Positions 1 through 40,756 of a stretch of DNA of 40,756 bases are shown here, piece after piece. Source of the DNA: a virus; IMG/VR virus record IMGVR_UViG_3300042465_002315, positions 1 through 40,756 of that record; one strand, 5' to 3'. The notes under the pieces are model-generated. The model had not been told where the DNA came from and did no database searches. It saw only the letters and a list, made by a program, of their open reading frames with translations. A program made the translations under genes and the position numbers. The stretch's first letter is position 1, and each line of letters starts with the position of its first letter.

Positions 1-2
1 AA

Positions 3-161
3 AACTTCAGTAGAGAAATCCTATATTACTGTACATCCAAGGCGCAATGCTCTTACATCGAGGCCAGAGAACAATTTTCCCGCAAAGTTTTAGAAAGTAA
101 TGACTATTATAACGGACATATTGCTGTTCGTGTACATGGTTCGCATATACTCAAAGGCTAA
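3..161 (+). CDS. GIY-YIG-like endonuclease, C-terminal fragment (5' end outside window)
   Basis: An open frame enters from the left edge and ends at TAA 159-161, giving 52 residues. It contains FSREIL, then CTSKAQCSYIEAREQF, then DYYNGHI. This order (aromatic-xx-EIL, a Cys-Thr-Ser-Lys turn, a YxEAxEQF helix, then YYNG) is what I associate with C-terminal parts of GIY-YIG-type endonucleases common in T4-like phages. The GIY-YIG catalytic residues would lie upstream and cannot be seen. It lies in the same orientation as most of the window but is separated from the next gene by about 500 bp, so it is not obviously in the structural operon. Family assignment is from memory of the motif. Confidence 0.6.
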   Translation, partial: NFSREILYYCTSKAQCSYIEAREQFSRKVLESNDYYNGHIAVRVHGSHILKG

Positions 162-672
162 TAATTCAGGCTGTTTAACTGCCAAATAAGCCCGCACCGG
201 CGACTAATTTGTGCCCCGAATCCGTTCTGATGTGTGACGGCAGGGTATTCTGAGTGGCAGCAGAGACGTAAATCAGTATCCTTAACAGGACCACGATGGA
301 ATATGCCTACATACAATCCGTTTGATTTATAAGAGAAATTTTAAACAAGGCTAAAAGAGGGAGAAATACCCACGGCTTATCGCATGTTAACGTATGCTTT
401 GAGACCCGCCGTTGTATAAAGACTCAGCTCGTGGTACCGGACAACCGCCACTGTAATGCTGTAACGTTAAGTGAACTGATCAACTCAGATAATGTTCATT
501 TTTTGCCCGCCAGGGCAAAGTGTGACTGAACAATCTAGATAATATTTACAGTGCTTCGCACTTAATAGTTCTTATAAAAAAGAAACAATAGGTGTTAGAG
601 CGCAAGCGATAACACAGAAGAACGTTAGTTCTTCTTCATACAGTTGATAAATATCACATAGAGGATATACAA
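162..672. other. Intergenic region without a credible gene, hairpin-rich at its right end
   Basis: No frame here has a start, ribosome site and sufficient length to be called a gene. Two short open stretches (234-332 and 326-529, different frames) may be remnants of a decayed gene. The right half holds consecutive inverted repeats: 502-519 (TTTGCCC/GGGCAAA, loop GCCA), 550-562 (AGTGC/GCACT), 569-584 (TTCTT/AAGAA), 592-615 (GTGTTA/TAACAC enclosing CGC/GCG) and 616-635 (AGAAGAAC/GTTCTTCT, loop GTTA). None is followed by a clear U-run, so classic rho-independent termination is not shown. The row could be a structured RNA, a processing region or a promoter-proximal insulator. Confidence 0.5.
646..653 (+). 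promoter_or_regulatory. Late-promoter-like octamer GATAAATA
   Basis: GATAAATA differs at one position from the T4 late promoter TATAAATA. It ends 19 nt before the start codon at 673, with AGAGGA (about 659-664) as ribosome site in between. The same motif recurs ahead of other transcription units in this window. Confidence 0.55.
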
Positions 673-1683
673 ATGAAGATTTACGACATAATTAGCGAGG
701 ATACAGTTCAAGAAGGTGCTGTTGACCTGTTAAAGCTGGCTGGTAGAGGACTTGCTTCCGGCGCTAAGTATATCGCACAAACTGGTTCACGTAGAGACCT
801 AGTTAGTATGATGTCACAAAATAGTCAGATTATCCGTAACACACTGCGTGGAACTCAGCCCACAGTTGCCCAAATTGAAGCAACATATGGTCCACGTGCC
901 GCAGAGATATATTCTAAAGATCCTAACTTTATGGCCAAAGTTCTTAAGCAGTTTCATGCTGATAGACTTGCTCGACGAGGAGCACCGCCACCAGGAACAC
1001 CTCCTGTTCCACCAGTACTTCCAAGTGGAGCATCTTTAATAAGTAAAATTCCAGTTACTGGACTAGTGGCCAAAGCTATATCAGTCTACGGAATTTATGA
1101 TATGGTTCAAGACTACAACAAAGGTATTGAATATTTTGATGAGCAATTAAAAAACGGAATGTCTAAAGAAAAATACGACGCCGGTGTTGCTCATCTAAAA
1201 TCAACATTGGTATTTCAAATTGCCGCTTTTGGACCTATATTTTCTATAGTAAAACATTTATCTGGATGGACTGCACTGGGAGCAATGCTTAGAGGTAGTG
1301 GGTCTTCATTTGCGCAAAAACTTGGCGCCAATATGGGATCAATGAGTGCAGTTGCCCGTGCAGCACTTATCTCGTCATTAAATACTAAAGAAGCTAGAGA
1401 ACTTTGGTCTGATATGTTCATTGGCGGCACGCTGGACAATATTGGAAAAATGACATACGATGGTGTTACTGGTTTATTTAATTCAGCTAAAGCAAAAGCT
1501 AAAGAAAAAATTACCGGAGAACCGGCTGACACAGCAAGCGATACTGCTGCCCCGGCAGAAAAAGACGCAACATCAACCGCCGAACCAGTAACACCGGCTA
1601 GTACAAACACATCACCTTATAAATCAGAAGTACCTAGTACTTCAACTTATAAAGGTAATCCAATGTTTAAAGGCATTAATTAA
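673..1683 (+). CDS. Hypothetical protein, 336 aa, alanine-rich with a hydrophobic centre
   Basis: I do not recognise a family. ATG 673 follows AGAGGA with good spacing and a late-promoter-like octamer. The N-terminus (MKIYDIISED) is short and charged. A proline-rich linker sits near residues 103-116 (APPPGTPPVPPVLP). Two hydrophobic stretches follow, near 122-145 and 178-195 (LVFQIAAFGPIFSIVKHL), which could be membrane-associating helices. The tail from about 280 is rich in Ala, Thr, Pro and Ser and ends in YKGNPMFKGIN. Low-complexity flanks around amphipathic or hydrophobic helices suit an internal virion or membrane-interacting protein, but that is inference. Its stop codon overlaps the stop of the convergent gp51-like frame (1680-1682). 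Confidence 0.7.
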   Translation: MKIYDIISEDTVQEGAVDLLKLAGRGLASGAKYIAQTGSRRDLVSMMSQNSQIIRNTLRGTQPTVAQIEATYGPRAAEIYSKDPNFMAKVLKQFHADRLARRGAPPPGTPPVPPVLPSGASLISKIPVTGLVAKAISVYGIYDMVQDYNKGIEYFDEQLKNGMSKEKYDAGVAHLKSTLVFQIAAFGPIFSIVKHLSGWTALGAMLRGSGSSFAQKLGANMGSMSAVARAALISSLNTKEARELWSDMFIGGTLDNIGKMTYDGVTGLFNSAKAKAKEKITGEPADTASDTAAPAEKDATSTAEPVTPASTNTSPYKSEVPSTSTYKGNPMFKGIN

Positions 1684-1913
1684 ACAAACGGCTGTTGCAT
1701 TACTTTAGACAATTCCATATTATCTGAAATAATTTTATACATTAGTGTGCGGTCTTCATAGCTGTAGGTATGCATTAGATCATTAATACTAACGCCACCT
1801 CGCATATACCAACTAATTCTAAACAATTCTTCTTTAAAGTTAATTGCTTCTTTATCAAGCCTAACTAGATACTCTTCAATTTCCTGGGTGGATAATCTAG
1901 TTAGGCGGTTGCG
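1680..1913 (-). CDS. 51: gp51-like baseplate hub assembly frame, reached only by -1 frameshift from the gp26-like gene
   Basis: Reading the minus strand from 1913 in the frame one base back from the gp26-like gene gives 77 codons ending at TAA 1680-1682. Motifs include LSTQEIEEYL, FKEELFRISWYMRGG, SYEDRTLMYKII and SDNMELSK, which match my memory of T4-type gp51 (baseplate hub assembly catalyst). The frame opens after a stop at 1956-1958, and there is no ATG, GTG or TTG between that stop and the conserved part. The first in-frame TTG and ATG fall well inside it. The frame joins the gp26-like frame exactly at a slippery TTTTTTC, so the product should be a 349-residue gp26-gp51 fusion (272 + 77). 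The gene is too short and lacks a start, so automatic callers would miss it. Confidence 0.75.
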   Translation of the reverse strand, partial: RNRLTRLSTQEIEEYLVRLDKEAINFKEELFRISWYMRGGVSINDLMHTYSYEDRTLMYKIISDNMELSKVMQQPFV

Positions 1914-1919
1914 AAAAAA
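1859..1919 (-). promoter_or_regulatory. Predicted programmed -1 ribosomal frameshift signal
   Basis: On the minus strand the gp26 frame reads TCT TTT TTC (plus positions 1921-1913), which places the heptamer T TTT TTC in the X XXY YYZ phase needed for tandem -1 slippage. Six nucleotides later (1912-1907) starts a perfect 12-bp inverted repeat: GCCTAACTAGAT at 1906-1895 pairs with ATCTAGTTAGGC at 1870-1859, around a 24-nt loop. The zero-frame stop (1903-1901) lies inside the first stem arm. Slippery site, spacer of 5-9 nt and a strong downstream stem are the three standard parts of a -1 frameshift element. Confidence 0.8.
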
Positions 1920-2728
1920 GATGAATGATCTAACGCAACACGAAGTGTGTTTTCTTTACCACAACTTTGACACTGCGCTAGTTGCGGAGGAGTTTCCCAT
2001 AGTTGTGTATTTTTATCAATGTGGACTTTAATCTGATCAAACGTAGATTTTTCAGTATTAACTAACCACTCATTAATAAATGCTCGTTCATTAACAATAG
2101 TAGATCCTACTTCAATAGCAGTAATGTTAGCTGAATACACTTCTACTTGTAAAGATCCGTATGCTTCATATAATCTTGACATTTCTTTAGATTTTTCAAC
2201 ACTGTCTTCAATAGTAGCCGCTGATTCTAATTTTTGTCGTAATTCAAAATTACGTTGACTAAACTCTGTAACTTCTTTATAGCACAACGGTCTTAATTTT
2301 ACAACTACATCTTTTAATACAGCACGACTATCAAAAGTAATATGATTATAGTAATCAATGATTTTTGAAAGTTCAAGATCATATTCATTTTCTGTTTGAC
2401 AATGCTCACAAGTATGTCCAACAGTAATAGAATTAGTATAGGTAGCAATGCGTATGGCCGCTAATATTAATTCTAAATCTAAGTTGCTAACTGCCCATCC
2501 GTTGGTAATTGACGGGCAACAACTTTCAATGACTTTAACAGTACTTTCACCAGTTAGTAAAGCATCTGGAGTTTTTATTAGTATTTCGTCCATACCATTC
2601 ATACCGTATACTGGCAACTTGGTAACATCCCCGGTAATTTCTCCGGGACTATTGTACTGACCTTTACTGGGTAAATTAATAAAGATTTTAGGTTGACGAA
2701 AGAACTTCTGTAGTGGATTATTGGCCAT
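1901..2728 (-). CDS. 26: gp26-like baseplate hub / tail assembly protein
   Basis: 275 residues; ATG at 2728-2726 is preceded on the minus strand by GGAG (2738-2735). The N-terminus (NPLQKFFRQPKIFINLPS) and the segment MDEILIKTPDALLTGE followed by VKVIESCCPSI and LELILAAIRIATY match T4-type gp26 as I know it from T4-like phages. Two Cys pairs (CEHC near residue 109 and CQSC near 253) could form a zinc site. T4 gp26 is about 208 aa, so this one is longer. The final codons cover a slippery run, and a gp51-like frame continues in -1. Together with the tape measure gene on the other strand this resembles the two-frame tail assembly chaperones of other tailed phages, a functional parallel that is inferred. 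Confidence 0.8.
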   Translation of the reverse strand: MANNPLQKFFRQPKIFINLPSKGQYNSPGEITGDVTKLPVYGMNGMDEILIKTPDALLTGESTVKVIESCCPSITNGWAVSNLDLELILAAIRIATYTNSITVGHTCEHCQTENEYDLELSKIIDYYNHITFDSRAVLKDVVVKLRPLCYKEVTEFSQRNFELRQKLESAATIEDSVEKSKEMSRLYEAYGSLQVEVYSANITAIEVGSTIVNERAFINEWLVNTEKSTFDQIKVHIDKNTQLWETPPQLAQCQSCGKENTLRVALDHSSFFATA

Positions 2729-2740
2729 ATTTGACTCCGG

Positions 2741-2748
2741 ATAAATAT
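2741..2748 (+). promoter_or_regulatory. Late-promoter-like ATAAATAT for the tape measure gene
   Basis: GGATAAATAT lies 41 nt before the start at 2790, which has its own ribosome site (AGGA, 2779-2782). It lies back to back with the perfect late octamer on the other strand, so 2729-2789 would be a compact divergent promoter region. Confidence 0.4.
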
Positions 2749-2757
2749 ATCATATAG

Positions 2758-2765
2758 TATTTATA
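2758..2765 (-). promoter_or_regulatory. Perfect T4 late promoter octamer TATAAATA for the gp26/51 unit
   Basis: The minus strand reads TATAAATAC here, identical to the T4 late consensus. It lies 29 nt upstream of the gp26-like start codon, leaving a short leader with a GGAG ribosome site. Confidence 0.65.
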
Positions 2766-2789
2766 TACGCATATTTTTAGGAAAATATA

Positions 2790-5120
2790 ATGGTAACAAA
2801 AGTTGCTGATATGACCGTTGACGAATTCTCAGAATCTATTGCTAAAGCAATAGGCGGAAAAGGTGGATCTACTTCATCTTCTCCCACTCCTTCTGCTTCA
2901 CCCTCGGGCATGAACTTTGGGTTTATAGCCGGCTTGGATAAAGCCCTTGCTTCCGGAATTGAAGGGGTTAGCAAACTTGGTAGTACAAGCTCAGCTACCG
3001 CTGGTGCTGTTGGGTTAGTTGGCGCGGCACTAGGTAAACTACCAATTGGCGCAAACAGCGCAGTGGCAGCATTTGGAGCTGTGGATAAAGTTGTAACAGG
3101 ATCAGTTGACAGTTATCAAAAGCAATTGAACGCTGGTACTGCGTTCACTGGCGGCTTGCTAGACATGGAAAAAACTCGTGCTCGAAGTGGATTATCACAA
3201 GAGCAGTTTGCAAAACAGCAAGAGGACATGGCTAAAAACACACTTGGTCTAGCTGGACAAAGTGGCGAAGCTATGAAGAAGTTAACCAGCTTTCAAGACG
3301 AGTTTAAAAAGACAGACGTTGCTAAACAGCTACAATCAACATTTGGCTTATCATCGGACCAGCTTGCTACCTATACTAATACTTGGATTACTCAAAACGG
3401 TAATATAGATTTAAATGATAAAAAAGCAAAAGATGCTGCAATAAAATCTCTTGAGAAAATGACGGAAAACACTATTCGTCAAAGTCAAGAAACAGGTTTA
3501 AGTACAGATGTAATTAACAAACAAAATCGTGCTATGAACGAAAGTCTTCAAATGCAATTAATGCGTTTAGAAGGTGATGAAAAACAAAATGAAGCACTGA
3601 GTGATCTTATGCCGCAGTTGGTTGGGCTTGGTCCGGCATTACAGAATCTTGCCCTTGAAGCATCGTCTGATATGGGAGTAACTGGCGACAAAGCAGTTAT
3701 GACTCAAGGTGCTCTAGGGTCACAGGGTGTTGAATTTAGTGATGCTGTTAGAAATCTAAAAGCAGTGTCCGAGCGTGGCGGATCACCAGAAGAGAAAAAG
3801 GCAGCAGAAATGCGTCTTGAAGCGGCAAAGATTGAAGTCAACACTTTAATGCGTTCAAAAGAATTTACACAGATGGCAGAAGTTGAACGCCGAGGTGGGC
3901 AAACTGGTACTAACGGAGCAATGTTAGAACTAATGAAAGAAAGAATGCCAAACTTACAAAAAGAAAAAGCACAATCTATCGATCTTCAACGACAAGGCAT
4001 GTCAGGCGACCCACAACAAGTGGCGGCATACAGTAAAGAACAAACAAATAGAGCTATGGCAGGCGTTGATGCTAATGGCAACAGACGAGCCGGTGATGAA
4101 GCATTAGCTGCAGGCAATCAAGCAAATACTCGAGTTCGTGATGAAATGATTAATCTCGAAGTTGAGGGTATTAGAAGAGTTATCAAAGGGTTAGATAACT
4201 TTGCCGGCAAGTTAAATGAAGTAACTGGAAAAATTGGTGGCGGCAGATACACCTCTGGGGAAATAGCAGGCAACCCTGCTACAGGTCAAAAACCATTAGG
4301 GCAACAACAAACTGAAAATACACCAAGGGTTCCAAACTTATATCCAAAACGTCATACTGGAACTGAGGGTGAAATTGATTCAAGATTTGAACCAAAAGAT
4401 GCTACTGTTAATATTTCTAAGGGTGAAAACGTATTAGATCCGTCAAAGGCTAAAAAATATGATGCCATTGGCGGAGAAGCAGGCCTAGATAAAATGATGG
4501 CCGGATTAAAACCGCCAGCTATTGATGTTAAATCATTAACTGGAGGAATGGATCCAAGTAAGATGTTTGGGGACATGCAGAAGCAAATGACACCTATGAT
4601 GGAAAACATGCAGAAGCAAATGACTCCAATGATGGAAAACATGCAGAAGCAAATGACTCCAATGATGGGCGATATGCAAAAGCAGATGTCTAGTACGTTT
4701 AGCAATATGAAGATGCCAAGCGGCTTTGATGATAAGAAACTTACCAGCATGATTGGTAATATTAAACAGCCTGATCCGGGACAGTTAGCCAATATGGCTA
4801 AGTCTATGATACCACCGGCCGACAATTCAGCGGCATCAGCATCCAGAGATATGATTAGTAACTTAAAAAATGCTACATCCTCTATGGCGCAATCGTCCAA
4901 ACCTCCTGAATCAGCAGTAGCAACACCAGTAACCGCTGAAGAACCAACTAATATTGCTCCACCAGTAGCTACAGATTCATTCAATAGTGACGTACTAAAT
5001 GCTTTAAATAACTTAAATAAGCTAACAGCACAAAGTCTTGATGCGCTTGTTCGAACCGCAGGTCACGCTGAAAAGACAGCAGGTGGCATTGACGGGTTAA
5101 ATGGCAATAGATTTGGCTAA
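2790..5120 (+). CDS. Probable tail tape measure protein
   Basis: 776 residues. A low-complexity Ser/Pro/Gly stretch near 24-40 precedes an alanine/glycine-rich hydrophobic region (about 65-105, containing GAVGLVGAALGKLP). A long, mostly helical, Gln/Lys/Glu-rich body runs from about 120 to 490. Near 530 there is RHTGTEGEID and then a KGENVLDPSKAKKYD segment; an HTGT...GE.VL pattern is common near the C-termini of phage tape measure proteins. A methionine-rich repeat (MQKQMTPMMEN, four copies) follows from residue 596. T4 gp29 is about 590 aa, so this is longer. The gene faces away from the gp26/51 unit and abuts the portal gene. In T4 the gene before the portal is the tail tube gp19, so the order differs. 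A role as another internal tail or head protein is possible. Confidence 0.6.
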   Translation: MVTKVADMTVDEFSESIAKAIGGKGGSTSSSPTPSASPSGMNFGFIAGLDKALASGIEGVSKLGSTSSATAGAVGLVGAALGKLPIGANSAVAAFGAVDKVVTGSVDSYQKQLNAGTAFTGGLLDMEKTRARSGLSQEQFAKQQEDMAKNTLGLAGQSGEAMKKLTSFQDEFKKTDVAKQLQSTFGLSSDQLATYTNTWITQNGNIDLNDKKAKDAAIKSLEKMTENTIRQSQETGLSTDVINKQNRAMNESLQMQLMRLEGDEKQNEALSDLMPQLVGLGPALQNLALEASSDMGVTGDKAVMTQGALGSQGVEFSDAVRNLKAVSERGGSPEEKKAAEMRLEAAKIEVNTLMRSKEFTQMAEVERRGGQTGTNGAMLELMKERMPNLQKEKAQSIDLQRQGMSGDPQQVAAYSKEQTNRAMAGVDANGNRRAGDEALAAGNQANTRVRDEMINLEVEGIRRVIKGLDNFAGKLNEVTGKIGGGRYTSGEIAGNPATGQKPLGQQQTENTPRVPNLYPKRHTGTEGEIDSRFEPKDATVNISKGENVLDPSKAKKYDAIGGEAGLDKMMAGLKPPAIDVKSLTGGMDPSKMFGDMQKQMTPMMENMQKQMTPMMENMQKQMTPMMGDMQKQMSSTFSNMKMPSGFDDKKLTSMIGNIKQPDPGQLANMAKSMIPPADNSAASASRDMISNLKNATSSMAQSSKPPESAVATPVTAEEPTNIAPPVATDSFNSDVLNALNNLNKLTAQSLDALVRTAGHAEKTAGGIDGLNGNRFG
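4575..4706 (+). repeat. 33-bp in-frame tandem repeat, four copies
   Basis: Copies start at 4575, 4608, 4641 and 4674. The first three are nearly identical at the DNA level and the last is diverged. Each encodes an 11-residue unit of the MQKQMTPMMEN type inside the tape measure candidate. Near-identity suggests recent expansion by slippage. Confidence 0.9.
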
Positions 5121-5131
5121 AGGATAAATGA

Positions 5132-6877
5132 ATGAGTTGGAAAAAGTATTTTACGCCAGTACCAGTGGGGTCTTCTTTAAGTCCAATCTCTGGTTCTGAA
5201 AATAACAGCAAAGCTGGACCTGCTAAATCAAACTACAGTAGCTATCTTCCCGATGTTTACTCAGGTAGTCCCAATCGTATTGAACGCTATCAGCAGTACG
5301 AAGTAATGGATAGTGATCCGGAAGTCAACGCGGCATTAGATATTCTAGCTGAATTTTGTACACAAAAATTAAAAGACGGTAAAACTCCATTTAGTGTCAC
5401 TTGGAGACATCGTGCTACCAACGCTGAAATACGTATTCTAGCTGAATACATGCAACAGTGGACTAAAATACAACTCTTTGACACACGCATCTTCCGTATT
5501 ATGCGGAACACATTCAAATATGGCGATGCTTTCTTTATTCGTGACCCAGAAACGCAAAAATGGTCTTACGTTGATCCAAGTAAAATTGTTAAAATCATTG
5601 TAAACGAAAGTAATGGTAAAAGTCCTGAGCAATATGTTATTAAAGATCTAGCACCTAACTTTGAAAATTTAGTTGCTACACAAATCACTCCTAATATCAA
5701 TCCACGTCAATCAGGCGGCGGCATTACTAGCGGAGCAGGTTATCTTGGACAACAAGGCGCACAAAAAGGTAGTTCAGGACCATATCCTAGTAGCTCAAGC
5801 GGAAGTCGCTTTGGTACAACTGAAACAGAACACGCAATTGATGCTGAGCACATTGTACATTTAAGTTTAAGCGAAGGGTTAGACAACAACTTTCCGTTTG
5901 GCAATAGTTTATTAGAGAATATCTTTAAAGTTTACAAACAAAAAGAACTATTAGAAGATGCTATTTTAATATATCGTATACAACGTGCTCCAGAAAGACG
6001 TGTATTCCATATTGATGTAGGTAATATGCCAAGCCATTTAGCCATGGCATTTGTAGAACGTGTTAAAAATGAAATACATCAAAGACGTATTCCAAGCCAA
6101 ACAGGTGGCGGACAAAACGTTATTGACTCAGCATATAACCCTTTAAGTATCAACGAGGACTATTTCTTTCCGCAAACAGCAGAAGGTCGTGGTAGTAAAG
6201 TAGAAACATTACCTGGCGGAACTAATTTAGGTGAGATTGATGACTTAAAGTACTTTACCAACAAGTTATTCCGCGGTTTACGCATCCCATCAAGCTATTT
6301 GCCAACAGGCGCAGATGATAGTCAAGCAAGTTACAATGACGGTCGCGTTGGTACAGCTTATATTCAAGAACTACGCTTTAACAAGTACTGTGAACGCTTA
6401 CAAAGTCTTGTAACATCAGTGTTTGACGAAGAATTTAAAATGTATATGAGCGCCAAAGGTCTAAACATTGATTCAAGTTTGTTTGAATTGAAGTTTAATC
6501 CGCCTTTAAACTTCGCAAGTACACGTCAAAGTGCGCTTGACGGTGAACGTATTAACACATTTAACACCATTCAAGCAGTGCCTTACATGTCAAAACGCTT
6601 TGCGTTAAAGCGTTTCTTAGGTCTAACAGACGAAGAAGTAGCAGAAAACGAACGCATGTGGGGCGAAGAGAGTGGCAAAGGACAACCAACATACACTGAT
6701 GCAGCAGGTGAATTACGTTCAGCAGGTCTTAGTGCCGCAGGTATTGAAGGCGACTTAGGTATGTCGGGCGATTTAACAGCACCTGACGGTATGGAAGGTG
6801 ACATAGACGGAGCAGCCGCCGCTGGCGGAATGGCTCCAGCAGTGGCTCCAGGTCCAGCTACACCACCTGCCGCATAA
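5132..6877 (+). CDS. 20: Portal vertex protein of head (gp20)
   Basis: The dodecameric portal through which DNA is packaged and to which the tail attaches; it also nucleates prohead assembly. Diagnostic T4 gp20 stretches are present: DPEVNAALDILAEF (63-76), AEIRILAEYMQQW (98-110), FRIMRNTFKYGDAFFIRDPE (121-140), VNES-GK (157-163), and later NNFPFGNSLLENIFKVYKQ, IYRIQRAPERRVF, LPGGTNLGEIDD and GLRIPSSYLP. At 581 aa it exceeds T4 gp20 (524 aa) through a Gly/Ser-rich insert around 186-230 and an Ala/Gly/Pro-rich tail. ATG 5132 follows AAGGAT with close spacing to the tape measure stop, implying co-transcription. A late-promoter-like motif overlaps its stop codon. Confidence 0.97.
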   Translation: MSWKKYFTPVPVGSSLSPISGSENNSKAGPAKSNYSSYLPDVYSGSPNRIERYQQYEVMDSDPEVNAALDILAEFCTQKLKDGKTPFSVTWRHRATNAEIRILAEYMQQWTKIQLFDTRIFRIMRNTFKYGDAFFIRDPETQKWSYVDPSKIVKIIVNESNGKSPEQYVIKDLAPNFENLVATQITPNINPRQSGGGITSGAGYLGQQGAQKGSSGPYPSSSSGSRFGTTETEHAIDAEHIVHLSLSEGLDNNFPFGNSLLENIFKVYKQKELLEDAILIYRIQRAPERRVFHIDVGNMPSHLAMAFVERVKNEIHQRRIPSQTGGGQNVIDSAYNPLSINEDYFFPQTAEGRGSKVETLPGGTNLGEIDDLKYFTNKLFRGLRIPSSYLPTGADDSQASYNDGRVGTAYIQELRFNKYCERLQSLVTSVFDEEFKMYMSAKGLNIDSSLFELKFNPPLNFASTRQSALDGERINTFNTIQAVPYMSKRFALKRFLGLTDEEVAENERMWGEESGKGQPTYTDAAGELRSAGLSAAGIEGDLGMSGDLTAPDGMEGDIDGAAAAGGMAPAVAPGPATPPAA

Positions 6878-6880
6878 ATA
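6874..6880 (+). promoter_or_regulatory. Late-promoter-like ATAAATA overlapping the portal stop codon
   Basis: CATAAATAC covers the portal TAA. It ends 4 nt before the next start codon (6885), so a transcript beginning at the usual T4 distance would start at or inside that codon. If used, it would mainly serve the core and protease genes further downstream. Confidence 0.4.
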
Positions 6881-6884
6881 CATC

Positions 6885-7121
6885 ATGATCCTTAGAGAAT
6901 TATTTTATATTGACCCTGATACTCGACATACTGCTAACGACATGCGGTATGATCCTAAACGCGACTCAGGTGTAGTTAAGAGAAGTGATACTCGCAAAAC
7001 TAGATTGACACTACGTCAAATCAACCAACTTCGCAAATCAAGCGAAGCACACATCCTAGAACAAGAAACAGAATTAAGTTTTATTAATACAATGTATGCA
7101 ACGCCGGCACCGGCGGCATAA
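6885..7121 (+). CDS. Small conserved protein between portal and core genes (gp67 position)
   Basis: 78 residues, rich in Arg and Lys. The centre (YDPKRDSGVVKRSDTRKTRL) is followed by a helical LRQINQLRKSSEAHILEQ, then FINTMY and an Ala/Pro tail. T4 has the small prohead core gene 67 at this position, but T4 gp67 is acidic and this protein is basic. Homology is therefore not claimed, only positional correspondence. I believe similar small basic proteins follow the portal in marine T4-like phages. The start at 6885 lacks a clear Shine-Dalgarno and lies 7 nt after the portal stop, so translational coupling is likely. Confidence 0.7.
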   Translation: MILRELFYIDPDTRHTANDMRYDPKRDSGVVKRSDTRKTRLTLRQINQLRKSSEAHILEQETELSFINTMYATPAPAA

Positions 7122-7124
7122 ATA
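7118..7124 (+). promoter_or_regulatory. Late-promoter-like ATAAATA ahead of the core gene
   Basis: CATAAATAAC spans the stop of the preceding small gene and leaves a leader of about 110 nt before 7235. The leader contains an inverted repeat (AAAAAC 7137-7142 / GTTTTT 7148-7153) and a second AT-rich GTAAATATAATAC near 7186. The ribosome site is CAGGAG shortly before ATG 7235. Confidence 0.45.
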
Positions 7125-7234
7125 ACTCGATTTAATAAAAACTAGTCGTTTTTAGGCTATATCGTACCGCTTTTGTAATTAAAGTGTAAATATAATACAG
7201 CCTTGTATAACCATCATTCACAGGAGATCTAACA

Positions 7235-8101
7235 ATGACTGACCGTACCCAATTTGAAGCCATGCTAGAGGCATTGATCAACGAAGATCAAGAAACAGCA
7301 AAAGAAATTTTCCACAACATCGTAGTAGCAAAATCACGCGAAATCTATGAAGAACTTTTAGAAAGTGACTTCATGGAAGCCGACGGTGATGATGAAGATG
7401 ACAAAGACCAAAAAGATGAGTCAATGGATGACGAAGAAGATACAGAAGCAAATCCATTTGGTGCTGATGATTCTGAAGATGACGCAGAAGCCGATGACGC
7501 AGAAGGCGAAGAAGATGACATGGACGCAGACAGCGAAGAAGATCCGTTTGCCAGCGAAGAAGATGACGCAGAAGGTGGCGACATGGAAGACCGTGTCATG
7601 GACCTAGAAGACGCATTAGACGAATTAAAAGCTGAATTTGAACAGTTAATGGCTGACGAAGAAGGCGAAATGGGCGGAGATGACATGGACGCAATGGGCG
7701 GAGATGACATGGACGCAATGGGCGGAGATGACCTAGAAATGGAAAATCCAGAGATGGATCCAAGCATGATTGCTGAATACACAAAGAAAGTTGGCCTTCC
7801 AAAGCACGGTGACAACGGTGTTAACACACGTTCAGCTGTAGCCAAGCCAAACAGAATGGGTGGCACAAGTGCTAACATTGCCAAGTCATTCTCAACAGAG
7901 AAGGGCGGCACTGAAGGTGGTTTAGCTAGTACTAAAGCTGGAGACTTAACCAGCGGACTAGGCAAGATCCATAACCGTAAAGATTCCAACGCAGGCAAGA
8001 CAGCGTTCAAGAAAAGTGAACCAGGTCACGGCGCTGAGAAAAAAGGTAAAGGCGAAGTAGGCGGTGTTGATAAGAGAAGTCTTATCGGTGGCCGTAATTA
8101 A
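7235..8101 (+). CDS. Prohead core / scaffold protein, highly acidic (gp67/gp68 position)
   Basis: 288 residues. An N-terminal helical domain (MTDRTQFEAMLEALINED through KSREIYEELLESDF, residues 1-46) resembles the short core proteins of T4-like phages. An extremely Asp/Glu-rich section (about 47-125) and a coiled segment (DLEDALDELKAEFEQLM) follow, then a GGDDMDAM repeat and a Gly/Lys/Ser-rich basic tail. The strong charge switch from acidic middle to basic end suits a scaffold that fills the prohead and is removed by the protease encoded immediately downstream. Several LxE/IxE tripeptides could be gp21 cleavage sites. Which of T4 gp67 or gp68 it corresponds to cannot be decided by eye. Confidence 0.75.
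   Translation: MTDRTQFEAMLEALINEDQETAKEIFHNIVVAKSREIYEELLESDFMEADGDDEDDKDQKDESMDDEEDTEANPFGADDSEDDAEADDAEGEEDDMDADSEEDPFASEEDDAEGGDMEDRVMDLEDALDELKAEFEQLMADEEGEMGGDDMDAMGGDDMDAMGGDDLEMENPEMDPSMIAEYTKKVGLPKHGDNGVNTRSAVAKPNRMGGTSANIAKSFSTEKGGTEGGLASTKAGDLTSGLGKIHNRKDSNAGKTAFKKSEPGHGAEKKGKGEVGGVDKRSLIGGRN
7670..7741 (+). repeat. 24-bp in-frame tandem repeat in the core gene
   Basis: Units beginning ATGGGCGGAGATGAC start at 7670, 7694 and 7718. They encode MGGDDMDA, MGGDDMDA and a third, diverging MGGDDLEM. The copies are nearly identical, so this looks like slippage expansion inside an acidic low-complexity region. Confidence 0.85.
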
Positions 8102-8108
8102 TTAGAAG

Positions 8109-8750
8109 ATGACATTGAAAAATATGTTATATCTCCGAGAGAATCTCAGTTTCAACGAAGCAAAAATGATCGTTGAGTCTGATGACAAAGACGGGAAGAG
8201 CTTATACATGTCCGGGATTTGTATCCAGGGCGGTATACGTAACGCTAACCAGCGTGTTTACCCTGTGAATGAGATTGGCAAGGCTGTCAAGACCCTAAAC
8301 GATCAGATTCAAAACGGTTATTCAGTTCTCGGAGAAGTAGATCATCCAGATGATCTAAAAATTAACCTAGACCGAGTCAGCCACATGATAACAAATATGT
8401 GGATGGACGGTCCTAATGGTTATGGTAAACTGAAAATTTTACCGACCCCAATGGGACAACTAATTCGCACAATGCTGGAAAGCGGCGTGAAATTAGGTGT
8501 TAGCAGTCGCGGATCCGGGAACGTCAAAGATGACGGATCCGGTGAAGTATCAGATTTTGAGATCATCACAGTAGATATGGTGGCTCAACCTAGTGCGCCT
8601 GGCGCATATCCAACACCAATTTATGAACACCTGATGAATAGTCGTGGTGGAGTAAATGCCTTACGCATAGCGCAAGAGGTGAAGGGTGATCCTAAGGCAC
8701 AGAAATATCTCAAAGAGAGCTTATTAAATATAATAAGCAAACTCCAATAA
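8109..8750 (+). CDS. 21: Prohead core protease (gp21, serine protease)
   Basis: 213 residues, close to T4 gp21 (212 aa). This is the maturation protease that degrades the core and trims gp23 and other head proteins at LxE/IxE sites. The likely catalytic His is His79 in GEVDHPDD, and the nucleophile is probably Ser132 in GVSSRGSG. Other family features are NQRVYP (47-52), PTPMGQLIR (112-120) and FEIITVDMVAQPSAPGAYP (150-168). It starts 7 nt after the core gene and stops 15 nt before gp22, with TAAGGAG in between. A perfect 8-bp inverted repeat (8719-8738, GCTTATTA/TAATAAGC) lies in its last codons. Confidence 0.95.
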   Translation: MTLKNMLYLRENLSFNEAKMIVESDDKDGKSLYMSGICIQGGIRNANQRVYPVNEIGKAVKTLNDQIQNGYSVLGEVDHPDDLKINLDRVSHMITNMWMDGPNGYGKLKILPTPMGQLIRTMLESGVKLGVSSRGSGNVKDDGSGEVSDFEIITVDMVAQPSAPGAYPTPIYEHLMNSRGGVNALRIAQEVKGDPKAQKYLKESLLNIISKLQ

Positions 8751-8765
8751 TAAGGAGAATCACAC

Positions 8766-9863
8766 ATGTTGGATGCACTAAAATCGTTATTTGAGAACAA
8801 TGTGATTTCAGAAGAGATCAGAGAGTCAATTGAAACCGCTTTCGAAAGCCGAATTACAGAAGCTCGAGAAGAAGTGGCTGTTCAATTACGCGAAGAGTTT
8901 GCTCAGAAGTATGAGCATGACAAGAACACTATGATTGAAGCTGTTGATCGCATGATCACAGACCAATTAGCTAGTGAGCTTGTTGAATTTGCTGACGACC
9001 GCAAGCAGTTAGCCGAAATGAAAGTCAAGTATGCTAAGAAGATGAAGACAGAAAGCGCAGTTATGAAGCAATTCGTAACACGCCAACTAGCTTCTGAAGT
9101 TACAGAGCTACATGAAGATCAAAAGGTTATGGCTAGCAAGTTTGGTAAATTAGAACAATTCGTAGTAGAAGCTCTTGCTCAAGAAATTACAGAATTTTAC
9201 AAAGACAAACAAGACTTGGCTCAAACCAAAGTTCGTTTAGTTCGCGAAGGTCGCGAACAACTTAAGAAAGTTAAACAACAGTTTGTAGAACGTGCAGCAG
9301 GAATGGTCGATCGTGTTGTTAGTGAAAGCTTAAACGCTGAACTATCATCATTGAAAGAAGACATTGATGCCGCTCGTAGAAACGACTTCGGTCGTAAGTT
9401 ATTTGAAGCTTTTGCTTCTGAATATCAAACTAGTTACCTTTCTGAGAAATCAGAAACTGCAAAATTACTCAAGGTCATAGACATGAAAGAGTTAGCAATT
9501 GCTGAAGCCGCGCAAGCTGCCGCAGACGCTGTTGCTCTAGTAGAAAGTAAACAAGCAGAAATTGTGTCTTTGAAAGAAGCACAGACAAGAAAACAAATCA
9601 TGAGTGAATTACTTGCTCCTCTAAACACAGAGCAACGTGATATCATGGGTGAATTAATGGAGAGTGTAAAGACTACTCGACTAAACGAAAGTTTTGAAAA
9701 GTATCTTCCATCAGTTATTTCTGGTGGTAAAGCTCCGCAGAAGAAACAGGCACTAGTAGAGGCTAAAGAAATTACCGGAAACAAAGTTTCCAACAGCAAC
9801 CGTAGCAGCGAGGTAGACAACAATATCGTTGATATCCGTCGCCTAGCTGGACTAAAATTTTAA
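8766..9863 (+). CDS. 22: Major prohead scaffolding core protein (gp22)
   Basis: 365 residues, mostly charged alpha-helix and coiled coil, as expected for the internal scaffold of T4-like proheads. It has the family-typical opening (MLDALKSLFENNVISEEIR), internal similarity between segments of the QLASEL-EF / QLASEVTEL / ALAQEITEF type spaced about 45-50 residues apart, and a C-terminal VDIRRLAGLKF. T4 gp22 is about 269 aa, so the helical body is longer here. The ribosome site is TAAGGAGAA, and the gene sits directly between gp21 and gp23. It is expected to be destroyed by gp21 after assembly. Confidence 0.93.
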   Translation: MLDALKSLFENNVISEEIRESIETAFESRITEAREEVAVQLREEFAQKYEHDKNTMIEAVDRMITDQLASELVEFADDRKQLAEMKVKYAKKMKTESAVMKQFVTRQLASEVTELHEDQKVMASKFGKLEQFVVEALAQEITEFYKDKQDLAQTKVRLVREGREQLKKVKQQFVERAAGMVDRVVSESLNAELSSLKEDIDAARRNDFGRKLFEAFASEYQTSYLSEKSETAKLLKVIDMKELAIAEAAQAAADAVALVESKQAEIVSLKEAQTRKQIMSELLAPLNTEQRDIMGELMESVKTTRLNESFEKYLPSVISGGKAPQKKQALVEAKEITGNKVSNSNRSSEVDNNIVDIRRLAGLKF

Positions 9864-9874
9864 GGAGAAATTAA

Positions 9875-11041
9875 ATGTCAGAACTACTTAATGGCCGTTG
9901 GGCAGAAACTAAAGAAGCCCTATTAGAAGGCTTATCAGGCACTAAAAAATCAGTAATGGGTGTTACACTTGACAATACTCGCAAGTATTTGATGGAATCC
10001 CCAACTGCTGGTGCCACTTCTGCCGGCAACGTCGCAACACTAAATCGCGTGATCCTTCCAGTGATCCGTCGCGTTATGCCAACCGTTATCGCTAACGAGT
10101 TAGTTGGTGTACAACCAATGACTGGCCCAGTTGGCCAAATTCACACATTACGTGTGCGTTACGCTGACTCAGCAACTGGTGTAACAGCCGGTGAAGAGGC
10201 ACTAAGCCCATTCAAAATTGCTGAAGCTTATTCAGGCAACGATGCTGATCCAGCAAAAGCAGCCTCTACAGCAACTCTTGAAGGTGCTGCAGGTAAGCGT
10301 ATGTCAATTCAGATCTTGAAGCAAACTGTAGAAGCTAAGACCCGCAAGCTATCAGCTCGTTGGACTTTTGAAGCTGCACAAGATGCTCAAGCTCAACAAG
10401 GTATTGACATCGAAGCAGAAGTTATGGCTGCGTTAGCACAAGAAATCACAGCTGAAATCGACCAAGAAATTCTTGCTAGTTTAGCAAGTTTAGCTGGTTC
10501 AGCTTCACAAACTTATGACCAGGCTGCTGTAAGCGGTACTGCTACATTCGTTGGTGACGAACACGCCGCTTTAGCTGTTCAGATCAATCGCGTAAGCAAC
10601 TTGATCGCTCAGCGTACACGTCGTGGTGCTGGTAACTGGGCAGTAGTAAGTCCATTTGCTTTAACAATTCTACAATCTGCTACTACAAGCGCATTTGCTC
10701 GTACAACAGAAGGTACATTTGAAGCTCCTACAAACACTAAGTTTGTTGGTACATTGAACTCAGCAATGAAAGTATATGTAAACAGCTACGCACAAGACAG
10801 TACAGCAGTATTGATCGGTTACAAAGGTTCATCAGAGTCTGATGCGGCAGCGTTCTATTGCCCATACATTCCATTGATGAGCAGTGGTGTTGTACTTGAT
10901 CCATCAACATTTGAACCAGTCGTATCATTCATGACACGTTATGGTTATGTTGAGTTGTCAAACACAGCTAGTTCTTTAGGTAATGCAGCTGACTACCTAG
11001 GTAAAGTTGCTATCACTGACGGTAACGTTAAGTTTAGCTAA
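9875..11041 (+). CDS. 23: Major capsid protein (gp23), short form
   Basis: 388 residues against 521 in T4 gp23. Recognisable T4-type stretches include NVATLNRVILPVIRRVMPTV (52-71), QPMTGPVGQIHTLRVRYA, RKLSARWTFEAAQD, AEVMAALAQEITAEIDQEIL, GAGNWAVVSPFALTIL and a C-terminal DPSTFEPVVSFMTRYGY. The N-terminal region contains LLE (16-18) and LME (39-41), either of which fits the gp21 cleavage rule; cutting after E41 would leave a mature protein of about 347 aa. The shortness points to loss of peripheral insertions present in T4, but the core HK97-like fold should be intact. Ribosome site is AAGGAG; a strong hairpin follows the stop. Confidence 0.95.
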   Translation: MSELLNGRWAETKEALLEGLSGTKKSVMGVTLDNTRKYLMESPTAGATSAGNVATLNRVILPVIRRVMPTVIANELVGVQPMTGPVGQIHTLRVRYADSATGVTAGEEALSPFKIAEAYSGNDADPAKAASTATLEGAAGKRMSIQILKQTVEAKTRKLSARWTFEAAQDAQAQQGIDIEAEVMAALAQEITAEIDQEILASLASLAGSASQTYDQAAVSGTATFVGDEHAALAVQINRVSNLIAQRTRRGAGNWAVVSPFALTILQSATTSAFARTTEGTFEAPTNTKFVGTLNSAMKVYVNSYAQDSTAVLIGYKGSSESDAAAFYCPYIPLMSSGVVLDPSTFEPVVSFMTRYGYVELSNTASSLGNAADYLGKVAITDGNVKFS

Positions 11042-11068
11042 TCAACATACCGAAAGGTTGTTAATTAT

Positions 11069-11090
11069 AAAGGGCTCTTTGGAGCCCTTT
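11069..11090 (+). terminator. Stem-loop terminator after gp23
   Basis: A perfect 9-bp stem (AAAGGGCTC 11069-11077 / GAGCCCTTT 11082-11090) with a TTTG loop lies 28 nt after the capsid stop. The stem ends in TTT followed by CTCTT. A terminator directly after gp23 matches T4 organisation. The U-run is short, so termination may be partial. Confidence 0.75.
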
Positions 11091-11100
11091 CTCTTGAACT

Positions 11101-11108
11101 GATAAATA
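11101..11108 (+). promoter_or_regulatory. Late-promoter-like GATAAATA with a structured leader to 11195
   Basis: TGATAAATAC lies just after the gp23 terminator and about 87 nt before ATG 11196. The leader can fold: ATTCAC/GTGAAT (about 11118-11134), TATGCGG/CCGCGTA with one wobble (about 11138-11159) and ATAGC/GCTAT. The ribosome site TTAAGGAG (about 11180-11187) follows these. Confidence 0.55.
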
Positions 11109-11195
11109 CTTTGTATGATTCACATCGGGTGAATTTTATGCGGAAATCCAACCGCGTATAGCCTAGAACGCTATCTTTCTTAAGGAGAAAATAAA

Positions 11196-12113
11196 ATGGG
11201 ACGTCCTTTAAATAAAAAATATTTTGGTAACCGTAATACTGGTTCCACAAGTGTAACAACTGATGATGGCATTGGCGGCGGAGCAGTTGCTAGTGTTACA
11301 TTAAACGCATTAGGCGCATATACAACTCGCCCAACAATTACATTTGCCAACACACCTAAATTACCAGGTGGTGTTCGTGCTACTGGTACTATCACTTCTG
11401 AAGTTGAAAGCGTAACAACAGTTGGCGGTACACAAACTGGTTATACAGTTGGTCAATTAGTAACAGTTGACGGTACAGACGCAGTATTGCGTGTTGCTAC
11501 AATTGGTGGCACAGGCGGCGACGATGCGTTAACATTTGACTTCACTGGTGGTAGCCGTGGTAACTTTACTACATTGCCAAGCGGTGCTCAAACTACTACA
11601 TCAAACGGCGCAGGCGCTGGTTTAACAGTAGTGTTAGCATTCCGTGCTAAAGCAGTTGTTATTACAGAAGCAGGTTCTGGATACACAGCCGCACCAACTC
11701 CAACATTTACACAATCAGTAACGGCTACTTCAGTTAACATGTTAGTTGACAGCGGTAACATTAGCACAACTGGAAATCAAGAAAATGCTATCTTAATGAC
11801 AGCATTCTTAACTGGCGGATCAGCACTATCAGTTGATATTAAGAAACAAGTATCTACTAACCGTTTCAAAGTAACTGATGGCACACTTACTGGTATTGTT
11901 AAACTAACAGGTTCATTAGCCGATGCCGCTGGCGAAGGTAGTGTTCGTTTAGTTGACACAGATGATGGCACATATTTTGCTACTAAAATTACAAGCCGTA
12001 AAGCTGTAATTACTCGCGGTACAGGTACACAAACAGCATTTGTAACAGGTACATCTGTTAAGTGGAACATGACAGCGGCAACAGCAGATTCGTTATTAAT
12101 CGACAACGCTTAA
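11196..12113 (+). CDS. Virion structural protein with GSGYT-type repeats, 305 aa
   Basis: The opening MGRPLNKKYFGNRN is one I associate with conserved structural proteins of marine T4-like phages. The body is Thr/Gly/Val-rich, predicted all-beta, with repeated motifs: GAYTTRPTITFA (near 42-53) and GSGYTAAPTPTFTQ (near 161-174), plus a central GGTQTGYTVGQLVTVDG and GGTGGDDALTFDF. The same GSGY-type unit recurs in the giant fibres of this window. The C-terminal part (LTGSLADAAGEGSVRLVDTDD) looks like a separate small beta domain. It is the first gene of the post-capsid late unit. A decoration, neck or fibre role are all possible. Confidence 0.75.
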   Translation: MGRPLNKKYFGNRNTGSTSVTTDDGIGGGAVASVTLNALGAYTTRPTITFANTPKLPGGVRATGTITSEVESVTTVGGTQTGYTVGQLVTVDGTDAVLRVATIGGTGGDDALTFDFTGGSRGNFTTLPSGAQTTTSNGAGAGLTVVLAFRAKAVVITEAGSGYTAAPTPTFTQSVTATSVNMLVDSGNISTTGNQENAILMTAFLTGGSALSVDIKKQVSTNRFKVTDGTLTGIVKLTGSLADAAGEGSVRLVDTDDGTYFATKITSRKAVITRGTGTQTAFVTGTSVKWNMTAATADSLLIDNA

Positions 12114-12121
12114 TTAAGAAC

Positions 12122-12137
12122 AGGGACTTAGGTCCCT
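12122..12137 (+). terminator. Hairpin in the 11196-12152 gene gap
   Basis: AGGGAC (12122-12127) and GTCCCT (12132-12137) form a 6-bp stem with a TTAG loop, followed by ATTT. It starts 9 nt after a stop and ends 14 nt before the next start. Probably an attenuator or weak terminator; it could instead be an mRNA-stabilising structure. Confidence 0.45.
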
Positions 12138-12151
12138 ATTTAGGATAATAG

Positions 12152-13171
12152 ATGTCAAGAATATTAAAAGTCAGCAATAGTGATTATAGAATTAAAGTAA
12201 AAGATACTGGTTCAATTACTTTAGATACTGGCACGGCTGTAGGTACAGTATATGTAACTGGTAACTTGATTGTTAAAGGTGAAACTACAACAATTAATAC
12301 TTCACAAACTACTATTGAAGATAGAATTATTACTTTAAACAAAAGTACCGACAACGATGCTCAAAATCTTGCTGCCGGTATTCTTGACATTGGCGGACTT
12401 CGTGAGTCGGGCATTGAAATTAATCGTGGAACTAGTCCAAAAGCACAGTTGTTGTTTGACGAAAATGTAAGTCACTACGATCCAGTATTAACAACAAGTA
12501 TACCTGGAACATTTGTTATTAGAACAGCTGATGGAATTTTAAGCGGATTACGTTTAGCAAGTATTAGTCCTCCAGACTCTTATGACATGGTGTTCGATAT
12601 GAACAACAGTCTTACAAAATTAAAGATTGTTAATATTACTCCGGCAAACTATGTTTCGTTGTTGGACAATACAATTCCGTTGAGTCCTGACACTCCTGAA
12701 GATAACTTTATTCCAAATAAAAAATACATAACCAGTTATGTTAGTGCTACCGGCGGACAAGCTAACGTGGATAATTTTCACTATCTTAGCAACCCTACGT
12801 CCACTAGAGGACAAGCATTTTCTAATTATATTAAGTTTACAGTTCTAAGTCAGGAGCGAGCAAAAATTACGCCAACAGGACTTGTGGTTGATAATATTAC
12901 TCTATATCAAGATACAGTATCAAACACTAGCGCATTAAATAATCTAGTGTTAACTAGTACAACAAATCAAATTACTGTTGATTCTATTGTAAATCTTAAA
13001 CAACAAGCAAGTAATCCAAGTTCAGTGAGTAGCTACGGTTTAGTCTACGCAAAAGATCCAGGAACCGGTATTGGAACTCCAGGCAAGACAGGCCTGTACT
13101 TTGTAAATAGTTTAACATCAGATGAATTAATCAGTAAGAACAGAGCAGTATTGCTTAGTATCTTACTATAA
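12152..13171 (+). CDS. Tail fibre / structural protein with GNLIVKG-type shaft start, 339 aa
   Basis: Contains VYVTGNLIVKGETTTINTSQ (49-68) then TTIEDRIITLNK, a pattern I know from the shaft entry of many T4-like and cyanophage tail fibres. The rest is Ser/Thr/Asn-rich beta material with LYQDTV and ITVDSIVNLKQQ, and the C-terminus is hydrophobic (RAVLLSILL), resembling the hydrophobic ends of three larger fibres in the window. No enzymatic motif is visible. ATG 12152 follows AGGATAAT; stop and the next ATG are 10 nt apart. Confidence 0.75.
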   Translation: MSRILKVSNSDYRIKVKDTGSITLDTGTAVGTVYVTGNLIVKGETTTINTSQTTIEDRIITLNKSTDNDAQNLAAGILDIGGLRESGIEINRGTSPKAQLLFDENVSHYDPVLTTSIPGTFVIRTADGILSGLRLASISPPDSYDMVFDMNNSLTKLKIVNITPANYVSLLDNTIPLSPDTPEDNFIPNKKYITSYVSATGGQANVDNFHYLSNPTSTRGQAFSNYIKFTVLSQERAKITPTGLVVDNITLYQDTVSNTSALNNLVLTSTTNQITVDSIVNLKQQASNPSSVSSYGLVYAKDPGTGIGTPGKTGLYFVNSLTSDELISKNRAVLLSILL

Positions 13172-13181
13172 GGAAAATATT

Positions 13182-13532
13182 ATGGCATTGACAGCAACAG
13201 CAATTACAGTAACAGCACTAAGCAGTCCCAGCGCACTAAACGGTACACCTATCTATACTAGCAGTGGCAATAATGCTATTACTAGTATGATTGCGTGTAA
13301 CAACAGTACTGGAGCAATTAATCTTTCGTTGTATGCTGTACCAAGCGGAAAAACTGCTTACGCAAATCCAGAATGTACTATAGTAAGTGTGCTAGCAGTT
13401 CCGGCAGGCGAAACAGTTAGTTTTGATCAAGAAAAATTAGTATTAGGTAACAATGATATAATTTGCGCAATAGCAAGTTCAACATATTCAGGAACAGGCG
13501 TAAGCGTAGTAGTAAGTACATTACCGGTATAA
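13182..13532 (+). CDS. Small beta-sandwich virion protein, family member 1 (116 aa)
   Basis: All-beta, short and free of charged patches. It carries ITSMIACNNSTGAINLSLY near 34-52 and LVLGNNDIICAIASSTYS near 86-103. The same two-part signature (I-x-x-I/M-x-x-CN near the first third; LVL-x-x-x-x-x-I/L near the end) occurs in the 108-aa protein at 22300 and the 106-aa protein at 38081, so the three look like dispersed paralogues. Each sits next to a large fibre gene. A fibre-associated or head decoration role is inference. AAGGAAAA precedes the start. Confidence 0.7.
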   Translation: MALTATAITVTALSSPSALNGTPIYTSSGNNAITSMIACNNSTGAINLSLYAVPSGKTAYANPECTIVSVLAVPAGETVSFDQEKLVLGNNDIICAIASSTYSGTGVSVVVSTLPV

Positions 13533-13535
13533 GAC

Positions 13536-14072
13536 ATGAGATTTTTAAAAACATTAACACTTAATCGCAGATCAATATACGATCCCCGTGCGGCAGTAGA
13601 TGTTAATAATACATTTACAGTTGCAGCTACCACTGATATGATACTGCCAAAAAGTAATAGTTCACTGGCGGCAGTTCAAGTAGAAGGCATGATTCGTTAT
13701 AACACAACTAGTAAAGATGTTGAAGTGTTTTCAGGCAACCCGGCTAGTTGGAGAACACTACGCTATAAAGAAGCAACAGGTATTGATAGAGAAACTTATG
13801 TAGGCGATAACGCTACTCAAGTGTACGGTCCTTTAGCACCACAGCCACCGGCAACTGTAGAGAATGGTAAGACTTGGACTGGCGATAACTTAATTGTTAT
13901 TGTTGGTAATGTGTTTCAAACGTGGACTGATAACTATCTAATAAAAACGGGTGTACAGATTGGCGCACCTTATGATACAGGTCCTAACTCTACTAAATTT
14001 TATATTCAATTTACATCAACAACCCCGGGATTATCAACCCCAATTGTTATTCTACATGGATTCGATCAGTAA
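13536..14072 (+). CDS. Fibre-associated structural protein, 178 aa
   Basis: The first half holds VEGMIRYNTTSKDVEVFSG then SWRTLRYKE (about 49-78), a short G-x-x-R-[FYH]-NT ... W module found repeatedly at the C-termini of larger fibres in this window and in many phage fibres. The second half (ENGKTWTGDNLIVIVGNVFQ through the Y-rich end with ILHGFDQ) resembles small structural domains of cyanophage baseplate or fibre proteins. It starts 3 nt after the previous stop with no clear ribosome site, so coupling is likely. Confidence 0.7.
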   Translation: MRFLKTLTLNRRSIYDPRAAVDVNNTFTVAATTDMILPKSNSSLAAVQVEGMIRYNTTSKDVEVFSGNPASWRTLRYKEATGIDRETYVGDNATQVYGPLAPQPPATVENGKTWTGDNLIVIVGNVFQTWTDNYLIKTGVQIGAPYDTGPNSTKFYIQFTSTTPGLSTPIVILHGFDQ

Positions 14073-14087
14073 TCGAATTTAAAAACT

Positions 14088-17000
14088 ATGTCACAAATAG
14101 GTCGAATTGGCGGTCCGGTACTTTCAGCAGACTTGCTAAGAGACGGTAGCGATCTAGCATTTGAAACAGACTTACTATACTTGTCAGTCACGGATTTATC
14201 TAATCCGTTAAAAACTGTTGGACTTGGTGTTAACAACAACAGCCCAAGTCAAAAATTACAAATCACGGGCACTAGCCACTTTGCTAAATCAGATCTACTG
14301 TTCCCTACAGACTGGATAATTGATACACAAGCCGAATTTGCTGACCTAGTATTTTTAACATACAAAATTCAGAATCCTAATTCAGGACCAACGGGCAAAA
14401 TTTTTATTCAGCCGGATCAGGCAGTTGATCCGCAAATTGTTACAAATGAGATACGCACCGCAAAATTAAAATTAGTTAATTCGAGCATCAGTACTCTGCT
14501 TGCTGACGACAACATTGAAATTACTGCTAACGGTATTGGCCAGCTTCAATTTTATACAACCAATGTAAACATTAATGGTAACTTAACAGTCACTGGAAAT
14601 TTACAATGGGATGGCAATACTATTACTATTGGTAGTGATGATACTGATCGAGTAATATTTAATGCTGATATTAACAGTGATATTATACCTGACGTTAACA
14701 ATACATACGCATTAGGGTCACTTGTTAAAAAGTGGAACACGGTATATTCAACAAATATTAATACCTCAACGTTAGAAGCAGACGCATTAACAATTAATGG
14801 TATTGACATGTTGTTGCCTCAGGGTAACACTATCTATGTTAGCATAAACGGTAACGATACTAACAACGGTGTACATCTACACAACACATATAGAACTGTA
14901 AAACATGCTTTAAGTCAAGCAGTAGCCGGGGATAATATTGTAATATTTCCGGGAACATACGTTGAAGACTTTCCTTTAACTGTTCCACAAGGTGTATCAG
15001 TTAATGGCGCAGGCATCCGAGCAGTTACCATAGTTCCATCAAGCGGAACAAATAATAACGATGCGTTTTTACTAAATGGTGAAACTACTGTTGCTCATTT
15101 ATCAGTTGGCAGTTTCTTTTACGATAGTGTAAATGATACAGGTTACGGATTTAGATTAGCACCAAATTGTCTAGTAACTACTCGCAGTCCATATGTTCAA
15201 AATATTTCAATTTTAAATAAAGGGACAGCAATTGACCTTCGAGATAGTATTGATGGCGGCCTACTATCAGAAGTATATGATATTATACTAGATGGGGGTG
15301 AAGCTCTTCCGGGATATATTGACAGCATTACTGGCGGGTTTGCTAGTATTGATCCTACCTTAGGATTTGCGTCAGGTGACGCCGGCCGTGGAGCACTAGT
15401 TGACGGATCAGTAGTACATCCTGACAGTAAAGAAGCAACTATACTATTCCATAGCGTAACATTTATTGTGCCAAACGCAGACGGTGTTACTGCTACAAAC
15501 GGCGCCCGTGTAGAATGGTTAAATTCTTTTACTTATTTTGCCAACAGAGGAATACACTTAACACAAGGTACAGCAGGATTTGCTAGTCTCAGTACTCGCT
15601 TTGGCGCCGAGTTTCGAAGCATTGGTTCGGCTAACGTTTACGGAAATTATGGAGCAGTAGCAGATGGCGCAAGCACACTAGGGTACCTAGTTGGGCATAA
15701 TTTTGCGTATATTGGTACAGGTGCCGACAGTCAAAACGATTACGATTTAGTTATACAAGCTAACGAAGTTGTCGCAATCAATGGCGGCCAACTCTATTAC
15801 GACAGTATGGATCACAAAGGTGATTACCGTATTGGCGATATTTTTTATGTAAATCAACAAACCGGCGCAATAACATTTAACGCACAAGCATTAGATTTTT
15901 CCGCTGGAGGTAGTATTGTCCTTGAAGGGGCCGGCGGCCGAACAGTAATTGACGCTCATTTAATATCAACTGGCAATATTGTTATACACGATAATAATAT
16001 TGACTCAGTATCAGGGCCAGTTAATTTTTCAGCGCAAACAGGTATTACTACTTTAAACACTGATATTACAGTAACCGGCTCATTAGGAGTAAGCGGTGAT
16101 GTATTAGTCAAGGGTAATGTTTATCTAGGGGACAATCCGTTAGACACAGTAAGTGTTAGTCCGTTGTTAACTCAGACAATTAAACCTAACGTACACAATA
16201 CTTTTACACTAGGAACTGGCGGAGTTACTCCTAAAGTATGGGGCAACGCATACTTAACTTCTGTTAACATCGACAATGTTACACAAATAGCATCAAACAC
16301 AATAACTACACTAACTACTGACACTAATTTAAGACTAGTTGCCGCAGGTACTGGAGTTATATCAGCACCGTTAAAGTCTGTAGACATTACAAACAATTTA
16401 CAAGTTACTGGAACTACTACAGTTAACGGTGCTACTAGTTTAAAGAATACAGAAATTGGCACAATTTTATCACCAAAAACACTAACACACACTGGTAACG
16501 TTAATCAAACTGGTGACACTGGAATAACTGGTAATATTATCAGTGTTAACAACATTACTGGCGGCAATTATCTCCAGTCGTCAAGAATTCAAATTAGTGG
16601 AAACTATATTAGTGCCATTGATCTAGACGCTGATATAAACTTTACAGCCGGCGGAAGTAATGGAGTTGTGCTTGATAGTCGACTTAAAATTACTGATAAT
16701 ACTATTAGTAATGTGTGGAGTGGAGCAACTACTAACAGTGAAAAGAGTATATATTTTACCCCCAACGGCACTGGCAATGTAGTTATTAATTCTACAAAAG
16801 CAATACGTTTACCAACTAGCAATGACACAAATCGAGTGTTAACAACTCTTGGTGAGGTTCGATTAAATTCAACAACATTAGTCTTTGAAGGTAAAATTGC
16901 CGGCGGCATAATTCCTCTAAAAGGCATTTACGATTCTGATAGAGACACGTATATAACGCCTGAACTAACTGTTGGAGCCAATGATAACGCTTTAAGATTT

Positions 17001-17489
17001 TACAACAACGGCACCCTTACTACTAGAATTAACACTACTGCCTTGCTGAATAATCTAATGCATATTGATAATATTCGACTAAGTGAAAATACTGTTAATA
17101 ATCGTATTAGCGGAGATGATCTAATATTTGCTCCTAACGGTACTGCCTCTGTTAATTTAAATAATTTATCGTTTCCAGAAAACACTATTAGAAATAATAC
17201 TAACGGTCCTCTAACATTTAACAGCACTGGCGTTGGTTATGTAAAATTTGGAGGGACATACGGAGTTGTAATCCCCATAGGAACAGGTAACCCTGCGTAT
17301 GCGCCAGGCACTCCGCAAAATCAAAGACCAGTAACCGCAGAAATTGGCGAAGTACGCCATAATACTTCATTAAACTATATGGAAGTATATAACGGCACAA
17401 TCTGGATTCCAGCTGTGGGCACACTGGGCGCGGCACCACTTGGCGAAGTCCTTGACATCATGGACTTTTGGTCTCTCATTCTAGGCTAA
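14088..17489 (+). CDS. Large tail fibre with pectate-lyase-like beta-helix, 1133 aa
   Basis: N-terminal domain GRIGGPVLSADLLRDGSDLA then FETDLLYLSV (about 4-35) is shared with the gene at 17611 and is probably the attachment domain. Residues 160-180 hold the NGNLTVTGNLQWDG shaft pattern. From about 245 comes the beta-helix entry: IYVSINGNDTNNG, TYRTVKHALSQA, DNIVIFPGTYVEDFPLTVP and GAGIRAVTIVPSSG, as in DUF1565/pectate-lyase-like proteins. A segment FRSIGSANVYGNYGAVADG (near 510) precedes VNQQTGAITFNAQ, then another shaft region. The C-terminus has GEVRHNTSLNYMEVYNGTIW and ends SLILG. No catalytic residues could be assigned, so binding or shaft function is more likely than lysis. Confidence 0.85.
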   Translation: MSQIGRIGGPVLSADLLRDGSDLAFETDLLYLSVTDLSNPLKTVGLGVNNNSPSQKLQITGTSHFAKSDLLFPTDWIIDTQAEFADLVFLTYKIQNPNSGPTGKIFIQPDQAVDPQIVTNEIRTAKLKLVNSSISTLLADDNIEITANGIGQLQFYTTNVNINGNLTVTGNLQWDGNTITIGSDDTDRVIFNADINSDIIPDVNNTYALGSLVKKWNTVYSTNINTSTLEADALTINGIDMLLPQGNTIYVSINGNDTNNGVHLHNTYRTVKHALSQAVAGDNIVIFPGTYVEDFPLTVPQGVSVNGAGIRAVTIVPSSGTNNNDAFLLNGETTVAHLSVGSFFYDSVNDTGYGFRLAPNCLVTTRSPYVQNISILNKGTAIDLRDSIDGGLLSEVYDIILDGGEALPGYIDSITGGFASIDPTLGFASGDAGRGALVDGSVVHPDSKEATILFHSVTFIVPNADGVTATNGARVEWLNSFTYFANRGIHLTQGTAGFASLSTRFGAEFRSIGSANVYGNYGAVADGASTLGYLVGHNFAYIGTGADSQNDYDLVIQANEVVAINGGQLYYDSMDHKGDYRIGDIFYVNQQTGAITFNAQALDFSAGGSIVLEGAGGRTVIDAHLISTGNIVIHDNNIDSVSGPVNFSAQTGITTLNTDITVTGSLGVSGDVLVKGNVYLGDNPLDTVSVSPLLTQTIKPNVHNTFTLGTGGVTPKVWGNAYLTSVNIDNVTQIASNTITTLTTDTNLRLVAAGTGVISAPLKSVDITNNLQVTGTTTVNGATSLKNTEIGTILSPKTLTHTGNVNQTGDTGITGNIISVNNITGGNYLQSSRIQISGNYISAIDLDADINFTAGGSNGVVLDSRLKITDNTISNVWSGATTNSEKSIYFTPNGTGNVVINSTKAIRLPTSNDTNRVLTTLGEVRLNSTTLVFEGKIAGGIIPLKGIYDSDRDTYITPELTVGANDNALRFYNNGTLTTRINTTALLNNLMHIDNIRLSENTVNNRISGDDLIFAPNGTASVNLNNLSFPENTIRNNTNGPLTFNSTGVGYVKFGGTYGVVIPIGTGNPAYAPGTPQNQRPVTAEIGEVRHNTSLNYMEVYNGTIWIPAVGTLGAAPLGEVLDIMDFWSLILG

Positions 17490-17610
17490 AAGCCAAAATC
17501 CACTAAATACTATTACTGTAAAAGTTGACCAAACTTTTACGATATTCGACTGTGGTAAACCCGCAATGCAAGGTGGTTATCCGTGAAACTCGGTGTATAA
17601 AGGAGCGCAT
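17490..17610 (+). promoter_or_regulatory. Leader with late-promoter-like CTAAATAC and a perfect 9-bp hairpin
   Basis: CTAAATAC (17503-17510) resembles the late motif but lacks the leading TAT. A hairpin follows at once: GTAAAAGTT (17518-17526) pairs perfectly with AACTTTTAC (17532-17540) around GACCA. A short GGCT/AGCC repeat (17484-17494) overlaps the preceding stop. The remaining leader ends in AAAGGAG (17599-17605), 5 nt before ATG 17611. Its layout parallels the leader at 11101-11195. Confidence 0.5.
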
Positions 17611-20600
17611 ATGGCTGTTGGTCGCATTTCAGGTCCGCTCTTAAAGTCCAATCTTCTTCGTGACGGAGTTGATTTAGCCTTTGAGACAGACCTACTCTAT
17701 CTTGATGTTAATAATGGCCGCGTTGGTATAAACACTGGCACACCTGACTACGATTTAGATGTCAACGGAACTGTCCGCTCAACAAATGCTATAGTAGATA
17801 CACAAACAACAATTGCTACATTTACGTTAAGTGGCAATACAATAGCAAGCTCAAACTCAGTTATTAACTTAGAACCAGGCGGCGCAAACGCAGTAGTTTA
17901 TCAAGGTAAACTACAAGTTAATAGTAACCTACAACTGACAACTAACGCAATTAGTACAACAGTTACTGATGCTGATTTAGCATTTAACACACTAGGCACA
18001 GGCCAAGTAAATATTAACAGCAATACATTAATTGACGGTAATTTACACGTAACTGGTAATTTACAAGTCGATGGAGACTCGGCCGGACTAATCACCATTG
18101 GTAATGCTAATACCGATGCAGTTGACTTTAGAGCCGATGTTGCCAGTAACATTATTCCAGACAACCAATCTCCGTTATATACACCGTTATATGATTTAGG
18201 ATCTACTTTTAAGAGATGGGCTAATGTTTATACTACTGATATTCAATCTACTAGTATTACCACTGCTGGGATTACAATTAACGGAATTAATTTAGAATTA
18301 CCACAGGGCAATATCTATTATGTTGCTACTACAGGTAGTAACTCTAACGCAGGCGAACACGAAAATAATCCAGTACTTACTGTAAAATATGCGTTAAGTC
18401 TAGCTGGTGCCGGTGATACTGTTTACATCTACCCTGGTGTATATACTGAGATATTCCCCCTAACTATTCCTGCCGGGGCGGCTATTAAAGGTGCTGGAAT
18501 TCGTGCTGTTACTATTCAGCCAACTGCAGGAACAGTTGACAAAGATGCGTTCTTACTCAACGGTGAGACTACGGTTGAAGATTTAACCGTTACTGGATTT
18601 AGGTACAACGGTACAAACAACACTGGGTATGGGTTCCGTTTTGCCACAGGATTCACAGTATCTAATCGTAGCCCGTACATTAAAAACATAACGGTCTTAA
18701 CTCGTGGAAGTGTTACTAGCCCAAGCGATCCTTACGGGTTTGATCAAAACGACGCAGGTAAAGGAGTGTTTGCTGACGGCAGCGTAGCCAACGCATTAAG
18801 TAAAGAAGCCAGTATGCTATTTCATAGCGTTACATTTTTTACACCTAACCAAGAAACAGTTACAGCAACCAACGGTGTACGTATTGAGTGGTTAAACTCA
18901 TTTAGTTATTTTGCTGACAAAGGATTTAATTTATATTCTAGTGAAGCAGGATTTGCTGGTGCTGGATTAACACGCTTACGCATTGACACTAGCACTGGCA
19001 CATGGGCTGTAGGTAACACTGTAACTTATTATGGTACAGACGGAACAACAGTATTAGGCACAGGAACTATTACCAGTATTGACGGTAACTATGTAAATCT
19101 TACTGGCCGATGTTTAGGGTTTGAAACAATCACTGACCGCGCAGGAAAAACAGTATACGCTCAAGGCAACGCTAAACTTTCCACAGCAGTTAAGAAATTT
19201 GGCACAGCAAGTTTAGCATTAGACGGCACTGGCGATTATGCCAGTATAGCAACACAACCTGACTTTGCTTTTCCGTCAACTATATCAAGAATTGCTAAAA
19301 CAATTACAGTTAACGGTGATGCCTCAGTCAGCGCAACACAAAGCAAATTTGGCGGAAGTAGTATTGCTTTTGATGGAACAGGTGACTATCTCAGCATTGC
19401 TACAGATACAGATTATGGATTTGGCACAGGCGATTTTACTATAGAAGGCTGGTTCTATAAAACAGTAGTAGCTACACAATACTTGTTTGATACAAGAACA
19501 ACATTAACTGAAAATTCAATCGCCGTTCAGTCCAACGGTGGCGGCAATTTAAGATTATTTGTAAATGGCGCATTTGTATTAACAAGTAGTAATGCTCATA
19601 CTAACAATGCTTGGAATCATCTTGCTATCTGTCGTGCTAGCGGGGTAACAAGATTCTTTATAAATGGTGTAGTATCTACCGCTACCTACACTGACGCAAC
19701 TGACTACGGCACTACAGAGCCCTTAGTAGTTGGCGCTCAATACAACGGTACAACCGCATTTGCTGGTTATATTGATGATTTTAGAGTAAGCAATACCGCA
19801 AGATATACTGCAACATTTACCCCTACTACTACAGCATTTGTTGACGATTTTAATACTAAATTATTAGTTCATGGGGATACAGACATCTCTGATGACGTTA
19901 GCGGAACAGCAACTAGTTTTACAATTGAATCTTGGATTTATAATACTGGCGGCCAAAGTGCTGTCCAGGTAATTTTTGATTTTAGAACAGCAACTCCACA
20001 AGCAGCTCCATTTTTAAATATTCAACCCGGCGGTAGCTTACTATATTTTGTAAACGGAGTTTCCGCTATATCAGGCGGCACCATAGCATTAAACACTTGG
20101 ACACACGTTGCCGTTGCTAGAAACGGAACAAGCACTAAATTATTTGTTAATGGAACACAAGTTGGTAGTACATATACCGACATTACTAATTACATTCAAT
20201 GTCCGCTAGTTATTGGCGCACGTTTTGATGGAACTCTTGGATTTAATGGCTACATTGATGACGTAAGAATTAGCAAAGGTGTAGCACGTTATACCACAAC
20301 ATTCCCAGTACCTACAGCACAGCTGACCGGCGACCTAAGTACAGTATTATTATTACATTTTAACGGTAACAATAATTCTACAACTATTTTAGACGATGGC
20401 ATTACATTCCAAGACTTAAGAACTAGTGCCGGTGGCACCGCAACATTAATTGACTTTGCCGACTACAGTGACTTCGGAGTTGAGGTTAGATCAATCGGTT
20501 CAGCTAGTATCTATGGTGACTATGGTGTATACGGTGATGGTATTGGAGTTATTGGGTATTTTGTAAGTCATAACGTTGCGTATATTGGTGCTGGAAAGTT

Positions 20601-22293
20601 ATTAACTAACGACCCTAATGATCGAATTGCCGCTAACGAATTTGTACAATTAAACGGCGCAAAAATTTATCACACTAGTGTTGATAATGAAGGTAACTTT
20701 ACAGTTGGAGCTGGTTTTTCTGTTAACCAAAAAACAGGCGAAGTAGTATTCAACGGCCAGATATTAACAATTACCAGTGCCACTGGTGTAACATTTACTG
20801 ACGGTGTTAACACTACAATAATTACTCCAGCCGATATTACAACTGGCAATATCAGAATTCACGATAATAATATTGACAGCCTAACTGGTGATATTATTGT
20901 AACGGCTGCTAGTGGCGCAATTAATTTACAAAATAATACTTTTGTTACAGGTAATTTAGATGTAACTGGCGATGTAAATATTGGCGGTAACATTCAAATT
21001 GGCGATCAGACAACTGACACTATTAGCTTTGTTGCGGGCATCAACAGTAACCTTGTACCTGCTACAACAGCATTTTATGATTTAGGTACTGCTAGCCTAC
21101 GTTGGAACAACGCATATCTAAGCAGATTAGAAGTTGACGGTCTAGTTATTGACAGCAATACAATTAGCACTACTATTGGTAATGATAATTTAATATTGTC
21201 AGCAAACGGAACTGGAAAAATTGTTGTTCCAAGTAACGATGTTGAGTTTGATCAAAATTTAACTGTTGACAATAACTTGACAGTTACAACAGGAACAACT
21301 TTCTTAAAAAATACCACAGTTGTTGGTACAATTACGCAAACTGGCGACATTATACAAACTGGTAATTTTACTTCTAGTGGCAATTTAGACATCACTGGCT
21401 ATGTAACCAGCACTGGATATTTACAATTACCGCAAGTTAGAATTGAAAATAACACAGTATCGACGACAGGAACAGATTTACAATTACAGGCCAACGGGTT
21501 AGGCAACGTAGTAATTGAAAATATCAAAGTTAGTGATAATAATATTCAAAGTATTTCCACTAACAGTGACATTATTCTTACTCCGCAAGGCACTGGCAAT
21601 GTAATTATTAACAATACGCAAAGTTTACAAATTCCAGTGGGTAACGGCACAACTGATCGACCAGGCACCCCGGGCAGTGGGATGTTACGATTTAATACAG
21701 ATTTAAATCGTTACGAAGGATACAATGGCAGTTACTGGCAGACCTTAAGTGGTGTTGAAGACACTGACGGTAACACTAAGATTATTGCTGAGGCAACCCC
21801 GGGCGCAAACGACAATACGTTATATTTTTATGCTGACAACAGCTTAATGGTAACAATTGATAGTACCAAGTTGTTTGCTGAAAGAGTTCAAACAAGTAAT
21901 ATGGATTTAAACGGCAGTACTATTACTAGTATTACCGCAGACTCAGATTTAAATTTAACAGCAACCGGCACCGGCGGAGTTAGGTTAGGTAATTTAAGAA
22001 TTTATAACAATAGCGTTACTAATGTGGTCTCTGGCGCTGTTACAGAATTTACCAGCACTGGAACAGGGTATGTAAAATTTGCCGGAACCAACGGAGTAGT
22101 TATTCCATCTGGCAACGGCTCACTAGATCGACCACTAACAACTGAGATAGGTATGACTAGATTTAATACTACTGGACAACTTGTTGAAGTGTTTGACGGC
22201 GTTACTTGGACCAGTGTAGCAGGTGCGTCTGGCGGTGTTACAACCATTGAAGCTAACAGCCTTGGTATAGCATCAGCATTAATATTTGGATAA
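17611..22293 (+). CDS. Giant tail fibre with beta-helix and inserted LamG-like lectin domains, 1560 aa
   Basis: I chose ATG 17611 because AAAGGAG lies 5 nt before it and the product then starts like its paralogue (GRISGPLLKSNLLRDGVDLA then FETDLLYLDV). Order: attachment domain; GNLHVTGNLQVDG shaft; beta-helix entry (IYYVATTGSNSNAG, DTVYIYPGVYTEIFPLTIP, GAGIRAVTIQPTAG); an inserted block (about 451-953); then the paralogous FGVEVRSIGSASIYGDYG, VNQKTGEVVFNGQ and a long shaft; GMLRFNT and GMTRFNTTGQLVEVFDGVTW modules; and a C-terminal SALIFG. The insert has LamG/concanavalin-A-like features: FGGSSIAFDGTGDYLSIAT, FTIEGWFYKT, WNHLAICRASGVTRFFINGV and GYIDDFRVSNTARYT, repeated in part. LamG domains often bind carbohydrate, so an added glycan receptor specificity is likely but inferred. 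Confidence 0.87.
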   Translation: MAVGRISGPLLKSNLLRDGVDLAFETDLLYLDVNNGRVGINTGTPDYDLDVNGTVRSTNAIVDTQTTIATFTLSGNTIASSNSVINLEPGGANAVVYQGKLQVNSNLQLTTNAISTTVTDADLAFNTLGTGQVNINSNTLIDGNLHVTGNLQVDGDSAGLITIGNANTDAVDFRADVASNIIPDNQSPLYTPLYDLGSTFKRWANVYTTDIQSTSITTAGITINGINLELPQGNIYYVATTGSNSNAGEHENNPVLTVKYALSLAGAGDTVYIYPGVYTEIFPLTIPAGAAIKGAGIRAVTIQPTAGTVDKDAFLLNGETTVEDLTVTGFRYNGTNNTGYGFRFATGFTVSNRSPYIKNITVLTRGSVTSPSDPYGFDQNDAGKGVFADGSVANALSKEASMLFHSVTFFTPNQETVTATNGVRIEWLNSFSYFADKGFNLYSSEAGFAGAGLTRLRIDTSTGTWAVGNTVTYYGTDGTTVLGTGTITSIDGNYVNLTGRCLGFETITDRAGKTVYAQGNAKLSTAVKKFGTASLALDGTGDYASIATQPDFAFPSTISRIAKTITVNGDASVSATQSKFGGSSIAFDGTGDYLSIATDTDYGFGTGDFTIEGWFYKTVVATQYLFDTRTTLTENSIAVQSNGGGNLRLFVNGAFVLTSSNAHTNNAWNHLAICRASGVTRFFINGVVSTATYTDATDYGTTEPLVVGAQYNGTTAFAGYIDDFRVSNTARYTATFTPTTTAFVDDFNTKLLVHGDTDISDDVSGTATSFTIESWIYNTGGQSAVQVIFDFRTATPQAAPFLNIQPGGSLLYFVNGVSAISGGTIALNTWTHVAVARNGTSTKLFVNGTQVGSTYTDITNYIQCPLVIGARFDGTLGFNGYIDDVRISKGVARYTTTFPVPTAQLTGDLSTVLLLHFNGNNNSTTILDDGITFQDLRTSAGGTATLIDFADYSDFGVEVRSIGSASIYGDYGVYGDGIGVIGYFVSHNVAYIGAGKLLTNDPNDRIAANEFVQLNGAKIYHTSVDNEGNFTVGAGFSVNQKTGEVVFNGQILTITSATGVTFTDGVNTTIITPADITTGNIRIHDNNIDSLTGDIIVTAASGAINLQNNTFVTGNLDVTGDVNIGGNIQIGDQTTDTISFVAGINSNLVPATTAFYDLGTASLRWNNAYLSRLEVDGLVIDSNTISTTIGNDNLILSANGTGKIVVPSNDVEFDQNLTVDNNLTVTTGTTFLKNTTVVGTITQTGDIIQTGNFTSSGNLDITGYVTSTGYLQLPQVRIENNTVSTTGTDLQLQANGLGNVVIENIKVSDNNIQSISTNSDIILTPQGTGNVIINNTQSLQIPVGNGTTDRPGTPGSGMLRFNTDLNRYEGYNGSYWQTLSGVEDTDGNTKIIAEATPGANDNTLYFYADNSLMVTIDSTKLFAERVQTSNMDLNGSTITSITADSDLNLTATGTGGVRLGNLRIYNNSVTNVVSGAVTEFTSTGTGYVKFAGTNGVVIPSGNGSLDRPLTTEIGMTRFNTTGQLVEVFDGVTWTSVAGASGGVTTIEANSLGIASALIFG
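18961..20471 (+). other. Domain insertion: rearranged LamG-like cassette inside a fibre gene
   Basis: Aligning by eye with the paralogue at 14088, sequence matches up to AGFA and resumes at FG-E-RSIGSA; the paralogue has about five residues between these points and this gene has about 500. Inside lie an N-terminal LamG half (about 19190-19290, FGTASLALDGTGDY), a full LamG unit (about 19345-19830) and a C-terminal half (about 19908-20330, FTIESWIYNT through GYIDDVRISKGVARYT). No direct repeats or transposase mark the edges. Confidence 0.75.
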
Positions 22294-22299
22294 TAAATT

Positions 22300-22626
22300 A
22301 TGGCAAACTTTTTTAGAACAACAGTAAGTAAAAACATTGGAACAACTCCTGTAGATTTAGTCGCAGGTGCTGCCAGTAGATTTACAATCATTGGGTGTAA
22401 CCTCGCAAACACAAAGGATGAGGATGTGATTGTAGATATTAAAATAATAAACGACACTGCTGTTGAAGGATATTATATTAAGCAATTGGTAATTGCGCCG
22501 TACACTAGTGCTAAAGTAGTAACTAATGGTGAGAAAATTATTCTTGCTGAAAATTGTACACTACGTATTGTTAGTGATACTACCGCAAGTGTTGATGCAG
22601 TCATCAGCTATGCTGAGATTATTTAA
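22300..22626 (+). CDS. Small beta-sandwich virion protein, family member 2 (108 aa)
   Basis: RFTIIGCNLANTKDEDVIVD (about 27-46) and KIILAENCTLRIVSDTTASV (about 80-99), ending VISYAEII, give the two-part signature shared with the genes at 13182 and 38081. It has no signal peptide or enzymatic motif. It starts 6 nt after the LamG fibre stop without an obvious ribosome site, so it is probably translationally coupled. Adjacent to giant fibres on both sides of its pair with 22638. Confidence 0.75.
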   Translation: MANFFRTTVSKNIGTTPVDLVAGAASRFTIIGCNLANTKDEDVIVDIKIINDTAVEGYYIKQLVIAPYTSAKVVTNGEKIILAENCTLRIVSDTTASVDAVISYAEII

Positions 22627-22637
22627 AGGAAATTAAC

Positions 22638-22997
22638 ATGGCAGAAAATTACGAATTTGGAAGAACACCAAACGACTTACTTGGCGGATCACCAAAATAT
22701 TTTTACGCATTACGTAGAACTGATGACGGAGAAGTATATTTTGTTCGGATTAATCAACTAAGCAGAGAAGATAGTGTACAGATTAACAACGACGGCACAG
22801 TTGACGGTAACTATCTTGAGTTTGAAGCAGGTGTAGATTTTTTTGAGGGTCGCGATGTTACCCATGAATTAATATATGACAATTTAAAATACGAACAAAT
22901 GCGTTGGGACAACAGGAATTTATACTATTATATTGATGCCAACGGGCAATTGTGCGTAAGAACCGATACAAAATATCCGTATCCAGCCGGCATATAA
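22638..22997 (+). CDS. Conserved small structural protein, 119 aa
   Basis: EFGRTPNDLLGGSPKYFYAL then RRTDDGEVYFVRINQL (6-42) is a highly ordered, aromatic-rich start that I associate with a small conserved structural protein of T4-like cyanophages. The rest is acidic and aromatic (FEAGVDFFEGRDVTHELIYD, MRWDNRNLYYYID), ending YPYPAGI. No known catalytic motif. RBS AAGGAAA precedes the start. A perfect late promoter begins within its last codons, so it closes one transcription unit. Confidence 0.75.
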   Translation: MAENYEFGRTPNDLLGGSPKYFYALRRTDDGEVYFVRINQLSREDSVQINNDGTVDGNYLEFEAGVDFFEGRDVTHELIYDNLKYEQMRWDNRNLYYYIDANGQLCVRTDTKYPYPAGI

Positions 22998-23000
22998 ATA
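22993..23000 (+). promoter_or_regulatory. Perfect T4 late promoter octamer TATAAATA
   Basis: CATATAAATACAC is identical to the T4 late consensus. It overlaps the end of the preceding gene and lies 28 nt upstream of ATG 23029, with TTGAGGTAG as ribosome site between. It should drive the 1980-aa fibre. Confidence 0.7.
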
Positions 23001-23028
23001 CACTAAGTTAAAAATATTGAGGTAGAAA

Positions 23029-26000
23029 ATGGCAGAATTTAAATTAAACAGAATTAGATTTACTTGGAAATCAGACTGGGCAACCGCCACCGTCTATACT
23101 AAAGACGACATTGTTCGATACAGCGGAAAATCTTATGTATGTTTAGTGGGGCACACTGCGTCAGCTGATTTTAATACTGATCTAGAATTTATTAATACTA
23201 CGCCTCAACCAGATCTCGCTGATCCAAAATGGGTACTATGGTTTGACGGATACGAATGGAAAGGCAACTGGGAACGTACTACTTTTTATGATCTAGGTGA
23301 TTATGTTAGATACAACGGAATAGTTTATATCTGTAACGAAAGTCATACTAGCGCATCGACGGTAACACTGGGGCTAGAATCTGATCAAAGTAAATGGACG
23401 GCGTATGCTATTGGTGATAATTGGACCACTGATTGGACTCCTTCTCGTAGATATAAACTAAATGACCTTGTGCGTTACAGCGGTAGAATTTATAAATGTA
23501 CTCTAGGACACACGGCCTCGGCAACTACTGCGCTAGGATTAGAAGCAAACAGTGGAAACTGGACTTTACTAAGTTATGGTTATGAGTGGAAAACTGACTG
23601 GGCTATTAATACTAGATACAAAATTGGCGACATTGTTAAATACGGCGGAATTGTATATACTTGTACGTTAAATCATACATCTGCCTCTACACTTGCTACA
23701 GGTATTGATCCTAATATTAGTAACTGGAGTGTACTACACAACGGTATAGAATACAAGACATACTGGACCGCAAGTACTCGATATAAATTAAATGATATTG
23801 TAAAATACGGTGCTGACTTATATATCTGTGTAATTTCACATACATCTGACATTGGATTTAACACTGATAATTTTTCTGTGTGGGTTCCTGGATTAGAGTT
23901 TGTCAACGCATGGGACGCTGCAGTTTATTATATTAAAGGTGATATAGTTACCTATGGTGGCTACCAGTATACTAGCAATACTACAAACAATATTGCAAAC
24001 ATTCCATCAACTAGTACAGTAAATTGGACACTACTTGTAAAGAATTATAATATTCGTAATGAATGGGACTCGGCCATAGCATATAAAACTGGTGACCTAG
24101 TAAGACGCGGTGGCTATCTATATGTTGCGGTTGCTGACAGTATAAATCAAGATACATTGAATAATACTGCGTTCTGGGAAATTGTTATCCCAAGCATGAA
24201 GTGGATGAATCGATGGTTAATTAGTACAACTTTCACTATCGGCGATGTAGTAACATATTATTCAACAGCATATATTTGTACCAACACACATCTTTCAGCA
24301 AATCCGCCTACAATTGATACTGGTAACTGGGACATATATGTTAGAGGCGAGCAGTTTGAAACTTTGCAAACACAAGGTGATATACAATCATTTAACCAAG
24401 GTGTCCCGGCAGCAGTTGCTATTGGCGTGGACGGAGCATTATTAAAAGCAAAAATTTCGCCAAGCACGTTGCTGTCAGTACCGTCATGGGATAGTTGGGG
24501 AATTATTGGAAAAGTTTATTATGTCTCTCCAACAGGAACGGACCGACCAGATTATGGGTTAACAGTTCAAACGGCATGGAGAACTGTCAAGTACGCCTGC
24601 GAACAGGGCGGCGGGTCACCGGCTCCTGGTCAGCCAAACGGTCCACTAGTGGGCCCGGCAACTATTAATATTAAGACTGGTACGTACAATGAAACACTAC
24701 CAATTAAGATTCCGGCAGGTGTTGCCTTAGTAGGTGATGAATTGCGGGGTACGGTTATTCAACCAGCAGTTGTTATTAATTGTATTGCAACAGCTTCAAG
24801 CTCGTCTACCAATAGAATTACTGTTAATACCACAGTTGGTATTACAGCAAATATAAACATACAAATAGTAACTCCTACAATTATTACCACAGCAACCGCT
24901 ACATCGTCAGATGGCAATAAGATTACGTTAGGATTCACCATCGGAGCATATATTAATATGCCGGTAGTGTTTACTGGCCCTTCCTCTTTTGGTAACATAG
25001 TAGCAGGAACAACCTATTATATACAATCATACGATTCTGTAACTGCTACTATTACAGTCAGTGCCGCCTTTGGTAGCTCAGTAATTGTTACTCAAATTGA
25101 TGCCGCTGGCGCAATGACGGCAACACTTGGGGGGTTTGCAGGACTCGAATCCGGACAAACATATTATGTAATTGGCTCATCAATTACACCAACAACATTC
25201 CAAGTGTCATTTACAGCAAATGGCGTTGTTCCACTACCCTTAACAGACACTGTCGATCAGTCTGCAGCCGTTTACGGCGGTGACGCAATTAAAGATATGT
25301 TTTATGTTCGTAACGCTTGCGGAATTCGTAACATGACATTGACTGGACTACTTGGCGGATTAGGTCCGGCAAACTCATATGGTTCTAAACGACCAACCGG
25401 CGGAGCATATACATCATTAGATCCAGGAACGGGTCCAGATGACACTTCGGTACACATCACTACTAAATCACCATATACTCAAAACGTTACCTTATTTGGA
25501 AAAGGATGTGTTGGATTAAAGATTGACGGAACTTTACACAACGGTGGAAACAGATCCATTGTTGCTAACGACTATACCACGCTGATTAGCGAAGGTATCG
25601 GCGTGTGGTGTACCGGTCCTTCTTCATTAACTGAATTAGTATCAGTGTTTGCTTATTATAGTCATTGCGGATATATTGCGGAAAACGGCGGAAGAATTCG
25701 TGCTACTAACGGAAATACATCTTATGGTGATTACGGATGCGTAGCTGAAGGATTTGATCTTACTGAAGTTCCTATTACTGGCACTGTTAATAATAGAAAT
25801 CAACATGCTCAGATAGCATCAGCATTTATTGGAGAGGCAACTAACAAACTTCTCAAATTAGAATTTAGCAACGCTGGTCAAAATTATACAGGCGCATCGT
25901 TTGCGTTTACAGGCGCAGGTTCGGGAGCCAGTGTAATTGCTGACGAATTTAGGGATAATGGTATTTTTGAATCTCGAATTTTAGGATCAGATTTTTCAGC

Positions 26001-28971
26001 AGGCGGAAGCGGATATCTAACTTCCGGTAACCAAGCACAAGCCGGAGACCTTCAAACAATTACAATTGCGTCAAATGATCAAAATACTTTTGACAACTAT
26101 TACGGCATGCGAGTAATTATTACTAGTGGTACCGGAGTTGGCCAATACGGATATATTGCGTATTACGATGCGGTTGGTAAAATAGTCACAGTGGGAAAAG
26201 AAGGTACTACTGCACTAACATCATCAGCAACATCTGCCACAAATAACATAATTTCAGTACAAGACACAACATCATTTCCAGTAGGGACAGCAGTAGTAAT
26301 AGTTCCAAATCAACAGAATACTACGGGATTTTTAACGTCAAGAACTATTGTTAACATATCAGCTGGATATATTATAGGAACTACGTTATATGTTACTTCA
26401 GTAACTAGCGGAGCTATCGCGGTAGGAATGGTGTTATCTGGGTCTACTATTTTAGCTAACACTAGAATTGAAGCAAATATTTCAGGATTTAGTGCCGGTA
26501 GTGTTTGGAGACTTAGTATTGGACAAACTGTCGGCACAGTATTAGCACCAGTTGCAATAACTGGAGTTAATAATTTAGTATCATTAACATCAACGGTGAA
26601 CATGTATGTTGGAGAGTTGATTGTGTTTAGCGGTTCAACTTTTGGAAACATTGTAAGTGGAACTCAATATTATATTAATAATATTATAGGATCAACGGTT
26701 GCTATAAGCGCCACAGCAGGCGGTGGCGTATTTACCTTAGCAAATGCCACTGGCTCTATGTCAGTAGTCGCAGGTGGTATGTTAGGCGGCCTAACAACAG
26801 GGCAAATATATTACGTTATTGCTGCAAACTATTCGTTAATAGGATTTGCGGTCAGCACAGTACCGGGAGGTACTGCGGCAACGGTTACTACTCAAACGGT
26901 GGGTAGTTTTATGGCAGTACATGCTGTTGGCTGGGAAAACATTGTAGCAGGCACAGCCGCAGTGACTCCTATAGATTCAACTACAGTATACTCAATTGAA
27001 CCAAGTATTAGATTTGAAGAACCACCGTTTCAAGCGCAATTAAAAGGAATGCCAGTAGGTAACTGGAAATCAGTAGCATTTGGTAACGGTCGATTTGTTG
27101 GAATCTCAACTACTGGAACATCGGTGTATTCGCTAACAGGTAGCGACTGGGTAGCAGGCGGCAATTTACCCGCAGGTACTTGGGCCACGGTAACATTTGG
27201 CGGCGTTAATAATGTATTTGTAGCAGTAAACTCTGCATCGGCCACTGTTGCTTGGACAACAGACGCAATATTGTGGAACACATCAACTAGTTTATCATTA
27301 ACTGGGTTTAACGCAATAGCATATGGAGGCGGAAAATTTATAGGAATAGCACCTGGTTCAACCAACAGCGCAGGCACATCAGTTGATGGCGCAACTTGGG
27401 CCACCCTTCCGAGTCCCTTACCTGTTACTGCAACCTGGAATAGTATAGTATATGGCAGTATCGGAACTTGGGTGGCAATTACAGGAGCTTCTAATAATGT
27501 AGTTGCGTATTCAACCGACGGCGGCGGAACTTGGGCACAATCAACGTTACCTGCTAGTATAAACTGGATTTCAGTAGCATGGGGCAACGGTCGATTTGTT
27601 GCCATTGCGTCGGGATCAGCAATTTCTGCGTATTCGTTTGATGGCATAACATGGATTCAATCAACTCTTCCGGTAGCAACACTGTGGACAGACCTACACT
27701 ATGGCCAAGGACTATTTTTTGCGGTTGCTTCGGGTACAACTGCAGCAACATCAAGCTCAGACGGTGCTTCGTGGCGCAGTAGAAGTCTGCCAAACGGGTT
27801 GGCATGGTCTTCAATAACCTTTGGCAATCCCGCAATAGACTTGATTGTTACACCTGGCTGGGTAGCATTGGCAAACACTGGTAGTATTTCTTCAGCATAC
27901 ATTAAAACAGGCGCTCGTGCTCTTGGACGAGTAACCGTTGCTTCTAGCAAAATAAGTTCAATTAAATTATGGGAACCTGGTAGTGGTTACTTGACCTCTT
28001 CAGCACCAACCGCTACTATAACAGATCCCAATTACACGTTACAAGTAGTAACTCTTTGTAGGACTGCTGCCGGAGTTCTTGGGAATCCAACGTTTATTTC
28101 TAGAGGTACTGGATATCGAACATCAACTACTGTTGTAACTGTTGTTAACGGAACAGGATTTGCGGATATATATCAAACAGCAAAATTTTTAACAATAAGC
28201 GGACTAGCAAGTTTACCTACACCTGGCGCAGCCTTAACTATATCAGGCGATGCAACACAGTATCGTATTGTAGTTATTAATAATCTTGGAGCAGGTACAG
28301 TAAACTTTCAAATCGCTCCTCCATTATCAATTCTAGTTGCTCCTGCGCACGGCGTAGCAACTAGTATTCGACAAAAGTATAGTCAGTGTCGTATTACTGG
28401 ACACGACTTTTTATTAATTGGTACTGGTAATCAAACAATAACTAATTATCCAAATGTGGACGTAACAACTGCGCTACCGTTTCAACAAATCGTTGAAAAT
28501 AATGGAGGTCGAGTATTCCAAACATCAACAGACCAAGACGGTAATTTTAAAGTTGGAAATTTATTCCAAGTTGAACAGGCATCGGGTATTGTTACAATTT
28601 CAGCAGACCAATTAAGTTTAACTGGATTACAAACGTTATCACTTGGTGGATTTTCAATCGGAACTAACGCTATTGTAATCACACAGTTTAGTACAGATAG
28701 TTTTTTTACTGCTAACAGCGATGCTATTGTCCCAACACAGAAAGCAATTAAGTCATATTTGTCAAGAAATATTGCTGGTGGCGGCGCCAATGCTCAAGCA
28801 GGCGCAGTGGTGGCGGGTACGTTTGGAGTAGGCGGACCAAACAGAATATATTCTACAGTTCAAGGGCAGTTGTTTGTTAGAAACTCGATGAATCTTAGAA
28901 AGGGAATTAATGGAACAATGGTTGCTAAATCGTTCTTCCACAGTGGTTTTGGGTCAGGTAACCAAAAATAA
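23029..28971 (+). CDS. Giant modular fibre: eight carbohydrate-binding-like repeats, beta-helix, seven-bladed propeller; 1980 aa
   Basis: Residues 13-440 hold eight repeats of about 50-64 aa with pattern W-xxx-W ... Y-xx-x-D-x-V-xY-xG-xxY-x-C ... H-TS ... W (e.g. RYKIGDIVKYGGIVYTCTLN), like the chitinase-type CBM5/12 fold. Near 496 comes VYYVSPTGTDRPDYG and later IKTGTYNETLPIKIP with GDELRGTVIQPA, a pectate-lyase-like beta-helix entry. From 756 a block shared with the next gene begins: GIRNMTLTG, KSPYTQNVTLFGKGC, GNRSIVANDYTT, GIGVWCTG, LTELVSVFAYYS. Residues about 1344-1620 contain seven W-x-SV-x-[YF]-G-x-G-x-F-V-AI ... DG-x-TW units, suggesting a seven-bladed propeller. The C-terminal domain has GGRVFQTSTDQDGNFKVG and IVPTQKAIKSYLS, typical of large cyanophage fibres. 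It has its own late promoter. Binding roles are inferred from folds; no hydrolase residues were assigned. Confidence 0.87.
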   Translation: MAEFKLNRIRFTWKSDWATATVYTKDDIVRYSGKSYVCLVGHTASADFNTDLEFINTTPQPDLADPKWVLWFDGYEWKGNWERTTFYDLGDYVRYNGIVYICNESHTSASTVTLGLESDQSKWTAYAIGDNWTTDWTPSRRYKLNDLVRYSGRIYKCTLGHTASATTALGLEANSGNWTLLSYGYEWKTDWAINTRYKIGDIVKYGGIVYTCTLNHTSASTLATGIDPNISNWSVLHNGIEYKTYWTASTRYKLNDIVKYGADLYICVISHTSDIGFNTDNFSVWVPGLEFVNAWDAAVYYIKGDIVTYGGYQYTSNTTNNIANIPSTSTVNWTLLVKNYNIRNEWDSAIAYKTGDLVRRGGYLYVAVADSINQDTLNNTAFWEIVIPSMKWMNRWLISTTFTIGDVVTYYSTAYICTNTHLSANPPTIDTGNWDIYVRGEQFETLQTQGDIQSFNQGVPAAVAIGVDGALLKAKISPSTLLSVPSWDSWGIIGKVYYVSPTGTDRPDYGLTVQTAWRTVKYACEQGGGSPAPGQPNGPLVGPATINIKTGTYNETLPIKIPAGVALVGDELRGTVIQPAVVINCIATASSSSTNRITVNTTVGITANINIQIVTPTIITTATATSSDGNKITLGFTIGAYINMPVVFTGPSSFGNIVAGTTYYIQSYDSVTATITVSAAFGSSVIVTQIDAAGAMTATLGGFAGLESGQTYYVIGSSITPTTFQVSFTANGVVPLPLTDTVDQSAAVYGGDAIKDMFYVRNACGIRNMTLTGLLGGLGPANSYGSKRPTGGAYTSLDPGTGPDDTSVHITTKSPYTQNVTLFGKGCVGLKIDGTLHNGGNRSIVANDYTTLISEGIGVWCTGPSSLTELVSVFAYYSHCGYIAENGGRIRATNGNTSYGDYGCVAEGFDLTEVPITGTVNNRNQHAQIASAFIGEATNKLLKLEFSNAGQNYTGASFAFTGAGSGASVIADEFRDNGIFESRILGSDFSAGGSGYLTSGNQAQAGDLQTITIASNDQNTFDNYYGMRVIITSGTGVGQYGYIAYYDAVGKIVTVGKEGTTALTSSATSATNNIISVQDTTSFPVGTAVVIVPNQQNTTGFLTSRTIVNISAGYIIGTTLYVTSVTSGAIAVGMVLSGSTILANTRIEANISGFSAGSVWRLSIGQTVGTVLAPVAITGVNNLVSLTSTVNMYVGELIVFSGSTFGNIVSGTQYYINNIIGSTVAISATAGGGVFTLANATGSMSVVAGGMLGGLTTGQIYYVIAANYSLIGFAVSTVPGGTAATVTTQTVGSFMAVHAVGWENIVAGTAAVTPIDSTTVYSIEPSIRFEEPPFQAQLKGMPVGNWKSVAFGNGRFVGISTTGTSVYSLTGSDWVAGGNLPAGTWATVTFGGVNNVFVAVNSASATVAWTTDAILWNTSTSLSLTGFNAIAYGGGKFIGIAPGSTNSAGTSVDGATWATLPSPLPVTATWNSIVYGSIGTWVAITGASNNVVAYSTDGGGTWAQSTLPASINWISVAWGNGRFVAIASGSAISAYSFDGITWIQSTLPVATLWTDLHYGQGLFFAVASGTTAATSSSDGASWRSRSLPNGLAWSSITFGNPAIDLIVTPGWVALANTGSISSAYIKTGARALGRVTVASSKISSIKLWEPGSGYLTSSAPTATITDPNYTLQVVTLCRTAAGVLGNPTFISRGTGYRTSTTVVTVVNGTGFADIYQTAKFLTISGLASLPTPGAALTISGDATQYRIVVINNLGAGTVNFQIAPPLSILVAPAHGVATSIRQKYSQCRITGHDFLLIGTGNQTITNYPNVDVTTALPFQQIVENNGGRVFQTSTDQDGNFKVGNLFQVEQASGIVTISADQLSLTGLQTLSLGGFSIGTNAIVITQFSTDSFFTANSDAIVPTQKAIKSYLSRNIAGGGANAQAGAVVAGTFGVGGPNRIYSTVQGQLFVRNSMNLRKGINGTMVAKSFFHSGFGSGNQK

Positions 28972-28998
28972 CATAACAAAAGTACATATTAACAAATG

Positions 28999-29006
28999 AA
29001 TAAATA
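28999..29006 (+). promoter_or_regulatory. Late-promoter-like AATAAATA
   Basis: GAATAAATAC sits 26 nt before ATG 29033, after the 1980-aa gene and before its larger paralogue. CGGAG (about 29021-29025) is the ribosome site. Confidence 0.6.
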
Positions 29007-29032
29007 CATTACAATGAACATCGGAGCATCGA

Positions 29033-32000
29033 ATGGCTGAATTTAAATTAGGTAGAATCCGCTTTATCTGGAAGAACAACTGGGCAGCGGCTGTAACATA
29101 TGTCAAGGACGACATTGTTAGAAATGGTGGAAAAACTTATCTATGTGTGATTGGCCATACAGCTGACGCTAATTTCTATACCGACTTGAATAATGCTCCA
29201 ACAAGATGGAATCAAGTATCTGACGGTTCTGAATGGAAAGATAACTGGACAACTGGGTTTTACTATAAAGTTAACGATCTAGTAAAATACGGCGGAAGAA
29301 TTTATCTATGTAACACAGCGCACACTAGCAATGCGGCAGCATCTTCAGGCACAAGCCCAGAAACAACCGCAGGCCTTGAAGCAGATCAAAGCAAGTGGGA
29401 TTTATATGCTAGTAGTTTCAACTTTAGAGATAACTGGGCAACAAGTCAATTTTACAAAATTGGGGACGTAGTTAGATACGGTGGTATTTCTTATGTATGT
29501 AACACAAGTCACACTTCAAGCTCTACAGCTTCAACTGACATCGACGGATTAGAAGCAGATCAAGGCAAGTGGGATACTTACGCCAAAGGCCTTGACTGGA
29601 TCGGCAATTGGACAACCGGCTATCGTTATAAGAGAAATGACGTTGTGCTATACGGCGGAACAACTTATGTATGTAACACTGGCCACGCTTCGGCAGCAAC
29701 TGCAACACTAGGACTTGAAAACGATCAAGGATTATGGGATTATTTCCATAAGGGGATTACATTCTTAGGTACTTGGAGTGGCAGCACAGTACGTTACAAA
29801 GTAAATGATGTTGTCAAGTACGGTGCCGATCTTTGGATTTGTACCTTAGACCATACATCAGCTGCACTGTTTTCAGATGCTACTAATTGGTCGTTGTTTG
29901 TTGGCGGATTAGAATACGAAAACAGCTGGTCAGCTAGTGAAGTGTATCAACCAGGTGACGTTGTGTCATACGGTGGCTATGCATACATTTCTAAAACAAA
30001 TCATACCAATAAAATTCCAACTAGCAATCTTTCTGATTGGGATCTATTTACTACTGGATTCAGTTTCCAAGGTGACTGGGCAACTGCTACAGATTACAAA
30101 GTAGGACAAGTTTTAAGATTAAATGGGTACACATATGTTGCCCTATTAGATCATACTTCAAGCGCATTAAATATTCCGCCTGATCTTACCAACTGGTCTA
30201 GATTAAACAGCGGCGTTAAATGGGCGGCCACTGGCCAAACATTTGCCGGTGTAGTAGGTTCAAACTTAATTGGCAGCGGTACCGGAGCATCGTTTAACAT
30301 TACGTTAGTAAACACTAGATATACTGCTACAGTTAATGCTGCAGGATCTGGGTACATTACCGGAAATACTGTTACTATCTTAGGAACTCAAGTAGGCGGA
30401 ATCTCCCCGGCTAATGATGTCATATTAACAATTACTGCTACCGCAGGCGCAGTAGACTCAGCAACTACATTAGGTTCTTCTGTATCATGGAAAACTGGAG
30501 TGTCATATGTCCTAGGCGATGCTGTAGCATTTGGTGTTAATAGCTATATTTGTATACTTGCTCACACTGGCGGCACGCCAAACAGACCAGACAACGATGT
30601 AACTGGCACCTATTGGAATTTATTATCAGCAGGAGCAATTACATCTGTGCTAACCACACAGGGCGACACGTTATATATGGGTGGAGCAGGACCAACTAGA
30701 TTACCAATTGGGACTGACGGACAAGTATTGCGTGTTAACGGTACAACACCGCAATGGTCATATTTTGGTGTAGTTAACAACATTGTATATGTAGCACCTA
30801 GCGGTACTGATGTACTGGGCGCAGGGCAAGGCCTAACTATTGACAAGCCTTGGAAAACTGTTAGATTTTCAGCTCGACAAATTGAAGAAGGATATTTAAA
30901 TCCTAATGCTGCACTGCTACTTACAAAAAATAAACAATTTATAGTTAAAGAACTTTCTAACTATGTTACATATACTAGTAGAGTAACAATTACATCATCA
31001 AACGCAACGTTATTTACTACGTCAACTTCAACGTCAGTTTTATCAGTGGGTATGCCAATTAGTTTTACTACTACTGTGGGCGGAGTTACTCCGGGAACAA
31101 CATATTACGTATTTGATATTCCTGCCGGCGGAACAACATTTGGAATAACAAATGCTTCTGGCGGCACCCGACGAACGTTATCGGTAGAAACAGGCGCAAA
31201 CGTTGGATCGTACGTATTCAGCACAGTACCAACAGAAAGAGACGCTGGCATTATTGTTGATGCGTTGGCATTTGATATTAGCCATAGCGGGACTTTACAG
31301 ACAACAACGGCAGCTCTAGCATATTTTGCTCCAGGTGGCGCGACATTTGCAGCAGGAAATATTCCTGGAGAAATTCCACAATTTATTCGAGCACTAGATT
31401 ATCTTAAAAATAAATTAGTAGTTAATATTTTAACAAATACTTCTCCAGTAGACAACTATCAAACATTAAATAGCGTATCTGCATCAGCACAGGCTAAACA
31501 AATTATTGATCCTATTATCCCTGCTGAAATTGGAACTTCAACTACTGCTACAAATCTAGTAAGTATTATTACTACAGGTTTGGCTTCAGGTACAACATCA
31601 GCAATTCCTGCTGTTATAAATCCTGGTACAACTATTTCAGTTAAAACTGGCACATATTCAGAAACATTGCCAATTATAGTTCCTAAGAACACTGCGGTTG
31701 TTGGCGACGAATTACGTAGTAGTGTAATTCAACCAGCAACGGCCGATATGACATTAGTTACTGATAAGCCAAAAACTATATCAGTGTTAAACAGACTAAA
31801 GGCAATTGTTCCTAACCTAGTAACTAATACTGCGGTGACACCTACAAGCGGTAATACCGCATCTCAGGTGTATTTAGGTTATGCCGGAACAACAGCAACA
31901 TCATCAGTATCAGCAAATCTTATTACAATATCAGACATTGTTGATAATGGTTTAGGAGTAGTACCGGCATTCACGTTACCTGATCCTACAAGCTACGATA

Positions 32001-35000
32001 CTGGATATTTTAATGCTCGCAGATTGATTGTTGCGAACAAGGCATTTTTAGTATCAGAAGTTAGTGCGTGGATTAACGCACAGATTGCAGGCAACATTGC
32101 TCCGTTTGTTGGATTTACATATGGTGGAGTAGATCAGACAAGTTGTGAACGTGATGTTGGTTACATTGTTGATGCTGTAGTTTATGATTTAACATATGGT
32201 GGAAACTTAGAAACTCTAGTTGCCGGTCGCTCATATTATACATTTGGAGCATACGTTGGTGATCCTGCTTCAAAGCTTCGTGCGTTAGCAGTTCAGGCAC
32301 GTATTAAAGATATCATTGATAATATTGCTACAGGTAATACTGCGGGCTGGACCAAAACTACTGGACTGACTCAGGATGTAAGCGGTACTGCGGGATCAGC
32401 TAATGCGGCAGCATTTGCTCAAGCACGTATTCAAGATATATACACTACAATTAACACTGGTACACCTCCAGCAGAACTTACACCAAGCATTACATGGGTG
32501 AGTACACTTTTACAAATGGCTGCAGCAGATGTTCAAGCAAGAAAAGCCTCAATACAAGCAAGTGCCGTAGCGTGGGTTCAATCAAACTATCCGTTGCTAG
32601 TGTTTAACACAGAAACATGTTCACGAGATGTTGGTTATATTGTAGACGCATTAACATACGATTTAATGTTTGGTAGTAATTTTAGATCAGTTAAAGCTGG
32701 AATGAGTTATTATACCGCACAAGCCGCTTTAGTAGTTGGTGCGCAAAAAGCCGCACAGCTAGGTATGTTGGCGTATATGTCAGATATTGTTACAGACATT
32801 ACTACTGGTATTGGAAGTAGCGGTATTGGCAGTAGCGCATCAGTAGCATCTATCTTGACCAACTCTGCAATCATGAATGATATTGTTCAGAACGGTCTAA
32901 CAGCAGTTCCAACATTTACATTTACTAACCCAACAGGATATAACACTAGTTTCTTAGCAGGGTATGGTGACGGTAAAGCACAAATTGTACAAAACTATGC
33001 GTTTATTAAAGATGAAGTTTCTAGTTATTTAAATACAAACTTTAACGCAGTATGGGTAGCATTAGGCGTCGGCGGCCAAGCAAACTGCCAACGTGACGTA
33101 GGATACATCCTTGATGCTTTACAATATGATATGACTTATGGCGGCAATACGCAAACATTAATTGCCGGTAGTGCATATTATTCTAATGCTACATTAACCA
33201 TTGCGTCAATTGAAAAAACAGCAACTATTGCGGCATATACATGGTTGAAAAGTTTTATTGATAATATTGTTATTAAAGATACCGCAGGCTGGACTAAAAA
33301 TTCAGCACTTAGTCAAGTAGTTACAGGAACTGCCGGTTCAGCAGGCGCCGCAACATTTGCTCAAGATCGTGTTCAATCTATCATAGATTGGATTACTAAC
33401 GGCACAGCCCCGGCAACAATTCTTCCAACGGCAGCGATTGCCTTGGCTAGTACTCCTTTGCAAAATGCTTACAACGCACTACAATTAGCAAAAACTGAAA
33501 TTCAATCTGACGCAGTAAGTTGGGTTCGCAAATTTTACCAAGCGTTAAATTTTAATAGTGACACTTGTTATAGAGATGCTGGATATATTGTTGATGCGTT
33601 TAGCTATGATTTGATGTTTGGTACTAATTTCAATTCAATTACTGCAGCAATGTCTTATTACAGAGCAACAACAAGTGCGCAATATGTACTGGCAAATCAA
33701 GCAACTGCCGAACGTGGCGCAATTAATTTTATAGCTCATAAAGCTAAGAAAATTGCAGCATACGACACTGCTGAACAAGTAATAGTGTCAATTGATGATA
33801 TGATTTTATCAATTGCCGGTACAACAACATTTACATCCATTGCTACTCAAACATTTGTAGGCGGCAATATTACTATTCCTAGTACTGCTGGAATGATGCC
33901 TGGAATGCCAATTACATTTGATACTGCTGGCGTAGGAACTCTCTCTACTGGACGAAAATATTGGATTGTGGCAGTTACAAATTCAACAACGTTTACAATT
34001 ACAGAAACATACGGTAGTGTTGTTCTTAAAACATTAACAGCTGATAGTGGTAACACCTCATTCACCATTGGTGAAGTTGTTGAAACTACAGGAACTGGAT
34101 CATATAACAATGTTGTAACTTCAATTAACGGTGCTGAAGTATTACGTGCTAACGCAACATTTTTATCAAACGAAGCTACTGCGTGGGTAGACTATACTTA
34201 CAGCAACACTATAGTAAGTACTGACGGTACAAATAACAGAGCGATCACCGGTACCAATCATAATTTTGTTGTAGGCGACCCTGTAGTATTTTCAGGAACT
34301 ACTTTTGGAAATATTGTAGCAGGAACTGTTTATTACATCTTAACAACACCTACAACAAACGCATTTACACTAACAGCAGTTCAGGGATCAGCAACGGTAT
34401 TTCCGCTAGTCACAGCGTCTGCCTCGCCAGACCCGTTTGCCGTAAAATATAATTTTAGTATTACAGAATATAAGAAAAATACAGCCGCTTACATTAATGC
34501 GCTAGTGTACGATTTAGCTCTCTTAGGAAATTACAAAGCATTACGTGCCGCTACAATATATAAACATTCAGTATCTGGATCAGTATTATCAGATATGTTC
34601 TTGTTACGTAATGGAACAGGCTTAAGAAACATGACATTAAGCGGATTAACTGGTACACTAACTGCTGCAAACAGCTACGGAACTAGCCGAGTAACTGCTG
34701 GAGCATACAGTTCGTTAGATCCTGGATACGGTCCTAACGACAAAAATGTATGGATAAGTCCAAAAAGCCCGTACACTCAAAACGTAACAATGTTTGGTAC
34801 TGGGTGTATTGGTATGAAAATTGACGGAGCATTACACAGTGCTGGTAACAGATCTATTGTTGCTAACGACTATACTACCATTCTAAGTGATGGAATTGGC
34901 GTATGGTGTACTGGATCGCAAGCACTAACTGAGTTAGTATCCGTGTTCGCATACTATTCATATGCTGGTTATCTAGCTGAACTTGGCGGTAAAATGCGAG

Positions 35001-38000
35001 CAACCAATGGTAATAACTCTTACGGTACCTATGGATCATTAGCTGAAGGTGTTGACACTTATGAAGAGCCTATTATAGCAAGAGTTAACAACCGATATTA
35101 TCAAGCAGAAATAGGTGCAGTATTAACAGACAGTACTGATCGAATTTATCGTATTGAATTTGTCAATGCCGGCACAGAATATAATTCTGCAACATTTAGT
35201 ATTAGTGGAACTGGATACGGAGTGACCACTGTAGCAAATGAATTTAGAGATAATGCAGTATTTGAATCTAGAGTATTAGCTAATGGTGCTAACTACATAA
35301 CTCAAACTAACGTAGCTCAAGGCGGCACTGCTACAAGTATTGTTATTGCGGCAACTGACGCAGGTATTACTGGCGCATACATCGGTATGCGTGTTATAGT
35401 TACCGGTGGTTCTGGTGTTGGACAAACTGGTTACTTTACTACCTATAACAACGGTACTAAAGCAGGTATTGTAGCTAAAGAAAGTTTTACAACACTATCA
35501 ATATCTGCCGCAGGATCAAGTTTACTAACAGTTGCTGACACGACATCTTTATATGCTAACATGCCAGTGATACTTACTGGCGCACTGTTAACTGGTATGT
35601 CTACAATTGCGTTAGGTACAATTTATTACGTAATTGGATCATCTATAACTTCAACACAGTTCAGTGTTGCATCAAGTTCAGGCGGCGTAGTGGCTGTGGC
35701 AGTGGGAACATCATCTAGCAGTAGCGGATTAATTTTAAATGCTGTTGGATGGGATCATATAATTACTGGTACAGCAATAGTTAGCTCACTGGATTTAACA
35801 TCTTCATATATTATTGAACCAAGAATAACATTTACTAGTCCTACATATTCGGCAACGTCACGCACCTCAATAAGCAGTGCCTGGTCAGATTGCGTATACG
35901 GTGACACTATAGTAAATTATAACGGTGTAGCAAACGCAGGTGTAACAGCCACAGGCGGCAGTGGTAGCGGAGCAACATTTACAGTAGCAAGAACTGGTAC
36001 TGCGTATGTTGTAACTACTAATACCGCAATATCTGGTCAAGGCGGCACGCTATATAAAATTGGCGATGTACTTACTATTCCAGGAACAAGTGTTGGGGGT
36101 GTAAGTACTACTAACAATATAACAATTACAGTAACATTAGTTGCTACTGCTCCATCTAGTGGAATATCAATTGGCGCAATTCTTAACTTTACATATACTG
36201 GTGTTGGCGCTGGCGGTTACTTTGTTGCGCTTGCCGCTGGTAGTGCAGCTACTCAAATTAGTTCAGATGGGACAACTTGGGCAACGGGCGGTGCGTTAAC
36301 TTCTAATACATTGTGGAATTCAATAGCATACGGTAACGGACGATGGGTTACTGTCAGCAATTTTGACGCTTCCTCAAACTATACTACCGATCCAACGGCC
36401 TTGTGGACCGCAGGCGGAACACTAGGTGGAGGTGCTGGCTGGCAATCTATATGCTACGGCAACGGCGTATTTATGGCAGTAAAAACTGGTAGTACCAGCG
36501 CATCTTACTCGACAAACGGTACTACTTGGAATGCTACCGGTGCGTTACCGGCTAGCGTTAACTGGACTGGCGTTGCTTACGGTGCCGGAACATATGTGGC
36601 CATTGCGTCAGGCGGCACCCAAGCGGCATCAAGCGTGGACGGACTGTCATGGATATCACGAGCATTACCGGCAATAGCCAACTGGTCAAGTGTGACTTTT
36701 GGTAAAGGCGTGTTTGTTGCTGTTGCTACTGGAAGCAGAATTACAGCATACAGCAAAGACGGACTTACTTGGATACAGTCAAGTGCCGGAATGCCAGTAA
36801 GTCAAGCATGGACCAAAGTTCGTTACGGACAAGGATTATTCTTTGCTGTCGCAACCGGGTCGACAACCGCTGCCGCAACATCAGAAGACGGAGCAAATTG
36901 GACTCCAAGAACTCTAGCAGGAGCCGCGGCAGCATGGCCAGCTATTGCGTTCGGTAATCCAAGTTCTGTACCTTTATGGGTTGCGCTAACCACATCAACT
37001 GTTGTGGCAAACAGTATTGTTGCCGGATGTACAACACAAGCAAGAGTAAAAGTATCAGCAAATTCAATTAGTGAAATTCGACTAATAGAGCCAGGAAGCG
37101 GATATAGTACAATTCCGTCATTGACTATTACTGACCCTAATCAAACTAGCACAGCTACTTGGTCAACTCGAATTGGTGTAGGAGCACTGGCAAATCCAAC
37201 ATTTACCAACAGAGGATTACAATTCGCAACTGCAATTGCAACAGTTGAAGGTAATGGATACGCAGATAAGTTCCAACCTGGATATTATATCAACGTATCA
37301 GGACTAACAACTAGTCCAACTCCTGGATCAAACGTGGTGTTTGCAGGAGATAGTACATTCTATAAGTTAGTTGCGGTAAACAATTATTTAGGTACAGGTG
37401 GCGGTCAAAGTCCGTACACCGCAAGATTCCAAATAAGTCCACAATTTACACAAGTTACTGCTCCGGCACATACTACTTTAACAACTATGCGTATTAAGTA
37501 CAGTCAAGTTCGATTAACAGGGCATGACTTTTTAAGCATTGGAACAGGCGGCACAACTACTACTAATTATCCGGGTATCCCAACACAGCCAGCAGACGTT
37601 ACAAAACAAACAGTTGGCAACGGTGGCGGACGAGTATTCTACACAAGTACAGATCAGGACGGTAACTTCACAGTTGGTACATTGTTTAGTGTTCAGCAGG
37701 CAACTGGTGTAGCAAGTATTAATGCTGACGCATTTAACTTGGCAGGCTTAAACTCATTAACATTAGGTTCAGTAGCATTGGGCGGAACAGGAGCAACTAT
37801 TACTAGTTTCTCAACAGATCAATATTTTAGCGCAAATAGCGATAATATTGTACCCACACAAAAAGCTATTAAAGCATACATTAGTAGCCAAATTGGTGGC
37901 GGTTCAAGCGCATTGAATGTAAATACACTAACGGCGGGTGTTATCTATATTGCCGGTAATAGTATTAGTACTACTACTGGTGTACAGATTAACGTAACAG

Positions 38001-38068
38001 CAACAATGAATTTCACTGGCGGTATTAATGGTTTACCGTTAGCAATGGATTTCTTACTACTAGGATAA
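29033..38068 (+). CDS. Giant modular fibre, 3011 aa, paralogue of the preceding gene with extra repeats and domain insertions
   Basis: The largest gene here. It opens like its neighbour (MAEFKLGRIRFIWKNNWAAA). Residues 13-535 carry eight CBM5/12-like repeats, the seventh and eighth split by a GSGYITGNTVTILGTQVGG module. A pectate-lyase-like entry follows (IVYVAPSGTDVLG near 584; VKTGTYSETLPIIVP near 868). About residues 730-1550 contain units built on C-x-RD-x-GYI-x-DA-x-x-YD at about 158-residue spacing. From 1853 comes the block shared with the 1980-aa fibre (RNMTLSG, KSPYTQNVTMFGTGC, GIGVWCTG). A seven-unit propeller (about 2280-2659) has blade 1 interrupted by a second GSGY-type module. 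The end has GGRVFYTSTDQDGNFTVG (near 2866) and a hydrophobic AMDFLLLG. Probably a long fibre with several glycan-binding surfaces; trimeric assembly is expected of such fibres but not shown. Confidence 0.87.
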   Translation: MAEFKLGRIRFIWKNNWAAAVTYVKDDIVRNGGKTYLCVIGHTADANFYTDLNNAPTRWNQVSDGSEWKDNWTTGFYYKVNDLVKYGGRIYLCNTAHTSNAAASSGTSPETTAGLEADQSKWDLYASSFNFRDNWATSQFYKIGDVVRYGGISYVCNTSHTSSSTASTDIDGLEADQGKWDTYAKGLDWIGNWTTGYRYKRNDVVLYGGTTYVCNTGHASAATATLGLENDQGLWDYFHKGITFLGTWSGSTVRYKVNDVVKYGADLWICTLDHTSAALFSDATNWSLFVGGLEYENSWSASEVYQPGDVVSYGGYAYISKTNHTNKIPTSNLSDWDLFTTGFSFQGDWATATDYKVGQVLRLNGYTYVALLDHTSSALNIPPDLTNWSRLNSGVKWAATGQTFAGVVGSNLIGSGTGASFNITLVNTRYTATVNAAGSGYITGNTVTILGTQVGGISPANDVILTITATAGAVDSATTLGSSVSWKTGVSYVLGDAVAFGVNSYICILAHTGGTPNRPDNDVTGTYWNLLSAGAITSVLTTQGDTLYMGGAGPTRLPIGTDGQVLRVNGTTPQWSYFGVVNNIVYVAPSGTDVLGAGQGLTIDKPWKTVRFSARQIEEGYLNPNAALLLTKNKQFIVKELSNYVTYTSRVTITSSNATLFTTSTSTSVLSVGMPISFTTTVGGVTPGTTYYVFDIPAGGTTFGITNASGGTRRTLSVETGANVGSYVFSTVPTERDAGIIVDALAFDISHSGTLQTTTAALAYFAPGGATFAAGNIPGEIPQFIRALDYLKNKLVVNILTNTSPVDNYQTLNSVSASAQAKQIIDPIIPAEIGTSTTATNLVSIITTGLASGTTSAIPAVINPGTTISVKTGTYSETLPIIVPKNTAVVGDELRSSVIQPATADMTLVTDKPKTISVLNRLKAIVPNLVTNTAVTPTSGNTASQVYLGYAGTTATSSVSANLITISDIVDNGLGVVPAFTLPDPTSYDTGYFNARRLIVANKAFLVSEVSAWINAQIAGNIAPFVGFTYGGVDQTSCERDVGYIVDAVVYDLTYGGNLETLVAGRSYYTFGAYVGDPASKLRALAVQARIKDIIDNIATGNTAGWTKTTGLTQDVSGTAGSANAAAFAQARIQDIYTTINTGTPPAELTPSITWVSTLLQMAAADVQARKASIQASAVAWVQSNYPLLVFNTETCSRDVGYIVDALTYDLMFGSNFRSVKAGMSYYTAQAALVVGAQKAAQLGMLAYMSDIVTDITTGIGSSGIGSSASVASILTNSAIMNDIVQNGLTAVPTFTFTNPTGYNTSFLAGYGDGKAQIVQNYAFIKDEVSSYLNTNFNAVWVALGVGGQANCQRDVGYILDALQYDMTYGGNTQTLIAGSAYYSNATLTIASIEKTATIAAYTWLKSFIDNIVIKDTAGWTKNSALSQVVTGTAGSAGAATFAQDRVQSIIDWITNGTAPATILPTAAIALASTPLQNAYNALQLAKTEIQSDAVSWVRKFYQALNFNSDTCYRDAGYIVDAFSYDLMFGTNFNSITAAMSYYRATTSAQYVLANQATAERGAINFIAHKAKKIAAYDTAEQVIVSIDDMILSIAGTTTFTSIATQTFVGGNITIPSTAGMMPGMPITFDTAGVGTLSTGRKYWIVAVTNSTTFTITETYGSVVLKTLTADSGNTSFTIGEVVETTGTGSYNNVVTSINGAEVLRANATFLSNEATAWVDYTYSNTIVSTDGTNNRAITGTNHNFVVGDPVVFSGTTFGNIVAGTVYYILTTPTTNAFTLTAVQGSATVFPLVTASASPDPFAVKYNFSITEYKKNTAAYINALVYDLALLGNYKALRAATIYKHSVSGSVLSDMFLLRNGTGLRNMTLSGLTGTLTAANSYGTSRVTAGAYSSLDPGYGPNDKNVWISPKSPYTQNVTMFGTGCIGMKIDGALHSAGNRSIVANDYTTILSDGIGVWCTGSQALTELVSVFAYYSYAGYLAELGGKMRATNGNNSYGTYGSLAEGVDTYEEPIIARVNNRYYQAEIGAVLTDSTDRIYRIEFVNAGTEYNSATFSISGTGYGVTTVANEFRDNAVFESRVLANGANYITQTNVAQGGTATSIVIAATDAGITGAYIGMRVIVTGGSGVGQTGYFTTYNNGTKAGIVAKESFTTLSISAAGSSLLTVADTTSLYANMPVILTGALLTGMSTIALGTIYYVIGSSITSTQFSVASSSGGVVAVAVGTSSSSSGLILNAVGWDHIITGTAIVSSLDLTSSYIIEPRITFTSPTYSATSRTSISSAWSDCVYGDTIVNYNGVANAGVTATGGSGSGATFTVARTGTAYVVTTNTAISGQGGTLYKIGDVLTIPGTSVGGVSTTNNITITVTLVATAPSSGISIGAILNFTYTGVGAGGYFVALAAGSAATQISSDGTTWATGGALTSNTLWNSIAYGNGRWVTVSNFDASSNYTTDPTALWTAGGTLGGGAGWQSICYGNGVFMAVKTGSTSASYSTNGTTWNATGALPASVNWTGVAYGAGTYVAIASGGTQAASSVDGLSWISRALPAIANWSSVTFGKGVFVAVATGSRITAYSKDGLTWIQSSAGMPVSQAWTKVRYGQGLFFAVATGSTTAAATSEDGANWTPRTLAGAAAAWPAIAFGNPSSVPLWVALTTSTVVANSIVAGCTTQARVKVSANSISEIRLIEPGSGYSTIPSLTITDPNQTSTATWSTRIGVGALANPTFTNRGLQFATAIATVEGNGYADKFQPGYYINVSGLTTSPTPGSNVVFAGDSTFYKLVAVNNYLGTGGGQSPYTARFQISPQFTQVTAPAHTTLTTMRIKYSQVRLTGHDFLSIGTGGTTTTNYPGIPTQPADVTKQTVGNGGGRVFYTSTDQDGNFTVGTLFSVQQATGVASINADAFNLAGLNSLTLGSVALGGTGATITSFSTDQYFSANSDNIVPTQKAIKAYISSQIGGGSSALNVNTLTAGVIYIAGNSISTTTGVQINVTATMNFTGGINGLPLAMDFLLLG
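30239..30483 (+). repeat. GSGY-type domain insertion, copy A (between CBM repeats 7 and 8)
   Basis: About 80 residues with GSGTGASFNITL, AAGSGYITGNTVTILGTQVG and NDVILTITAT. Paralogous to copy B at 35925-36212. It lies between two carbohydrate-binding-like repeats; the 1980-aa paralogue lacks it at the matching place. Confidence 0.75.
31235..33680 (+). repeat. C-x-RD-x-GYI-x-DA repeat array in the 3011-aa fibre
   Basis: Unit cores start at 32144 (CERDVGYIVDAVVYDLTYGG), 32618 (CSRDVGYIVDALTYDLMFGS), 33086 (CQRDVGYILDALQYDMTYGG) and 33566 (CYRDAGYIVDAFSYDLMFGT), spaced 158, 156 and 160 codons. A weaker unit (ERDAGIIVDALAFD) starts at 31235, about twice that distance before the first. Units 1 and 3 resemble each other (TYGG; later AGWTK), as do 2 and 4 (LMFG), so the array is alternating A-B-A-B. 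Confidence 0.85.
35925..36212 (+). repeat. GSGY-type domain insertion, copy B (inside propeller blade 1)
   Basis: About 95 residues with GSGSGATFTVARTG, LYKIGDVLTIPGTSVGGVS and NNITITVTLVAT. It interrupts the first propeller unit between WSDCVYGDTIV and GYFVALAAGS; in the 1980-aa paralogue the same blade is continuous (WKSVAFGNGRFVGIS). Confidence 0.75.
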
Positions 38069-38080
38069 CGGAGAATTATT

Positions 38081-38401
38081 ATGGCAACAGGAAGATTAGG
38101 AACAGCAAACTTATTGGCATCTACAAATACGACGGTCTATACAGTTCCGTCGACTACATTTACAGTAGCAACTATATCAGTTTGCAATAGAAGTAATTCT
38201 GCGGTAACCTGCAGAGTAGCAATTTCGGCAGTGGCAACGCCAACAGTTGATGAGTGGATTGAATTTGATACAGAAATAATGCCAAAGGGCGTACTTGAAC
38301 GTACTGGACTTGTACTAGATGCTGGAAAGTACCTAGTAGTTTGGTCAAGTACAGCAAACGTTAATGCTGTTGCGTTTGGCATCGAAACGCCGACGGCATA
38401 A
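38081..38401 (+). CDS. Small beta-sandwich virion protein, family member 3 (106 aa)
   Basis: TVATISVCNRSNSAVTCRVA (about 28-47) and GLVLDAGKYLVVWSSTANVN (about 75-94) ending AFGIETPTA. This is the third copy of the two-part signature seen at 13182 and 22300. Ribosome site CGGAGAA lies in the 12-nt gap after the 3011-aa fibre, so it is co-transcribed with it. All-beta and small, probably a fibre-associated or decoration protein. Confidence 0.75.
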   Translation: MATGRLGTANLLASTNTTVYTVPSTTFTVATISVCNRSNSAVTCRVAISAVATPTVDEWIEFDTEIMPKGVLERTGLVLDAGKYLVVWSSTANVNAVAFGIETPTA

Positions 38402-38404
38402 ATA
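38398..38404 (+). promoter_or_regulatory. Late-promoter-like ATAAATA ahead of the adhesin cluster
   Basis: GCATAAATACAAC overlaps the stop of the preceding gene and ends 23 nt before ATG 38428; AAAGGAAC is the ribosome site. It would allow separate expression of the downstream cysteine-rich adhesin cluster. Confidence 0.55.
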
Positions 38405-38427
38405 CAACTGATAAAGGAACTTTCACA

Positions 38428-38751
38428 ATGGGAAGATATATAACAACAACTGGAACTGCTGGATCAGTTACTAGGGTTAATGCAGGAACAGCGTATAATG
38501 CGCTAGTCAACGATCGTATTTTATGTACGGCCGGCGGCCAGACTATTACGTTACCAGTAGCCTCGTCATGTATTGACGGTGACACTGTACAGATTATTGA
38601 TTGCGGCGGATTCGCAGGCGCCAGTAACATTACTATTGCTAGAAATGGCGCAAACATTCAAAACTTGGCAGAAAACTTAACTGTTAACGTTAATAATGCG
38701 TGTGTTACATTATGTTATAGTGTTGCGTTAGGCTGGACAATCTTAAAATAA
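38428..38751 (+). CDS. Small structural / fibre-tip protein, 107 aa
   Basis: Contains ILCTAGGQTITLPVASSCID then GDTVQIIDCGG, NITIARNGANIQNLAENLTV and a closing LCYSVALGWTILK. The series ITLP ... GD-x-V-x-IID ... NITI-x-x-NG-x-x-I ... V-x-L-x-Y ... GW is a compact beta domain that I associate with C-terminal domains of phage and cyanophage fibres, here as a stand-alone gene. It has five cysteines, anticipating the far richer gene that follows. Confidence 0.7.
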   Translation: MGRYITTTGTAGSVTRVNAGTAYNALVNDRILCTAGGQTITLPVASSCIDGDTVQIIDCGGFAGASNITIARNGANIQNLAENLTVNVNNACVTLCYSVALGWTILK

Positions 38752-38766
38752 TAACGGAAAAATCGA

Positions 38767-39546
38767 ATGTCATCATTACGCGACTTATTACCAATTGTAA
38801 AGCCAACAGCTAACTATAAACTAATACAGCTAGCAATATACCATAACAGTATCAGTAACGTTCAAAACGGTGGCTGTTGCTGTTGCTGGATTGTGCCATT
38901 CGGCGCAACGTGGGCATCTTTTGAATTATGGGGCGCAGGCGGCGATGGCGGCGGTGCTTGCTGTTGTTCAGGGCTAGGATGCTGTGGACCAGGAACTGGA
39001 CACTACGCAAAAATTTCACTTAAAGTTACTGCGGGACAATATTTTTGTACATGCGCCGCCGGATCAGGATGCTGTGCTCAAAGTCATTGCGGTACTTGCG
39101 GATTCCCTAGTTGGGTTAACTGTGGAGCAAACGGACAACAAGTAATTTGCGCAGGTGGCGGATACACTGGATGCGTTGGTTGCTGGCACGGGTTCTGGGG
39201 ATGTACTGGAATCTGTAACGGTGCTCAAAACTTTGGTTGTAATTTATGTGCGCCTGCCTCTGCTAGACAGCCTGATATTGGTATAGCATCGATTGGTGGA
39301 ACTGCAAAAGATTCAAACTATTGCTTTAGTAGCCAATGGTTTGCAGCAACTGGCGCTCCTAAATATGGAATGTCAACAAGAACCGGCCTAGAACGCTGTA
39401 CAAATAATAATACCCGTATGGGGTGTGAAGCAATGCAAGGGTCTAAGTGGCCAGCAGGAATGGGGACTCCTTCATCTGCTTGTGGCGGCGGATGCTGTTG
39501 GGGTGGCTGGGGTGCCGGCGGCCTAGTACTAATAACGTACGGTTAA
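38767..39546 (+). CDS. Cysteine- and glycine-rich tail-tip adhesin, 259 aa
   Basis: It contains 29 cysteines (about 11%) and many glycines. The scaffold is that of glycine-rich phage receptor-binding domains: WIVPFGATWASFELWGAGGD then HYAKISLKVTAGQYF (a V-x-xG-x-x-F turn), GGG loops and a terminal GAGGLVLITYG. Cysteines sit as CCCC (37-40), CCC, CC and C-x-x-C groups within the loops. Glycine-rich loops of this kind bind receptors in T-even gp38-type adhesins; the functional parallel is inferred. Intracellular disulphides are unlikely in a reducing host cytoplasm, so metal binding or oxidation after release are options. A tail-fibre chaperone gene follows at once, then a second copy. Confidence 0.75.
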   Translation: MSSLRDLLPIVKPTANYKLIQLAIYHNSISNVQNGGCCCCWIVPFGATWASFELWGAGGDGGGACCCSGLGCCGPGTGHYAKISLKVTAGQYFCTCAAGSGCCAQSHCGTCGFPSWVNCGANGQQVICAGGGYTGCVGCWHGFWGCTGICNGAQNFGCNLCAPASARQPDIGIASIGGTAKDSNYCFSSQWFAATGAPKYGMSTRTGLERCTNNNTRMGCEAMQGSKWPAGMGTPSSACGGGCCWGGWGAGGLVLITYG

Positions 39547-39566
39547 AAAATAAGGAAAGAGAAACA

Positions 39567-40253
39567 ATGTCTGAGAATAATACACCTGAATTACCAACAA
39601 ATACTATAATTACAAAAACATTTACATATCCGGTACCGGACAAATATCTGTATCTAACTGATACACTTAAAAAAACATGTGAATGGACTTATACCGGCCC
39701 GGATAAAATTTGGGTTTTTGTTGATAATCATTCTAATAAAATATCCAGTAGATTTCACTATACTGAGAAAGATAACGGGGCTGATGTTCCAACACCAACT
39801 GGTATGACTAAAGTGATGGTCGACGCAACCGTCAGTCCAGAACTGATCAGTTTATTCCATAATGAAATAGACTACGGAACTTTGCCGCAGACTGTTGAAC
39901 AGTTACCAGAAGGCACAACCTACGGACACCCTGTAAATGTTCCACCGGATCACACATACGAATTAACTGAAATTGAATATAATCCTACCACCGGTCAATT
40001 TGTAAAACCGTATCCATGGAAAAAGCCACATATGGATTGGGAAATGTTAAAGAAAGTAAGAGAAAGCGGATTAGCAGCCAGCGATAGACAGCTTCGTCTT
40101 GCAACACCTGAACAAATACCTGCGTGGGAAGAATACAGACAAAAACTAAGAGATCTTCCAGCAACATTTGCCGGAGTTGATCCTTGGAAGGTAATTTTCC
40201 CTGAAGAGCCATTTGTTGTTAGAGCAGACTTACTACCATCAAATCCGGGATAA
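39567..40253 (+). CDS. Tail fibre assembly chaperone, 228 aa
   Basis: I chose ATG 39567 because TAAGGAAAGAG precedes it and the upstream extension of the frame would overlap the adhesin gene. The C-terminal part has the arrangement common to phage tail-fibre assembly proteins: SGLAASDRQLRLATPEQIPA, then WEEYRQKLRDLP, then WKVIFPEEPF (compare W-x-x-YR-x-x-LRDLP ... WP-x-xP). The N-terminal part (YPVPDKYLYLTDTLKKTCEW) is specific to this group as far as I can tell. Its place between two paralogous adhesins indicates it folds or trimerises them. It is low in cysteine, unlike its neighbours. Confidence 0.8.
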   Translation: MSENNTPELPTNTIITKTFTYPVPDKYLYLTDTLKKTCEWTYTGPDKIWVFVDNHSNKISSRFHYTEKDNGADVPTPTGMTKVMVDATVSPELISLFHNEIDYGTLPQTVEQLPEGTTYGHPVNVPPDHTYELTEIEYNPTTGQFVKPYPWKKPHMDWEMLKKVRESGLAASDRQLRLATPEQIPAWEEYRQKLRDLPATFAGVDPWKVIFPEEPFVVRADLLPSNPG

Positions 40254-40260
40254 TTCTACT

Positions 40261-40756
40261 ATGTCAAATTTAAGAGATTTATTTCCAGACACTAGATTTA
40301 ACTTAACATACCCAACAAATGCGTTTGGCGTGTTATCAGTTTATAACGGTAACCAAGGCAATGCTGCCAATGATGGTGGGCGTTGTTGCTTGTGGACTGT
40401 GCCAACTGGCTCAGTATGGGCTAAGTTTGAAGTATGGGGCGGTGGCGGCGATGGCCCTGGCGCTTGTTGCTGTATGCAACCAAGTCGCGGCGGCGGGTCA
40501 GGATCATATGCTCGTAGAACTATTCGTGTAACCCCAGGCCAAACATTTACAATCTGTGCCGGCGGGTCAGGATGCTGCAGTCAGCCATGTAGAGGTACTA
40601 ACGGATTTCCGTCGTACGCATGTAACGCTAGCGCAACTCCAAGTGCTCTATGCTTGTGTGCCAGTGGTGGCGCAGGTGGCGAGTCATCATGTTTCTGGGC
40701 TATTGCTAGTTGTTTCCATTGCCCTTCACATATTTGCGGATCAACTTGTAATGCTG
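40261..40756 (+). CDS. Second cysteine/glycine-rich adhesin, N-terminal part (3' end outside window)
   Basis: The frame runs open from ATG 40261 to the edge: 165 residues, 17 of them cysteine. It starts MSNLRDLFPD (compare MSSLRDLLP in the copy at 38767) and shows the same order: CCLWTVPTGSVWAKFEVWGG, GACCC, SYARRTIRVTPGQTF, CAGGSGCCSQPC, NGFPSYAC. Between the two copies the cysteine positions are only partly conserved while the WGxGGDG and VTxGQ-F framework is kept. It follows the chaperone stop by 7 nt. Because it has no stop in the window, simple ORF finding would miss it. Confidence 0.8.
   Translation, partial: MSNLRDLFPDTRFNLTYPTNAFGVLSVYNGNQGNAANDGGRCCLWTVPTGSVWAKFEVWGGGGDGPGACCCMQPSRGGGSGSYARRTIRVTPGQTFTICAGGSGCCSQPCRGTNGFPSYACNASATPSALCLCASGGAGGESSCFWAIASCFHCPSHICGSTCNA

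Follow-up and report, generated by a model that had tools for sequence, protein, structure and literature searches.

Background

T4-like bacteriophages reportedly express their tail assembly chaperones in more than one way: some groups rely on frameshifting, and others have one short gene and one long gene (Vladimirov, Gautam and Davidson, Virology 2022, as cited in later papers). Two papers that draw on that study (Vladimirov et al. 2022) agree with this picture, one citing it for T4-like phages in which a short gene is accompanied by a longer fusion gene and no frameshift is used (PRFect, PMC10885494), and the other for poly-T slippery sites in T4-like chaperone genes (the Adele paper, PMC12846349). 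For T4 itself, gp26 and gp51 have been catalogued as chaperones of hub assembly, and the phage particle does not contain gp51 (PMC3004832); T4 was once listed as the exception among long-tailed phages (PMC5009743). The gp51 of cyanophages and vibriophages was described as being without its first ~200 residues, and gp51 was called missing in the phage Aeh1, the short gp51 ORF having been interpreted as a separate gene of reduced size (Sullivan et al. 2010, PMC3037559).

The locus analysed here lies in a stretch of 40,756 nucleotides, hereafter the window, from an uncultivated freshwater T4-like phage (IMG/VR record IMGVR_UViG_3300042465_002315). A first-pass annotation of its sequence had proposed that a gp26-like gene and a gp51-like frame are joined by a programmed -1 ribosomal frameshift. 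This core idea is right and, going by the papers that cite Vladimirov et al., it had already been published; the covariation of the stem, the near-fixed spacer and the breadth across jumbo phages may be additions to the published work. The gene is very probably a T4-type tail assembly chaperone gene expressed via programmed -1 ribosomal frameshifting.

Results

A gp26-like gene with an extension in the -1 frame

The elements of the locus, with the evidence for each, are the following.

1901 to 2728, minus strand: gp26-like gene, short form (TAC-N), 275 aa (ORF, PF12322, PHROG 150, BFVD fold match)
1913 to 1919, minus strand: slippery heptamer, T TTT TTC, read in the zero frame (phase kept at all 123 related loci)
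1907 to 1912, minus strand: spacer GCAACC, 6 nt (best stem 5-7 nt past the heptamer in most loci)
1895 to 1906, minus strand: 5' stem arm GCCTAACTAGAT, holding the zero-frame stop (fold, covariation on 15 relatives)
1903 to 1901, minus strand: zero-frame stop TAA, within the 5' arm of the stem
1859 to 1870, minus strand: 3' stem arm ATCTAGTTAGGC (fold, covariation)
1680 to 1913, minus strand: -1 frame extension (TAC-C), 77 codons and stop (length constancy, variability switch)
2790 to 5120, plus strand: divergent neighbour, 776 aa, weakly assigned as a possible tape measure or other structural protein (weak similarity to RaK2 and Phosso)

The short form matched the Pfam family PF12322 (T4_baseplate) with E=3e-12 and 47 bits against a cut-off of 24.5, as well as PHROG 150 (baseplate hub), and a BFVD search with its model retrieved the predicted folds of T4-like baseplate hub assembly proteins. 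Searches of the PDB with the gp26 model and with the T4 gp26 and gp51 sequences returned nothing relevant; no significant PDB fold match and no lambda-type sequence or solved-structure similarity was found for the gp26 fold. In BFVD, the same fold is also present in uncharacterised proteins of 450-690 aa from the jumbo phages phiEaH2, RSF1, RP12 and Special G, which could, on the strength of these models, be unrecognised tail assembly chaperones.

The protein ends in ...SSFFATA*, the 3' end of its gene reading tct ttt ttc gca acc gcc TAA. The first-pass annotation had placed a slippery T TTT TTC in the correct phase at this end, followed after 6 nt by a perfect 12-bp stem with a 24-nt loop and the zero-frame stop inside the stem. 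The heptamer is indeed found at 1919-1913, and the coordinates bear out the stem, with 12 of 12 pairs formed. No stop interrupts the -1 frame between 1955 and 1683, and it ends with a stop codon at 1682-1680, so that a shift at the heptamer would produce a fusion of 272 + 77 = 349 aa. The extension is exactly 77 codons long in every complete relative of the window clade. A separate gp51-like gene was not found in the window, which is a genome fragment.

The end of the extension and that of a convergent ORF on the plus strand (673-1683) have overlapping stop codons in the palindrome TTAATTAA at 1680-1683. Elsewhere in the window, Rfam models matched a Polynucleobacter-1 RNA at the left end of the fragment (66.8 bits, 189-332, plus strand) and, in the interval that separates the major capsid gene gp23 (9875-11041) from the next ORF (11196), a freshwater-2 RNA (11118-11198, plus strand). 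An ORF of 1980 aa (23029-28971, plus strand) contains at least five CBM5/12 carbohydrate-binding repeats and adjoins one of 3011 aa (29033-38068); the two probably encode fibres or whiskers.

Conservation of the slippery heptamer

A scan of viral contigs yielded 35 close-relative loci, and TTTTTTC is in phase at all 33 window-type junctions that were readable, the -1 frame continuing in each into the conserved 77 residues. An in-phase heptamer with a -1 extension was likewise present in the eight reference jumbo phages without exception (phi30-2, Phosso, Atu_ph07, CBB, GAP32, XaC1, RaK2 and Munch), in cyanophage DSL-LC02 and in Aeromonas phage Ah1, and both features were also found in the vibriophages phi-pp2 and PG216, Menderavirus YB07, Busanvirus ACP17 and Syn19. 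Pelagiphage HTVC008M and Emdodecavirus phiM12 have them too, with the site reading TTTTTTT. Among the 80 marine loci added to the comparison, the distinct junctions are all TTTTTTC with the exception of one TTTTTTT. The T6 core, as TTTTTTC or TTTTTTT, is in phase in 123/123 screened loci, which argues against chance. As judged from these genomes, the frameshift arrangement is common to most of the T4-like viruses examined outside the T4 group, and it was seen in RaK2-, GAP32- and PA5oct-type jumbo phages, Atu_ph07, cyanophages, a pelagiphage, KVP40-type phages and others.

This breadth bears on the reading that an error of sequencing or assembly split one ordinary gene. Homopolymer errors are common, but 123 loci, drawn from independent assemblies and finished reference genomes, are all split in this way and at this position; the breadth of the pattern refutes such an error, the probability of which is practically nil.

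The constraint on the site was described in a non-redundant set of 68 loci (<90% identity). The residue preceding Phe-Phe is S, N, D, A, H or R and the third base of its codon is always T; given the amino acids and codon usage, the log10 probability of nnT TTT TTC is about -67, a value that ignores shared ancestry. The distance from the heptamer to the zero-frame stop ranges from 3 to 42 nt across loci, the stop drifting and the heptamer remaining fixed. Moreover, third-position variability follows the zero frame upstream of the heptamer and the -1 frame downstream of it, in the window and marine clades alike. The comparative evidence for programmed -1 frameshifting is very strong.

Start codons and exceptions to the heptamer

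Absence of a start codon ahead of the conserved part of the gp51-like frame had been reported in the first-pass annotation, and it holds: the earliest ATG, GTG or TTG of this frame in the window is a TTG located 29 codons past the slip, inside conserved sequence. The same absence of ATG, GTG and TTG in the -1 frame ahead of the slip was recorded in 65 of the 68 non-redundant loci, and a standalone start codon for the -1 ORF was found unlikely. These counts weigh against the idea that the -1 ORF is a small gene in its own right, the translation of which would depend on an internal start or on reinitiation or coupling where gp26 stops. An expression of this kind is suggested by Pseudomonas phage Cygsa01 (locus L047, near 4309), which keeps the -1 extension without the heptamer and features a TAATG overlap, an ATG of its own and an annotated 57-aa ORF; furthermore, internal ATG starts are given in the database annotations of Atu_ph07, CBB and GAP32. 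Reinitiation would nevertheless leave the invariant heptamer and the stem at fixed spacing unexplained, and for the window gene it is considered very improbable, programmed frameshifting being preferred.

In the Ackermannviridae phage PhiSH19 (locus L139, near 3241), the gp26 homologue also keeps a -1 extension with no T6 heptamer (ATTTTCATTTAATTTTTTG) and no ordinary start. PhiSH19 and Cygsa01 likely produce their long or separate form by another means, and since both keep the -1 frame without the heptamer, other expression routes exist. In Enterobacter phage EC-F2 (Pseudotevenvirus), a long and a short gene adjoin.

A covarying stem-loop downstream of the heptamer

Folding of 1859-1919 on the minus strand, a check put forward with the first-pass annotation, returned a strong stem at -19.1 kcal/mol, compared with a mean of -7.9 kcal/mol for dinucleotide shuffles (z = -4.7, 0/200 shuffles as good). 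In an alignment of 15 ungapped relatives, 94.4% of stem cells are paired and five pairs are altered in both arms; the covariation score is higher than that of 500/500 shuffles and of every slid version of the alignment. Among the 68 non-redundant loci, the best stem begins 5-7 nt after the heptamer in 52 and lies above the 95th percentile of the gene-body background in 49. Loops range from 9 to 51 nt, with 9 nt in many marine phages, 24 nt in the window and 48-51 nt in Atu_ph07 and Phosso, and folds of single loci gave z values of -2.2 to -6.4. No clear stem was found downstream of the heptamer in RaK2 and Munch (z about +0.5), and the stimulator is therefore not universal. The alignment of related loci advocated at the outset has accordingly revealed conservation of the heptamer, the spacer, the covarying stem and the -1 frame.

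The stem also helps to separate ribosomal from transcriptional slippage, in which the fusion would arise on the T6 run during RNA synthesis. The site consists of six consecutive T, extended to seven in three loci (L102, L138 and L140), as such a process would favour. RNA polymerase slippage usually requires longer runs, however, and here the run is nearly always exactly six T followed by C, with a conserved covarying stem 5-7 nt downstream in the layout of a ribosomal signal. Transcriptional slippage is thus judged slightly less probable still than reinitiation, and ribosomal frameshifting remains the preferred reading.

Relation of the extension to gp51

The paralogy of T4 gp26 and gp51 is directly visible, both matching PF12322 (E = 9e-64 and 4e-52, respectively). 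At its C-terminus, T4 gp51 carries an additional segment that falls within PHROG 634, a family to which gp26 shows no match. The -1 tail of marine relatives aligned with the gp51 C-terminus (hhalign E=1.9e-9, 96%) and matched PHROG 634, 'baseplate hub assembly catalyst' (E=5e-25). For the window tail, the comparison with gp51 was weak, in the same register at E=0.007; taken with the jumbo tails it remained weak at E=0.0012, against 0.52 for a reversed control, and the probability was 20% or less throughout. Homology of the 77-aa tail and the jumbo tails to gp51 is consequently no more than suggestive. The window and jumbo tails are securely related to each other by profile similarity, with E = 2.6e-17 for the tails of Atu_ph07, Phosso and phi30-2 and E = 5e-5 for RaK2-like tails. 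The window tail had no match in the Pfam or PHROG scans, and its predicted fold (pTM 0.47) retrieved nothing from BFVD. Since a direct profile comparison of the window gp26 with a small gp51 alignment aligned the zinc-ribbon part alone, PF12322 serves as the link between gp26 and gp51.

The divergent neighbour

The 776-aa ORF at 2790-5120 had no family match. It is weakly similar to the equally placed divergent structural proteins of RaK2 (E=0.002) and Phosso (E=4e-4), which hints at a tape measure or other structural protein.

Discussion

In the proposed mechanism, most ribosomes would stop at 1901 and release the 275-aa short form. A minority would be halted by the stem-loop while T TTT TTC occupies the P and A sites, move back by one base and read through the stem in the -1 frame beyond the zero-frame stop. 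Their product would be a long form of 349 aa (TAC-NC), which corresponds to T4 gp51. On the model of lambda gpG/gpGT, the short and long forms probably cover the tape measure protein, bring in subunits of the tail tube or hub, and are not retained in the virion. The frameshift efficiency, the existence of the proteins, their binding partners and the chaperone role are what we infer here, and a two-form tail assembly chaperone is the most likely function.

Frameshifting is reportedly conserved in several T4-like groups in the account of Vladimirov and colleagues, which is said to treat genes 26 and 51 as the T4 pair. The two T4 genes had been described in the first-pass annotation as separate and adjacent; adjacent they are, with the correction that they are divergently transcribed. 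The proposed fusion of gp26 and gp51 parts also stands in an amended form, as it is the whole of T4 gp51, and not just its end, that corresponds to the fusion. T4 seems, from family and profile matches, to have paralogous genes for the short form (gp26) and the long form (gp51), whereas other lineages would use one frameshifted gene. Relatives with a standalone gp51 had been named as a case against frameshifting, and T4 itself is such a relative; its layout being derived or alternative, it does not refute the frameshift here. A wider proposal, put forward tentatively and with rather less than even confidence in its parts holding jointly, is that U UUU UUC, a spacer of 5-7 nt and a covarying stem go back deep in the T4-like superfamily, jumbo phages of the RaK2, PA5oct and Atu_ph07 types included, and were the ancestral route to gp26 and gp51, two products later fixed as duplicated genes in the T4 lineage. 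The RNA element and the jumbo branch would then be undescribed, and the jumbo and freshwater extension may be a chaperone C-domain that does not derive from the gp51 end.

The short 'gp51' ORF of cyanophages and vibriophages is the -1 extension of gp26, and it appears without ~200 residues because frameshifting supplies the missing part from gp26. The reading of a truncated gp51 was rejected, as gp26 provides that part in frame. Frameshifting is probably also behind the 'missing' gp51 of Aeh1; in Ah1, which is an Aeromonas phage too, the extension lies in the -1 frame. A recurrent mis-annotation is thereby corrected, in that a 'baseplate hub' gene and a 'hypothetical' or 'truncated gp51' ORF are one frameshifted chaperone gene, which affects cyanophages, pelagiphages, vibriophages and RaK2/GAP32/PA5oct-like jumbo phages. 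The results back published work in which T4 is seen as having this two-form chaperone too, under a different genetic arrangement, and the RNA element is offered for testing in cultivated phages.

Compared with known systems, the window gene resembles the T4-like chaperones of Vladimirov et al., which, as summarised in the papers citing that study, comprise a gp26-family short form and a C-terminally extended long form, with a -1 frameshift in those phages that have a single gene; the present member combines a 275-aa gp26 with a 77-aa extension common to jumbo phages. T4 gp51 consists, like the window fusion, of the short domain and an extension, but T4 makes the two forms from two divergent paralogous genes with no frameshift. 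The suggestion that the T4 26/51 pair is the counterpart of lambda G/G-T is supported, both T4 proteins belonging to PF12322 and gp51 bearing the C-terminal extension, and the same correspondence has reportedly been drawn before (Vladimirov et al. 2022). As in lambda G-T, a short and a long chaperone would come from one gene by a -1 shift at a heptamer near its end. The heptamer differs from that of lambda gpG/gpGT and the window gene is divergent from its neighbour, whereas the lambda-type layout beside the tail tube and tape measure genes is a feature of the marine relatives. In HTVC008M and phiM12 the order is tail tube, gp26, -1 ORF, a small ORF and tape measure.

Follow-up and report, generated by a model that had tools for sequence, protein, structure and literature searches.

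Cysteine-rich, glycine-rich paralogues kept mostly in threes as probable tail-fibre tip proteins of T4-like aquatic phages

The fibre cassette at the end of the window

The window (the whole stretch of DNA analysed) is a virus record of 40,756 bases, a contig fragment whose end is the contig end. A fibre cassette was found there, with the features listed below.

29033..38068, + strand: giant fibre protein, 3011 aa, the upstream partner of the cassette; PF02839 (CBM5/12) in 8 stretches (E 4e-37) and PHROG 9851, tail fiber (E 4e-168)
38081..38401, + strand: small conserved cassette protein 1, 106 aa; match to a tail-fibre PHROG; found ahead of the array at almost every locus
38428..38751, + strand: small conserved cassette protein 2, 107 aa; matches to fibre-domain PHROGs; 4.7% cysteine
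38767..39546, + strand: paralogue A, 259 aa with 29 cysteines, predicted TNF-like and glycine-rich domains; PHROG 4205 (E 3.6e-23); model pLDDT 83.8, Pam3 fibre Z 17.0
38875..38886, + strand: CCCC cluster of A, residues 37-40; C38 and C39 conserved at 93-95% in class A
38929..38967, + strand: first glycine-rich stretch of A with terminal CCC, WGAGGDGGGACCC, residues 55-67; across the main-type classes, C67 invariant and C66 conserved at 95% or more
39478..39543, + strand: C-terminal glycine-rich stretch and last strand of A, ACGGGCCWGGWGAGGLVLITYG, residues 238-259; C239 present throughout class A (100%) and never in B or C (0%); C243 covaries with C65
39567..40253, + strand: chaperone 1, tail-fibre assembly type, 228 aa, assigned by domain and PHROG matches
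40261..40756, + strand: paralogue B, 165 of about 254 aa, 17 cysteines, cut by the contig end; intact orthologue at L003:7494-8258, with model pLDDT 80.2 and Pam3 fibre Z 18.1

The open reading frame counts and the fibre-assembly matches agree with the first-pass annotation of this DNA, in which two cysteine-rich paralogues (29/259 and 17/165) flank a chaperone gene. A and B belong to the sequence family PHROG 4205 / Pfam Gly_rich_2, and the product of the gene between them carries a tail-fibre-assembly domain at its C-terminal side (Pfam Phage_tail_APC, E 1.2e-5, just below the cut-off) and matches PHROG 4912, 'tail fiber assembly' (E 6.5e-8). Since cysteine makes up only 0.47% of the other 21 genes of the window (59/12518 residues), the cysteine contents of A and B are far above chance, with binomial probabilities of 2.5e-30 and 9e-18, respectively. 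Every copy in every locus was found to contain 6.7-12.5% cysteine. Small protein 2, with 5 cysteines in 107 residues, lies above every gene of the window except the adhesins.

The same annotation had suggested looking for further copies past position 40756, and a third was found in a relative, L003, that is 93% identical in A. After A and its chaperone, L003 encodes (i) a B of 254 aa with 23 cysteines; (ii) a third paralogue, C, of 251 aa with 25 cysteines; and (iii) a second chaperone. The complete array thus consists of three paralogues and two chaperones. The description as a tandem pair with one chaperone thus holds for the window and fails for the intact array; as judged from the sequence of the relative, the apparent pair is produced by the contig end.

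Predicted fold and nearest known systems

A search of solved structures by sequence profile returned nothing at E <= 1. AlphaFold models of window A and L003 B were built from alignments of the window and locus proteins. The A model matched the Pam3 fibre (7ypx) with an rmsd of 3.0 over 194 residues, the fold spanning residues 17-259, and both models are predicted to contain a TNF-like beta-sandwich that merges into a lattice of glycine-rich loops. The next structural matches of A and B were the Bxb1 tail tip (Z 12.6 and 13.5, respectively) and ALK/LTK (Z 8-11), with unrelated entries at about 4. The extracellular TG domain of ALK/LTK shares the TNF-like and glycine-rich fold and differs in being a distant animal receptor. 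The glycine-rich receptor-binding framework proposed earlier from the letters is supported by the models, which match the Pam3 fibre at Z 17-18.

T-even gp38, named earlier as a known glycine-rich loop adhesin, is not the closest relative, which is Pam3 gp24. The gp38 of Salmonella phage S16 also displays a glycine-rich lattice with loop ends at the fibre tip, but there the TNF-like domain is replaced by a beta-helix domain (PMC9608196). Neither A nor B matched Pfam gp38 at E <= 1, and S16 gp38 was absent from the structural match lists, which by themselves do not exclude it.

Pam3 gp24 is a trimer with helical, TNF-like and glycine-rich domains, held by the chaperone gp25 at 3:3, and its loop ends are proposed to contact the receptor (PDB 7YPX, 7YFW; PMC9608196). 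The proteins described here share its TNF-like and glycine-rich fold and the adjacent fibre-assembly chaperone gene. Pam3 differs in that a single protein with a long N-terminal helical domain forms a homotrimer, and neither cysteines nor disulphides are mentioned in its description (PMC9608196), whereas here there are three paralogues with about 10% cysteine and a very short N-terminus. In the A and B models only about 20 residues precede the first TNF-like strand, and because the long N-terminal helical docking domain is missing, the likeness to gp24 is one of the distal module and not of the whole architecture. The fold and family assignment of A and B is well supported. On the basis of family and predicted fold, A, B and C very probably act as the receptor-binding proteins of a fibre tip.

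Copy number, descent and proposed assembly

Searching the phages by tblastn with A returned nothing at 1e-3, while a search with B gave weak cyanophage matches, through which the relatives were identified. Hypothetical proteins of S-SSM7, Sf-FS3, S-CAM1, S-CAM3 and P-SSM2 proved to be direct members of the sequence family. An IMG/VR scan with the A/B/C alignment yielded 74 loci, and in 68 of these the order giant fibre, small protein 1, small protein 2, A, chaperone, B, C, chaperone is fixed; the remainder are contig-end cuts or cyanophage types. Exactly three copies were present in 20/20 whole records of up to 268 kb, including S-SSM7, Sf-FS3 and S-CAM1, and in 8/8 additional whole records of up to 247 kb, for a total of 28/28. 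Further scans with S-SSM7-, S-CAM1- and P-SSM2-type proteins recovered 86 loci, mostly related to S-SSM7 or S-CAM1, of which 84 are three-copy (one cut at a contig edge), one is truncated and one is a two-copy P-SSM2 type. These locus counts are not independent, as many loci are near-copies of one another. Three copies are not universal, since P-SSM2-type phages (P-SSM2, AG-345-F15 and L173) carry two, with N-termini that appear to have an added coiled-coil or helical segment; a third copy elsewhere in P-SSM2 (252 kb) was not found at this search sensitivity. In six loci (L023, L029, L031, L032, L041 and L078), small protein 1 is matched a second time ahead of the array. A genome scan for the host returned only two contigs (L086 and L087), both carrying the phage cassette and both binned in one Neomarinimicrobiota MAG; these are probably phage contigs binned into the MAG and are no proof of a host.

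Across 42 non-redundant main-type loci, A, B and C formed three orthologous classes, each set apart in a tree by one split (SH-aLRT 73, 78 and 89, the first two, for A and B, being moderate). The S-SSM7/Sf-FS3 triplets and the S-CAM1/S-CAM3 triplets fell into separate clades of their own. Positional orthology across all lineages was rejected by AU tests, as were 27/27 cross-lineage pairings among three phage lineages (p at most 0.0164). As the triplets are non-orthologous between lineages, three copies were either reached repeatedly or kept by homogenisation within genomes, alternatives that are indistinguishable here. Distance matrices correlated at 0.93 among A, B and C, at 0.86-0.91 with the chaperones and at only 0.72-0.77 with the two small neighbour proteins; all of these values are inflated by the shared descent of neighbouring genes, and the difference between them is the informative part.

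We favour an A:B:C heterotrimer as the assembly, at somewhat better than even chances, since the ancestral fold is trimeric, nearly all loci hold a constant number of three copies that co-evolve, and in some lineages all three paralogues are served by a single chaperone gene. In the virophage DSLV2, three consecutive tail proteins form a 1:1:1 heterotrimer by experiment (PMC12724248). Three consecutive related tail genes are likewise kept together in the present loci, with the two-copy P-SSM2 exception. The DSLV2 proteins differ in being of the gp37-needle type, and TNF, glycine and cysteine are not mentioned in that text (PMC12724248). By the proposed scheme, the A, B and C genes would encode the receptor-binding tip on a tail fibre of a T4-like phage related to the Kyanoviridae. 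Each paralogue would be a module of the Pam3 gp24 type, with a short N-terminal anchor, a trimerising TNF-like beta-sandwich and a glycine-rich lattice of extended loops, the outer ends of which would contact the receptor. One A:B:C heterotrimer would sit on the trimeric fibre, having arisen by triplication from an ancestral homotrimer.

Alternatively, each paralogue may form a Pam3-like homotrimeric tip of its own, or the three may supply binding sites on different fibres, each with its own target and needed for one of three adsorption steps. Pam3 gp24 is itself a homotrimer (PMC9608196), and one of the two chaperones could act on A and the other on B and C. We regard this arrangement as unlikely while still deserving serious weight, as the number three is fixed in distinct lineages, the S-SSM7 and S-CAM types use a single chaperone gene for all three paralogues, and A, B and C co-evolve strongly. 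If the heterotrimer is correct, a three-chain tip would provide one fibre with three different faces, which would explain genes that are never found singly.

Cysteines, function and neighbouring genes

An earlier check had asked whether the cysteine positions are freely replaced among homologues. This was found not to be the case, as cysteine is the most conserved residue type of class A (mean conservation 0.63, compared with 0.61 for glycine). In all three classes, C67 and C96 are present in 100% of the main-type sequences and C38, C66, C186 and C211 in nearly all. Other cysteines mark a class: C239 is found in all A and in no B or C, and C170 (L003 B numbering) is confined to class B, most members of which have it. 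Conserved cysteines in many cases lie at the ends of glycine-rich stretches. Tree-based analysis of cysteine gain and loss placed two column pairs above the rest, C121-C131 of L003 B and C65-C243 of window A, although this signal is thin (2/820 pairs, close to the multiple-testing limit). The former pair lies in the two strands of one predicted hairpin, and the latter joins the first and last glycine stretches, the presumed counterparts of which in the Pam3 lattice, L1 and L6, are both central (PMC9608196).

When the parity of cysteine numbers was used as a test for disulphides, no preference for even numbers was observed; B is mostly odd, and triplet totals were even in 19 cases and odd in 27. 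Because odd totals are common, not every cysteine can be paired inside a 1:1:1 trimer, and some thiols are therefore free, otherwise bonded or bonded between tips.

The cysteines would stay reduced while the proteins fold in the host cytoplasm, and disulphides formed after lysis would then lock the glycine lattice. That disulphides form after lysis we hold to be modestly favoured by the covarying pairs and by precedent. In phage Milano an external structure is also held by disulphides; the structures concerned are the sheath and baseplate, with proteins averaging 1.4% cysteine (PMC10811340), compared with about 10% in A, B and C, for which the bonds are predicted from the sequence. The strengths assigned to the tip role, the heterotrimer and the disulphides are judgements, not measurements. 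Taken as a whole, the reading as an A:B:C heterotrimeric receptor-binding cap that is disulphide-bonded after lysis has about an even chance of being correct. More tentatively, and at somewhat less than even chances, such a disulphide-locked glycine-lattice tip may serve a large group of aquatic myophages as their standard receptor-binding head, having arisen on more than one occasion out of a Pam3-like homotrimer.

The first-pass annotation had offered metal binding alongside post-lysis disulphides; the disulphide part remains plausible, while the metal part was left without support. The CCC and CxxC-like clusters and the odd cysteine counts would suit a zinc, copper or iron-sulphur site, but few conserved histidine partners are available (class A mean conservation 0.08) and the covarying cysteines go in pairs. 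Neither Pam3 gp24 nor ALK is known as a metal-cluster protein. We thus consider metal binding in place of disulphides improbable.

It had also been suggested that the adhesins were duplicated to widen or switch host range. The tip proteins are indeed tandem paralogues, and glycine-rich phage tips with hypervariable ends are proposed to fit diverse host receptors (PMC9608196). This explanation is unsupported, however, because nearly every locus keeps three copies and the classes are orthologous and co-evolving; among the loci not cut by a contig end, none has a single copy or at least four, and the classes are syntenic and co-inherited, being neither swapped nor lost. It is accordingly rated as quite improbable. 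We give very little credence to covalent adsorption through free tip thiols that react with thiols or disulphides of the host surface, as exposed thiols oxidise in aerated water, even though odd cysteine counts are many and conserved cysteines lie at the ends of glycine stretches.

The open-licence papers searched yielded no cysteine-rich, glycine-rich phage fibre and no heterotrimeric phage tail-fibre tip beyond the precedents cited. The module itself is already known from Pam3. What is new, as judged from those papers, is that it comes in triplets, that this rule recurs in separate lineages and that cysteines are so dense. The S-SSM7, Sf-FS3, S-CAM1, S-CAM3 and P-SSM2 members are annotated as 'hypothetical' only, with the triplet rule unmentioned. 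The three paralogues are likely the host-recognition heads of common aquatic phages, including the Synechococcus isolates S-SSM7 and S-CAM1, and since proteins with about 10% cysteine here fold in a cytoplasm that is reducing, the timing of oxidation is directly testable in phage.

Two more pairs of neighbouring large proteins with paralogue-like N-termini (MSQIGRIGGPVL / VGRISGPLL and MAEFKLNRIRF / MAEFKLGRIRF) were observed in the window at 14088-22293 and 23029-38068, and its fibre region seems to have been built through repeated duplication. Carbohydrate-type genes lie 3′ of the adhesin cassette (L003:9729-12775, L084:9738-13071 and L007:9309-12354). In L003, these are a tryptophan-halogenase-like gene (named from reading its translation) and a carbamoyltransferase-like gene (translation and profile), both on the opposite strand. 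A carbamoyltransferase follows the cassette in most loci, the halogenase-like gene in L003. The corresponding genes are a T4-GC 302 protein, a nucleotidyltransferase, a kinase and an isomerase in P-SSM2, and a prolyl 4-hydroxylase in Sf-FS3. The carbohydrate-type genes may have a role in modifying the fibre or the host surface.
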